A DNA stretch of 41,632 bases from a virus: IMG/VR virus record IMGVR_UViG_3300035698_014801, positions 1-41,632 of that record; one strand, given 5' to 3'. A program made the position numbers and the translations under genes. The notes beneath the pieces were generated by a model. That model saw only the letters and a list, made by a program, of their open reading frames with translations. It was not told where the DNA came from and searched no databases. Shown one piece after another: positions 1 through 41,632 of this stretch. Position 1 is the first letter of the stretch, and each line of letters opens with the position of its first letter.

Positions 1-407
1 AGCTGATTAAATTGAGAAATAAGGTAAAGGTTAACCTCTCATTAATGCAGTAACCTTGAAAGACCCATATTTATTGTATTTTAATTACTATCTAATAAAC
101 CGCTTTGCACTAGTTGTAAAGAGAAACCATTTTGGCGATTTGGTAAGGTGTATTTTAATATACTTTTAGGATTATAGCCTGTAATTAATAATTTTAATAA
201 TAAACGTTAAACTTATGACGTTGTAATTAAAGAACCGTAAAGAGAACTGAAATCTACCAGCTCTATAAATATTAGAAGATAGAATATAAAATGTACAGAT
301 TGCAAAGATTTGTTTGGAATAGTTACATATTAAATCTATCAAGTGTACCAACTGCATTGTAATATGTTGGAAGTAATAATAAGGTAATAAAAAATACTCA
401 GCCTTAA

Positions 408-605
408 CTCAATTGGAAGATTTTGCCAAGAGGTTATGAAATACTTAATACACTTAGGAGTTTACAGCAAGAGATAATTAACAAAGTACAACTAAGTGGT
501 CTCCTAGTGAGTATTGAAACTGGTAAATTATCTCGTGACCATTTATAATAGATTCTATATATTTTAGAATTAAAAGAGTTAATCTGCTATTATAGATGGT
601 GCTAA
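408..605 (+). pseudogene. Broken XRE-family HTH regulator remnant
   Basis: Reading the frame from 408 gives a stretch that resembles the XRE/Cro helix-turn-helix fold: LRSLQQEI, then VQLSGLLVSIETGKLSRDHL, then ILYILELKELI. The 'S..SIETGK' block is the usual recognition-helix region followed by the conserved E-x-G. The frame is broken by two adjacent stops, TAA TAG at 546-551, exactly where the fourth helix should continue, and I see no ATG start; a TTG at 420-422 region is possible. I read this as a decayed repressor or a host-derived remnant. Resemblance is judged by eye only, so the family call is tentative. Confidence 0.4.
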
Positions 606-841
606 TTATTACACTTCATAGTCTACTTGAAATAGTAGAACGTTATGTTACCATGCTGTATGGGTTAACCGCAGTTAAGGAGTGAAAACTAAGGAAGCAA
701 GTCATCTTTTACTGAAGATAGAGTGCTTTCTATAAATTCGTCTATTACATTTTTTGATGGTATTTAGAAGACGACTTTAATTGTAGCAATTGTGTTTAGT
801 AACCACCTTTAGGCAGCAATTAATTGGATTAATCATCATTA

Positions 842-915
842 CGAAGGGTAGTATTGTGGAATGCATGCGGATAATTTCTCCTGCAGCTAAGCAGGTTCGA
901 CTCCTGCTCCTTCGA
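842..915 (+). tRNA. tRNA-like fold, probably degenerate
   Basis: A 74-base tRNA-like fold: a 7-bp acceptor stem CGAAGGG/TCCTTCG (842-848 with 908-914), D-stem GTAT/ATGC, and a textbook T-arm GCAGG-TTCGACT-CCTGC (891-907). The anticodon arm is poor: its stem needs a bulged base and the loop lacks U33, so no amino acid can be assigned. A competing hairpin CCTGC/GCAGG overlaps it. It could be a pseudo-tRNA or another structured RNA. Confidence 0.4.
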
Positions 916-1002
916 CTGTGTGCTTTGAGAGGCAAAAGTGACTCTAAGAGGATTTATAAAGTTAGGCGGCTTTATATTAAATAATCAATAACTAGATTAT
1001 AT

Positions 1003-1317
1003 ATGTTTAACGACAGACTAGACACCATTATTACTCAAGGAGTAGCATTGGAATCTACAAAATCAGCTGGTTTTAAAAAAGCTGTAGAGATTATTAATAG
1101 TAATTACGGAATTACTGTTACTGAAGAGAAAGTACGAGCTAGATATTACAATGTTTTATGTAGAACAAGATCAGGGAAATCTAAAAAACAAAAAACAAAT
1201 TTCAGTACTAAAGTTTATTTAGTAGCTAAAGATTTAGTAAAAGATATGACTATTGCTGACAGACAACAATTAGTCACTGAAATTAATGATAGCATTTTAG
1301 CTCAAGCTCGAAAGTAA
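1003..1317 (+). CDS. Small basic protein of unknown function
   Basis: A 104-residue Lys/Arg-rich protein that I do not recognise. The N-terminal half (about residues 18-55) predicts as helices with a pattern such as GFKKAVEIINSNYG followed by TEEKVRARYYNVL, which would suit a DNA-binding helical domain of the Myb/SANT or HTH kind; the middle is strongly basic (RTRSGKSKKQK) and the C-terminus is again helical. It is followed at once by an intrinsic terminator, so it forms its own transcription unit, and it is the first clear gene to the right of the gene-poor left end. A DNA-binding role is inference from composition only. Confidence 0.7.
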   Translation: MFNDRLDTIITQGVALESTKSAGFKKAVEIINSNYGITVTEEKVRARYYNVLCRTRSGKSKKQKTNFSTKVYLVAKDLVKDMTIADRQQLVTEINDSILAQARK

Positions 1318-1336
1318 TTTTCCCTGTTTTTGATCT

Positions 1337-1376
1337 AATACTAGGATTTGTTTTTAACAGGTTCTAGTATTTTTTA
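1337..1376 (+). terminator. Intrinsic terminator after the first small gene
   Basis: Perfect 8-bp stem AATACTAG/CTAGTATT (1337-1344 with 1364-1371), a 19-base loop, and a run of six T. It separates the 1003-1317 gene from the next pair. Confidence 0.7.
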
Positions 1377-1398
1377 TTACTTAATCAATTAAATTAAA

Positions 1399-1711
1399 AT
1401 GATTTATACATTAAAAAAAATCTGTTTTGAATACTTTTAGATTAGGTGAAAAGTCTTTCGAACAACCGGTAAATTTAGGACCATCATTTTTTGTTTTCCT
1501 GGATAAATGCGGATTAGATGTTGAAGGACTAACTTATAACATACTCTTTCATTTTTTAAATGAAAAAACTGACATCAAAATAACATTTGATGATGCAGTA
1601 AGCACATATTCCGTAAGGAATGTAAAAACGGGGCGACAAATGTCTGCTCCATATAAAGAATCTAATACATTACCCAATAGAATATTACAAGTAATATTAA
1701 AATTTATTTAA
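1399..1711 (+). CDS. Unknown small protein with apparent frameshift near its start
   Basis: The intact frame runs from 1427 (TTG) to the TAA at 1709-1711 and gives about 94 residues with no recognised domain. There is no good start codon: the frame is open back only to a stop at 1412. An ATG at 1399 begins MIYTLKK and runs into a run of eight A (1413-1420); losing one A would join it smoothly to the longer frame (KKSVLNTFRLG). So either the assembly has a homopolymer error, or the gene uses a shift on the A run, or TTG is the real start. The stop overlaps the ATG of the next gene by one base (TAATG), indicating translational coupling with it. Confidence 0.55.
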
Positions 1712-2511
1712 TGAATAAAAAAAGCATAAGCTTAAACACGTTATTGGCTAAAGTTGACCATTCAGGCACAGTTTTTAAAGCCATGGTTACTGATTATACC
1801 AAGTTTTTTAGCAAAAAACAAACAGCATTCGTAGGACAAAAAGAAACTTACAGTCCTAAAGAAGACACGATTGATCTTCCTGAGAAGAGAAAACACATCC
1901 CTCTAATAACAACAGTCAATGAGAAAATAGACTATTTTAAAAACAATAGTCAAGAGTATCTACAAGATTTGTTAAATGTTGAAGCAAGTAATTCTAGAAA
2001 TGTAGCTAAGATTGAGTTAATTGTTTCTGGAGTAAGTTGGGGATTGCTTAGCACTCTTGAATTGTTGAGATTGAAATCATTTTTATCTTCAACTAATTTT
2101 GGAGGTATGTTGACAGAAATTCCAACAAGAAATGAAGGAGTAAACTGGGTAAGATCCAGTAAAGAGGAATATAAAGAAAGGGACGTTTACGAAAGTCCTT
2201 TGATTGAAAGTGTAGTTAAGACTACAGAAAAAGAGGAATACATACTTGAAGATCCAAATTTGGGAAAACTGCCGAGTGCAAATTATAGTGCTCGTACATC
2301 AATGAGAACAACTGTTGTTATACTCGGAGATCACACAAGACAAATGTTTTCTGGTGAAATTACTCACTTTCAACGTGCTTCTATTTTAAAAAATAAAAGC
2401 ACAATATTAAATGCCATTGCAGTTGCTTTAAAACAAGCAAATGAAATAGAATCTCAAGAATCTGAATTGAATGTAGAAACCGTTTACGATTTCTTATTTA
2501 ATTCACTTTAA
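1711..2511 (+). CDS. Unknown 266-residue phage protein
   Basis: I do not recognise the family. The protein is mixed alpha/beta with no signal peptide or membrane segment. It starts with a one-base overlap with the preceding gene (TAATG), so the two are probably made together. A middle segment, residues about 98-130 (VAKIELIVSGVSWGLLSTLELLRLKSFL), is hydrophobic enough for a buried helix but not clearly a membrane span. The C-terminal third contains TVVILGDHTRQMF and ends with an acidic helix. It is the last gene before the gap at 2512-2916 that holds tRNA-like elements. No function is proposed. Confidence 0.75.
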   Translation: MNKKSISLNTLLAKVDHSGTVFKAMVTDYTKFFSKKQTAFVGQKETYSPKEDTIDLPEKRKHIPLITTVNEKIDYFKNNSQEYLQDLLNVEASNSRNVAKIELIVSGVSWGLLSTLELLRLKSFLSSTNFGGMLTEIPTRNEGVNWVRSSKEEYKERDVYESPLIESVVKTTEKEEYILEDPNLGKLPSANYSARTSMRTTVVILGDHTRQMFSGEITHFQRASILKNKSTILNAIAVALKQANEIESQESELNVETVYDFLFNSL

Positions 2512-2568
2512 TAATATTGACTATAGACTAAGCTTTACACATCAGCCTCATATCCTAGATATTAGCAT

Positions 2569-2576
2569 TAGATTTG
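2569..2576 (+). promoter_or_regulatory. Possible -7 box (TAGATTTG)
   Basis: Matches the Bacteroidota -7 consensus TAnnTTTG and lies upstream of the tRNA halves and suppressor tRNA. No clear TTTG -33 element at the expected distance, so support is limited to the box and its position. Confidence 0.35.
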
Positions 2577-2648
2577 TGTCAAAAGCCTTAGACTATTAGT
2601 TATAAGTGTAGCATGGTTCAGTAAACATATAACTTATTCCTTTAAGAC

Positions 2649-2714
2649 CGCAGTTCGAATCTGTGCAGCGCATCAAATAAATTACATCATGCGCTGTAGC
2701 TTAGGGGTAAAGCG
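2649..2714 (+). tRNA. tRNA halves in permuted order (3' half before 5' half)
   Basis: The segment 2649-2672 is a canonical tRNA 3' end: T-arm CGCAG-TTCGAAT-CTGTG followed by CAGCGCA. Seventeen bases later, 2690-2714 is a canonical tRNA 5' end: TGCGCTG, U8-A9, D-arm GCTT-AGGGGTA-AAGC. The two acceptor strands are perfect complements (7 of 7), yet they occur in inverted order. A normal reading fails: no strand complementary to CAGCGCA precedes the 3' half, and no T-arm follows the 5' half. The anticodon arm, which would have to be joined from both outer flanks, is weak (TTTAGG on one side, CCTTTA on the other). It may be a permuted tRNA gene or two decayed neighbours that happen to form a hairpin. 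Confidence 0.4.
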
Positions 2715-2769
2715 TTTAGGATTAACAAAGCTTCAGATTTAGAAACCCTGAAACCATTACACACAACAG

Positions 2770-2803
2770 CTCCCTCTATCTTAGGAAATATAGGTAGAGG
2801 GAG
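2770..2803 (+). other. Strong hairpin upstream of the suppressor tRNA
   Basis: An 11-bp stem CTCCCTCTATC/GGTAGAGGGAG around a 12-base loop, ending four bases before the tRNA at 2808. There is no T run after it, so it is not an ordinary terminator; it could be a processing signal or protect the precursor. Confidence 0.5.
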
Positions 2804-2807
2804 ACAA

Positions 2808-2878
2808 GGGGAAATGATGCAGCTGGTGACATCTACTTTCTAGGAGTAGTTACGGAGGTTCGAATCCTTCTTTCCCTA
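2808..2878 (+). tRNA. tRNA with anticodon CTA (amber suppressor type)
   Basis: Acceptor GGGGAAA/TTTCCCT, anticodon stem CTACT/AGTAG perfect, loop TTCTAGG with U33 and anticodon CTA, T-arm GGAGG-TTCGAAT-CCTTC. The D-stem is short (ATG/CAT). CTA reads UAG, so this should insert an amino acid at amber codons. TAG is nevertheless used as a stop by several genes in the window, so general recoding is not supported here. The charging enzyme cannot be told from the sequence. Confidence 0.7.
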
Positions 2879-2916
2879 CAAGTCAATAGTGACTTATTAA
2901 CTAATAAAAGATTTAT

Positions 2917-3474
2917 ATGCTATTTAACTTAACAAATTACGAAGTAATAGAAGGAGTAAATGATGGGTGGGACACATTTTTTGTGTGGGTTGTATCTTTA
3001 CTATTTGTTTTAGAGATATTTAATTTTATAGCTAAAAAACCTATCAAAGAAAATTACGAATGGATTGTTGCAAGAATAATTAGTGTTGCAGTATCAGTAT
3101 TTATATTATGGATTATTACTAGTTTAGCACATCAAAGTAAATTACATGATCATTTTGCTAATTTAGATTCAGGACATGTAACAGCAATTTATTTAATTAC
3201 ATGTGTAGCTAATACTGTATTTTATTTAATAATACTTGGTTGTTATATCGCTGGTTTGACAGATGCTAAATTTCAAGAATATTTTAGTGGTCACAATGTC
3301 TTAAATAATTATTATACTGCATCTTTGTATGATGATTTACTACCTAATTTATATATAAATGGTATGATAGGAGTTAATGGACTTGTTTTAACAAGATTTG
3401 GACAGTTCAAAAAAAGACAAGAAAGAAGAGTTAAATTAAATAATCAACTTAAATCAATGATTAATGAAGACTAA
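2917..3474 (+). CDS. Membrane protein, unknown function
   Basis: A 185-residue protein with three likely transmembrane segments: about residues 19-38 (TFFVWVVSLLFVLEIFNFIA), 50-68 (WIVARIISVAVSVFILWII) and 90-111 (AIYLITCVANTVFYLIILGCYI). The C-terminal 60 residues are polar and end in a basic helix, probably on the cytoplasmic side. I do not recognise a family. Its stop lies inside the start of the next gene (11-base overlap), so the two are translated together. It resembles neither a holin nor a known superinfection-exclusion protein closely enough to say so, although small multi-span proteins in the early region of phages often act on the host envelope. Confidence 0.75.
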   Translation: MLFNLTNYEVIEGVNDGWDTFFVWVVSLLFVLEIFNFIAKKPIKENYEWIVARIISVAVSVFILWIITSLAHQSKLHDHFANLDSGHVTAIYLITCVANTVFYLIILGCYIAGLTDAKFQEYFSGHNVLNNYYTASLYDDLLPNLYINGMIGVNGLVLTRFGQFKKRQERRVKLNNQLKSMINED

Positions 3475-4231
3475 GTATCCAATAGGTATTAACAGTACCT
3501 TAAACAATGAAGATGTAGGCAAAATGGCTTTAATAGGAACAGATTCTATTAAAGAAACTCCTGAAAAAGCAAAAGAAGCTTTAAAAAATCTTCAAGAATT
3601 AGGTATATCAAATACCACAACAGAATTTCTTGAGACTGCAGTTGAAAATTCAGATGAAAATGTTCGATCAACTAAAAGAGAAATAGGTGCTCAACATGCT
3701 CTGAACAAAATTAAAAACATGTTTCCTACTACTAAAATTGTTCCATTTGCTACTTTATATAAGTTAGCAGAAAAATACGATTTACATATTGCAGGAATTC
3801 AGTATTACAATCGTGCTATTCCTGAAAGTAATCTTATGGAACTTCAGCAGTTTAAAGAAGAGTTGAAAGAAAATTCTTCTCAAATGAAGCATATTCCATG
3901 TGTAGAGAACACTTCTTTTGCATTTGAAATAGATAAGAAACAACAAATTGGAGGACTAGGCATAAAAACATTGTTTTTCATGACTGCTCCTAAAAGTCAC
4001 TTCAAAAAAGAAAAGTTCTTTGCTGTTGGGAGATGTTTAGGGAAAGAACCAAATTTGCCTAAATTAGAGAAATTGTCTCTTAAAGGCATGGGAGACGTTT
4101 TAGTATCTCTTGTTCCTAAAGATCCTATTGTAACTATGCATATAGTTATAAATGAAAAGCTTTATTGCTTTGTGCCAACAGCATGGGACATAGAAGGAGA
4201 TGACAAGGAACTTCGTAACATGTTTATCTAA
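3464..4231 (+). CDS. Unknown 255-residue protein
   Basis: Soluble protein without recognised domain. The N-terminal 90 residues are charged and helical (repeated Lys/Glu), the middle contains KIVPFATLYKLAEKYDL, which looks like a packed helix, and the C-terminal half is beta-rich with LVSLVPKDPIVTMHIVINEK. It overlaps the membrane protein upstream by 11 bases and shares its last base with the next small gene (TAATG), so it sits in the middle of a tightly coupled four-gene unit that ends at the terminator at 4681. The context suggests a partner of the upstream membrane protein, but that is inference. Confidence 0.75.
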   Translation: MKTKYPIGINSTLNNEDVGKMALIGTDSIKETPEKAKEALKNLQELGISNTTTEFLETAVENSDENVRSTKREIGAQHALNKIKNMFPTTKIVPFATLYKLAEKYDLHIAGIQYYNRAIPESNLMELQQFKEELKENSSQMKHIPCVENTSFAFEIDKKQQIGGLGIKTLFFMTAPKSHFKKEKFFAVGRCLGKEPNLPKLEKLSLKGMGDVLVSLVPKDPIVTMHIVINEKLYCFVPTAWDIEGDDKELRNMFI

Positions 4232-4368
4232 TGACAGACAATAAGGAGTGGGAAGAAGAATGGAATTTAGAAGAAGAACATGAAATTCGAGCCAGTAACT
4301 TATTAAGAGAAGAAGAGCACTATCACTTTATGAAAGATCTCTTTACAGAGAAGAAAAAAGAAGGGTAG
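4231..4368 (+). CDS. Very acidic 45-residue protein
   Basis: Starts on the TAATG overlap of the previous gene and ends with TAG. The product is dominated by Glu and Asp, with blocks such as EWEEEWNLEEEHEI, and predicts as one long helix. No family recognised. The exact start/stop overlap and the lack of competing frames support a real gene. Small acidic phage proteins often mimic DNA or bind a host enzyme, but nothing here shows a target. It is one of the genes in this window that ends in amber, which matters because a CTA tRNA is encoded upstream. Confidence 0.6.
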   Translation: MTDNKEWEEEWNLEEEHEIRASNLLREEEHYHFMKDLFTEKKKEG

Positions 4369-4400
4369 TGGTATCTTTAATTAACCTTTAAATATCAAAC

Positions 4401-4658
4401 ATGGAAAAAGAAAGCGAAAGTTTTTTTACAAACACAGATATAAGACGAGCCAAAGAAGTAGCATTGCATTTAATTGCAATTACGTTACTTCCATTTATCT
4501 TTGTTTGTTTTGGATTTGTTTTGTCCATTTTACAATCTCAAGATCTTTTGGATAAATATCTAGATCAAGGTTGGAAAATGTTTTATTTTATTGGGTTTAT
4601 GATAATAACAGGATTTTACACAGGAGCTTTAATTTTTAGAAGAATTATAAGAAAGTAA
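4401..4658 (+). CDS. Small two-span membrane protein
   Basis: An 85-residue protein with two clear transmembrane segments, about residues 22-45 (LHLIAITLLPFIFVCFGFVL) and 59-78 (WKMFYFIGFMIITGFYTGAL), a short acidic N-terminus and a basic C-terminus (RRIIRK). The positive end suggests both termini face the cytoplasm. It is the last gene before an intrinsic terminator. The two-span plan would suit a holin-like or envelope-modifying role, but there is no lysin nearby and I make no functional call. Confidence 0.7.
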   Translation: MEKESESFFTNTDIRRAKEVALHLIAITLLPFIFVCFGFVLSILQSQDLLDKYLDQGWKMFYFIGFMIITGFYTGALIFRRIIRK

Positions 4659-4680
4659 AAATGTAGAAAACTAATCCACA

Positions 4681-4708
4681 AAAGGGGAGTCAAATCCCCT
4701 TTTTTTAA
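4681..4708 (+). terminator. Intrinsic terminator
   Basis: Stem AAAGGGGA/TCCCCTTT with the loop GTCAAA, followed by a run of T. Closes the 2917-4658 unit. Confidence 0.85.
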
Positions 4709-4718
4709 ATTTTAAATT

Positions 4719-4892
4719 ATGAGCATAATTTTATGGATTGCATCAGCAATGACTCTTGTTTTTGGAATAGATTGTATATTTATATCTTTAAACGAAAAAT
4801 ATGGAAGTAGTAGAAGAAAAAAATTGGTATTAAAAGCAATGCTTTTTTTAATTGCTACAGTATGTCTAATTATTCTAAACACTGCAAAGTGA
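4719..4892 (+). CDS. Small membrane protein overlapping polymerase start
   Basis: A 57-residue frame with two hydrophobic segments (LWIASAMTLVFGIDCIFISL and KAMLFLIATVCLIIL) separated by a short basic loop (KYGSSRRKK). It begins just after the terminator at 4681 and overlaps the first 31 bases of the DNA polymerase frame. The composition is that of a real membrane protein rather than a chance frame, and similar tiny two-span proteins recur in the window (4401, 23926, 32773). Function unknown. Confidence 0.55.
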   Translation: MSIILWIASAMTLVFGIDCIFISLNEKYGSSRRKKLVLKAMLFLIATVCLIILNTAK

Positions 4893-6280
4893 GCTTAGAT
4901 ACAGTTAGATTTATATCCAATCAAGGAATGGGATTCGGTGAGTCCCATTCTTTACAAATGTCTACACTAAAAGAGTGTGTTAATTGGTGCGAAGGACAAT
5001 CAGTTCTTGGTGTTGATACAGAAACTACTGGGTTAGATTACATATCTGACAAAATAGTTATGTTTCAAATTGGTAACAAAGAAAGACAATATGTTATAGA
5101 CACAAGAGGTATCAGTATTAAACCTCTTGAACACATATTAGAATCTAAAGACATAACCAAAATCTACCACAATTTTAAGTTTGATGGACCTTTTATTAGA
5201 TCTAATTTTGGCATTCAACATGAGTGTATTTATGATACAATGGTTATCGAACAAGTTTTAAATGCAGGTACTCATAAAAAGTACTCTCTTGAAGCATGTT
5301 GCTTTAACTACTTAGACATAGAGTTAGAAAAGTCTACTAGGTATCAGTTCCTTGAGATTGAAAGTAAGCCATTTACTTTAAAACAAATAGAGTATGGCGC
5401 TAATGATGTAAAGTATCTTATTGAGATAAGAGAATTACAAATGAAAAAGTATAAAGGAGAGTCTTACGAAAAGACAATTTCTTTAGAAAATGATGCTGTA
5501 CTTGCTTTTGCAGATATACAGTATAATGGTATGAAATTAGACATACCAATGTGGGAAAAGTTAGCTAAACAGTCAGAAATAGACTTACGCAACTTGAATG
5601 ATAAATTGAATGATATGGTACTTCAAGATATAATCTTGGGTCCTTTGTTTAAAAAAAGATTTTTACAAACAGATTTATTTACTCCGGAAGATGAATTACC
5701 TCAATTAGATATTGAGTGGACTAGTCCCAAGCAGGTTCTTAAAATTATGAAAAGAATCAATCCTGTAATTAAAGGAGTAGGAGCACCAGAGTTATTTTTA
5801 TATGAGAATGACCATCCTCTTATAAAAAAGTTTGGAGAGTTTCAGAAAATTAGCAAGAAAGTAAGTTCCTATGGTTATAGTTTTATTAAACTAGTTAAAA
5901 CCGATGGACGTATACATACAAGATTTAACCAAATATTGACAACAGGAAGAGTATCTTCCAGACAACCTAATATGCAGCAAATACCGGGTAATAATATATA
6001 CCGTAATTGTTTCATGCCTCATAATGAAGATGAATTTTTTGTATCTGCTGATTATAGTTCACAAGAATTGTGTGTTATAGCAGAAAAAAGTAAAGATCCA
6101 GTATGGCTCAAAGCTTTAGATGAAGGAAAAGATCTTCATTCTATATGTGCGGATTTAGTTTTTAAAAAGGTATGGGCAGATGCTGCAGAAGATGATTGTC
6201 TTTATGTTAAAGAGCAACAAAAATGCAATTGCAAAGAACATAAAAGACTTAGAACTTTTGTTAAGACTATTAATTTCGGT
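4862..6280 (+). CDS. polA: Family A DNA polymerase, 5' exon
   Basis: First 473 residues of a DNA polymerase I-type replicative enzyme. The proofreading 3'-5' exonuclease comes first: Exo I DTETTG (52-57), Exo II HNFKFD (103-108), Exo III YGANDVKYL (178-186). The polymerase domain follows with motif A SADYSSQEL near residue 396 (metal-binding Asp). The frame stops at 6281 exactly inside motif B (RTFVKTINFG), because a group I intron is inserted there; joining 6280 to 6847 restores the full O-helix motif K-x-x-x-F-G-x-x-Y-G. The mature protein would be 643 residues, with no 5'-nuclease domain, as in many phage enzymes. The start overlaps a small membrane protein; later Met residues (M23, M33) are possible. 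Confidence 0.95.
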
Positions 6281-6846
6281 TAACTTTTTGTACATTGTGG
6301 TATGAAAAAATACAAGCTACAGGCCGAAATAAAAGACCGTAAATTCGGGGAACTCTTAACAGGTAATGCTGATGACAATCCCGAGCCAAGCCGAATGAAA
6401 TCGGAAGGTGTAGAGACTAGACACGGACATTGTTTGAAGTGTGATGATATAATTTCAGGAAAAAGAAAAAAGAAATATTGTTCTATTAAATGTAGAAATG
6501 CATTTATAAGTTATAATTGGAGAGTTAAAAAAGGGCTAATAGAAAACCCTGGAGTAGGATCTGGTGGAAATCAGTTAGGAGAAAATAATCATCGATATAA
6601 AACCGGAATTGGTTTATATTCTAAAAAAGCTTTTTCTCACTATATTAATGAATGTAATAAATGTGCCTCTACAAAACATTTATTAGCTCACCATATAGAT
6701 CATAATAGAAAGAACAATAAACTTATTAATTTAGAAATACTCTGCAAAGGGTGTCACCAAGATCATCACAGTACACGTAACGACTTAGGTCAATACACAA
6801 ACAATAAGGGATAGTCCATGCCTGTATGAAAATATAGGAACCACAG
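6281..6846 (+). mobile_element. Group I intron in the polymerase gene
   Basis: The ends can be fixed from base pairing. The 5' exon end ATTTCGGT (to 6280) pairs with the internal guide GCCGAAAT at 6323-6330 with the required terminal U-G pair, forming P1. CAG at 6320-6322 pairs with the first bases CTG of the 3' exon (6847-6849), forming P10, and the intron ends in G. The core has GGGG...GACAATCCCG at about 6347-6382 as in T4 td-type introns, and P7 is GACTA (6415-6419) with TAGTC (6812-6816). The HNH gene fills the P8 loop, and its stop codon is part of P7. Total 566 bases. Confidence 0.93.
6302..6814 (+). CDS. Intron-encoded HNH homing endonuclease
   Basis: A zinc-binding HNH nuclease of 170 residues or less. 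About residues 47-76 form a CxxC...CxxxC zinc knuckle (CLKCDD...YCSIKC); the nuclease core follows with CNKC, then LLAHHIDHNRKNN, LEILCKGCHQDHH, the typical H-N-H arrangement with two CxxC pairs. Such enzymes cut intron-less alleles so that the intron is copied in. The ATG at 6302 lies within the ribozyme 5' region, so the first 40 or so codons coincide with P1-P7; the ATG at 6395 (residue 32) is a plausible alternative start. The TAG stop (6812-6814) lies in the 3' strand of P7, so gene and ribozyme share sequence at both ends. Confidence 0.9.
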   Translation: MKKYKLQAEIKDRKFGELLTGNADDNPEPSRMKSEGVETRHGHCLKCDDIISGKRKKKYCSIKCRNAFISYNWRVKKGLIENPGVGSGGNQLGENNHRYKTGIGLYSKKAFSHYINECNKCASTKHLLAHHIDHNRKNNKLINLEILCKGCHQDHHSTRNDLGQYTNNKG

Positions 6847-7359
6847 CTGGCATATGGTATGTCTGAATTTAAATTAGCTAACACTATGAATAGCTCTGTT
6901 GAAGAAGCTTTAAAGCTTATCACAGAGTATTTCCTAACGTTTCCTAAGATTAGTGGGTTACTTAATTATTTAGGAAAATACGGTCTTAAAAACGGCTATA
7001 TACAAACCTTTGGTCCTTATTTTAGAAGAAGATATTTTCAAAATTATAAAGATGCTGAAAGTGATTTCACTTTACGTGGTTCGATTGAACGCGCATCTAA
7101 AAATACGCCTATACAAGGCAGTTCTGCTGACATGACAAAGTTAGCAATGATACTCATTCGTAATGAAATACGACTCAACAAATGGCCTGTTAAAATGATT
7201 ATGACTGTACACGATCAAATTGATTGTATAGTACATAAAGATTATTCAATTAGCTGGGGCATTAGTATGCAACAATTAATGGAAGATGCTGCAAAAACCA
7301 TCTTACCAAGTGGTAGACTTAAAGCTGAAGTAACAATTTCTGATCGTTGGCAAAAATGA
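6847..7359 (+). CDS. polA: Family A DNA polymerase, 3' exon
   Basis: Last 170 residues of the polymerase. It begins with LAYGMSEFKLA, the second half of motif B, and has motif C MTVHDQID (His-Asp at about 595-596 of the spliced protein), where the second catalytic Asp sits. The sequence IERASKNTPIQGSSADMTKLAM between them is the conserved region of the palm seen in bacterial and phage Pol I enzymes. Without splicing, this exon lacks a natural start codon and the enzyme lacks its active site, so phage replication depends on intron removal. The TGA stop overlaps the ATG of the helicase gene. Confidence 0.95.
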   Translation: MAYGMSEFKLANTMNSSVEEALKLITEYFLTFPKISGLLNYLGKYGLKNGYIQTFGPYFRRRYFQNYKDAESDFTLRGSIERASKNTPIQGSSADMTKLAMILIRNEIRLNKWPVKMIMTVHDQIDCIVHKDYSISWGISMQQLMEDAAKTILPSGRLKAEVTISDRWQK

Positions 7360-8648
7360 TAAAGTTCCAAACAACAATATACGAGAGAAAAGACGAGGAA
7401 CAACAGAAAGGATTAAAAGCTTGGATAAAAAATGGATATAAAGGTTCCGTGATAGCTGCAACAGGAGTTGGTAAAACTCGTATAATGCTATTATGTGCTA
7501 AAGAATATCTATCCAAATTTACAGAAGAAGATAAATTAAATAAAAGATTTTATTTCATATCTCCTTTAGCAGATTTAGAACTTCAAATTAAAGAACAAGC
7601 TACTGAATGGGGTATGTATGAAGATATTATTCCTTATGTAGAGTTTTTTACTATACAAAAAGCACGTTTGTTTAAAAGACGTATAATTGAAGCAGCATTT
7701 GTTGATGAAGTACATCTTACTTTAGCTTATGATAAACCAACTTCAGCAAGAGCGTTTTATTTAAATAATCGTATTAAAGCTATTGCAGCTTTTACCGCTA
7801 CGTGGCCAGAAAATAGTAAGTATGGAATGTATTTATCTACAATTGCTCCAAAAATTTATGAATTAGATTTTGAAAATGCAAAAAAGAAAGGACTTGTTTC
7901 TGACTTATTGCTTTTAAAAATACCTGTGAAACTAACAGGGCTGGAAACAAATCGTTTAAGACAAGCAAATTATACTTACAACAAGTGTCAATTTGATTTA
8001 TTAGATAAAATAGATCCTTCCGAAATGTTTACACAATGTAGTCTTATCCTTAGTGATAAAACTGGTAGTTATACTAAAGAAGAGAAAAAGATCGCAGCAT
8101 TTTATTTCAGAGCTATTCGTACAAGAAAGTCTGTTATTAATAACGCTGCAGGAAAAACAACTTCTACAGTACAAGCTATAAGTGAATTATCTGGAGATAA
8201 AACTAAGTCAAGATTTCTGACTTTTAATGGAAGTATTGCGCTTGCAAAATCATTAACCACTGAAATCAATTCAAACCTTGGAATTAAAGGAATTAGCTCA
8301 GTTGCTTACCACTCTAAATTAACACCTAAAGTGAGAGCAGCAATGTTAAAAGATTTTAAAGACAAAAGAATTATTACTGGTATGAATACCGTGAATGCAG
8401 CTAATGCTGCTATGGATGTAGCCGATTTAGAATATATTATTTTAAATGCTATTACATCAAAAGGATTAACTATGATTCAAAGAGTTGGGAGGGCTGTCAG
8501 ATGGTCGGAGGGTAAAAAAGCGAAAGCTATTTTATTTTATATCAAAGGCAGTCAAGAAGAAACTTGGATGAAAAGTTCTTTAAAATCCTTTACTGACGTA
8601 GTAGATGTAGAAGACGTATCCAAGATTGGTGAACATTTAAATTCTTAA
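7356..8648 (+). CDS. Superfamily 2 DNA/RNA helicase
   Basis: A 430-residue DEAD/H-type helicase. Visible motifs in order: motif I (Walker A) AATGVGKTR at about 35-42, motif II DEVH near 124, motif III TATW near 148, and motif VI QRVGRAVRW near 375. Between them lies the usual second RecA-like lobe. Members of this group in phages unwind branched or transcribed DNA during replication and recombination. I prefer the ATG at 7356, which overlaps the polymerase stop as ATGA, over the one nine bases upstream. A promoter-like box and a terminator hairpin follow in the 160-base gap after it. Confidence 0.92.
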   Translation: MIKFQTTIYERKDEEQQKGLKAWIKNGYKGSVIAATGVGKTRIMLLCAKEYLSKFTEEDKLNKRFYFISPLADLELQIKEQATEWGMYEDIIPYVEFFTIQKARLFKRRIIEAAFVDEVHLTLAYDKPTSARAFYLNNRIKAIAAFTATWPENSKYGMYLSTIAPKIYELDFENAKKKGLVSDLLLLKIPVKLTGLETNRLRQANYTYNKCQFDLLDKIDPSEMFTQCSLILSDKTGSYTKEEKKIAAFYFRAIRTRKSVINNAAGKTTSTVQAISELSGDKTKSRFLTFNGSIALAKSLTTEINSNLGIKGISSVAYHSKLTPKVRAAMLKDFKDKRIITGMNTVNAANAAMDVADLEYIILNAITSKGLTMIQRVGRAVRWSEGKKAKAILFYIKGSQEETWMKSSLKSFTDVVDVEDVSKIGEHLNS

Positions 8649-8707
8649 AATCAGCACTATATACAACTTGTTAATGACTATTACTTTTATATGAATTTTA
8701 TTATTTA

Positions 8708-8715
8708 TATATTTG
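8708..8715 (+). promoter_or_regulatory. -7 box TATATTTG upstream of 8808 gene
   Basis: Exact match to TAnnTTTG in the 160-base gap before the DnaB-like operon. A good -33 TTTG is not seen at the normal distance. A terminator hairpin lies only 34 bases downstream and before the first gene. Confidence 0.5.
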
Positions 8716-8748
8716 CAATGTGTTAATGAGTTAATAGTGGTTATTAAT

Positions 8749-8775
8749 AATGGCGGCTTAATTGTCGCCATTTTT
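8749..8775 (+). terminator. Terminator hairpin in the leader of the 8808 operon
   Basis: Stem AATGGCG/CGCCATT around a ten-base loop, followed by five T. It can end the helicase transcript, but since it also lies downstream of the box at 8708 it may attenuate the following operon. Confidence 0.7.
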
Positions 8776-8807
8776 ATGTAAATTCCTAATACTTAATACT
8801 ATACCTT

Positions 8808-9404
8808 ATGGAAAAAGTAGATTTAAGTATGCTCATTAAGTTCGGAATTACAGCCGATGAGTATATTTTTCTTTCACTGTTATTTCAAAAGAGATTAATT
8901 GATTTACAGAATGTATATAAATTACTCAAAGTAAGAGAAGGAAAACTGATAAACAAAGGATATTTAAAAAGGCTAAAAGCAGATGATGTCACTGAAATTG
9001 CATCTGAAAGATTTCTTTTAAGAAAGAGGTTTGTAATGGATTTTATTGGAAGTGAAAATGTTATGTGGAAAGAAATATGTGATCTTTACCCACATAGAGT
9101 CCCTAGTCCCTCTGGAGGGTATAGAATATTACATTCTATTGATCCAGATTCCGTTAGTAATTCAAAAGCTAAGAAAAAGTATATAGTTGCTATCGGAAAA
9201 AGTGAAGAGGTACACCTTAAAGTTTTGCAAGCTTTAAAAGTAGAGTTAAGAGAGAAGAAGAATAATCTTAAGTATTTGAAAAATTTAGATACTTGGGTTA
9301 ACAACCATTCGTGGGAGGATTTCCTTAGTCAGATTAATGGCACTATCGAAGGAGATCCTATTGAACCTACCACGGGAATGCAGTATGGACAAGAAATTAT
9401 ATAG
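8808..9404 (+). CDS. Unknown replication-linked protein, winged-helix-like
   Basis: A 198-residue protein with no firm family. The N-terminal 50 residues (GITADEYIFLSLLFQKRLIDLQ then LKVREGKLINKGYLK) have the spacing of a winged helix-turn-helix, and the C-terminal half is a long charged helix (VLQALKVELREKKNNLKYLKNL). It lies directly upstream of the DnaB-like helicase gene and its TAG stop shares a base with that gene's GTG start, so the two are made together. This position would suit a helicase loader or origin-binding partner, but the assignment rests on context and secondary structure only. Readthrough of its amber stop would add eight residues before a TAA. Confidence 0.7.
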   Translation: MEKVDLSMLIKFGITADEYIFLSLLFQKRLIDLQNVYKLLKVREGKLINKGYLKRLKADDVTEIASERFLLRKRFVMDFIGSENVMWKEICDLYPHRVPSPSGGYRILHSIDPDSVSNSKAKKKYIVAIGKSEEVHLKVLQALKVELREKKNNLKYLKNLDTWVNNHSWEDFLSQINGTIEGDPIEPTTGMQYGQEII

Positions 9405-10348
9405 TGGGCAAGACATTACCCACAGTAACTATCGCTGAAGCAGCGAAACAGGAGTTACAATATATAAAAGGTCGTCAAGATGGTACTATTAAATCTTTAA
9501 AGACACCATGGCATAAATTAAACATAGCTACAATGAATGGTATTGAATGGAATTCAATTATCACAATTGCAGGTATGTCAGGTTCAGGTAAAACAGCAAT
9601 TCTTAATAACCTGGAAACAAAGTTATTTGAATTGAATAAAGATCAAAGTTTTGAAGTGATGAGCTTCAATTTTGAAATGACAGCTAAAAGATTAGTGGGA
9701 AGAAAGATATCTACGGTTTTAAACAAATCGGTTAAAGAATTATATTCAGCAGATTTACAAGGAGGAGAGAATATCAAGTTAAACGAGATTGATGCAGCAG
9801 AAAATTTTATGGTTAAGACATTAGCTAATTATGCTATTACTTACGTCGATCAATCAGGTACAGTTGAACAAATAAAGCAAACTATTATTGCTAAATTCAA
9901 TGAACCACAATTTCTTGCTGACAAAAAAAAAGGATTACTTGTAACACTTGACCATTCGATCTTAGTTCGTGGTGAAGGGTCTATAAACGACATTCTTTAC
10001 TCTCTTGCTGCAATGTTTAACGATATGAAGAAAAAGTATAAAACTGCTTTTCTTATTGTATCACAACTCAATAGAGATATTGAGCGATTTGAACGCAAGG
10101 ATAAAAGTTCATTACACTACCCCCAGAAATCTGACGTTTTCGGCGCTGATGCGCTTTATATGTATTCGGATGTGTTTTTAATAACACATAGGCCAGAAAT
10201 GCTTAACCTCGAATATTATGGAGTGAACAATTTGCCTGTAAAAGACAAGATATACTGGCATTTCTTAAAAACAAGAGATGGTAGTCCCTTTATCACAAGG
10301 ATGGTCAATAGATTAAGAACTAATACAATTGTAGAAGACACTAAATAA
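9404..10348 (+). CDS. DnaB-like replicative helicase (RecA-fold core)
   Basis: A 314-residue ATPase with the features of the DnaB C-terminal domain: Walker A GMSGSGKT at 57-64, Walker B LLVTLDHS near 183, and the DnaB hallmark SQLNRDIE near 224, followed by SDVFLITHRPE and KTRDGSP, which match the end of the fold including the arginine-finger area. The N-terminal collar domain of cellular DnaB is absent or minimal. It should be the replicative 5'-3' helicase of this phage, acting with the polymerase, primase and SSB. Start is GTG at 9404, overlapping the previous TAG stop by one base. Confidence 0.88.
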   Translation: MGKTLPTVTIAEAAKQELQYIKGRQDGTIKSLKTPWHKLNIATMNGIEWNSIITIAGMSGSGKTAILNNLETKLFELNKDQSFEVMSFNFEMTAKRLVGRKISTVLNKSVKELYSADLQGGENIKLNEIDAAENFMVKTLANYAITYVDQSGTVEQIKQTIIAKFNEPQFLADKKKGLLVTLDHSILVRGEGSINDILYSLAAMFNDMKKKYKTAFLIVSQLNRDIERFERKDKSSLHYPQKSDVFGADALYMYSDVFLITHRPEMLNLEYYGVNNLPVKDKIYWHFLKTRDGSPFITRMVNRLRTNTIVEDTK

Positions 10349-10354
10349 TTTATT

Positions 10355-11053
10355 ATGGCCGAACTTGTAGGGGTACTAGGTGATACTGGTACCGGAAAGA
10401 CTTATTCTTTAAGGAATATCAATCTTAAAAACACTGTTATTTTAGGTGTTATTAAAAAATCATTCTCATTTAAAGGATGGAAAACAAAAATGGTTCCTTT
10501 GGGACCTAAAGGTGGTAACTATTTGTTTCCTAAAGCTGGCGCAGTTCAAACTTATTCAGTACTTGAAAAAGTATTAAAAGATTTGAATGCCAACAAGGAT
10601 ATAAAGAACATTATCATTGATGATTTCCAATATTTAATGTCGAATGAATTCATGGATCGTGCATCAGAAATTGGTTACAAAAAGTACAGCGAAATGGCTG
10701 GAAATGTGTACCGGTTACTAATGCAATGTTTAGGTCTTCGAGACGACTTAAACGTCTTTATCATGTCACATGATGAAGTTACTGAAGAAAAAGATCTAAC
10801 TCAAACTCGAAAGATTAAAACAATTGGAAAATTGTTAGACGACAAGATTACTTTAGAAGGATTATTTACAATAGTTTTATTTACAGATGTTTACGACGAT
10901 CCGGAAACAGAAAGTGGATTTAACTATAGATTTATCACGCAAACAGACGGAATTACCAGGGCTAAGTCGCCATTTGGAATGTTCGGATTGTATGAACCCA
11001 ATGATGTCAACGCCTTAGTAGGTAAGATGGAGGATTTTTACACAGGAGAGTAA
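10355..11053 (+). CDS. Sak4-like RecA-fold ATPase
   Basis: A 232-residue P-loop ATPase. Walker A is GDTGTGKT (9-16), Walker B IIIDD (86-90), followed by a segment VFIMSHDEVTEE in which the conserved sensor His/Asp can be placed. Length, motif spacing and position just upstream of a probable SSB gene match the Sak4/AAA_24 group, core-only RecA paralogues that promote single-strand annealing with SSB in phages. It is six bases from the DnaB-like gene. Family by eye; recombination role is inferred from the family and the neighbours. Confidence 0.8.
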   Translation: MAELVGVLGDTGTGKTYSLRNINLKNTVILGVIKKSFSFKGWKTKMVPLGPKGGNYLFPKAGAVQTYSVLEKVLKDLNANKDIKNIIIDDFQYLMSNEFMDRASEIGYKKYSEMAGNVYRLLMQCLGLRDDLNVFIMSHDEVTEEKDLTQTRKIKTIGKLLDDKITLEGLFTIVLFTDVYDDPETESGFNYRFITQTDGITRAKSPFGMFGLYEPNDVNALVGKMEDFYTGE

Positions 11054-11074
11054 ATAGTAAAATTTTTTTAAAAA

Positions 11075-11452
11075 ATGTCAGAAATGATTGAAGCAACACA
11101 AGAACTAGAATCTACAGAAGTTAATCACCCGGAAGTTGAAAAGAACGAAGATGGTATGGTAAAACTTACTATCACTGGTATCAAAGAAGATATTCAGGTT
11201 GAGGGATTAGACAACAAAGGATTAGCAGCTAAGTACGGACTACCGGAGGCAGATATTCGTGAAATACGAAAACACCCGAAGTTAAAGAATCTACGTCGCG
11301 CCACTAAGCGCAAAGTAGCTATTCGTTTTGTATTAGAAGACGATTTAGAAGATGAAACAACAAATGTTGTTGAGTCTAATTCAGGTCCAGAATTATTGCT
11401 ATCTGATGAAGCTACTGATGATTCTAATAATAACACAGAAATAGAAGACTAA
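11075..11452 (+). CDS. Small acidic protein between Sak4-like and SSB genes
   Basis: A 125-residue protein of unknown function. Both ends are strongly acidic (TQELESTEVNHPEVEKNED at the start; DEATDD...TEIED at the end), while the middle, residues 45-90, is basic and may fold (LAAKYGLPEADIREIRKHPKLKNL). The pattern LAAKYGLPEADIREI resembles a small helix-turn-helix. Its stop overlaps the ATG of the next gene (TAATG). Acidic tails of this kind occur in proteins that dock on SSB partners. No family assigned. Confidence 0.7.
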   Translation: MSEMIEATQELESTEVNHPEVEKNEDGMVKLTITGIKEDIQVEGLDNKGLAAKYGLPEADIREIRKHPKLKNLRRATKRKVAIRFVLEDDLEDETTNVVESNSGPELLLSDEATDDSNNNTEIED

Positions 11453-12240
11453 TGGGAGTTAAACAAAACGCATCCACACAAGAAGTAGTAGCAGTAGCTA
11501 AGTTTTATCAAGGGATTGGTAATTTCAGAGTACTGGCAGTTAATCCTAATATGGCAGCATATGAAAAATTAGCTGGTATCAAGTTAAATTCTGAACCAGA
11601 ATATAACGGGATAGATTTAGGAGAGTCTGGAATCTTTAGTAAAATTATTTTCTTAATTGAAAATAGTGACTTAGGTGTAAAGTCTCGACTAGAACTACTT
11701 ATAAAAGATGAAGTAAGAGTTTCAATGGCCGGTAAAACTCAATATATCAATGCACAAGGTGTTACAGCCTGGGCAGTAGATTTAGAAGAGTTAGCTGCCA
11801 ATGAAAAAATGGCGTGGTATGATGCAACTACAGCAAAACCTGCATATGTAGGTCAAGAAGCTTTGATCAATTTTATTAAAGCTTGGGGTAATGTAGCTGC
11901 AAAAGATGAAGCATCCTTAGATACAATAGATTCTATAGTTTCAGGAGATGTTAAAGAATTATCTATGCTTGTGAAACAACTTGCCAAAAATGAAGTTCGT
12001 TTACTTTTAGGAGTAGATGACAAAGGTGGTAAGCAGTATCAAAAAGTATATACTAAATTCTTTGGCCGTCCTTATGGTAAAGATTCAGGATTCATCAGAA
12101 AACTCGGTGACGAGTATGGTGGCTTTACAGCTACTTATGATGTAAATGACTTTAAACTTAAAGAGTATGATCCTACTGTAGGACCCGCTCAAAATGCTAC
12201 TACTGAAGAAGAGTCAGGAGCAGGAGAAGGTTATTACTAG
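11452..12240 (+). CDS. Probable single-stranded DNA-binding protein
   Basis: A 262-residue, beta-rich protein with an acidic, aromatic C-terminal tail (EEESGAGEGYY), the layout typical of phage SSBs such as gp32-type proteins, whose tail recruits replication partners. It lies between the Sak4-like ATPase and the primase, and is followed by its own strong terminator, allowing high expression. I cannot point to a diagnostic OB-fold motif, so the assignment rests on size, tail and neighbours. It ends with TAG; readthrough would add about 16 residues encoded by the terminator before a TAA. Confidence 0.55.
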   Translation: MGVKQNASTQEVVAVAKFYQGIGNFRVLAVNPNMAAYEKLAGIKLNSEPEYNGIDLGESGIFSKIIFLIENSDLGVKSRLELLIKDEVRVSMAGKTQYINAQGVTAWAVDLEELAANEKMAWYDATTAKPAYVGQEALINFIKAWGNVAAKDEASLDTIDSIVSGDVKELSMLVKQLAKNEVRLLLGVDDKGGKQYQKVYTKFFGRPYGKDSGFIRKLGDEYGGFTATYDVNDFKLKEYDPTVGPAQNATTEEESGAGEGYY

Positions 12241-12258
12241 TCTTTTTATTTTATAATT

Positions 12259-12286
12259 AAAAGGGGGCTTCGGCTCCCTTTTTTTT
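12259..12286 (+). terminator. Strong intrinsic terminator after the SSB-like gene
   Basis: Stem AAGGGGGC/GCTCCCTT closed by a TTCG tetraloop and followed by eight T. Confidence 0.92.
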
Positions 12287-12299
12287 AATCTTTTAATTA

Positions 12300-13361
12300 A
12301 TGGGAATACAAGCAAACCACAGTACTTTGCAATATACTCCTGAAAACATTCTAAACAGAATTAATGATTTAGATATATTTAAAAAGTACTGTTCTTTTTT
12401 TAAAATGATTAATGTTCTTTTCAGATCTGATATAAGACACGATAAAACCGCTTCTTGTAAAATTACTAGTTTTAGTAACAATTCAAGACTTATATACAAA
12501 GATTTTAGCACAGGAGCATCTTATGATTGTTTTGATTATTTGATAGCTAAGTGGCCCCATCTAAATTTATTTGAAGTACTTAAAGTAATTGACGTAGATT
12601 TTAACTTAAAATTAAGTAGTATTAATGTTCGCACCGGTGATATGAAAGCCATGGTGGAAAACGAATCCTACAAAAGGAAGAGTAATCTAATGCCAAAAAA
12701 AACCAAAAACAAATCAATTGTTATAAATCCAAGAGATTGGAATTATGCAGATGATGAGTACTGGTTTAATAAGTACCAAATAACTAGAAAAGAGTTGAAT
12801 TTATATGGTGTTTGTCCTTTATCTAGTTACACGATTGATAGAGTACCTACAGTAGTGGGACCTAACGTGTACGCATATAAGATACAGAACGCATTTAAAA
12901 TTTATTCACCTTTAGCTAGTAAAGATAAAAAATGGAGGTCAAATACATCACAATACAATATCCAAGGATATGGTCAACTACCTTCTAAAGGTAAAATTTT
13001 GATTATAACTTCATCTTTAAAAGATATTATTGTATTACATAAATTGGGATATAATGCAATTGCATTTGTTAGTGAGCATAATATGCCTTCACCTCAATTA
13101 ATAAATAATCTTAGCAGAAGATTCGACCAAATTTACGTTTTGTTAGACAATGATTTTGATAAAGAACAAAACCATGGTCAAGAAGCTGCTCAGAAAATGA
13201 TTGATTTAGCTTCAATGTGGGCTTGTCACTTTTATAATATCTGCATTCCAGATCATTTTAAATCTACAGATCCTTCAGATTTAATAGAATGCACCAGATA
13301 CGAAGTTTTAGAAGAATTACTAATTAATATAATTGACGATGACGACAAATTGCCTTTCTAA
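12300..13361 (+). CDS. DnaG-type DNA primase
   Basis: A 353-residue primase-like protein. The N-terminal part (about 12-105) has the pattern of the CHC2 region of DnaG (DIFKKYCSFF...DKTASCKI...DFSTGASYDCFDYL) but without the zinc-binding cysteine set. The C-terminal part is a Toprim domain: ILIITSSLKDIIVLHKLGYNAIAF near 233 and LLDNDFDKEQNHG near 278, the latter providing the D-x-D metal site. In place of the usual first Glu the sequence has Ser-Leu-Lys-Asp, with a Glu later in FVSEHN; I believe this variant occurs in other Bacteroidota phages. It should synthesise primers with the DnaB-like helicase. Confidence 0.85.
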   Translation: MGIQANHSTLQYTPENILNRINDLDIFKKYCSFFKMINVLFRSDIRHDKTASCKITSFSNNSRLIYKDFSTGASYDCFDYLIAKWPHLNLFEVLKVIDVDFNLKLSSINVRTGDMKAMVENESYKRKSNLMPKKTKNKSIVINPRDWNYADDEYWFNKYQITRKELNLYGVCPLSSYTIDRVPTVVGPNVYAYKIQNAFKIYSPLASKDKKWRSNTSQYNIQGYGQLPSKGKILIITSSLKDIIVLHKLGYNAIAFVSEHNMPSPQLINNLSRRFDQIYVLLDNDFDKEQNHGQEAAQKMIDLASMWACHFYNICIPDHFKSTDPSDLIECTRYEVLEELLINIIDDDDKLPF

Positions 13362-13971
13362 CCCGGAATTACATTTTCAGTGGTGGTTAGATGAATTAGT
13401 CAAGTTAGGATTTATTGAAGATTACATATTTGAACCTACAGTTTTAGATGTTACAGAGGCTTGTTTCCCAAAAGAAACAGTTGATCCTGTAGCACGTAAA
13501 ACTAAGGTATTACGTAAAGATTTATACCTTGTTGCTAAAACAACATACACTCCAGATTACCAAGTAATTTGGACTAAAAAAGCGAAAGATATTTTTGTAT
13601 TAGATATTAAAAGTAAGAATTATTACAAACAACTTGTTAAATCTGTTCCTTTCTTTGGAACTAAAATAGGTGAGTTTTATACTTCTTTTATAGAGATTAA
13701 GCCTGCTCATGATAGTAATAACATGACTAGAGCTTTTACTTTAAAGAAAGTTGCATTGGCTGAAAAAGGTGTTTACATCAATTTAGCTAAAATACCTAGT
13801 TTTTTTAAACAGTATTGTCTTCCTAAAAGATATCAATTAACTGATAAGACTGGTGTTAATAGAAAAATAAACTTTGATTATGTTTTGATTTCACAATTTG
13901 TAATACTAATGAAAGATTTGAAAATAGAATTAGATACTTTATCCACTCTTAAAATTAAGAAAGATGACTGA
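13333..13971 (+). CDS. PD-(D/E)XK nuclease, possibly a junction resolvase
   Basis: A 212-residue protein whose first half shows the nuclease signature YTPDYQVIW ... VLDIKSK (Pro-Asp, then Asp-x-Lys about 20 residues on), near residues 70-100, followed by FTLKKVALAEKGVYIN, which fits the closing helix and strand of the fold. The arrangement is like the small endonucleases (DUF1064-like) that phages use to resolve branched DNA. It overlaps the end of the primase by 23-29 bases; the ATG at 13339 is an equally good start. Replication or recombination context supports a role in cleaving junctions. Confidence 0.7.
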   Translation: MTMTTNCLSNPELHFQWWLDELVKLGFIEDYIFEPTVLDVTEACFPKETVDPVARKTKVLRKDLYLVAKTTYTPDYQVIWTKKAKDIFVLDIKSKNYYKQLVKSVPFFGTKIGEFYTSFIEIKPAHDSNNMTRAFTLKKVALAEKGVYINLAKIPSFFKQYCLPKRYQLTDKTGVNRKINFDYVLISQFVILMKDLKIELDTLSTLKIKKDD

Positions 13972-14500
13972 TCAATTATTTAATTCACTTGGAAAGTTTT
14001 TCATAGGCACAAGGCAGTTTGATTATAATGGAGAACCTGTTCTTTTTGTTGGAATGATTTTAAATGATCATGCTTTTACAAGATCTATTATAGGATACGG
14101 AGGAATTAACTTTTTAAGTTTACAAAAACAAATCCAAGAACTGAATATTGCTGAAAAAAATCTTACTATAAATGATTTTTCATCTGGTATGCGTATTAGA
14201 GGTGCAGCTAATGGTAATGATGGAATGTTTGTTGTAGAAGCTAATGAAAAAATTAAAAATTTAAGTCGGTATACTACTAATTTATTAAGTATAGATATTG
14301 TAAACGATTCTCCTATTAAATACATTGAAACTTGTAAGTTATTTACAGAAGAAGAAATCAATTCTTATGTTAGTGATCCTCGTTCTTCAATTAGAAAAGG
14401 AACACATATGTTAGAAACAAGTTTACTTCATTTTATTTATTTTTCAAGTTTGGTATTTAGAAACGATTATGAATCCATTGGAAATTATAAATTAACATGA
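13964..14500 (+). CDS. Unknown 178-residue protein
   Basis: Unrecognised soluble protein that overlaps its neighbours on both sides (8 bases with the nuclease gene, 4 bases ATGA-type with the rIIA-like gene). The middle, residues 60-110, contains NDFSSGMRIRGAANGNDGMFVVEANEKI, a glycine- and asparagine-rich loop region, and the C-terminus is hydrophobic. The tight coupling to the rIIA-like gene suggests a joint function, but nothing in the sequence identifies it. Confidence 0.7.
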   Translation: MTDQLFNSLGKFFIGTRQFDYNGEPVLFVGMILNDHAFTRSIIGYGGINFLSLQKQIQELNIAEKNLTINDFSSGMRIRGAANGNDGMFVVEANEKIKNLSRYTTNLLSIDIVNDSPIKYIETCKLFTEEEINSYVSDPRSSIRKGTHMLETSLLHFIYFSSLVFRNDYESIGNYKLT

Positions 14501-17451
14501 GTTTACAGGCAACTGAAGGCGCGAAAGTAATTTCCGCTAAGAAAAATGTGCACCAAAGAAAAATAGATCAATCTTCAGAAGGTTTGATATTTGACACATT
14601 GCAAAAAGCACAGTATACTAAACCAATAGAAAGTACTGTACGAGAATTAGCTACAAATGCTGTTGATTCTATTAAAGAGAAAGAAATAGCAATTGAAATA
14701 CTATCCGGAAGAAAGAAAGTTGAAGATTTCTTTGTTGAAAGAGAGGGAGAAAAGTATCTTCATAGTAAATTCGACAAGAATTACTTTAATACAAACTTCT
14801 TATCTCCAATAAAGGATGTAGAACTTATTTACAAGTCCACAAATAGTGGAAGCGGATATGTTGATCAGTTTGTAGTAGTAGATGCAGGCGTAGGTATTGG
14901 TATGCCCAGATTAGAAGGTTATTTTGATCTTGGGTATTCAACCAAACGAAACACTAAAGACTTATTAGGTGCCTTTGGATTAGGTAACAAAGTTGCTCTA
15001 TCAACGGGTGTGGACTATTATATAATGGAAACCGCACACAATGGTAGATTATACAAGTTTAAGTGTTTTTCTCGACATGTTGAGTCATTAATCCCCAGGT
15101 TTAATAACGAAGGCGGTATGAACCCTACAGTGGAATTTAGCAGTGGTGCTAAAGAACATTACGAAGTAACTGCATTATCTAATTACACAAAGATTATTGT
15201 TCCAACTAAAAGATTCAATAAGGATAAATTCATTCATGCGGTTAAAGCCCAGCTATTGTATTTTCCGAATATTAATTTTAAAGTAGAACATTATGGAAGC
15301 CCGGAAGATGTTAAAACAGAAAGTAATATTAATTTTTCAGAAAAGATTAATTTTAAAGCTTCTATTGAGCATTCTTCATCTAATCTAGTTATATCAAGTA
15401 ATTCCATATACAATAAACCACACATCATTATTGTAAAAAATACTGAGAATGTGGATAACTCTGGTGTTTGTTATGGATACGTTTCCTTCGAGGAACTTGA
15501 AATGGAACACTTAAGAGGAAATGTAGGATTTAGATGTCCTATTAAGTCTGTAATAGAAGATGATTTAGGACAACATCAAGTAGTTCAAGATGGAGTTAAT
15601 GTGACTCCATCTAGAGAATCTGTAATTTGGGATGACGAAACCAAAGCTTATATCAAAAAAGTAGTTAATTCTGCAAGAGATGAAGCTGCTGTAATGATTA
15701 GTAAGTCTGTAAAAGATACTAAAAATGTTTTTGATTGGTATAAAATAGTTTCCGGAATAGTTAGTGGCTCTAGTGATAGAGTTATTAATGGTTTAGGAGG
15801 TATAGTTAACATTAAAGAACTTGATTTAAAATTCAAGGACACTAATATAACTAAATCAGGTGTTTTAAAACTTCTTGAAAATATTGCTGTATATCGTAAA
15901 GTATCTAAAACTAATCACAATGATGAAATTACTAGACAAGAAGTTAGTTTTACTGTAGCAAAGAATAAAATAGATACTGAACTTAATAGATGTTATGTGA
16001 GAAATCACAGTATTTCTAACACTGTTAAAGATAGTTATTTATTAAATTTATTAGATGGCTATCACAGAGAGATTTTCATTGTTGAACCTTCAAAGTTTGA
16101 TACTTTTAAAGCTAAATTAATTAATCTTCATTCTAAGCAATTAATAGGTATTCAAAATAATGAAACTTCGATTGGTACGGATATAGAATTAAATTATTCT
16201 AGACTTTTCTTTATTTTATCTACTATAAACGGAGATAATTATAAAACTCATGTTTTATGGTCTGAGTTTAAAACTGAAATGCTTTTAAAAAAGCATTTAG
16301 ATTCTATTGAAGATGTATTTGAAGATCTTAACAAAGATTTTCAATTATTTATGAAATTAGATTCGTTGAAAAATTACTCTGACGTAGTTATTCCTGAAAG
16401 TATAGAATTACAACTTCAAGAAAAAGAAAAGTTAACAAAAGAAGCTGCAACTTTAGCTGCTCGTTCAAGAGAAGATACTAGAAAAGAAAATAAGGAGATG
16501 ATTATTCATTTCCCTAGAATCAGTTCTAACAATACTTATTTTGCAAGTGAATTAGTTTTTTCTGCTCATGATGTAAAAATTGAAGCTTTAGATAAAATTA
16601 CAATACCTATAATTTATGGATTTCAAGAAGATAAGGCAGTTTTAAAACATTATGCTGATCTTATTATGTCTAAAACTGATCCTAAACAAAGGTTTAAGGC
16701 AATGGCAGCTTGTTTTGCAGAATTTGAACACGGTACATCTACTGTTAAACCTGATTACCTTGTAATGATGGTTTCTAAAAAGAACGAAAAGTTATTTAAG
16801 ACATTTGATAACTTTATACATGCTAATGATTTTGAACTAGTTAATGAAACACTTACTACTAAGGATAAAGAAGGAGTAGAAATTAACGAAGAGGTATTAA
16901 CAACAAATCCTTTAATAATGAGTGTTTTAACTAAAGACTACGTAGCAACTGTTCTTAAAAAGAGAGAATACAGTTCAATTATGGCTGCACTTAAGTATAT
17001 GGATGAAGACATTCATAACTTGTATGAAGAATTACTTGTATATGCAGGAGATTCACAGTATACACAAGGAATTGGTAGACTATTATCTTCCGAACAATTG
17101 AATAAAATGTTCGAAGCAATGGTAGAAGTTCAAGTCCATATGCATGATAATCCAGATGCAAATATTACTACAATAAGTGAGAATAAATTAAAAATTGCAG
17201 ATTTTGGACAGCCTTACGTTCTAGATCCCAATATGTTAACTAAAATTCGTATCTTTGAAAAATATTTCGAAGAAGATGAAGATTTTACTCATTTTCTTGA
17301 AGTAGCTGGGTATTATTATTATTCAAAATTAAAAGATCTTTCTACTGATGTTGATATATGTCGTAAATTACAAGACATGTATAACAACTCTAGTGTAAAT
17401 GATCTTACAACAAAAGAAGATTTATCAAATATGTTAACTTTTAAATTTTAA
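14497..17451 (+). CDS. rIIA-like GHKL ATPase
   Basis: A 984-residue protein with an N-terminal GHKL (Hsp90/MutL-type) ATPase: N-box RELATNAVDS near 49-58, G1 box VVDAGVGIGM near 128-137, G2 box GAFGLGNKVAL near 157-167. The long remainder, largely helical, has no recognised domain. With the rIIB-like gene seven bases downstream this matches the T4-type rIIA/rIIB pair, whose products are membrane-associated and help the phage resist exclusion by resident prophages such as lambda RexAB. The family link rests on the ATPase domain, the size and the adjacent partner. Confidence 0.85.
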   Translation: MSLQATEGAKVISAKKNVHQRKIDQSSEGLIFDTLQKAQYTKPIESTVRELATNAVDSIKEKEIAIEILSGRKKVEDFFVEREGEKYLHSKFDKNYFNTNFLSPIKDVELIYKSTNSGSGYVDQFVVVDAGVGIGMPRLEGYFDLGYSTKRNTKDLLGAFGLGNKVALSTGVDYYIMETAHNGRLYKFKCFSRHVESLIPRFNNEGGMNPTVEFSSGAKEHYEVTALSNYTKIIVPTKRFNKDKFIHAVKAQLLYFPNINFKVEHYGSPEDVKTESNINFSEKINFKASIEHSSSNLVISSNSIYNKPHIIIVKNTENVDNSGVCYGYVSFEELEMEHLRGNVGFRCPIKSVIEDDLGQHQVVQDGVNVTPSRESVIWDDETKAYIKKVVNSARDEAAVMISKSVKDTKNVFDWYKIVSGIVSGSSDRVINGLGGIVNIKELDLKFKDTNITKSGVLKLLENIAVYRKVSKTNHNDEITRQEVSFTVAKNKIDTELNRCYVRNHSISNTVKDSYLLNLLDGYHREIFIVEPSKFDTFKAKLINLHSKQLIGIQNNETSIGTDIELNYSRLFFILSTINGDNYKTHVLWSEFKTEMLLKKHLDSIEDVFEDLNKDFQLFMKLDSLKNYSDVVIPESIELQLQEKEKLTKEAATLAARSREDTRKENKEMIIHFPRISSNNTYFASELVFSAHDVKIEALDKITIPIIYGFQEDKAVLKHYADLIMSKTDPKQRFKAMAACFAEFEHGTSTVKPDYLVMMVSKKNEKLFKTFDNFIHANDFELVNETLTTKDKEGVEINEEVLTTNPLIMSVLTKDYVATVLKKREYSSIMAALKYMDEDIHNLYEELLVYAGDSQYTQGIGRLLSSEQLNKMFEAMVEVQVHMHDNPDANITTISENKLKIADFGQPYVLDPNMLTKIRIFEKYFEEDEDFTHFLEVAGYYYYSKLKDLSTDVDICRKLQDMYNNSSVNDLTTKEDLSNMLTFKF

Positions 17452-17457
17452 TAGCGA

Positions 17458-18654
17458 ATGATTACATTAAATGTATCGGGCAGTAGAATTATTGCCTCTG
17501 TAAATTCAGATCAAATGTCTGTTCCTTTCAAGAAAGACTTGTATCAAAGTGCTCTTGAATTGTATGATGCATCACAAGATGCAGAAGACATGGAAGCTTT
17601 TGTAGATATCTCAGCGAGGTTTAAAGCTTTATTTGAAAATCCTCTTGCTGAATCAGACAAAATCAACGAGTTTTTGTCTTATAACCCAAACACTAAAACT
17701 TTCCATCTTTTAATTAATGGAGCTGTGCATCCTGTGCCAATGCCTCAACGATTAGCTGATGATTTAGTTGAAGCGAATGATAAAGGACTTCCAACAGATC
17801 CTATTGTTAAGTTTTGGACACGCTTGTTACGTAACCCTAACATCCGTACAAATGAACCAAATTCTGTAGCTACATTTACCAACGGAGTTGTTGAGTATGT
17901 TACACGTACTTTTGTTTCTCCAGTACTTTACAATTCATTTGTAGAAGAAGGATTTTCAGTAGAAGTGGCTATAGAAATGTCTACTGTACGTCAAACACCT
18001 TTCACCATGGAAGGATTAGTTTCTACCAAAAAAGTTGTAAACTGTCTTGATGAAGCTACTAAGAAAAAGTTCATTCTTGATGAAGATGGTAAACGAAAGA
18101 AAGTTTATCGTGACAACATCAAAAGAAGTATTGACGAAGACACCGGTGAGATTACTGAAGAAGTTCCTACTTCAGAAGATTACATATTCACTCCTGCTAT
18201 AATGGCAAACGGTGGAGATGCTTTTTATTGTGGAGAAGGTTCTAAACCAGGACACATAATTAAAGTTGGTAATGAGATGTTCTTAGAAAATTGGGATCAA
18301 GTAAACTGTGATTTTAATGCTTCTTGTGTTAAAGGTATTCATACCGGAAATCAAGATTACATTAAAGGGTTTGAAAACCATGGTTCTGCAACACTTAATT
18401 GTTTTGTAGACCCTTCTGAAATTGGTGCAGTTGCCTGTGGTGATGATGTGTTAAGAGTACGTGCTTTATTACCTCATTCGATCAAAGATCGTGAGACTGA
18501 TAACCGTCAACTTTACAATTCATCTTCATATGCTAGTGCTAAAGATGGAGAATGGGCTGCTATTCGTACTGAACTTATGTCTAAGTACAATAAAGACCAA
18601 GATGCTTATGTTGAAGCATTAAAAGAAAAAGCAAGCCAAATTTCTGGCTTGTAG
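17458..18654 (+). CDS. rIIB-like protein
   Basis: A 398-residue protein resembling rIIB-like proteins of many phages: the central-to-C-terminal part has GHIIKVGNEMFLENWDQ, then KGIHTGNQDYIKGF and FVDPSEIGAV...VLRVRAL, the conserved core in which a hydrolase-like His-Thr-Gly segment precedes the beta strands. The N-terminal part carries a stretch with amphipathic helices. It follows the rIIA-like gene by seven bases and ends with TAG, backed up by an in-frame TAA two codons later, and a strong terminator. A complex with the rIIA-like ATPase is expected from T4. Confidence 0.8.
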   Translation: MITLNVSGSRIIASVNSDQMSVPFKKDLYQSALELYDASQDAEDMEAFVDISARFKALFENPLAESDKINEFLSYNPNTKTFHLLINGAVHPVPMPQRLADDLVEANDKGLPTDPIVKFWTRLLRNPNIRTNEPNSVATFTNGVVEYVTRTFVSPVLYNSFVEEGFSVEVAIEMSTVRQTPFTMEGLVSTKKVVNCLDEATKKKFILDEDGKRKKVYRDNIKRSIDEDTGEITEEVPTSEDYIFTPAIMANGGDAFYCGEGSKPGHIIKVGNEMFLENWDQVNCDFNASCVKGIHTGNQDYIKGFENHGSATLNCFVDPSEIGAVACGDDVLRVRALLPHSIKDRETDNRQLYNSSSYASAKDGEWAAIRTELMSKYNKDQDAYVEALKEKASQISGL

Positions 18655-18678
18655 AAATAAATTTTTATTTTACTAATC

Positions 18679-18709
18679 AAAAGTCACTCAGAAATGGGTG
18701 ACTTTTTTT
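18679..18709 (+). terminator. Intrinsic terminator after the rII-like pair
   Basis: Stem AAAAGTCACTC/GGGTGACTTTT with a six-base loop and seven T. Confidence 0.92.
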
Positions 18710-18719
18710 ATTTTTTACC

Positions 18720-19757
18720 ATGTATCCAGAATCTTATAGAAAAATGAAAGGGATTACTCAATCATTGTTGACTGAGTTATCAAAACATCCCAAATATTTG
18801 AAAAGAAAGATTGATGAACAAGATATTGAGGTAGCAAAAGATGTTTTTAATAGAAATTTTGACATTGGATCTTATTTAGATCTTAAAATTTCAGAAGGTG
18901 ATGTGGCTGTTTCAAGAACATATCACACAATGAAATACAGTTATCCTCCTACAGGAAACAATTTAAAAATTATAAAAGATATTTTTGTAAACAGGTTGTA
19001 TGAAGGCTTAGATGATAAACAGCTCTTTAAATTAATACAAGAGAGAGGAGATTATTTTAAAGTTGGAGGAACTATGTTTACTCAAAAACGTAAAGATAAG
19101 ATCTATAAAGACAACAAATTACTTGAAATTTTGAAAGAAATACAAGAGATTATGCTGTCTGATAAGACTCCTATCGACGTTGAAGATGAAAAGATAGTAA
19201 ACAATTGTTACAATGCCTTAATTAATGATCCTATGACCAAACCTTGGTTAATAGAAGATTTTATGGGCAACGTTGAGTTAGTACATCAATTAGAAATCAG
19301 TGAAGAATTGAAAATCAATTTGAATACTGATACTTTAAGATGTAAAGGGATGATAGATGTAGTTAAAATAGATCACAATACTAAGACTATAAGTCTTGGT
19401 GATTATAAAACTACAGAACTAACAACTATTAAAGCTTTTTCTGACAAAAAACAATTGTATGCTTATAGATTGGATTTGCAAGCTGGAATGTATTGGCTTT
19501 TAGCCAAAATATACTTTGGGAGAACACATCCAGAATATAAAGTAGATGGGCAATTTACATTCATAGTTGCTTCTAAACCTACATCTGAAGTTGGATTAGT
19601 TGGTTTTACTGCTAGTGCAGGAGTACAATCTTCTATGTACCAAGATATTAGGCATAAAGGTGTAGAGAGGCTTATATCTGATTATCTTTACCACACATCA
19701 ACTAACCAGTGGGATCATCCTGCAGATGTGTACAAAGCAGGACAATATAATTTCTAA
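18720..19757 (+). CDS. RecB/Cas4-like PD-(D/E)XK exonuclease
   Basis: A 345-residue nuclease. Residues about 6-50 include ITQSLLTELSKHPKYLKRK and FDIGSYLD (the Gly-x-x-x-Asp helix), then LRCKGMIDVV (metal-binding Asp), then LGDYKTTE (Asp-x-Lys) and LQAGMYWLL (the Q-x-x-x-Y helix), the four motifs of the RecB family in the correct order. Phages use such enzymes for end resection in recombination or for host DNA breakdown. It starts its own unit after a terminator and is followed without gap by the next gene (TAATG). Confidence 0.88.
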   Translation: MYPESYRKMKGITQSLLTELSKHPKYLKRKIDEQDIEVAKDVFNRNFDIGSYLDLKISEGDVAVSRTYHTMKYSYPPTGNNLKIIKDIFVNRLYEGLDDKQLFKLIQERGDYFKVGGTMFTQKRKDKIYKDNKLLEILKEIQEIMLSDKTPIDVEDEKIVNNCYNALINDPMTKPWLIEDFMGNVELVHQLEISEELKINLNTDTLRCKGMIDVVKIDHNTKTISLGDYKTTELTTIKAFSDKKQLYAYRLDLQAGMYWLLAKIYFGRTHPEYKVDGQFTFIVASKPTSEVGLVGFTASAGVQSSMYQDIRHKGVERLISDYLYHTSTNQWDHPADVYKAGQYNF

Positions 19758-20587
19758 TGGGTAAAGATTTTTCAATAGAATATGAATGTAAAGAAGGATC
19801 AACTCATAGAGCTAGTTTACATTTAAAATCTTTTTATGCCTTGTCTGTTATTTTACGTGACTATGATATATCAGATATTGAAAAAAATGATAAAGAAGAA
19901 ATTAGTAAATTATCTATTGGTTATGGAGATACTTCTATTACGTTTGTTGTAGGAGAAATTTTTAAAGCTGATGGAATTCCATTAAAAGTATATTCTATAG
20001 ATATATCTAAATATATTGATAAAAGAGGAATTATAATAAGAATGAGAGAGGATAATATATCTTCTAATTACTTATTACCTTTATTTTTTAGAGATATGGC
20101 TGTATCTTGTAGAGATACTTTATTTGTAGGTGCTTTTGTTGATGCTGATTTATTTCTCAGAGACGATATTCCTTTAAATTTTTCTACAGTCATTTTAATG
20201 TATAGAAAATGTAATACTAAAGAGTTTGAAAATTTAGACGATAATATTTTAATGAGTAGAGATTTTGTAAGTCTTGTTGAATTAGATAAATATCATATGG
20301 CTTATGTACTTAGAGTACCTAAAGACTATTTAAATGATTATTACTCTATACTAAGAGGAGAGTATTCTAAAACAACTTTAGCTTATAAAAATAGACTTAT
20401 TGAATTTTACGATTTAAAAGAAGACTCTATTATGCATAAAGTTTTAAGTAGAAGTCCTGAAAGAAAAGCAGAAATAGAAATAGAATTAGGTATGCCAAAA
20501 GGATCTATTCCGGAAGATACTGAACTTCATTCTATATTTAATCCTTCTAAAGAACGTTTAAAACAAGCTTATATAATTAATGATTAA
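19757..20587 (+). CDS. Unknown 276-residue protein
   Basis: Unrecognised protein with mixed strands and helices, no membrane span. The N-terminal half alternates strand-like segments (SITFVVGEIF, IIIRMRED), and the C-terminal half ends with a helical region containing RKAEIEIELGMPKGSIPED. It begins on the stop of the nuclease gene and overlaps the uracil-DNA glycosylase gene by eight bases, so it belongs to the repair unit. No partner or reaction can be named from the sequence. Confidence 0.7.
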   Translation: MGKDFSIEYECKEGSTHRASLHLKSFYALSVILRDYDISDIEKNDKEEISKLSIGYGDTSITFVVGEIFKADGIPLKVYSIDISKYIDKRGIIIRMREDNISSNYLLPLFFRDMAVSCRDTLFVGAFVDADLFLRDDIPLNFSTVILMYRKCNTKEFENLDDNILMSRDFVSLVELDKYHMAYVLRVPKDYLNDYYSILRGEYSKTTLAYKNRLIEFYDLKEDSIMHKVLSRSPERKAEIEIELGMPKGSIPEDTELHSIFNPSKERLKQAYIIND

Positions 20588-21275
20588 AGATCTTTTATCT
20601 CCTGAATGGTTTATTCTATTAGGAGCAGATAGATACTTTAATGGGGAGTTTAAAAAGTTATCTAAAGAATTAAACATAGCATCGAAAGGTAAAACAGTGT
20701 ATCCTTCTCCTGCTGATTCTTTTAAAGCTTTTAAACTTTGTCCATTACAAGATCTAAAAGTAGTTATTGTAAGTAAAGATCCTTATAGTAACGGCACTGC
20801 TACAGGTTTAGCATTTGCCAGTAACACAATTACACCTGAATTAAGAAAACTAACTGAATGTGTTGAAAACAGCTTTGATGAAAAAGCAAGTTTCGATAGT
20901 TCATTAGAATATTGGGCGGAACAAGGTGTGTTACTGTTAAATACTTCTTTGACAACAGAGAAGAACAAACCAGGTAGTCATTCAAAAATATGGGCTCCAT
21001 TTATATCCATGCTTTTGAATAAACTTGTTCAGTATAGGTCAGGAGATCCTATACTTTTCGTATTTATGGGAGATTATACTCAAAGATTCATCAGTCCAAA
21101 CATGGAGTTTTTACATGATGTTTTTAGAGTATCTCATCCTGCGTTTGATATTCATTTTAAAAAGAATTTACTTGTAGAGAGTAAAATATTTAGAGATTTG
21201 AATATCCGGTTAGATTTAATGGGAAAAACCCCGATTAATTTTATAACAAATGAAAATAAAAGTAAAAGTAATTGA
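20580..21275 (+). CDS. ung: Uracil-DNA glycosylase, family 1-like
   Basis: A 231-residue glycosylase that removes uracil from DNA. The water-activating loop, GQDPYH in cellular family 1 enzymes, appears as VSKDPYSNGTATGLAFAS near residues 62-78; LLLNTSLTTEKNKPGSHSKIW matches the conserved region that follows, and the minor-groove loop H-P-S appears as SHPAFD near 195. The catalytic Asp is kept while Gly-Gln and His around it are changed, so activity may differ from standard UDG. It is overlapped by the dUTPase gene; both keep uracil out of phage DNA. Confidence 0.88.
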   Translation: MIKDLLSPEWFILLGADRYFNGEFKKLSKELNIASKGKTVYPSPADSFKAFKLCPLQDLKVVIVSKDPYSNGTATGLAFASNTITPELRKLTECVENSFDEKASFDSSLEYWAEQGVLLLNTSLTTEKNKPGSHSKIWAPFISMLLNKLVQYRSGDPILFVFMGDYTQRFISPNMEFLHDVFRVSHPAFDIHFKKNLLVESKIFRDLNIRLDLMGKTPINFITNENKSKSN

Positions 21276-21960
21276 AGATGGTGCTTCAATGCCTGTAAAG
21301 GCTACAGATGGTTCTGCAGGTTTTGACCTTAGAGCATCTAGAATTTACAGAGACCCTGCAACTAAAGTAATTTCTGTTCATTATGGAATTGCTGTTCAAA
21401 TACCTGTAGGGTATGTAGGAATGTTAGTTCCTAGAAGCAGTGTTTTTAAAAAGAGACTAATGCAAGCTAATTCTGTAGGAGTCATTGATTCAGATTACAG
21501 AGGAGAATTGATTCAGAAATTTAAGTATGAATCTTGGGGACGCTCTGAAGAGTTTATTCACGGAGAATTTTCAGGTCAACTAATAATACTCCCTTGTCCT
21601 TCTTTTGAAATGGAAAAAGTTCTTTTTCTAGATGAAACTGAACGAGGTGCGGGTGGCTTTGGAAGTACTGGAACAGGTATTAAAAAACCTGTAGAATCTT
21701 TAAGTGATAATGAATTAGCAGAAGAACTTGCAGAAGCTTCTTTATTTGATACTTTTGAAATTTTGAATCCTGAAGATTTAAAAGATGAAAATGCTCGTGA
21801 AGAGTATAATAAAGACTTAGAATCTTTTGTTAAACTTCATAGAAATGAAGCACAACAAGAATCTATGGAACAAAAATCACTTGAAGAAAGTGACAAAGGT
21901 TATGAAGAGCAGTTTGAAAACAACTCCGAGGATGTATTTAACACTGAGTCAGATACGTAA
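21250..21960 (+). CDS. dut: dUTPase with acidic C-terminal extension
   Basis: Trimeric-type dUTP diphosphatase, converting dUTP to dUMP (substrate for ThyX) and pyrophosphate. All five motifs are visible: DGSAGFDLRA, PRSS, GVIDSDYRGEL, GQLIILPCP and the C-terminal loop RGAGGFGSTG near residue 137. After motif 5 the protein continues for about 90 residues of acidic, low-complexity sequence rich in Glu and Asn, not found in standard dUTPases (about 150 residues). It overlaps the UDG gene by 26 bases. The tail may bind a partner; that is inference. Confidence 0.95.
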   Translation: MKIKVKVIEDGASMPVKATDGSAGFDLRASRIYRDPATKVISVHYGIAVQIPVGYVGMLVPRSSVFKKRLMQANSVGVIDSDYRGELIQKFKYESWGRSEEFIHGEFSGQLIILPCPSFEMEKVLFLDETERGAGGFGSTGTGIKKPVESLSDNELAEELAEASLFDTFEILNPEDLKDENAREEYNKDLESFVKLHRNEAQQESMEQKSLEESDKGYEEQFENNSEDVFNTESDT

Positions 21961-21975
21961 AATTTAGAATTAAAG

Positions 21976-22007
21976 AAGGATTCTGTTAGATTTATAGCAG
22001 AATCCTT
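21976..22007 (+). terminator. Hairpin between dUTPase and RNR genes
   Basis: Ten-bp stem AAGGATTCTG/CAGAATCCTT around a 12-base loop; followed by a short T-rich stretch. Probably a terminator or RNA-processing site. Confidence 0.6.
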
Positions 22008-22054
22008 TCTAAATTTGCGTTTTAGACCTTATAATTTCAAAATAACTTTAATTA

Positions 22055-23923
22055 ATGAACGTAGATCCCACAGTTTTAATTTTATCAGACATTACTATTC
22101 ATGCTAAATATGCCAAATTTAAACCAAAAGAAGGGCGTAGAGAAGTATGGAAAGAAATATGCGATAGAAACATGGACATGCATATTAAAAAGTATCCTTT
22201 TCTTGAAGAAAAAATAAGAAAAGTTTACAAAGATCATGTTGTCCCTAAGAAAGTACTTCCTTCAATGCGAAGTATGCAATTTGGAGGCCGGCCTATTGAA
22301 TTATCTCCTAACAGAGTATATAATTGTGCTTATTTACCAATAGATAGCTTAGAAGCTTTTTCTGAGTCAATGTTCCTTTTATTAGGAGGTACCGGAGTAG
22401 GTTATTCCGTACAAAGACACCACGTTGAGAAGCTTCCCGAAATTAAGAAACCTAATCCAAAACGAACAAGACGATACTTAGTATCTGATAATATCGAAGG
22501 TTGGGCTGATGCTATAAAAGTTTTAATGAAATCTTATTTTGGCATTAACTCATCTGTACCAAATTTTGATTTTTCTGATATTCGTGAAAAAGGAATGCCT
22601 TTAATTACTTCTGGAGGAAAAGCACCGGGACCTGAACCTTTACGTAAATGTGTTGTACATATATCTGCAATACTTAACGATAAAAAAGATGGTTCTAAAC
22701 TTACAGATGTAGAAGCACATGATATTTTGTGCCATATCGCAGACGCAGTACTTGCCGGCGGAATTCGTAGAGCAGCACTTATTGCATTATTCTCAATGGA
22801 TAGTGCTGATATGTTATCAGCTAAAACTGGAGCATGGTGGGAATTAAACCCACAAAGAGGCAGAGCTAACAACTCTGCAGTAATACAAAGACACAGAATC
22901 AAACAAGATGAATTCTTTTCTTTATTTGACAAAACTAAAAAATCAGGTGCCGGAGAACCGGGGTTCTATTTTACTAACGATCGTGATTGGGGAACCAATC
23001 CATGTTGTGAAATAGCACTTAGACCTAATCAATTTTGTAATCTTACAGAGATAAATGCAAGCAATATTGAATCAGAACAAGACTTTAAAGATCGTTGTGC
23101 AGCAGCTTCTTTCCTAGGAACATTGCAAGCAGGATATACAGATTTTCATTATTTAAGAGATGTATGGAAGAAAAACACTGAAAAAGATGCTCTTATTGGA
23201 GTATCAATGACAGGAATTGCTTCTATGGAAATTTTTAAATACGATTTGAAACAAATGGCTCAAATCGTAAAAGATGTAAATGCTGTTACTGCTAAACAAA
23301 TAGGAATTAATCCAGCTGCAAGACAAACAACTGTTAAACCTGCAGGAACTACATCATTAGTTGTAGGTTCTAGTTCAGGAATACATGCGTGGCACAACGA
23401 CTACTATATAAGAAGAATTAGATTAGGTAAAAATGAATCTTTGTATTTATACTTAGCAGAAAACTTTCCTCATTTAATAGAAGATGACAATTTTAGACCT
23501 CATGACACAGGAGTAGTATCTATTCCTCAAAAAGCTCCAGAAGGAGCCGTTACAAGACACGAAGCAGCACTTAATTTACTGTCTCGTATCAAAACTGTAT
23601 CTGAGAAATGGGTTAAACCTGGATTTGAAACCGGTCAAAATGCCCATAACGTATCTGCAACAGTTTCTGTTAAAGATAGTGAGTGGGACGATGTAAAAAT
23701 GTGGATGTGGAATAATAGAGATGCTTATAATGGATTATCTTTATTACCATTTGATGGAGGAAGTTACGTACAAGCACCTTTTGAAGACATAACCAAAGAA
23801 CAGTTCGAAATATTATCTGCTAAATTACCTGATTTAGATATGACTAAGGTAGTAGAGATTCAAGATAATACAGATTTTAATCAACAAGCTGCTTGTGCAG
23901 GCGGATCTTGTGAAATAACTTAA
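22055..23923 (+). CDS. nrdJ: Class II (B12-dependent) ribonucleotide reductase
   Basis: A 622-residue monomeric adenosylcobalamin-dependent ribonucleoside triphosphate reductase, which makes dNTPs without an accessory radical protein and irrespective of oxygen. Seen: PSMRSMQFGG and NCAYLPIDS near the N-terminus, LLGGTGVGYSVQ (substrate/radical region), NPCCEIALRPNQFCNLTEIN near 306 where the thiyl-radical Cys and the nearby Glu lie, KPAGTTSLVVGSSSGIH, and a C-terminal redox pair CAGGSC (614 and 619). The protein should rely on host cobalamin. No cobalamin riboswitch is apparent in the 95-base leader. Confidence 0.95.
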   Translation: MNVDPTVLILSDITIHAKYAKFKPKEGRREVWKEICDRNMDMHIKKYPFLEEKIRKVYKDHVVPKKVLPSMRSMQFGGRPIELSPNRVYNCAYLPIDSLEAFSESMFLLLGGTGVGYSVQRHHVEKLPEIKKPNPKRTRRYLVSDNIEGWADAIKVLMKSYFGINSSVPNFDFSDIREKGMPLITSGGKAPGPEPLRKCVVHISAILNDKKDGSKLTDVEAHDILCHIADAVLAGGIRRAALIALFSMDSADMLSAKTGAWWELNPQRGRANNSAVIQRHRIKQDEFFSLFDKTKKSGAGEPGFYFTNDRDWGTNPCCEIALRPNQFCNLTEINASNIESEQDFKDRCAAASFLGTLQAGYTDFHYLRDVWKKNTEKDALIGVSMTGIASMEIFKYDLKQMAQIVKDVNAVTAKQIGINPAARQTTVKPAGTTSLVVGSSSGIHAWHNDYYIRRIRLGKNESLYLYLAENFPHLIEDDNFRPHDTGVVSIPQKAPEGAVTRHEAALNLLSRIKTVSEKWVKPGFETGQNAHNVSATVSVKDSEWDDVKMWMWNNRDAYNGLSLLPFDGGSYVQAPFEDITKEQFEILSAKLPDLDMTKVVEIQDNTDFNQQAACAGGSCEIT

Positions 23924-23925
23924 TT

Positions 23926-24090
23926 ATGCTTTTAATTTTATTATCAATTTATTTATTTGTTTTTCTTATTATACTTGCAATAGCAAACACAATAGGATTG
24001 ACTATAAAAGAATCATTTTATTTAGGTATGATTTGGCCTTATTTTATTATTAGTGTAATTGTTATTTATTTACACAATAAAATGTTTTAA
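23926..24090 (+). CDS. Small two-span membrane protein
   Basis: A 54-residue protein almost entirely hydrophobic, with two probable membrane spans (ILLSIYLFVFLIILAIA and MIWPYFIISVIVIYL) and a polar turn. It starts two bases after the RNR stop and ends seven bases before the -7 box of tRNA operon A. The composition supports a real gene. Function unknown. Confidence 0.6.
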   Translation: MLLILLSIYLFVFLIILAIANTIGLTIKESFYLGMIWPYFIISVIVIYLHNKMF

Positions 24091-24096
24091 TTTAAC

Positions 24097-24104
24097 TATA
24101 TTTA
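24097..24104 (+). promoter_or_regulatory. -7 box of tRNA operon A (TATATTTA)
   Basis: One mismatch to TAnnTTTG. It lies five bases before the leader ATG, the same arrangement as in front of leaders B, C and D, so the leader mRNA would have almost no 5' untranslated region. Confidence 0.5.
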
Positions 24105-24109
24105 CAGTC

Positions 24110-24178
24110 ATGAAAACTACAAGAAGTTATAGTCTCTTATCTTTATCGCTAAATTTAGTGAGGCTACGCTGTACATAA
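24110..24178 (+). CDS. Leader peptide A (Leu/Ser/Tyr-rich) of tRNA operon A
   Basis: A 22-codon ORF beginning Met-Lys, with the core SYSLLSLSLNL: six Leu (TTA three times, CTA twice, CTC once), four Ser and one Tyr (TAT). The tRNAs downstream are Leu-UAG (reads CTA), Leu-UAA (reads TTA), Ser-UGA (reads TCT and TCG) and Tyr-GUA (reads TAT); two of the Ser codons are AGT, which Ser-UGA does not read. It is followed by an intrinsic terminator, and codons 16-18 (TTA GTG AGG) contain the strand that can pair with the terminator. By analogy with leu and his operon leaders the ribosome should act as the sensor. Peptide itself probably has no function. Confidence 0.8.
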   Translation: MKTTRSYSLLSLSLNLVRLRCT

Positions 24179-24236
24179 TTTAAAAGTTAATTTAAAGTAC
24201 CAGACCCTCACTATTTAATTATAGTGAGGGTTTTTT
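24156..24236 (+). promoter_or_regulatory. Attenuator A: antiterminator and terminator
   Basis: Terminator: CCCTCACTAT (24205-24214), six-base loop, ATAGTGAGGG (24221-24230), six T. Antiterminator: TAGTGAGG at 24156-24163, inside the leader ORF, is complementary to the 5' arm of the terminator (8 bp), with GTAC/GTAC (24171-24174 with 24197-24200) extending it. The two structures exclude each other. Confidence 0.75.
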
Positions 24237-24241
24237 AATTT

Positions 24242-24322
24242 AGGAATGTGACATAAAAGCGAATGGCAGAGTAACTAGTCTTAGACACTAGAGTTTTACG
24301 GGTTCGAATCCCGTCATTCCTA
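24242..24322 (+). tRNA. tRNA-Leu (anticodon TAG)
   Basis: Acceptor AGGAATG/CATTCCT, anticodon stem CTAGT/ACTAG with loop CTTAGAC, T-arm ACGGG-TTCGAAT-CCCGT. The D region is enlarged and its stem weak, and the long variable arm expected of Leu tRNAs is missing, which is odd. Anticodon TAG reads CTA/CTN Leu codons, and CTA occurs twice in leader A. Confidence 0.75.
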
Positions 24323-24328
24323 CAATAA

Positions 24329-24413
24329 GCTTCAGTGGTGGAATTGGTAGACACGCGGGACTTAAAATCCCGTGACCATTGCGGTCGTGTGGGTTCGATT
24401 CCCACCTGAAGTA
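24329..24413 (+). tRNA. tRNA-Leu (anticodon TAA)
   Basis: Classical class II tRNA: acceptor GCTTCAG/CTGAAGT, anticodon stem CGGGA/TCCCG with loop CTTAAAA, long variable arm, T-arm GTGGG-TTCGATT-CCCAC. Reads TTA, the commonest Leu codon of leader A. Confidence 0.95.
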
Positions 24414-24418
24414 CTACT

Positions 24419-24500
24419 GGAAGAGGGCGCCCATGGGGGCAAGCAGATTTGAAATCTGTAGCAGTCGGTAACGACGAGGGTTCGATTCCTTTCTTTTCCG
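24419..24500 (+). tRNA. tRNA-Ser (anticodon TGA)
   Basis: Class II tRNA: acceptor GGAAGAG/CTTTTCC, anticodon stem GCAGA/TCTGT with loop TTTGAAA, long variable arm with a GTCG/CGAC stem, T-loop TTCGATT. Reads TCN serine codons. Confidence 0.93.
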
Positions 24501-24517
24501 CTAATTTAAAAAAAACA

Positions 24518-24907
24518 ATGAAAAAACAAAATAAAATTAGATTAAAAGTTCAGAAAAATATTGACAATACACCTTTTGAGGTTAGACAAAAATACTCTGA
24601 CGGTTATCATACATTTGAAGAATTGTATGAATTTAGAAAAGTTTATAATGCAGTACTTTTTAATGAATGGGCAAAGTTTGATATTCCTCTTTACAATGTA
24701 CATAAATCAATGAAGCATGCTAATGGTGAAGATTGTTTTAATGGCGGATGGTTTATTGTGGTAGCTGTTTTGCCAACAGGACAAATATCTAATCATTATG
24801 AATTAAAAGATTGGAATTTATTTAAAATTCCTGCAAAAGATAAAGCATTATTTGAATTTGATGGTCACAATTCTACTGATGTTTTAAACCGTTTAAATGC
24901 CTTATAA
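24518..24907 (+). CDS. Conserved phage protein of unknown function
   Basis: A 129-residue protein; the frame is open further upstream through the Ser tRNA, but the ATG at 24518 directly after the tRNA is the sensible start. The sequence includes YSDGYHTFEELYEFRKVYNA, GGWFIVVAVLPTGQISNHYE and KDWNLFKIP, a combination I have seen in short proteins of many unrelated phages, always without known function. It lies inside tRNA operon A, between Ser and Tyr tRNAs, and so would be controlled by leader A if there is no internal promoter. Confidence 0.85.
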   Translation: MKKQNKIRLKVQKNIDNTPFEVRQKYSDGYHTFEELYEFRKVYNAVLFNEWAKFDIPLYNVHKSMKHANGEDCFNGGWFIVVAVLPTGQISNHYELKDWNLFKIPAKDKALFEFDGHNSTDVLNRLNAL

Positions 24908-24924
24908 CAATTAAATTTAAAATA

Positions 24925-25167
24925 ATGATTATAATAGTTTTAGGAGTTTTTGTTTTATTAGTAATTTTAAATCAAAACATTGAAAATAAAAAAGAAGAAA
25001 AAGAAGAAGAAGAAGAAGAAGAGTATTTAGACCGCAATAAATATTTATTTAAAGAAGACGAAGAAGAAGAAGAAGATCAGATTTATCATCCAACAACTGG
25101 ATATAGAGGAACTAGAAGCGAGATGGATGCTTATATAATTAACAGAGAAAGACGGCAAAATGAGTAA
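24925..25167 (+). CDS. Single-span membrane protein with Glu-rich tail
   Basis: An 80-residue protein with an N-terminal membrane anchor (about residues 1-15, MIIIVLGVFVLLVIL) followed by a highly acidic region with runs of seven and six Glu/Asp (KEEEEEEEYL, KEDEEEEEDQ) and a polar C-terminus (YRGTRSEMDAYIINRERR). Topology should place the acidic part in the cytoplasm or periplasm depending on insertion; the lack of positive residues before the span suggests the tail is inside. It overlaps the next gene by eight bases. Function unknown. Confidence 0.65.
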   Translation: MIIIVLGVFVLLVILNQNIENKKEEKEEEEEEEYLDRNKYLFKEDEEEEEDQIYHPTTGYRGTRSEMDAYIINRERRQNE

Positions 25168-25510
25168 AAAAGAAGATTTATTTTTTAGAGTATCTAATGA
25201 TACCACAGAACAAGGATTATGGTACGATCGTAAAGGAAGTTTTACAGGCTTAATACACGATGAGTTTAATTTTTGTACTAACAATAAAATATTGATGCCT
25301 TTTAATGAACAAGCAGTAGGTTATTTATCAGCTGCAGACACTTTAGAAAAATTGTTTTATTGGTTTCCAATTGAAGATATAATAAAACTTCAAAAGTATG
25401 GCTATAGAGCGTCTGTGTACAAAGCAATGGATAAAAAATACAATAATCAATATAGACATTGGTTAATTAATGAGAAAACTTCTCTTTTTATAGGAGAGAT
25501 AAAGTTTTAA
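25160..25510 (+). CDS. Conserved small phage protein, unknown function
   Basis: A 116-residue soluble protein. Notable segments are QGLWYDRKGSFTGLIHDEFNFC, MPFNEQAVGYLSAADTLEKLFYWFP and KLQKYGYRASVY; this order of motifs recurs in small accessory proteins of Bacteroidota phages that I recall without a function. It overlaps the upstream membrane protein gene by eight bases and ends six bases before the Tyr tRNA. It probably belongs to the same transcript as tRNA operon A. Confidence 0.75.
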   Translation: MSKKEDLFFRVSNDTTEQGLWYDRKGSFTGLIHDEFNFCTNNKILMPFNEQAVGYLSAADTLEKLFYWFPIEDIIKLQKYGYRASVYKAMDKKYNNQYRHWLINEKTSLFIGEIKF

Positions 25511-25516
25511 TAAATT

Positions 25517-25597
25517 CCCTTAGTTGAGCAGGTGGTGAGCTCAGTAGATTGTAGATCTACCGTTAACGCCTTGTAGGTTCGATTCCTATCTGGGGGA
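25517..25597 (+). tRNA. tRNA-Tyr (anticodon GTA)
   Basis: Acceptor CCCTTAG/CTGGGGG, perfect D-stem GAGC/GCTC, anticodon stem GTAGA/TCTAC with loop TTGTAGA, an extra arm CGTTAACG as in bacterial Tyr tRNAs, T-arm GTAGG-TTCGATT-CCTAT. Tyr is the third amino acid represented in leader A (TAT codon). Confidence 0.95.
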
Positions 25598-25611
25598 CAA
25601 ACATGGAAACT

Positions 25612-25646
25612 GAACCTACAAGGCGTAGGACTCCCCTGCTAAGGGA
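25612..25646 (+). repeat. Abbreviated antisense copy of the Tyr tRNA
   Basis: Fifteen bases at 25612-25626 are the exact reverse complement of the variable/T-arm of the Tyr tRNA (25566-25580), and CTAAGGGA at 25639-25646 is the exact reverse complement of its 5' acceptor strand (25516-25523), with CCTG/CAGG matching in between. The order is that of an antisense tRNA with the D-loop and anticodon arm deleted. The transcript could fold back on the tRNA. Confidence 0.7.
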
Positions 25647-25753
25647 TGATGATCGGTTGGATTGGGCTTCGAGTGCTCCGGTTTCCGCTAATAGAACCTC
25701 TGGTCGAGAACGATTCGACATCTAGCGTTTTGCTAACGAAACACATTTATTTG
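25647..25753 (+). other. GC-richer intergenic stretch, possible structured RNA
   Basis: Clearly less AT-rich than its surroundings, with small hairpins such as GTCGA/TCGAC (about 25704-25720) and TAGC/GCTA. Group I core pairings like those of the polA intron are not recognisable. It may be the remnant of a mobile RNA linked to the HNH gene. Confidence 0.35.
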
Positions 25754-25761
25754 TATATTTG
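25754..25761 (+). promoter_or_regulatory. -7 box of the free-standing HNH gene
   Basis: TATATTTG with TTTG at 25729-25732, 21 bases upstream, close to the Bacteroidota -33/-7 arrangement; the HNH ATG follows 16 bases later. Confidence 0.6.
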
Positions 25762-25777
25762 TAAAAATGCTATTCAA

Positions 25778-26218
25778 ATGAACAAATGCCCAGAGTGTAA
25801 TGTAAAAACTAAAAATAAATTTTGTTCAAGAAGCTGTAGTGCCACTTACCATAACAAAAAAAATCCAAAACGCAAACCTAGTACAAAATGCAAAACTTGT
25901 TCTTGCCTTATAACTAATAGAAAAGTTTATTGTGTGATATGTTCAGAAAAAAGACTTTATAAAACAATAGAAGATCTTATGTACGTCAATCATCATAAAA
26001 GTAGTGCTTTTGCATGCATAAGACAAAGAGCTAGAACTGTAGCTAAAAATTTAGGATGGAAGTCTTGTGAAGTTTGTGGGTATGATACTCATATAGAAAT
26101 AGCTCATGTAAAATCAATTTCTTCTTTTACTAAAAATACTCTTATAAGTATAGTTAACGACAAGAGTAATTTAAGAGCTTTGTGCCCTAATCACCATTGG
26201 GAATTAGATAATATTTGA
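25778..26218 (+). CDS. Free-standing HNH endonuclease
   Basis: A 146-residue nuclease, starting at the ATG at 25778 (MNKCPECN); the frame is open upstream, but that part is not protein-like. Two zinc knuckles come first (CPEC...FCSRSC near 4-26; CKTCSC...CVIC near 44-66), then the HNH core: CEVCGYDTHIEIAHVKSI near 104-121 and LRALCPNHHWELDN at the end. Same type of enzyme as the intron-borne one in polA but diverged and without an evident intron around it. It sits at the convergence point of tRNA operons A and B, its stop touching the 3' end of the Arg tRNA, a common landing place for homing genes. Has its own promoter. Confidence 0.88.
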   Translation: MNKCPECNVKTKNKFCSRSCSATYHNKKNPKRKPSTKCKTCSCLITNRKVYCVICSEKRLYKTIEDLMYVNHHKSSAFACIRQRARTVAKNLGWKSCEVCGYDTHIEIAHVKSISSFTKNTLISIVNDKSNLRALCPNHHWELDNI

Positions 26219-26290
26219 ACCCGAAGAGAGACTCGAACTCTCATTGTATGGCTTAGAAAACCACTGCATTTCCAATTATGCTATTCAGGC
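26218..26290 (-). tRNA. tRNA-Arg (anticodon TCT)
   Basis: Acceptor GCCTGAA/TTCGGGT, anticodon stem GTGGT/GCCAT with loop TTTCTAA, T-arm GAGAG-TTCGAGT-CTCTC. Last tRNA of operon B. Reads AGA; the Arg codon in leader B is AGA. Confidence 0.92.
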
Positions 26291-26296
26291 ATTTTG

Positions 26297-26368
26297 AGGG
26301 CATGGTGGCATTTGAAGCCACTACTCCGGGTTACAAATCCGGTATTTTGCCGCGTAAACTACACGCCC
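26297..26368 (-). tRNA. tRNA-Thr (anticodon TGT)
   Basis: Acceptor GGGCGTG/CATGCCC, anticodon arm CCGGA-TTTGTAA-CCCGG (one mismatch next to the loop), T-arm GTGGC-TTCAAAT-GCCAC. Leader B contains three Thr codons. Confidence 0.9.
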
Positions 26369-26372
26369 ATTT

Positions 26373-26448
26373 GTGCCCCGCATGGGGATCGAACCCATAA
26401 CCTACCCGTTAAAAGCGGGGAGCTACTTCCTATTGAGCTTCCAAGGCA
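26373..26448 (-). tRNA. tRNA-Lys (anticodon TTT)
   Basis: Acceptor TGCCTTG/CGGGGCA, D-stem AGCT/AGCT, anticodon stem CCCG/CGGG with loop CTTTTAA, T-arm ATGGG-TTCGATC-CCCAT. Operon B; leader B contains AAG in its core. Confidence 0.88.
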
Positions 26449-26451
26449 TTA

Positions 26452-26481
26452 ATCCGGAAATTTCCGGATAGTTTCCGGATA
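26452..26481. repeat. Perfect 18-base palindrome plus repeat
   Basis: ATCCGGAAATTTCCGGAT is a perfect palindrome (26452-26469), and TTTCCGGATA is repeated at 26461-26470 and 26472-26481. It lies between the Gly and Lys tRNAs of operon B and could be an RNA-processing hairpin, a pause or terminator without T run, or a protein-binding site. Confidence 0.7.
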
Positions 26482-26484
26482 TAG

Positions 26485-26556
26485 TGCAGAATGTCAGATT
26501 CGAACTGCATCCCCTGTTTGGAAGACAGGTACTCTAGCCATTGAGCTACATTCTGC
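26485..26556 (-). tRNA. tRNA-Gly (anticodon TCC)
   Basis: Acceptor GCAGAAT/ATTCTGC, anticodon stem CCTGT/ACAGG with loop CTTCCAA, T-loop TTCGAAT. Operon B. Reads GGA, present in the leader core; the other Gly codons there are GGC. Confidence 0.95.
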
Positions 26557-26561
26557 ATTTG

Positions 26562-26636
26562 CGCACCCTAAAGGATTTGAACCTTTGACACCTGGTTTTG
26601 GAGACCAGTGCTCTGACCAGACTGAGCTAAAGATGC
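26562..26636 (-). tRNA. tRNA-Trp (anticodon CCA)
   Basis: Acceptor GCATCTT/AGGGTGC, anticodon stem CTGGT/ACCAG with loop CTCCAAA, T-arm AAAGG-TTCAAAT-CCTTT. Operon B; leader B contains one Trp codon, an otherwise rare residue. Confidence 0.95.
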
Positions 26637-26641
26637 ATTTA

Positions 26642-26716
26642 GAGGAATTTATTGGTTTCGAACCAATCTCTCGTGAGCTTCAATCACGCGCTTTCACCAG
26701 ATTAGCTTAAATTCCT
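26642..26716 (-). tRNA. tRNA-Phe (anticodon GAA)
   Basis: Acceptor AGGAATT/AATTCCT, anticodon stem CGTGA/TCACG with loop TTGAAGC, T-arm TTGGT/ACCAA type with TTCGAA loop. Operon B. Confidence 0.93.
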
Positions 26717-26720
26717 ATTT

Positions 26721-26793
26721 GAGATGCTAACTAGAATCGAACTAGTGTTGGAAGTTTTGCAGACTTCTGCCTAGCCACTCGGCCATAACACCT
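26721..26793 (-). tRNA. tRNA-Cys (anticodon GCA)
   Basis: Acceptor AGGTGTT/AGCATCT, anticodon stem GAAGT/ACTTC with loop CTGCAAA, T-arm CTAGT-TTCGATT type. First tRNA of operon B, right after the attenuator; Cys is also the most frequent residue of leader B (five). Confidence 0.93.
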
Positions 26794-26800
26794 TATAAAC

Positions 26801-26834
26801 AAAAAACCCCTAACATTACTGTCAAGGGCTTTTC
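26801..26834 (-). terminator. Attenuator B terminator
   Basis: On the minus strand: AAAAGCCCTTGACA, tetraloop GTAA, TGTTAGGGGTTTTTT. About 14 bp with several G-U pairs and a T run; it ends seven bases before the Cys tRNA. Leader bases TGTAAGGG (minus strand of 26897-26904, codons for Cys-Lys-Gly) can pair with CCCTTGACA of its 5' arm (8 bp with one bulge), giving an alternative antiterminator. Confidence 0.75.
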
Positions 26835-26862
26835 ACGGTCGGGGAGTAAAAAATATATAATT

Positions 26863-26946
26863 TTACACTTTCAAACATAAAGAGCCAAAGACGCATCCCT
26901 TACAGGTCCATCTACAAAAGCCACAGTTTGTCGTGTTGTTTTTCAT
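26863..26946 (-). CDS. Leader peptide B (Cys/Gly/Phe/Trp/Arg/Thr/Lys) of tRNA operon B
   Basis: A 27-codon ORF beginning Met-Lys. The core CGFCRWTCKGC consists only of Cys, Gly, Phe, Arg, Trp, Thr and Lys, exactly the seven amino acids served by the seven tRNAs of operon B. Codons are TGT GGC TTT TGT AGA TGG ACC TGT AAG GGA TGC; AGA matches the Arg-UCU tRNA and TGG the Trp tRNA. A later part has more Cys, Phe and Gly. Starvation for any one charged tRNA would stall the ribosome within this stretch, upstream of the terminator. A zinc-finger-like reading of the Cys residues is possible but a 27-residue product before a terminator fits a leader better. Confidence 0.8.
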   Translation of the reverse strand: MKNNTTNCGFCRWTCKGCVFGSLCLKV

Positions 26947-26950
26947 AGGA

Positions 26951-26958
26951 CAAATATA
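26951..26958 (-). promoter_or_regulatory. -7 box of tRNA operon B (TATATTTG)
   Basis: Exact match to TAnnTTTG on the minus strand, four bases before the leader ATG; ATTG, close to the -33 TTTG element, lies 19 bases further upstream. Confidence 0.7.
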
Positions 26959-26984
26959 CTTTAATTTTTAACACAAACAATAAA

Positions 26985-27071
26985 ATGGACGAAAAACTTT
27001 ATTATACAATTGAATCTGATCCAGGAGATGAAGATACCTCTATTAATGTTCAAAACGAATCCGATGATTAA
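26985..27071 (+). CDS. Tiny acidic ORF (28 residues)
   Basis: Starts divergently from the operon B promoter and overlaps the next gene as ATGATTAA. The product is rich in Asp, Glu and Ser (ESDPGDEDTSINVQNESDD). The overlap pattern is the same as between real genes here, which supports translation, but the ORF is short and could be a coupling leader for the next gene. Confidence 0.45.
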   Translation: MDEKLYYTIESDPGDEDTSINVQNESDD

Positions 27072-27306
27072 CAATAAAAAACGAAGCATATTATATTATA
27101 CTTTACCTCCAATAGTAATTCCTTTTTTAATTTATATTATAGGAGCTACTTCTATGTGGTTTGTAGAAATGCGTGAAGCTTATAATTACTATGATATAAC
27201 ATGCTGGCACGCAGCTTTAAGAGCATTTTATATTTTATTTTGTATTTGCTGTACAGGTATGTTTTATTCTTGGATAAATCAAAACAACGATAACAATGAA
27301 GGGTAA
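27064..27306 (+). CDS. Small two-span membrane protein
   Basis: An 80-residue protein, with the start taken at 27064 (MINNKKRS) because the upstream part of the frame overlaps the preceding ORF and is not protein-like. Two membrane spans: LPPIVIPFLIYIIGATSMWF and AFYILFCICCTGMFYSW, with a basic N-terminus and a short acidic C-terminus, so both ends are probably cytoplasmic. It overlaps the next small gene. No family recognised. Confidence 0.65.
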   Translation: MINNKKRSILYYTLPPIVIPFLIYIIGATSMWFVEMREAYNYYDITCWHAALRAFYILFCICCTGMFYSWINQNNDNNEG

Positions 27307-27412
27307 AAAAGTAGAATTAGCAGAGATACCTGTAGAGTGGGTTAATAAAGTTTTTGTAATTTTGGATAATGATGGAAGTCAAATTGCTTCCGGAATAATA
27401 AAACCTTTATGA
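27296..27412 (+). CDS. Small 38-residue protein
   Basis: An ORF linked to both neighbours: it starts inside the end of the membrane protein gene and ends on an ATGA overlap with the next gene. The product (VELAEIPVEWVNKVFVILDNDG and GIIKPL) looks like a small beta-rich domain. Real gene status rests on the double overlap. Function unknown. Confidence 0.5.
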   Translation: MKGKKVELAEIPVEWVNKVFVILDNDGSQIASGIIKPL

Positions 27413-27852
27413 CACAACAATCTTCAGGAACTTTAAATGAACAATTTTTAGTTAAATACTCCAATCCTAGTCACACTTTTCGACACGAAGAAGGAGGTGT
27501 AATAGGGTATAAACTTGTAGTAAACAAGGTTGAAAACTTTTATTCGATTGGTACCGGTATGTATAGATATAAGACAGGAATAGTTGCTCGTAGAGAGAAT
27601 GATTATTCTGTTCTATACGAAGGAACTGATTGTTTTGAATCAAAAATGAAAAACCGTGTAGCTGTCTTCCTCACTGTTCAGGATTTGTTTCTCACATTTC
27701 CTTTTGTTCAATACGAAGATCAATATTACACAATAGTTGAAATAGAACTTGGAGGAGATTTAATTATGTTTGACATGGAAAATAAACATAATAATACCTG
27801 TGTTTTAGCAGGAACTTATATTAAAAGTATAAAAGAATCAAATTTAAATTAA
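27409..27852 (+). CDS. Unknown 147-residue protein
   Basis: Beta-rich soluble protein without recognised family. It starts on an ATGA overlap and contains short strand-like segments (YKLVVNKVENFYSIG, YRYKTGIVARRENDYSVLYEG, YYTIVEIELGGDLIMFD). No cysteine cluster, signal peptide or membrane span. It is followed by another unknown gene after seven bases, and then by the leader of tRNA operon C. Confidence 0.7.
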   Translation: MTQQSSGTLNEQFLVKYSNPSHTFRHEEGGVIGYKLVVNKVENFYSIGTGMYRYKTGIVARRENDYSVLYEGTDCFESKMKNRVAVFLTVQDLFLTFPFVQYEDQYYTIVEIELGGDLIMFDMENKHNNTCVLAGTYIKSIKESNLN

Positions 27853-27859
27853 TAATGAT

Positions 27860-28309
27860 ATGAGTAAAAGACAAATCTATGTAGGAACAAAAAAAGTATA
27901 CCCTACAGCAATGACAAGAGCAGAGTATTATTTAAAACTAGAACTTAGAGTTCCTTTAAATGAAGATGCAACAGAAAAAGGATACATGGTTGAATATTTA
28001 GAAGGAGGTAAACCAAATACTTCTTTTTCTAATATGTATGTTTCTTGGTCACCAAAAGATGTTTTCGATAAGTCTTATTTTGTAGAAAAAGATAAAAAAA
28101 CAGCCGAAATTCTTTTAAGATTAAATTTAGAACTTAAAGAATTAGTTTCTAAATATGATGCTCTTACACTTTTTTTAGACTCTCCTCAAGCCACTACTAT
28201 ACCTAGTGTACAACTTAAACTTCTTACAATACAAGAACCTGTTATGAGTGCTTATATATCTATTTTACAACTTCGTATTGAATTAATTGAAAAAAGTGAA
28301 AATAGTTAA
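27860..28309 (+). CDS. Conserved phage protein of unknown function
   Basis: A 149-residue protein. The N-terminal half (VPLNEDATEKGYMVEYLEGGKPN...YVSWSPKDVF) carries the motif 'GY-EY-GG-PN...SWSPK-VF' that I have seen in small proteins of many tailed phages, usually annotated as hypothetical. The C-terminal half is helical (LELKELVSKYDALTLFLDSP, LLTIQEPVMSAYISILQLRI) and looks like a coiled helical hairpin added to that domain. It is the last gene before the promoter of tRNA operon C. Confidence 0.8.
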   Translation: MSKRQIYVGTKKVYPTAMTRAEYYLKLELRVPLNEDATEKGYMVEYLEGGKPNTSFSNMYVSWSPKDVFDKSYFVEKDKKTAEILLRLNLELKELVSKYDALTLFLDSPQATTIPSVQLKLLTIQEPVMSAYISILQLRIELIEKSENS

Positions 28310-28320
28310 AATAATTTATG

Positions 28321-28328
28321 TATGTTTG
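28321..28328 (+). promoter_or_regulatory. -7 box of tRNA operon C (TATGTTTG)
   Basis: Exact match to TAnnTTTG, eight bases before the leader ATG. No clear TTTG at -33. Confidence 0.6.
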
Positions 28329-28336
28329 CAGTGCAA

Positions 28337-28405
28337 ATGAAAACAATTATAAATATCGACATGATTAATGTAGCGGATAATATCCGACAGGAACTCTATG
28401 TTTAA
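28337..28405 (+). CDS. Leader peptide C (Ile/Asn/Asp/Met/Val/Ala) of tRNA operon C
   Basis: A 22-codon ORF beginning Met-Lys. The core IINIDMINVADNI consists only of Ile, Asn, Asp, Met, Val and Ala, precisely the six amino acids of the seven tRNAs downstream. Codons include ATT, ATA and ATC, AAT, GAC and GAT, ATG, GTA, GCG; the single ATA would suit the lysidine-modified CAT tRNA if one of the two CAT tRNAs is Ile2. The last codons (CAG GAA CTC) form one strand of the antiterminator, so a ribosome that reaches the stop covers it, while one stalled in the core leaves it free. Confidence 0.85.
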   Translation: MKTIINIDMINVADNIRQELYV

Positions 28406-28457
28406 TATTTAATTAGAATTAAACGAGTCCCTGTTAGAAATAGCAGGGACTTTTTTT
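28388..28457 (+). promoter_or_regulatory. Attenuator C: antiterminator and terminator
   Basis: Terminator: AGTCCCTGTTA, GAAA tetraloop, TAGCAGGGACT (28426-28451), seven T. Antiterminator: CAGGAACTC (28388-28396) pairs with GAGTCCCTG (28425-28433), 8 of 9, and GTTTAAT (28400-28406) pairs with ATTAAAC (28418-28424), 7 of 7. The second arm of the antiterminator contains the first arm of the terminator, so only one can form. This is the clearest of the four attenuators. Confidence 0.85.
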
Positions 28458-28464
28458 ATAATAT

Positions 28465-28537
28465 AGCGTGATGGTGATGATGGAAACATATTAGGCTCAT
28501 AACCTTAAGGACGAGGGTTCGAATCCCTCTCACGCCA
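28465..28537 (+). tRNA. tRNA with anticodon CAT (Met, initiator Met or Ile2)
   Basis: Acceptor AGCGTGA/TCACGCC with an A1-C72 mismatch, anticodon stem TTAGG/CCTTA (one mismatch) with loop CTCATAA, T-arm GAGGG-TTCGAAT-CCCTC. An unpaired 1-72 is typical of initiators, but the three G-C pairs of the initiator anticodon stem are absent; Ile2 (reading ATA) is equally possible. First tRNA of operon C. Confidence 0.85.
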
Positions 28538-28539
28538 CT

Positions 28540-28557
28540 AAGTCCACAAGGGGACTT
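28540..28557 (+). other. Small hairpin between tRNAs
   Basis: AAGTCC/GGACTT with a six-base loop just after the CAT tRNA. Probably a processing or stabilising hairpin; weak as a terminator. Confidence 0.5.
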
Positions 28558-28615
28558 TAATTACCTTACGCACTTTTAAAGTTAAAGTCATATAGCCGAA
28601 AGGAAAACTTTACAT

Positions 28616-28688
28616 GGGACTATAGTTCAGACGGCTAGAACAGGAGGCTTGCACCTTTCAGACCTGGGTTCGATTCCTAGTAGCTCCA
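28616..28688 (+). tRNA. tRNA-Ala (anticodon TGC)
   Basis: Acceptor GGGACTA/TAGCTCC (one A-C mismatch), anticodon stem GGAGG/CTTTC with loop CTTGCAC, T-arm CTGGG-TTCGATT-CCTAG. Leader C has one Ala codon, GCG. Confidence 0.88.
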
Positions 28689-28701
28689 CAAATTTTAAAT
28701 T

Positions 28702-28833
28702 ATGAGAGAAAAAGATATTGTTAAAAAAGAGGTTTTAGGTAAAGGTAAGCCCATGATCAATGTTAAAGCCCATGTCGCTACTAAAGAAGAAATAATTAAG
28801 TATAGGCGTAAACAATACAAATATCTTTTCTAA
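28702..28833 (+). CDS. Small basic protein in tRNA operon C
   Basis: A 43-residue Lys-rich ORF between the Ala and Ile tRNAs. The sequence (VKKEVLGKGKPMINVKAHVA and EEIIKYRRKQYKYLF) could form a small nucleic-acid-binding or ribosome-associated fold. No family recognised. Small basic genes of this kind often lie between phage tRNA genes. Confidence 0.5.
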   Translation: MREKDIVKKEVLGKGKPMINVKAHVATKEEIIKYRRKQYKYLF

Positions 28834-28851
28834 GTGTAAAAAAGTAAATAA

Positions 28852-28925
28852 TGTTGAATAGCTCAGTCCGGCAGAGCAGTTCCCTGATAAGGAAAAGGTC
28901 GTAGGTTCAAATCCTGCTTCAACAA
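28852..28925 (+). tRNA. tRNA-Ile (anticodon GAT)
   Basis: Acceptor TGTTGAA/TTCAACA, D-stem GCTC/GAGC, anticodon stem TTCC/GGAA with loop CTGATAA, T-arm GTAGG-TTCAAAT-CCTGC. Ile is the main residue of leader C (five). Confidence 0.93.
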
Positions 28926-28931
28926 CAACAT

Positions 28932-29005
28932 ACTTTCTTAGCTCAGTTTGGTAGAGCAGCTGTTTTACATGCAGTTAGTCCTTGGTTCAAATCCAAGAGA
29001 AAGTA
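28932..29005 (+). tRNA. tRNA-Val (anticodon TAC)
   Basis: Acceptor ACTTTCT/AGAAAGT, D-stem GCTC/GAGC, anticodon stem GCTGT/GCAGT with loop TTTACAT, T-arm CTTGG-TTCAAAT-CCAAG. The Val codon in the leader core is GTA, its exact cognate. Confidence 0.94.
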
Positions 29006-29018
29006 CTAAAGTTTAATT

Positions 29019-29228
29019 ATGTCTAGGAGTAGAAAAAAAGTATCTTATTTTGGAGATAAAGCTCGTAAAAAAGATAAACGGGAAGCATCAAAAGCAGTAA
29101 GAAGATATAAAGAAAATATCCCTAAAGGTAAATGGTTTAGAAAAATATTTGATAGCTGGAACATTAAAGATTTTTATTTTTTAATGGATAAAACTGATAA
29201 ATATTACAAAAAAGGATTGAGAAAATGA
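29019..29228 (+). CDS. Small highly basic protein
   Basis: A 69-residue protein, about one third Lys or Arg, starting MSRSRKK and containing KARKKDKREASKAVRRYK. Proteins starting in this way occur near tRNA genes in many phages and are uncharacterised; an RNA- or DNA-binding role is likely from charge. The C-terminus (IFDSWNIKDFYFLMDK) may form a small folded part. It lies between the Val and Met tRNAs of operon C. Confidence 0.7.
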   Translation: MSRSRKKVSYFGDKARKKDKREASKAVRRYKENIPKGKWFRKIFDSWNIKDFYFLMDKTDKYYKKGLRK

Positions 29229-29272
29229 GGTTTCGTGGGCGAGTTGTACCTAGTAAAACAGCCGGCCTATCA

Positions 29273-29346
29273 GTGCTCTTGGCGCAGTTTGGTAGCGCAG
29301 CTTGCTCATAACAAGAAGGTCATAGGTTCAAATCCTGTAGGGCGCA
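29273..29346 (+). tRNA. tRNA-Met (anticodon CAT)
   Basis: Acceptor GTGCTCT/AGGGCGC, D-stem GCGC/GCGC, anticodon stem CTTG/CAAG with loop CTCATAA, T-arm ATAGG-TTCAAAT-CCTGT. The other CAT tRNA is at 28465; one of the pair may be Ile2 or initiator. Confidence 0.9.
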
Positions 29347-29364
29347 CTAATTTAAATAACAAAT

Positions 29365-29532
29365 ATGTCAGGAGGAAAACCATTTTGGATTGAAGTAGAA
29401 ACAAGAAGTCCTAACGATACAAGAAATAACCCAGCTAAAGGAGGTGTAAAATCTCCAAGTTCTATTTCTTTTTCAGGTAAAAAAGCTACTTATGTAGGAA
29501 AAACTAATTTATCTATTATAAAAAAAGGATAA
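29365..29532 (+). CDS. Small 55-residue protein in tRNA operon C
   Basis: Begins MSGGKPFWIEVETRSPND and continues with a Lys/Ser-rich stretch and a beta-like end (ATYVGKTNLSIIKKG). No family recognised; it is short but has a clean start after the Met tRNA and no competing frame, and ends ten bases before the Asn tRNA. Probably translated from the same transcript as the tRNAs. Confidence 0.5.
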   Translation: MSGGKPFWIEVETRSPNDTRNNPAKGGVKSPSSISFSGKKATYVGKTNLSIIKKG

Positions 29533-29541
29533 ATTTTAAAT

Positions 29542-29613
29542 TGACAAGTAGCTCAGAGGAAGAGCAGGTGTTTGTTAAACATCAGGCCGGGATATCGTAA
29601 TTCCCCTTGTCAG
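29542..29613 (+). tRNA. tRNA-Asn (anticodon GTT)
   Basis: Acceptor TGACAAG/CTTGTCA, D-stem GCTC/GAGC, anticodon stem GGTGT/ACATC with loop TTGTTAA. The T-arm is unusual (GGGAT...ATTCCC, without the standard TTCRA loop). Asn occurs three times in leader C (AAT). Confidence 0.88.
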
Positions 29614-29619
29614 CAAAAT

Positions 29620-29691
29620 AGTCTATTGGTCCAATGGTTAGGATAGTGCGTTGTCTGCGCGAAGGTGAGGGTTTGATTCCCTCATAGACTG
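29620..29691 (+). tRNA. tRNA-Asp (anticodon GTC)
   Basis: Acceptor AGTCTAT/ATAGACT, anticodon loop TTGTCTG closed by GTGCG/CGCGA, T-arm TGAGG-GTTTGATT-CCCTC. Last tRNA of operon C, converging with operon D eight bases later. Confidence 0.9.
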
Positions 29692-29698
29692 CTATTTG

Positions 29699-29770
29699 AA
29701 CTTTTGGGGAGAGTCGAACTCCCATCTCAACATCCGTAGTGATGTGTTCTTCCAATTGAACTACAAAAGT
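29699..29770 (-). tRNA. tRNA-Arg (anticodon ACG)
   Basis: Acceptor ACTTTTG/CAAAAGT, D-stem GTTC/GAAC, anticodon stem CATCA/TGTTG (one mismatch) with loop CTACGGA, T-arm GGGAG-TTCGACT-CTCCC. Last tRNA of operon D. With A34 edited to inosine it reads CGT and CGC; the Arg codon in the leader D core is CGC. Confidence 0.88.
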
Positions 29771-29774
29771 AATT

Positions 29775-29848
29775 GGTGATATCTGAGACTCGAACTCAGT
29801 ACTGGAAAACCACAATTTCCTGTTTTAACCACATAAACTAATACCAAC
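29775..29848 (-). tRNA. tRNA-His (anticodon GTG)
   Basis: Anticodon stem GGAAA/TTTCC with loop TTGTGGT, T-arm CTGAG-TTCGAGT-CTCAG, and the extra G(-1) opposite C73 expected of His tRNAs. Operon D; leader D has CAT ACA CAT. Confidence 0.92.
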
Positions 29849-29858
29849 TTTTTAATTG

Positions 29859-29930
29859 ATGCTCCAACTAGATTCGAACTAGTATTCTAGGCTTCAAAGG
29901 CCTTTGTCCTGCCAATTAGACGATAGAGCA
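29859..29930 (-). tRNA. tRNA-Gln (anticodon TTG)
   Basis: Acceptor TGCTCTA/TGGAGCA, anticodon stem AGGC/GCCT with loop CTTTGAA, T-arm CTAGT-TTCGAAT-CTAGT type. Operon D; leader D contains CAA and CAG. Confidence 0.92.
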
Positions 29931-29936
29931 TTATTG

Positions 29937-30008
29937 TCACCTATGAGAGAATCGAACTCTCGTTTCCGACGTGAAAAACCGGCGTCCTGGCCGTTAGACG
30001 AATAGGCA
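29937..30008 (-). tRNA. tRNA-Glu (anticodon TTC)
   Basis: Acceptor TGCCTAT/ATAGGTG, anticodon stem CCGGT/GTCGG with loop TTTTCAC, T-arm GAGAG-TTCGATT-CTCTC. Operon D; leader D contains GAA twice. Confidence 0.92.
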
Positions 30009-30015
30009 AAATAGT

Positions 30016-30084
30016 ACGGGGCATGAGAATCGAACTCACCGCATCCTGCTCCCAAAGCAGACCTGACACCTTGCCACTACCCCA
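30016..30084 (-). tRNA. tRNA-Pro (anticodon TGG)
   Basis: Acceptor TGGGGTA/TGCCCCG, anticodon stem TCTGC/GCAGG with loop TTTGGGA, T-arm GTGAG-TTCGATT-CTCAT. First tRNA of operon D, directly after the terminator T run; leader D contains one Pro codon, CCG. Confidence 0.92.
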
Positions 30085-30116
30085 TAAAAAAATCCCTATA
30101 ATTTCTTATAGGGATT
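30085..30116 (-). terminator. Attenuator D terminator
   Basis: On the minus strand AATCCCTATA, six-base loop, TATAGGGATT, then a T run; perfect 10-bp stem that ends right at the Pro tRNA. An antiterminator is less clear than in A-C: GGGAT in the leader can pair with ATCCC of the 5' arm (5 bp), with GGATA/TATCT nearby. Confidence 0.75.
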
Positions 30117-30147
30117 AATAGATATTCAAGAAAACAAAAAAAAAGTT

Positions 30148-30222
30148 TTATTTAAATAACATACGTATCCCATTACAGCTTTCCGGCTGTTCAATGCGAT
30201 GTGTATGTTGAATCATTTTCAT
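30148..30222 (-). CDS. Leader peptide D (Gln/His/Arg/Glu/Pro) of tRNA operon D
   Basis: A 24-codon ORF beginning Met-Lys. The core QHTHRIEQPE has Gln twice, His twice, Arg, Glu twice and Pro, i.e. all five amino acids of the operon D tRNAs in 8 of 10 positions; Thr and Ile are the only others. Codons are CAA CAT ACA CAT CGC ATT GAA CAG CCG GAA. The region can also fold: AACATAC/GTATGTT encloses an inner ACAGC/GCTGT hairpin, a possible pause or 1:2-type hairpin. The box TATATTTG lies four bases before the ATG and the terminator 32 bases after the stop. Confidence 0.78.
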   Translation of the reverse strand: MKMIQHTHRIEQPESCNGIRMLFK

Positions 30223-30226
30223 ACAC

Positions 30227-30234
30227 CAAATATA
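30227..30234 (-). promoter_or_regulatory. -7 box of tRNA operon D (TATATTTG)
   Basis: Exact TAnnTTTG on the minus strand, four bases before the leader D start and nine bases from the divergent thyX start, so the promoter reaches into thyX. Confidence 0.68.
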
Positions 30235-30243
30235 CACTAAATT

Positions 30244-31341
30244 ATGAAACAGAGACAAGTATCTACAGAAAACTTTGATGCTGTTATTTTAGCGGATAGT
30301 ATTAACCATACTGGAGAACGTTTAACAACCATGGCAATTACTTTTCCTAGAATAGTTCTTGCAGAGTTTAACACTCACAGAAAATTTAGTCGAAACTCAG
30401 CTAGTAGCAGAGCTATACCTTCTAAAGTAATGGTAGCTAAAGTTAAAAAACACCCTTTTATTCCTTTAGCATTTCAAGCATTACATACCGGAATGCAAGG
30501 AACTAACTATTTACAAGGAAATGACGAAGTTGAAGCTACTCGTCAATGGGTTTTAGGAAGTAAAAGAGCTGTAGCAACAGCAACATCTTTAATGGAAGCT
30601 GGAGTTACTAAGCAATTAAGTAACAGACCTTTAGAAACTTACATGTATCACACAGTTATTGTAACTTCAAGTTCTTATCAAAACTTTTTTAATTTAAGAT
30701 GTCCTAAATATCCTGTTAAAACAGAAAGAGGATTTTTATGCAATTCAAAAAAAGATTATAAATTGATGTGTGAAGGAATGAACATTTCTGTTAATAAGGA
30801 AGATATGGATTCTCCTGCTTTCTGGAAAGATTTAAACACAAGTCAGGCAGAGATACATATCCAAAGAATAGCTGAATTGATGTATGACGAATTAAGAGAT
30901 AGTGATCCGACTTATTTAAAATCAGGAGAGTTTCACATGCCTTTTTCAGATCATATAGATGAACAAGAAATTTTAGATTGGTTAAAAATTGAGCATAAAT
31001 TTAAAATTCACGGCAGTCTTAAAGTGGGGTCTAGGCTTTTAAAATCTGTTATGGCAAAGATTAAAAGACAGATTTCTGTAGCAAGATGTGCACGAGTTAG
31101 TTATTTAACACAAGATGGTAAATTTGATGTTGGAGCAGATATTAGACTTTTTAACAGATTGTTAGAAAGTAAACACATGAGCCCCTTCGAACATGTTGGT
31201 ATTAGTGCCGATAGTTCGATTATTTCTAATAACTTTGACGGATTCGTACAATTCAGAGAAATTATAGAAAACCCAAAATCACATGGAGGAGTTTATCGCA
31301 TCCTTTCAGACGTCGAAATTAGCGGAAGAAAAAGGATATGA
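30244..31341 (+). CDS. thyX: FAD-dependent thymidylate synthase
   Basis: A 365-residue ThyX-type enzyme making dTMP from dUMP with FAD and methylenetetrahydrofolate. The ThyX signature is present as THRKFSRNSASSRA (R-x-x-S-x-N-x-x-S-x-R) near residues 44-57, and PLETYMYHTVIVTSSSYQNFFNLR provides the second substrate-binding region, with IARCARVSYL and HMSPFEHV later. It is longer than cellular ThyX (about 220-250), as is common in large phages. Its start diverges from the operon D promoter; its last 59 bases overlap the next gene. Substrate comes from the phage dUTPase. Confidence 0.92.
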   Translation: MKQRQVSTENFDAVILADSINHTGERLTTMAITFPRIVLAEFNTHRKFSRNSASSRAIPSKVMVAKVKKHPFIPLAFQALHTGMQGTNYLQGNDEVEATRQWVLGSKRAVATATSLMEAGVTKQLSNRPLETYMYHTVIVTSSSYQNFFNLRCPKYPVKTERGFLCNSKKDYKLMCEGMNISVNKEDMDSPAFWKDLNTSQAEIHIQRIAELMYDELRDSDPTYLKSGEFHMPFSDHIDEQEILDWLKIEHKFKIHGSLKVGSRLLKSVMAKIKRQISVARCARVSYLTQDGKFDVGADIRLFNRLLESKHMSPFEHVGISADSSIISNNFDGFVQFREIIENPKSHGGVYRILSDVEISGRKRI

Positions 31342-31657
31342 CTTAAGATGTTTTAAACAATATCACAGAGAGACCGAAGAAAGGATATATACATCAGATG
31401 ATTTAGATGTTAACCTAGGAACTCACTGGAAATTAGCTTTTGCAAGAGATGGGGGTTTATTAGCTCCCTCTCTTTCTAGGTTACAAGCATGGTTTAGAAA
31501 TAAGAGACAAACAATTGTTACGGTTGATATGAATGCAGATAGAAAACTATGCTGTATTATTCATACACCGAAAGACACCTTAATATTTGGAAGCTTTGAT
31601 ATTTGGGAAGACGCTCTTGAAGCTGCACTTTATAAAGCTTTAACATTACTTAAATAA
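31283..31657 (+). CDS. Small phage protein, paralogue of the 32342 gene
   Basis: A 124-residue protein. The N-terminus FQTSKLAEEKGYDLRCFKQY and the central SRLQAWFRNKRQTIV correspond to FETAKLAKEKGFDGKSMYYF and QSLLQKWLRENYGLCI in the gene at 32342, and both end with a 'xYEdALExgLxxAL' helix (WEDALEAALYKAL here). I recall such proteins being frequent in Bacteroidota phages and prophages, always uncharacterised. It overlaps thyX by 59 bases in another frame and is one base pair from the kinase gene. Confidence 0.8.
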   Translation: MEEFIASFQTSKLAEEKGYDLRCFKQYHRETEERIYTSDDLDVNLGTHWKLAFARDGGLLAPSLSRLQAWFRNKRQTIVTVDMNADRKLCCIIHTPKDTLIFGSFDIWEDALEAALYKALTLLK

Positions 31658-31658
31658 A

Positions 31659-32345
31659 ATGAACAATTTAATTGGAATTGCCGGAAAAATAGGGTCCGGT
31701 AAAGATACTGTGGGACAAATTATACAGTATTTAAATGTAAATAAAACTACTTTTAGAGAAGCAATGTGGAGTAAAGACGCTTATTTTCATAATAATTTAA
31801 AAGCAACTAAATATCTAGAAAAACATTCTAAATTTAAAATTCAAAAGTTTGGAGGTAAATTAAAAGATATGGTATGTCTTTTAACAGGATGTACTAGAGA
31901 ACAACTTGAAGATCAAGAGTTTAAGAAAAAAGAAATTGGTCCAGAATGGGGTAAACTTACATATCGTACTATGCTTCAACTATTAGGGACTGAAGCAAGA
32001 AGACAAATTATTCATCCTAATATTTGGGTTAATGCTTTATTTAGCGATTATTATAATGGTGAAGTATTAGAACAGTCTGAGAGTGGATTTAAACTTGAAG
32101 TTCCTCCCTCTAATTGGATTATAACTGATGTTAGATTTCCTAATGAGTTAAAAGCCATTCAAGATAGAGGAGGAATTGTTATACGTGTTGATAGAGCAAG
32201 AAAGGTAGAGAATGAAAATGAAATGCCTAAACCATTACATGAATCTGAAACAGCTTTAGATTTATATGATGTAGACTATGAATTACCTAACGATGGTACT
32301 ATAGAAGATTTAATTCAAAATGTAGAAACAATATTAAAAATATGA
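31659..32345 (+). CDS. Deoxynucleoside monophosphate kinase
   Basis: A 228-residue P-loop kinase of the T4 gene 1 type, phosphorylating dNMPs to dNDPs for phage DNA synthesis. Walker A is IAGKIGSGKDT near 6-16; RTMLQLLGTEARRQI near 110 is the substrate-binding region characteristic of this family, and IITDVRFPNELKAIQDRGG near 158-176 provides Walker B-like and base-contact residues. It sits between two paralogous small genes and overlaps the second as ATGA. Works with RNR, ThyX and dUTPase encoded nearby. Confidence 0.9.
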   Translation: MNNLIGIAGKIGSGKDTVGQIIQYLNVNKTTFREAMWSKDAYFHNNLKATKYLEKHSKFKIQKFGGKLKDMVCLLTGCTREQLEDQEFKKKEIGPEWGKLTYRTMLQLLGTEARRQIIHPNIWVNALFSDYYNGEVLEQSESGFKLEVPPSNWIITDVRFPNELKAIQDRGGIVIRVDRARKVENENEMPKPLHESETALDLYDVDYELPNDGTIEDLIQNVETILKI

Positions 32346-32776
32346 AAGAGGACTTAATAACATTTGAAACAGCTAAACTAGCTAAAGAGAAAGGGTTTGA
32401 CGGTAAGAGTATGTATTACTTTATGGACGATAAATCTAATAAATTGCATACTGCTTTTAACAGAAACCATACTTGGGATTTTAATATTAAAAACGAATAC
32501 AGGAAGCCTTTTCGTAGTATAACAGCTTCAACACAATCATTATTACAAAAGTGGTTAAGAGAGAATTATGGGTTGTGTATTATATTAATACCTACTATAA
32601 CTGCTGATTGGACTTTTAAAATAGTTAAAACTATTCCCTTAAAAAACAATTCCTTACAAATAGAGCAGCCACCATACAACAATGTAAACGGTTCTGACTA
32701 TAATACTTACGAAAAAGCTTTAGAAACAGGTTTAGTAGAAGGATTAAAAACAATAAAAGTAAAAAAACTAGTATGA
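32342..32776 (+). CDS. Small phage protein, paralogue of the 31283 gene
   Basis: A 144-residue protein of the same family as 31283-31657: FETAKLAKEKGFDGKSMYYF at the start, TQSLLQKWLRENYGLCIILIP in the middle and YEKALETGLVEGLKTI at the end. The central 'QSLLQKWLRE' helix is the most conserved part in relatives. No catalytic residues are obvious; the family may be a small adaptor. It starts on the ATGA overlap with the kinase gene and its stop overlaps the next small gene. Confidence 0.8.
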   Translation: MKEDLITFETAKLAKEKGFDGKSMYYFMDDKSNKLHTAFNRNHTWDFNIKNEYRKPFRSITASTQSLLQKWLRENYGLCIILIPTITADWTFKIVKTIPLKNNSLQIEQPPYNNVNGSDYNTYEKALETGLVEGLKTIKVKKLV

Positions 32777-32952
32777 ACAAAATAAGCGCGCTTTTTATTA
32801 TACAAGGCATAATAATTATGTATATAATAATTGCTTGGGTAGTCAATTTAATTAAATTATTAAAATGTGATTTTGAAGCTCCTTACAAAGACGAAATTAT
32901 TCACGCAATAGGACTTCTTCCAGGAGTTTCTATGGTAACTTGTTGGTTCTAA
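32773..32952 (+). CDS. Small membrane protein
   Basis: A 59-residue protein starting on an ATGA overlap. One long hydrophobic stretch (SALFIIQGIIIMYIIIAWVV) and a second weaker one near the C-terminus (IIHAIGLLPGVSMVTCWF). The stop directly abuts the ATG of the phosphatase gene (TAAATG). Fourth member of the set of tiny membrane proteins in this window; function unknown. Confidence 0.55.
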   Translation: MNKISALFIIQGIIIMYIIIAWVVNLIKLLKCDFEAPYKDEIIHAIGLLPGVSMVTCWF

Positions 32953-33720
32953 ATGGGACGTACATTAGTAATGGGAGACATTCACGGAGCTGCTAAAGCT
33001 CTTGAACAATGTTTAGAACGTTGTAATTACAATTACTCAGAAGATACCTTAATACAGCTAGGAGACGTAGCTGACGGATGGCCTGAGACTTCTGAGTGTG
33101 TTACAATATTAGAAAAATTAGAATATCTTTCAGGATTTGGAAACAAACCTGTATTTATTCGGGGTAATCACGATGTGTGGGCTCATGACTGGTTAGTTTT
33201 TGGAGATCAGCCTTTATTATGGACTCAACAAGGAGGACAAGCAACTATTGATTCTTACATACGTACAGGAGAATTAACTAATCCTAAACACAGAGACTTT
33301 TTTAAAAAACAACATGATTGGTTTCACGATGTTTTTGAAAACAAACTTTATATTCATGCAGGATTTGATCAATATGGATCGTTTCCAGAAAATGCTAATT
33401 CTAATGTAAATGCTGGCAGTATTGCTAAAGTTTGTCATTGGGATAGGTCTTTGTTTGAAACTGCTAAATCTGCTCATTTTATGAGAAAGCGTGTTCCAGA
33501 AGCATTTAAAAAGTTTACAGCACTTGATCAGTTTGTAGAAGTTTTTATAGGACATACAGCACAACAAAGTGGTAAACCAGTACAATATTTAAATCTTTGG
33601 AATTTGGACTCTGGTGCAGGTTTCAGCGGTAAATTAAGTATTATGGATGTAGATAGTAAAGAGATCTGGCAATCAGATTTAGTTAAAGATTTATACCCAG
33701 ATGATAGAGGAAGAGGGTAA
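32953..33720 (+). CDS. PPP-family Ser/Thr phosphatase (metallophosphoesterase)
   Basis: A 255-residue metallophosphatase like the phage lambda protein phosphatase. The metal-binding motifs are complete and in order: GDIHG (8-12), GDVADG (36-41), GNHD (near 74), HAGFD (near 136), GHT (near 198) and a final NLDSGAG (near 216). Enzymes of this family dephosphorylate proteins or dinucleotides such as Ap4A; the substrate cannot be told here. It lies between nucleotide metabolism genes, so a small-molecule substrate is also possible. Confidence 0.9.
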   Translation: MGRTLVMGDIHGAAKALEQCLERCNYNYSEDTLIQLGDVADGWPETSECVTILEKLEYLSGFGNKPVFIRGNHDVWAHDWLVFGDQPLLWTQQGGQATIDSYIRTGELTNPKHRDFFKKQHDWFHDVFENKLYIHAGFDQYGSFPENANSNVNAGSIAKVCHWDRSLFETAKSAHFMRKRVPEAFKKFTALDQFVEVFIGHTAQQSGKPVQYLNLWNLDSGAGFSGKLSIMDVDSKEIWQSDLVKDLYPDDRGRG

Positions 33721-33726
33721 ATAACA

Positions 33727-33734
33727 TATCTTTG
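33727..33734 (+). promoter_or_regulatory. Possible -7 box (TATCTTTG)
   Basis: TAnnTTTG match in the short gap before the exonuclease gene at 33757; no clear -33 element. Confidence 0.4.
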
Positions 33735-33756
33735 TTGCTCATCCTAAACATTTTAC

Positions 33757-34680
33757 ATGGCTAACAACAGGTATAGAATTAAAAAACACCTAGCAAAAAG
33801 ACTAGGTTTAACAGTTAATAAAACAAATCGTTACCGACTATCTAAAACTCAGGAAAGAGAGTTCATAAATCTAACAAAACGGCGGGCTTTAAAAGATGAA
33901 TCAGCTCCTAAGATATTGCTATTTGATATTGAAACATATCCAATGTTGGCATACACATTCAATAAGTGGCAAACAAACATTAATGACGATTTTATAGTTC
34001 AAGATTGGGGAATATTATGTTGGTCAGCTAAGTGGTTATTCAGCGATGATATGATGCACGATAAGTTGACTCATAAAGAACTTCGGAAAAGAGACGATAA
34101 AAGAATTACTAAATCTTTGTGGCAATTAATTGATGAAGCAGATGTTATTATAGCACATAATCTTAAGAAGTTTGATATCAAAAAAGCTAACACTAAATTT
34201 CTTCAACATGGGTTAGGTAGACCATCTCCTTATCAGGAAATAGATACTTTAGCTCATATTAGAAGACGTTTTGCAATTACATCTAATAGATTACAGTACA
34301 TAGCTAAAAGATTCTTTGGAATAGAAGGAAAAATGGAGACTGAAAAAGGTCTTTGGATGCGTTGTATGAAAAATGAATACCCAGCACTGGAATTCATGCA
34401 AGATTACTGTGATCAAGATATAGTCGTATTAGAAAACGTCTATCTTAAAATTAGAGGATGGGTGCATCCACATCCAAATATTGCATTATTATCACTAGAT
34501 CTTAATGATGGATGTCCTGCATGTGGATCAGATAAAAAAGAAATTACAAAAACTGATTACAATACTTATGTCAACAGTTATACTGCATATAGATGTGGAA
34601 GTTGTAGTCATATTTATAGAAGTAGAGTCACTAACACACCTTTAAAATCTACTAAAGATTTAAAGGTATCAATACCTTAA
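33757..34680 (+). CDS. 3'-5' exonuclease (RNase H fold) with zinc ribbon
   Basis: A 307-residue DnaQ/PolB-type exonuclease. Exo I is LLFDIETYP near 54-62, Exo II IIAHNLKKFDIKKAN near 131-145, Exo III YCDQDIVVL near 224-232, so all catalytic acids are kept. The N-terminal 50 residues are basic (RYRIKKHLAKRLG), and the C-terminus has a zinc ribbon, CPACGS ... YRCGSCSH. The polymerase already has its own proofreading domain, so this separate nuclease may trim recombination ends or degrade RNA. Related stand-alone exonucleases are common in large phages. Confidence 0.87.
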   Translation: MANNRYRIKKHLAKRLGLTVNKTNRYRLSKTQEREFINLTKRRALKDESAPKILLFDIETYPMLAYTFNKWQTNINDDFIVQDWGILCWSAKWLFSDDMMHDKLTHKELRKRDDKRITKSLWQLIDEADVIIAHNLKKFDIKKANTKFLQHGLGRPSPYQEIDTLAHIRRRFAITSNRLQYIAKRFFGIEGKMETEKGLWMRCMKNEYPALEFMQDYCDQDIVVLENVYLKIRGWVHPHPNIALLSLDLNDGCPACGSDKKEITKTDYNTYVNSYTAYRCGSCSHIYRSRVTNTPLKSTKDLKVSIP

Positions 34681-34683
34681 ATA

Positions 34684-35472
34684 ATGATAAAATTAACAGT
34701 AGAAGGGAAACAGGTTTCTATGGAAGCCTTTTCTTTTCCTTCTGGTGAACGACAAGTTCGAATAGGAAATATTAGAACATATGATATTGCATTAGTAGAA
34801 GTAAACACATATGATCCTACTACAATGTTTGACTTAATGCTTTTAGTAGAAATACTAGATAGACATAAAGTTAAATCTAGAGTATTAGTATTAGGATATT
34901 TTCCAGCGGGAAGACAAGATAGAGTAACTGGGGAAAATGAAAGTTTTGCTTTAAAAGTATACTCCTCTTTCATTAATAATTTAAACTTTACGAATGTTGT
35001 TATTACAAATCCTCATTCAGATGTTACACCGGCATTAATAAATAATGTTATTATAAATACTGGAAACACTTTTTTTAGAAACCGTATAAAAATTATAGCT
35101 AAAGGCTGGAAAACTATAAATCTTATTGCTCCTGATGCAGGTGCATCTAAGAAAACAGAAAATTTAGCTAAATTTTTATCATATGATTTCAATGTAAACG
35201 TTGTTCAATGTTTAAAACGTAGAGATCTAAAGACTGGTAAATTAGAAGGATTCAGGATTGTATCTCCTGTGTTAGATATTAAATCTCCAATGATTATGGT
35301 AGATGATATATGTGATGGTGGCGGTACTTTTTTAGGATTAGCTGAAGAGTTTAAAGACATATCTTGTCGCAATATTCACTTAATAGTTACTCACGGCTTT
35401 TATTCAAAAGGAAAAGATAAACTATCTGACACTTTTAAAACTGTGAGTGAAGAATTCAATTACAATGATTAA
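34684..35472 (+). CDS. prs: Ribose-phosphate pyrophosphokinase (PRPP synthetase)
   Basis: A 262-residue PRPP synthetase, shorter than bacterial Prs (about 310). FPAGRQDRVTGENESF near 76-91 corresponds to the ATP-binding flexible loop (PYARQDR), LIAPDAGASKK near 148-158 to the ribose-5-phosphate loop region, and MVDDICDGGGTF near 202-213 to the PRPP-binding loop. It makes PRPP from ribose 5-phosphate and ATP. With the nicotinamide phosphoribosyltransferase one gene downstream, which consumes PRPP, it forms a salvage route to NMN. Overlaps the next gene as ATGATTAA. Confidence 0.92.
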   Translation: MIKLTVEGKQVSMEAFSFPSGERQVRIGNIRTYDIALVEVNTYDPTTMFDLMLLVEILDRHKVKSRVLVLGYFPAGRQDRVTGENESFALKVYSSFINNLNFTNVVITNPHSDVTPALINNVIINTGNTFFRNRIKIIAKGWKTINLIAPDAGASKKTENLAKFLSYDFNVNVVQCLKRRDLKTGKLEGFRIVSPVLDIKSPMIMVDDICDGGGTFLGLAEEFKDISCRNIHLIVTHGFYSKGKDKLSDTFKTVSEEFNYND

Positions 35473-35752
35473 CGGAATAGCAGTAAAAAGATCTATCCCA
35501 ATAAAATGGTTTACATGGAAGGATAAAATAGAAGATCTTGAAGAATGGTGTAAACTTTTAAATGTTGAATTAAAAAATAATTTTGAATTTAAAGACAACA
35601 TTTTAAAAGTATATACTTTAGAAGGACATTCTTATCCTATTCCTGAAGGATACATTATTATACAAGGGTCTGCTGGAGAGTTTTATCCTCACGAGCCAGA
35701 ATTATTTGAAGGAAACTACATAAAACAAAAAGAATTTAAAAAAAAACAATAG
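35465..35752 (+). CDS. Small phage protein with GEFYP motif
   Basis: A 95-residue protein, starting at 35465 on the ATGATTAA overlap with prs (the frame is open slightly further upstream). The C-terminal half, SYPIPEGYIIIQGSAGEFYPHEPELFEGNY, is a domain I recall from many phage proteins of the form '[24 protein letters not shown]', of unknown function. The N-terminal half (WFTWKDKIEDLEEWCKLLN) fits the helix normally preceding it. It lies between prs and the nicotinamide phosphoribosyltransferase gene and ends with TAG, with a TGA eight codons further on. Confidence 0.8.
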   Translation: MINGIAVKRSIPIKWFTWKDKIEDLEEWCKLLNVELKNNFEFKDNILKVYTLEGHSYPIPEGYIIIQGSAGEFYPHEPELFEGNYIKQKEFKKKQ

Positions 35753-35753
35753 T

Positions 35754-37379
35754 ATGAATCCAGGATTAGCAACTGATGGATATAAAACAAGCCATCCCGC
35801 AATGTACCCAAAAGGTACAAATTTAGTAATGACTAATCTTACTGCACGTAGTGGTAAGCATGCAAACTTGCATGGATATAAAAGTAAAGGAGTACTTGCA
35901 GTAGGAGCTCCTTATGCTATTCAAAAAGTACATAACTTATTTGAGCCTTTTTTTAAAGAAAACAAAAATAGAGCATGTACTTATATTAAATCAGTATATT
36001 CTTTATACTTAGGAACACAATATGATCCTAGACTTTTCGAAGAATTACATGATTTAGGTTTTTTACCTATTGAAGTTCGTACTTTACCAGAAGGTTCTTT
36101 TGTAAAATATGGTGTACCGTTCTATACAATACACAATACAATTGACAAATTCTTTTGGTTAACTAACTTTTTAGAAACCATAATATCTTGTTACACGTGG
36201 CCTTTAATTACTGCAGCTACTACAGCCGCACATTATAGAAAACTTGTAGAGAGTAACTTGGAGGAAACTGATCCAGAATCAATGGGTGCTGCGGACTATT
36301 TATGTCATGATTTCTCAATGAGAGGTTTAATGGGATTAGATGCAGCTGAAATGATTGGCTTAGGACATTTATTTTCTTTTGTTGGTAGTGATACGTTACC
36401 TGCTATTCATGCAGCAATAACTTATTACGATGCCGGTAAAGAGAATTACGATTTCTCAGGAATATCTGCAGGAGTACCAGCTTCAGAGCATGCAGTAATG
36501 TGTGCAGGAGAAAAAGAATCAGAGATTGAGACTTTCAAACGTCTTATGAAAGTGTATCCTAAAGGAATATTATCTGTTGTATCTGATACCTGGGATTTAT
36601 GGAAAGTTCTTACTGAGTATTTACCTCAATTGAAGGATGTAATTATGCTTCGTGATGGTAAATTAGTAATACGTCCGGATTCAGGTGATCCTGTTGATAT
36701 TATTTGTGGATTAGATAATAATGTTTTTGATAGCCATTTAGAAGCTGAAAAATATTATAAAGTACATGGATTAAAAAACGTAAAGTATTACGTAAACGAT
36801 TCATTGTATGTTGTTATAAAGCACATAGGAAATCATTACAAGTACGCTAAATTAGAAGAAATTTCTGCAGATAAAGGAGTAATAGAACTTCTTTGGGATA
36901 TATTTGGTGGTACTGTAAACAAGCAAGGATTCAAAGTATTAGATCCTCATATTGGATCAATCTATGGCGATTCTATTACTTTAGATGTAGCTGAGCAAAT
37001 GTACACTCGTTTAAAAGCTAAAGGATTTGCCACTTCCAATGTTGTTTTGGGGATTGGTTCTTTCACATATCAGTATGTAACCAGAGATACTCACGGAATG
37101 GCTTTCAAAGCTACTTATGTTGAGATAAATGGTGTAGGTAGAGATATCTTTAAAGAACCCGTTACTGATGATGGCACCAAAAAGTCAGCTAAAGGACCTA
37201 TTAAAGTTTGTTGGGATTCTGAAGAAGGAGAATTTTATCTTAAGAAAGATATTAAATTTGCTGAAATTAGAAGTGCAGACAATGCTTTAAAAATAATTTA
37301 CCGTAATGGTATTTGGATTAAACGTCCAACATTAAAAGAAGTTCGTAAAAGAGTTAAAACTCAATTACGTTATTTATAA
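35754..37379 (+). CDS. nadV: Nicotinamide phosphoribosyltransferase
   Basis: A 541-residue NadV/NAMPT enzyme joining nicotinamide and PRPP to NMN, the first step of NAD salvage. Recognisable blocks: ATDGYKTSHPAMYPKGTN at the N-terminus, FSMRGLMGLDAAEMIGLGHL near 184 and GSDTLPA near 204, GVPASEHAVMCAG near 231 with the catalytic His, SVVSDTWDLWKVL near 268, and IRPDSGDPV near 303, which binds the phosphoribosyl group. Some phages use this enzyme with an NMN adenylyltransferase to rebuild NAD after NAD-depleting defences; no adenylyltransferase is in this window. Confidence 0.95.
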   Translation: MNPGLATDGYKTSHPAMYPKGTNLVMTNLTARSGKHANLHGYKSKGVLAVGAPYAIQKVHNLFEPFFKENKNRACTYIKSVYSLYLGTQYDPRLFEELHDLGFLPIEVRTLPEGSFVKYGVPFYTIHNTIDKFFWLTNFLETIISCYTWPLITAATTAAHYRKLVESNLEETDPESMGAADYLCHDFSMRGLMGLDAAEMIGLGHLFSFVGSDTLPAIHAAITYYDAGKENYDFSGISAGVPASEHAVMCAGEKESEIETFKRLMKVYPKGILSVVSDTWDLWKVLTEYLPQLKDVIMLRDGKLVIRPDSGDPVDIICGLDNNVFDSHLEAEKYYKVHGLKNVKYYVNDSLYVVIKHIGNHYKYAKLEEISADKGVIELLWDIFGGTVNKQGFKVLDPHIGSIYGDSITLDVAEQMYTRLKAKGFATSNVVLGIGSFTYQYVTRDTHGMAFKATYVEINGVGRDIFKEPVTDDGTKKSAKGPIKVCWDSEEGEFYLKKDIKFAEIRSADNALKIIYRNGIWIKRPTLKEVRKRVKTQLRYL

Positions 37380-37383
37380 ATTT

Positions 37384-37417
37384 AAAAGGGAGTCGTGTAA
37401 ACGGCCCCCTTTTTTTC
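37384..37417 (+). terminator. Terminator between convergent nadV and the large minus-strand gene
   Basis: Twelve-bp stem (37385-37396 with 37101-type partner at 37401-37412; one mismatch) with the tetraloop GTAA, then a T run. A-rich on the left side, so it may act in both directions. Confidence 0.85.
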
Positions 37418-40400
37418 TTATTTTTCAACTTCATCTACTTTGAACACAATTTTACCTGGACGGTACCTTTCTGGTACTGACTGAGGATCAAATATTCCTT
37501 GTATAACTTGCATTTCTCTAAACATGTTAGGACTTAAAAGATTTTTAATCTTAGTTGTTCCTTTATCTTGTCCTTTTTCGTATCCATAAATTTTAGAACT
37601 AGTTTTATATGGAGTACCTACTTTAGATAATGCATCAATTATATCAATTGTTCTAGATATTGAAATAGTAGGATGTTTAAAGTTATCTGCCCATTCCATG
37701 GGGTTGTAAATACCAGACATATCATGACCTAATTTAGTAAGTTCACGGTATAATAAGTTTTTCTTGTTTTTGTCGTCATCTTCATCATCAAATAACAGTC
37801 CTAACAGTGTTGCAACTGTCATAAAGTTAAGTAAGTTAACAGACATTTCAACTAAATTAGATATTTCAGATTTAGTTAAGTTTAATTCTGCTTGAAGTTC
37901 AGTGTTAAACATTAAATTTAATCCTCTACGGCTTAAAATTCCAAGTAATCGTGCCATAATCATAACAGATCCTTGTTCTACTTGAGATTCCCACTCAAAA
38001 ACAGGAACTCCTGCTTCTACTTTACCAGTTTTAACAAATCTACCTAGTGCTTTACTATCATATTTGCTCTTAAAGAGTTTGAAAGAGTAGTTAATTAAGT
38101 ACTTCTTAAATTGTAAAGCGCCTCTACCCATTGCATATGCTTCTAGATTTGAAGATCTTTCTTTCATATATGAACCATGGACTCTTGTAATAACTTCACG
38201 TATTCTTTCTAGTTCATCGTAGTTATATCCCATTAAGTCTTCAAAACCATTTATTGTTCTAATTTTACCTCTTGTTTTTCCTGTATAATTAGCGTCTTTA
38301 TCATAATTATCCCACATATTGTCTTGTACCATGGCTGCAATAACAGTAATATTAGCTGCTAAGTCTTCACCAATGGTTGATGTTTTGAATGCTGTGTTCT
38401 TTTTAAGTAATGAAGTATCTAGTAATCTTCTATCTCTTCTAAATTCGTATGTAAAATCAACATCTAATTTGAATTTCTTTTTAAGATTTCTAATCTTATC
38501 AGATGTGTCTTTATCATATACTGCTTTAGCTAATATAGCATGAGCTTTTAATACAGCTGAAGTGCTGTAATTAATACCGGTTAATTCTTCAGATTCTTCA
38601 TCTGCAATATTTAAAATTCGACGCATTCTATCACTATCAAATATTTTTTGAGATATAGATCCTTTAGCTCCTTCAATAAAGTTAAACGTATCTTCCATTA
38701 TTAAGTTTCTAAAACCTAGAATAGGTCTTAAAGGCATAATAATCCATGTACTTAGATTTCTAATTGCGTCTATCATTGCAGACCCTGGGTGGTAAGTTTT
38801 CTTTAAAGTGCTTTTAGATCCATCTTTATTTTCAACTTCAAACGTTAAAGTAAACCCATTTGATAAATATTTCTTTTCACCAAGCAATGAAGTCTTAACA
38901 AAGTTTTCTAAGAACTTTTTGTTTTGTGGAGTAACATCTTGTCCAATTTCATTTTTGGGTAATGCGCTTGACACTGCATTAAAAACCTCAATTGTTGGGT
39001 CCATATGCTTTTTCCAGACTAGATTAGATATGTGTGACACAAATATATGTTCCGTATCTAAACTATGAGTACCTACTTCTTGCACTCCTGTATTTCGGAT
39101 AGGTATTCTAAAATCTACATCTTTTACGTCAGATTTATCAGAATATTTACTAAACATTCCTTCAAATCCAGCTCCTTTAAAATATGTATTTTTAACATTG
39201 TCTTTCTTTTTTTTCAACATTCCTCTCATTCCTGATATAGTTCTTTTTTCTTGATCTGTAGGATTAAAATAAAGAGTTGGAAGCCTTCCGTCGTTTAAAT
39301 CTGATATGTATTTAAACATTTTAGCTTTTGCTATAGGATTTCTGTTAAAACTAGACATATTTTCAAGGCCGGCTTTTATCATAGATTCTTTATAGAATTT
39401 ATAATAGTCTTTTTTAACTTGGGTATCTATTTGATCATTAAATTCAGTATCAGTTTCTTGAATGAATCTCATACGATCTTCATTTTTATCAAATATCCAC
39501 ATAAATGAAGTGTACTTTTCAATATCAGTTTGTATTTGTCTTACTACTTTAGAACTTAAACTGCCATCAACTTCTTTCATTACAGCTGCTAAGTACTTAT
39601 CATGTTCTTTTACAAGATCAAAAATTTCTTTATTATATTCTTTACTTGCTTTAGACCATATACTTGATAATGCTTGTATAGTTGAATTGTCTGATACTTG
39701 CATCCACCCTACAGTCTTAGTATATAAAGACATATCGTTTTGATCATCTAGAGTAGCAAATTTCTTGTTGTGTACTCCAGTCATTAAGTTTAATAAATAC
39801 TCTAGCTGAGTTTTAATTTCAGGACGGTCTGCCATATATGAACCTGCTTTATCCATATCTCTAGTATTCCCCATTAACTTCTTAATGTTACTTTTAATTT
39901 TTTCAACTGCCTCATCATGAGATAATCCTTTTAAATCTTGAGCAGTTTCATCTAATACATTAAACTCATACCCTTTATGATCAAATAAATCAGGATTTTT
40001 CGTAACAAAATCACTTTTACCATCTGCTTTAAAGTTTTGTTTAATAACGTTAAGTGCTCGCTCCCAGTTAATTCCAATGTGTCTAGGCTCAGAGTTATCA
40101 ACCATGTTAATTATACCTGTGTTTCTAAACTTAGCATTTCTGTCTGACATTTTTATAATGAGAGCATATAATGCTATTTGAACTTCTGAACCATTTAAAG
40201 TATTTATAACAGTGTCAGTTCCTCTAAATACTGTAGATCCTCCTTGTGTAATGTTTCCAGATTTGAAATCTTTTATCATATAACTACCATCAGCATTTTT
40301 ACCAAAGATATCTACAGTTCCTGCTATTCCTAGTTCTTCATTTTCTATTACTACTTCAGATCGTAATGTAGATGTGTCTTCAATTCTTAAAAGAGTCTGA

Positions 40401-41632
40401 ATTGCTTTTAAGTCTAATTTACCTTTTGAATTTAAAAATATTTTTTTAAACTTATTTAAAGTATATCCAGGCATTTTACCACTTTCAACTGATAAAGCAC
40501 TAGCCTCTTGTGCAAGAGTACTCATAACTTTTGTATCTGCAGAGTTAGTTACTCCATGAAGTAAAATTTCTAATACTTTGTGAAAAGACTTTCCTAGACT
40601 TACTGTCTTAGTTTTTTCTTCTAAATAATGTGTAACTGCGTCTTCATATGAGAGTGTAAGAGCATCTGTTACACTTTGTTTAGTATCTTTAGAACTATTA
40701 CCCCAGAGACGATTTGCACGTATTTCAGCCATCTTTCTATCGTAGTCTTTTTCTTCTACATCAGCCATTTCTCTATTAGAATTAAAGCTTCTAATTACTC
40801 TACCAACTGCTTTTAATTTAGTATTATCTGTTGGATTAGTATATGTATCAGGATTTTCTGAACTTTTGCTAAATTCTTTATCATTAAATAATTTACTTTC
40901 TTGTGGAGTAAAATTTAAACTGTATTTCCATCCCGGATAATCTTCTAAAACGATATAAGTATCTTCTCCTTTTATGTCATACTTAAATTCATTTCCTTCA
41001 AAATGTTTATCTAAATGTTTTTTCCATTCATCTACATTTTTAACTAAAAATTTACCTTCTTTGTTTATTACATTATCTTGAAGCATTTTTCCATATACTT
41101 CAAATTCAAAACTTCCTACCGGCATTCCTTGCATAACATCTTTACTGTATAGTAATCTGTTAGCTACTGATATAAAAGGATCATTAGATAAATTTATAGG
41201 ACTTATCTTTACTTTGAAAGCAGAATACAGTATATCTGATATCCACTGATACACTCTGTACAGTACAGATTTAGGAGTAAGTTTATTTTTGTTTAAGTAT
41301 ACATCTTGAGAAACATATCCAAGATAAGTCATGACGTATTCTTCTTCTCTTGCTTCAATTGAGTCTTTACTGTATGCCATGTCTACAGCGTTTTTTACTT
41401 CTGTAGGAACTGCATTAATTAGTTCTTTCCATAATTTAGGGTCTTGTGCTCTAAGCATTGGTGCCATTACGTGACCAAATTCATGAAAAGGTGTTATAAT
41501 GCTAGCATATTTAGGATTGTATAGTATTTCTTTGTTTTCTTTATTAAATGCTCCTTTTAAAGTGTCATCATTGGTTTGTACTAAAGATAACTCTCCTCTG
41601 AACCTTTTATTAAGTTCATTAAATATTTCTAC
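37418..41632 (-). CDS. Very large multidomain protein, partial (5' end outside window)
   Basis: The minus-strand frame is open to the right edge: the ATG at 41467 is internal, since 55 more codons precede it without a stop, ending in TPFHEFGHVMAPM. HEFGH is the zinc metallopeptidase motif HExxH, with Glu residues about 40 further on. Counted from the Met at 41467, a RecB-like nuclease domain follows: LGKSFHKVLE (291-300), EELGIAGTVDIF (376-387), KDFKSG (399-404) and QIALYALII (430-438). The rest, more than 900 residues, is largely helical with one hydrophobic stretch near 1235-1255. It fits a polyvalent protein injected with the genome, as known from large phages; the late orientation agrees. 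Confidence 0.85.
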   Translation of the reverse strand, partial: VEIFNELNKRFRGELSLVQTNDDTLKGAFNKENKEILYNPKYASIITPFHEFGHVMAPMLRAQDPKLWKELINAVPTEVKNAVDMAYSKDSIEAREEEYVMTYLGYVSQDVYLNKNKLTPKSVLYRVYQWISDILYSAFKVKISPINLSNDPFISVANRLLYSKDVMQGMPVGSFEFEVYGKMLQDNVINKEGKFLVKNVDEWKKHLDKHFEGNEFKYDIKGEDTYIVLEDYPGWKYSLNFTPQESKLFNDKEFSKSSENPDTYTNPTDNTKLKAVGRVIRSFNSNREMADVEEKDYDRKMAEIRANRLWGNSSKDTKQSVTDALTLSYEDAVTHYLEEKTKTVSLGKSFHKVLEILLHGVTNSADTKVMSTLAQEASALSVESGKMPGYTLNKFKKIFLNSKGKLDLKAIQTLLRIEDTSTLRSEVVIENEELGIAGTVDIFGKNADGSYMIKDFKSGNITQGGSTVFRGTDTVINTLNGSEVQIALYALIIKMSDRNAKFRNTGIINMVDNSEPRHIGINWERALNVIKQNFKADGKSDFVTKNPDLFDHKGYEFNVLDETAQDLKGLSHDEAVEKIKSNIKKLMGNTRDMDKAGSYMADRPEIKTQLEYLLNLMTGVHNKKFATLDDQNDMSLYTKTVGWMQVSDNSTIQALSSIWSKASKEYNKEIFDLVKEHDKYLAAVMKEVDGSLSSKVVRQIQTDIEKYTSFMWIFDKNEDRMRFIQETDTEFNDQIDTQVKKDYYKFYKESMIKAGLENMSSFNRNPIAKAKMFKYISDLNDGRLPTLYFNPTDQEKRTISGMRGMLKKKKDNVKNTYFKGAGFEGMFSKYSDKSDVKDVDFRIPIRNTGVQEVGTHSLDTEHIFVSHISNLVWKKHMDPTIEVFNAVSSALPKNEIGQDVTPQNKKFLENFVKTSLLGEKKYLSNGFTLTFEVENKDGSKSTLKKTYHPGSAMIDAIRNLSTWIIMPLRPILGFRNLIMEDTFNFIEGAKGSISQKIFDSDRMRRILNIADEESEELTGINYSTSAVLKAHAILAKAVYDKDTSDKIRNLKKKFKLDVDFTYEFRRDRRLLDTSLLKKNTAFKTSTIGEDLAANITVIAAMVQDNMWDNYDKDANYTGKTRGKIRTINGFEDLMGYNYDELERIREVITRVHGSYMKERSSNLEAYAMGRGALQFKKYLINYSFKLFKSKYDSKALGRFVKTGKVEAGVPVFEWESQVEQGSVMIMARLLGILSRRGLNLMFNTELQAELNLTKSEISNLVEMSVNLLNFMTVATLLGLLFDDEDDDKNKKNLLYRELTKLGHDMSGIYNPMEWADNFKHPTISISRTIDIIDALSKVGTPYKTSSKIYGYEKGQDKGTTKIKNLLSPNMFREMQVIQGIFDPQSVPERYRPGKIVFKVDEVEK

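Follow-up and report, generated by a model that had tools for sequence, protein, structure and literature searches.

Leader peptides matched to their own tRNA sets and candidate attenuators ahead of phage tRNA operons

The window analysed here, a stretch of 41,632 nucleotides of viral DNA, contains four tRNA operons (A to D), and comparative sequence evidence makes it highly probable that each is under ribosome-mediated transcription attenuation sensing the supply of its own tRNAs. Ribosome-mediated attenuation is a known mechanism. Its use where the regulated product is the tRNA itself, in sets spanning several amino acids, is apparently new, no earlier description of leader-attenuated tRNA operons having been found in the literature searched. 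In the proposed mechanism, whose sign and dynamics we infer, RNA polymerase would begin a little ahead of a short leader ORF. When the cognate charged tRNAs are all plentiful, the ribosome would reach the stop codon and cover segment 1, made up of the final few codons of the leader; a terminator would then form some 23 nt beyond, and transcription would end before the tRNAs. Should any tRNA of the set be scarce, the ribosome would stall at its codon in the core of the leader (codons -9 to -19), leaving segment 1 free to pair with the 5' arm of the terminator; the terminator would not form and the whole set would be transcribed. An operon with an untranslated leader is also predicted to be ON. 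The model assumes transcription-translation coupling in Bacteroidota and predicts that readthrough would rise as cognate charged tRNA becomes limiting.

ARAGORN identified 21 tRNAs within 24329-30008. A Leu-TAG tRNA (24242-24322; Rfam tRNA score 29.5 bits) was added by eye, as was a Pro-TGG tRNA (30085-30011), which has no accepted Rfam hit and a weak sub-threshold tRNA-type match alone. Operon A (24242-25598, plus strand) encodes Leu(TAG), Leu(TAA) and Ser(TGA), followed by three ORFs and Tyr(GTA); the last sits 1 kb past tRNA-Ser and is probably a member of the operon. Operon B (26217-26792, minus strand) encodes Cys, Phe, Trp, Gly, Lys, Thr and Arg(TCT), and operon C (28465-29692, plus strand) Met/Ile(CAT), Ala, Ile, Val, Met(CAT), Asn and Asp, with small ORFs between them. 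Operon D (29698-30085, minus strand) comprises Pro(TGG), Glu, Gln, His and Arg(ACG). Taken together, the four operons leave none of the 20 amino acids without a tRNA.

Every operon is preceded by a short leader ORF and, as originally predicted, every leader by a promoter -7 box, TAnnTTTN, located 4-8 nt ahead of the ATG in 4/4 cases. Read in the sequence, these boxes are TATATTTA, of the Bacteroidota type TAnnTTTG, in operon A (24097-24104, plus strand), TATATTTG in both operon B (26951-26958, minus strand) and operon D (30227-30234, minus strand), and TATGTTTG in operon C (28321-28328, plus strand). The leaders were expected to span 22-27 codons and do so: leader A, MKTTRSYSLLSLSLNLVRLRCT, has 22 codons and core residues S, Y and L (24110-24178, plus strand); leader B, MKNNTTNCGFCRWTCKGCVFGSLCLKV, has 27 codons with a core of C, G, F, R, W, T and K (26863-26946, minus strand); leader C, MKTIINIDMINVADNIRQELYV, has 22 codons with a core of I, N, D, M, V and A (28337-28405, plus strand); and leader D, MKMIQHTHRIEQPESCNGIRMLFK, has 24 codons with a core of Q, H, R, E and P (30148-30222, minus strand). 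Each amino acid served by an operon was said to be present in its own leader, and coverage is indeed 1.0 in all four operons. The further statement that the cores contain almost nothing else holds well for leaders B and C, and less so for leader D, which also contains T, I, S, C and N. Altogether 51/83 leader residues match their own tRNA set; among the 24 ways in which leaders and operons can be paired, no other does better (runner-up 36). This permutation rests on four pairs and its p value has a floor of 1/24, a limit which, taken with the window alone, would leave room for AT-rich short ORFs before tRNA genes sharing residues by accident; it is relatives that decide.

Viral contigs were scanned without regard to leader composition, giving at least 81 representative leader/operon pairs at below 50% identity; the retrieval patterns required ATGAAA and a T tract, and the pair counts are those among the matches listed rather than a prevalence. 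The permutation of leaders and operons in other phages, put forward with the original prediction as a check, bears it out: their leaders, too, are conserved ORFs, with a residue match of 0.47 for the own set against 0.24 permuted in the 81 combined representatives (z 17.3), and of 0.488 against 0.249 in the 70 viral representatives (z 16.2). In the latter set, a leader contains 95% of the amino acids of its own operon compared with 61% when permuted (z 11.3). Leaving out the window's own pairs gives z 15.5, and a small hold-out of 11 new representatives gives z 4.6, with 0/50,000 permutations as good. Representatives share ancestry within operon types; taking one pair for each of the 28 tRNA-set types, which lessens the effect of kinship and does not remove it, gives z 11.1. 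The match is confined to the true reading frame, frames +1 and +2 giving z -0.5 and -1.0, and this frame specificity suggests that the leaders are translated. It is also confined to codons -9 to -19, where it reaches 0.77 against about 0.25, and is absent at codons -1 to -6 in the 70 viral representatives.

In operons A-D the gap between the end of the intrinsic terminator (-12.8 to -19.1 kcal) and the first tRNA is 5-8 nt, in keeping with the expected position of the terminators just before it. The decisive part of the arrangement, which had not been foreseen, is the pairing of the leader 3' end with the terminator arm. By prediction the leader 3' end can pair with the terminator 5' arm, which would make each unit a three-segment attenuator; the energies given for terminators and antiterminators are thermodynamic and not co-transcriptional. 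In operon A, segment 1, the antiterminator strand TTAGTGAGGC (24155-24164, plus strand), is predicted to pair with 24205-24214 at -12.4 kcal, and the terminator, segments 2 and 3, lies at 24202-24233 (plus strand; -19.1 kcal) and is followed by a T tract. In operon B, duplex folding places segment 1 at 26876-26893 (minus strand), CGTCTTTGGCTCTTTATG, pairing with 26836-26820 at -12.3 kcal; the assignment is ambiguous, a by-eye alternative, TGTAAGGGA, lying farther upstream within the core. The terminator of this operon occupies 26799-26836 (minus strand; -18.9 kcal). Segment 1 of operon C, ATCCGACAGGAACTCT (28382-28397, plus strand), is predicted to pair with 28424-28438 at -14.8 kcal; the terminator lies at 28421-28456 (plus strand; -18.9 kcal). 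Operon D has the weakest predicted pairing of the four, at -7.8 kcal, between segment 1, GCTGTAATGGGATA (30166-30179, minus strand), and 30116-30104 in the terminator (30091-30116, minus strand; -12.8 kcal); its own terminator arm is not special as a partner, ranking 23/54.

Across phages the complementarity is pronounced. Pairing between the last 11 leader codons and the terminator arm of the same operon has an energy of -12.1 kcal, compared with -7.3 kcal when permuted (z -17.4; z -18.4 in the combined set of 81), whilst the core, the ORF start and the spacer have no excess pairing with that arm (z -0.7, 0.5 and 0.1). A stall model places the excess antiterminator energy near -5 kcal with the ribosome at codons -12 to -18; it drops to about -0.6 kcal at codon -7 and is nil at the stop codon, parallel to the residue match. 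Both are lost over codons -11 to -7, the stretch in which the antiterminator would start to be masked by a stalled ribosome. In this model the position of the control codons leaves the antiterminator free during a stall and masked once the ribosome is at the stop codon. Growth-coupled tRNA synthesis is common among bacteria, and a reverse logic in which complete leader translation favours readthrough, the tRNAs being made when translation is good, would accord with it. The geometry makes this very improbable, since the terminator, which starts a median of 23 nt past the leader stop codon and a median of 8 nt before the first tRNA, is out of reach of a terminating ribosome, and such a ribosome would cover segment 1, favouring termination.

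Leader codons fit the encoded isoacceptor for Leu (p 6e-4) and Arg (p 0.004), whilst those for Ser have no isoacceptor preference (p 1). The attenuation originally proposed for the tRNA operons draws support, at the level of sequence, from permutation, frame controls, hold-out, complementarity, stall geometry and isoacceptor codons. Accidental resemblance, with z values of 16-17 over 70-81 dereplicated pairs, specific in frame and position, retains next to no probability and is refuted by the residue match, the antiterminator complementarity, the stall geometry and the hold-out and isoacceptor tests.

The proposed switch resembles the trp, his, leu, phe and ilv attenuators in its short leader ORF, its control codons, its competing antiterminator and terminator, and a stall that leads to readthrough. 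It differs in that tRNA is regulated rather than enzymes, that a single leader would respond to several amino acids at once, up to seven or more, that it resides in phage genomes, and that it has three segments, with no separate protector hairpin evident. In Flavobacterium psychrophilum, leader-peptide attenuation is reported ahead of operons for amino-acid biosynthesis and not of tRNA operons (PMC9723704); the phylum that hosts the named examples thus already uses the mechanism, which makes it plausible in Bacteroidota. That precedent, and the response of classical leaders to charged tRNA, would also suit a sensor of amino-acid starvation as in trp and his attenuation, with tRNA genes merely another downstream product. 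We regard this as unlikely, because lack of an amino acid is not relieved by extra tRNA, because the Leu and Arg codons track the encoded isoacceptor beyond the amino acid alone, and because the leaders combine up to seven unrelated amino acids matching the tRNA set. T-box riboswitches likewise couple charged-tRNA supply to termination, but T-box RNA binds uncharged tRNA directly, whereas in the phage system a translated ORF would do the sensing. No Rfam T-box hit was obtained at the gathering threshold or at E<=1, and a T-box was rejected on this basis.

The arrangement is found in Cellulophaga phages phi17:2 and phi38:1, in a 642-kb phage and in a few Bacteroidota chromosomes. In phi17:2, the leader MKIQRLHLQELEQPIISGGTGV precedes tRNAs Pro-Glu-Gln-His-Leu-Leu-Arg, and a second, beginning MKTNYCTYNNSNWSFSYDTGSV, precedes Tyr-Ser-Asn-Trp-Phe. 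Five tRNAs of the controlled operon in one Mucilaginibacter chromosome are duplicates, having separate, divergent copies as well, and the operon may thus serve hosts as a backup. Chromosomal matches outside Bacteroidota from the genome-pattern scan were rejected, their leaders failing to match by eye. crAss001, with 23 tRNAs, is without such leaders, and four tRNA-rich loci from protein searches (L108 and L150-L152) have no matching leader and terminator; the leaders are thus not general to phage tRNA arrays. Single-protein searches with the RNR, the ThyX-like protein and a 1349-aa protein yielded no close kin bearing tRNAs. Alignment did bring up a relative (L157), its RNR 79% identical, on a contig terminating at TATATTTGACCCTATGAAAACAC, an apparent leader start.

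The switch may pay off by making good the tRNAs that tRNA-cleaving defences of the host destroy or that heavy codon demand uses up. The attenuator alone cannot separate tRNA cleavage from amino-acid starvation or heavy codon demand. Phage tRNAs have been described as countering tRNA-cleaving defences (PMC10264068, PMC11555353, PMC12409363), and the sets described here could similarly replace cleaved host tRNAs, with the difference that each has its own sensor; these papers mention neither leaders nor attenuation. It is attractive to consider, at about even probability on the sequence evidence, that the tRNA sets form an inducible, isoacceptor-resolved counter-defence, each monitoring itself through its leader and turning ON when immunity destroys any member. 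Somewhat less probable is ordinary supply matching by the same attenuator, in which phage mRNA drains tRNAs and the operons replenish them, with no host defence involved. Attenuation senses any slow codon, and the sets of the window span all 20 amino acids, wider than any single nuclease target. A VVVV leader ahead of a gene for a class I tRNA synthetase of the valyl type, observed in a 508-kb phage, fits control of charging or supply. Constitutive tRNA expression would however suffice for such matching, and is apparently used by other phages such as the leaderless crAss001, whilst independently sensed sets better suit selective loss.

For more than 50 years there has been no clear reason why phages should carry tRNAs (PMC10264068). 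A set-by-set sensor of tRNA supply would tell which signal the phage tRNAs answer and would offer a reporter for that signal; the presence of the switch in cultured Cellulophaga phages opens it to bench testing. The reach of leader-peptide attenuation would grow to take in tRNAs besides enzymes, and mixed sets besides single amino acids. If the counter-defence reading is true, phage tRNA operons would both sense immunity directed at tRNAs and remedy its effects.

Four tRNA operons, A (+), B (-), C (+) and D (-), lie at 24.2-30.1 kb of the window (an entire IMG/VR viral record, 41,632 bases), as delineated with ARAGORN and Rfam. ARAGORN missed two further tRNAs, which were identified by eye: Leu-TAG at 24242, which reaches the Rfam cut-off, and Pro-TGG at 30085-30011, which falls below it. 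With these included, the operons jointly cover all 20 amino acids. The architecture originally predicted is present in all four: a TAnnTTTN -7 box precedes a Met-Lys ORF of 22-27 codons, followed by a predicted intrinsic terminator ending 5-8 nt upstream of the first tRNA. The proposed correspondence between leader and operon also holds, as every tRNA amino acid of each operon occurs in its own leader, and 51 of the 83 leader residues belong to the own set, the top score of the 24 possible leader/operon pairings in the window (runner-up 36). A window-wide scan for short Met-Lys ORFs followed by a terminator picked up just leaders A, B and D; leader C escaped it, since its ATG lies within a longer ORF, and was recovered in a later leader extraction. 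The non-coding stretches at 25599-25760 (after tRNA-Tyr) and 28540-28615 (between tRNA-Met and tRNA-Ala) gave no Rfam match.

Other features of the window lie outside these operons. A tRNA with anticodon CUA at 2808-2879, called Pyl by ARAGORN, may be an amber suppressor, and tRNA-like fragments lie close upstream of it (2540-2760); TAG ends only 5 of the 40 ORFs counted, and readthrough would append short tails only. An isolated tRNA-Ile call (anticodon AAU, 842-916) has no operon-type leader and no Rfam tRNA match at the gathering threshold. The DNA polymerase A gene (4862-7359) is split in two by an ORF of HNH-like appearance at 6302-6814, for which no Pfam match was obtained, and Rfam detected no group I intron there at E<=1. 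PRPP synthetase-like and nicotinamide/nicotinate phosphoribosyltransferase genes are found near each other at 34684-37379, a pair known from phage NAD+ rebuilding pathways.

Protein searches yielded only distant or fragmentary kin. The contig of the closest relative, L157, breaks off precisely at a -7 box with ATGAAAACAC, a leader-like ORF start, after it (15990-16044). Relatives were collected from viral contigs with a composition-blind pattern (ATGAAA, gap, T run, tRNA motif), leaders being ATGAAA/G ORFs of 12-42 codons with a terminator 5-50 nt past the stop and a tRNA within 150 nt. Among the matches listed, the first extraction gave 121 pairs, reduced to 77 representatives (<50% leader identity), of which 70 are viral. 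The match persists in these phages, judged against leaders permuted among operons: in the 70 viral representatives, a fraction of 0.488 of leader residues falls within the own tRNA set versus 0.249 permuted (z 16.2), and leaders contain 95% of their own set's amino acids versus 61% (z 11.3). It survives removal of the window (z 15.5) and reduction to one pair for each of 28 tRNA-set types (z 11.1), and is gone in frames +1 and +2 of the same DNA (z -0.5 and -1.0). A hold-out of 11 further representatives, added later among the matches listed when that collection was scanned again by pattern, and so of independent sequence but shared source, gave z 4.6, with 0 of 50,000 permutations as good; the combined 81 representatives give z 17.3. 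Striking single cases are MKTNFVQQQQQQQTLNKGSGIAMS before tRNA Gln, MKTIITTSSSSSSRSSNLREVLLCS before Arg-Ser and MKNNSTHSYQSPWCICTRIGV before Tyr-Pro-Trp-Cys-His-Ser-Thr-Glu. Counting back from the stop, only codons -9 to -19 show the match, with a maximum of 0.77 versus about 0.25, and it is lacking at codons -1 to -6.

Classical attenuators need a third element, and in operons A-D the predicted complementarity of the leader ORF 3' end to the terminator 5' arm would supply one, a part absent from the original prediction. In operon A, for example, TTAGTGAGGC of the leader is predicted to pair with CCCTCACTAT of the terminator. Predicted pairing energies are -12.4 (A), -12.3 (B), -14.8 (C) and -7.8 kcal (D), and the antiterminator is evident in A and C, more doubtful in B and weak in D. 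Across the representatives, only the last 11 codons are complementary to the own terminator arm (-12.1 versus -7.3 kcal permuted, z -17.4), with no such signal in the core, ORF start or spacer (z -0.7, 0.5 and 0.1). Median distances are 23 nt from stop to terminator and 8 nt from terminator to first tRNA. Stalling was modelled with the ribosome leading edge 10 nt past the A-site codon, a value we assume from E. coli ribosomes. A modelled stall at codons -12 to -18 leaves an excess antiterminator energy of about -5 kcal, which falls to -3.7, -2.5, -1.4 and -0.6 at codons -10, -9, -8 and -7 and vanishes at the stop. Over these codons the residue match drops as well.

Sensing of the amino acid rather than the tRNA was weighed using core codons of operons encoding one box only of a six-codon amino acid. 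Codons track the encoded tRNA for Leu (TTR/CTN table [[20,3],[7,13]], p 6e-4) and Arg (AGR/CGN table [[4,1],[0,10]], p 0.004), and show no fit for Ser ([[9,17],[19,34]], p 1). For Leu and Arg, codon usage thus speaks for sensing of the tRNA rather than of the amino acid, with no such support from Ser.

Such leaders also occur in named phages and in bacteria. Cellulophaga phage phi17:2 (NC_021798) has one at 87518-87586, before Pro, Glu, Gln, His, Leu, Leu and Arg, and another at 90037-90135, before Tyr, Ser, Asn, Trp and Phe. Those of phi38:1 (NC_021796) lie at 35283-35360, overlapping an annotated ORF (hypothetical gp066), and at 36744-36833. In LR756502, a 642-kb uncultured phage, MKTMNLNMNLNTLTVVNN... 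precedes Asn, Leu, Val, Ile and Thr tRNAs. The switch is not universal among tRNA-rich phages, since a similar scan found no such leaders in crAss001 (23 tRNAs), nor were any found in four other tRNA-rich loci. A Mucilaginibacter locus with ordinary chromosomal neighbours (L499, 4238-4782) carries MKTTTILCFIPQLIYQRG before Pro, Ile, Phe, Cys and Gln, and all five tRNAs also occur in its genome as separate, divergent copies. Similar leaders are present in two other Mucilaginibacter genomes and one further genome of the same family, and in Arsenicibacter rosenii MKTLCTYCLYSCSLL... precedes Cys and Leu. Among the matches listed, the pattern occurs in only 7 of 151 genomes of Mucilaginibacter's family, two of which (G071 and G195) have leaders clear by eye. 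In a 508-kb phage contig (L361, 8396-8546), MKHINSNNVVVVNRNPVC is followed after 22 nt by a predicted terminator and lies upstream of a class I aminoacyl-tRNA synthetase gene, probably of valyl type judging from its N-terminal PPPNITG motif and class I Pfam match; this appears to be the same kind of switch placed on a synthetase gene.

Leader-peptide attenuation has been reported at amino-acid operons of Flavobacterium psychrophilum (PMC9723704). A search of a library with few subscription papers found no account of leader peptides or attenuation at tRNA operons of phages, and neither 'leader' nor 'attenuat' matched in three papers that treat phage tRNAs together with tRNA-cleaving defence or in a recent computational survey of tRNA genes in phages; novelty is accordingly a matter of 'not found' rather than proven. 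The parts observed here, their statistical coupling and their geometry point to a mechanism in which the leader would be translated and a ribosome stalled on it would permit readthrough of a working terminator into the tRNAs. As to the physiological trigger, which we infer to be shortage of the operon's own tRNAs, an attenuator cannot tell cleaved from uncharged tRNA. Because extra tRNA helps only where tRNA is cleaved or codon demand is heavy, the preferred benefit is replacement of lost or overdrawn tRNA, and the chances that the operons serve against a nuclease in particular are about even.
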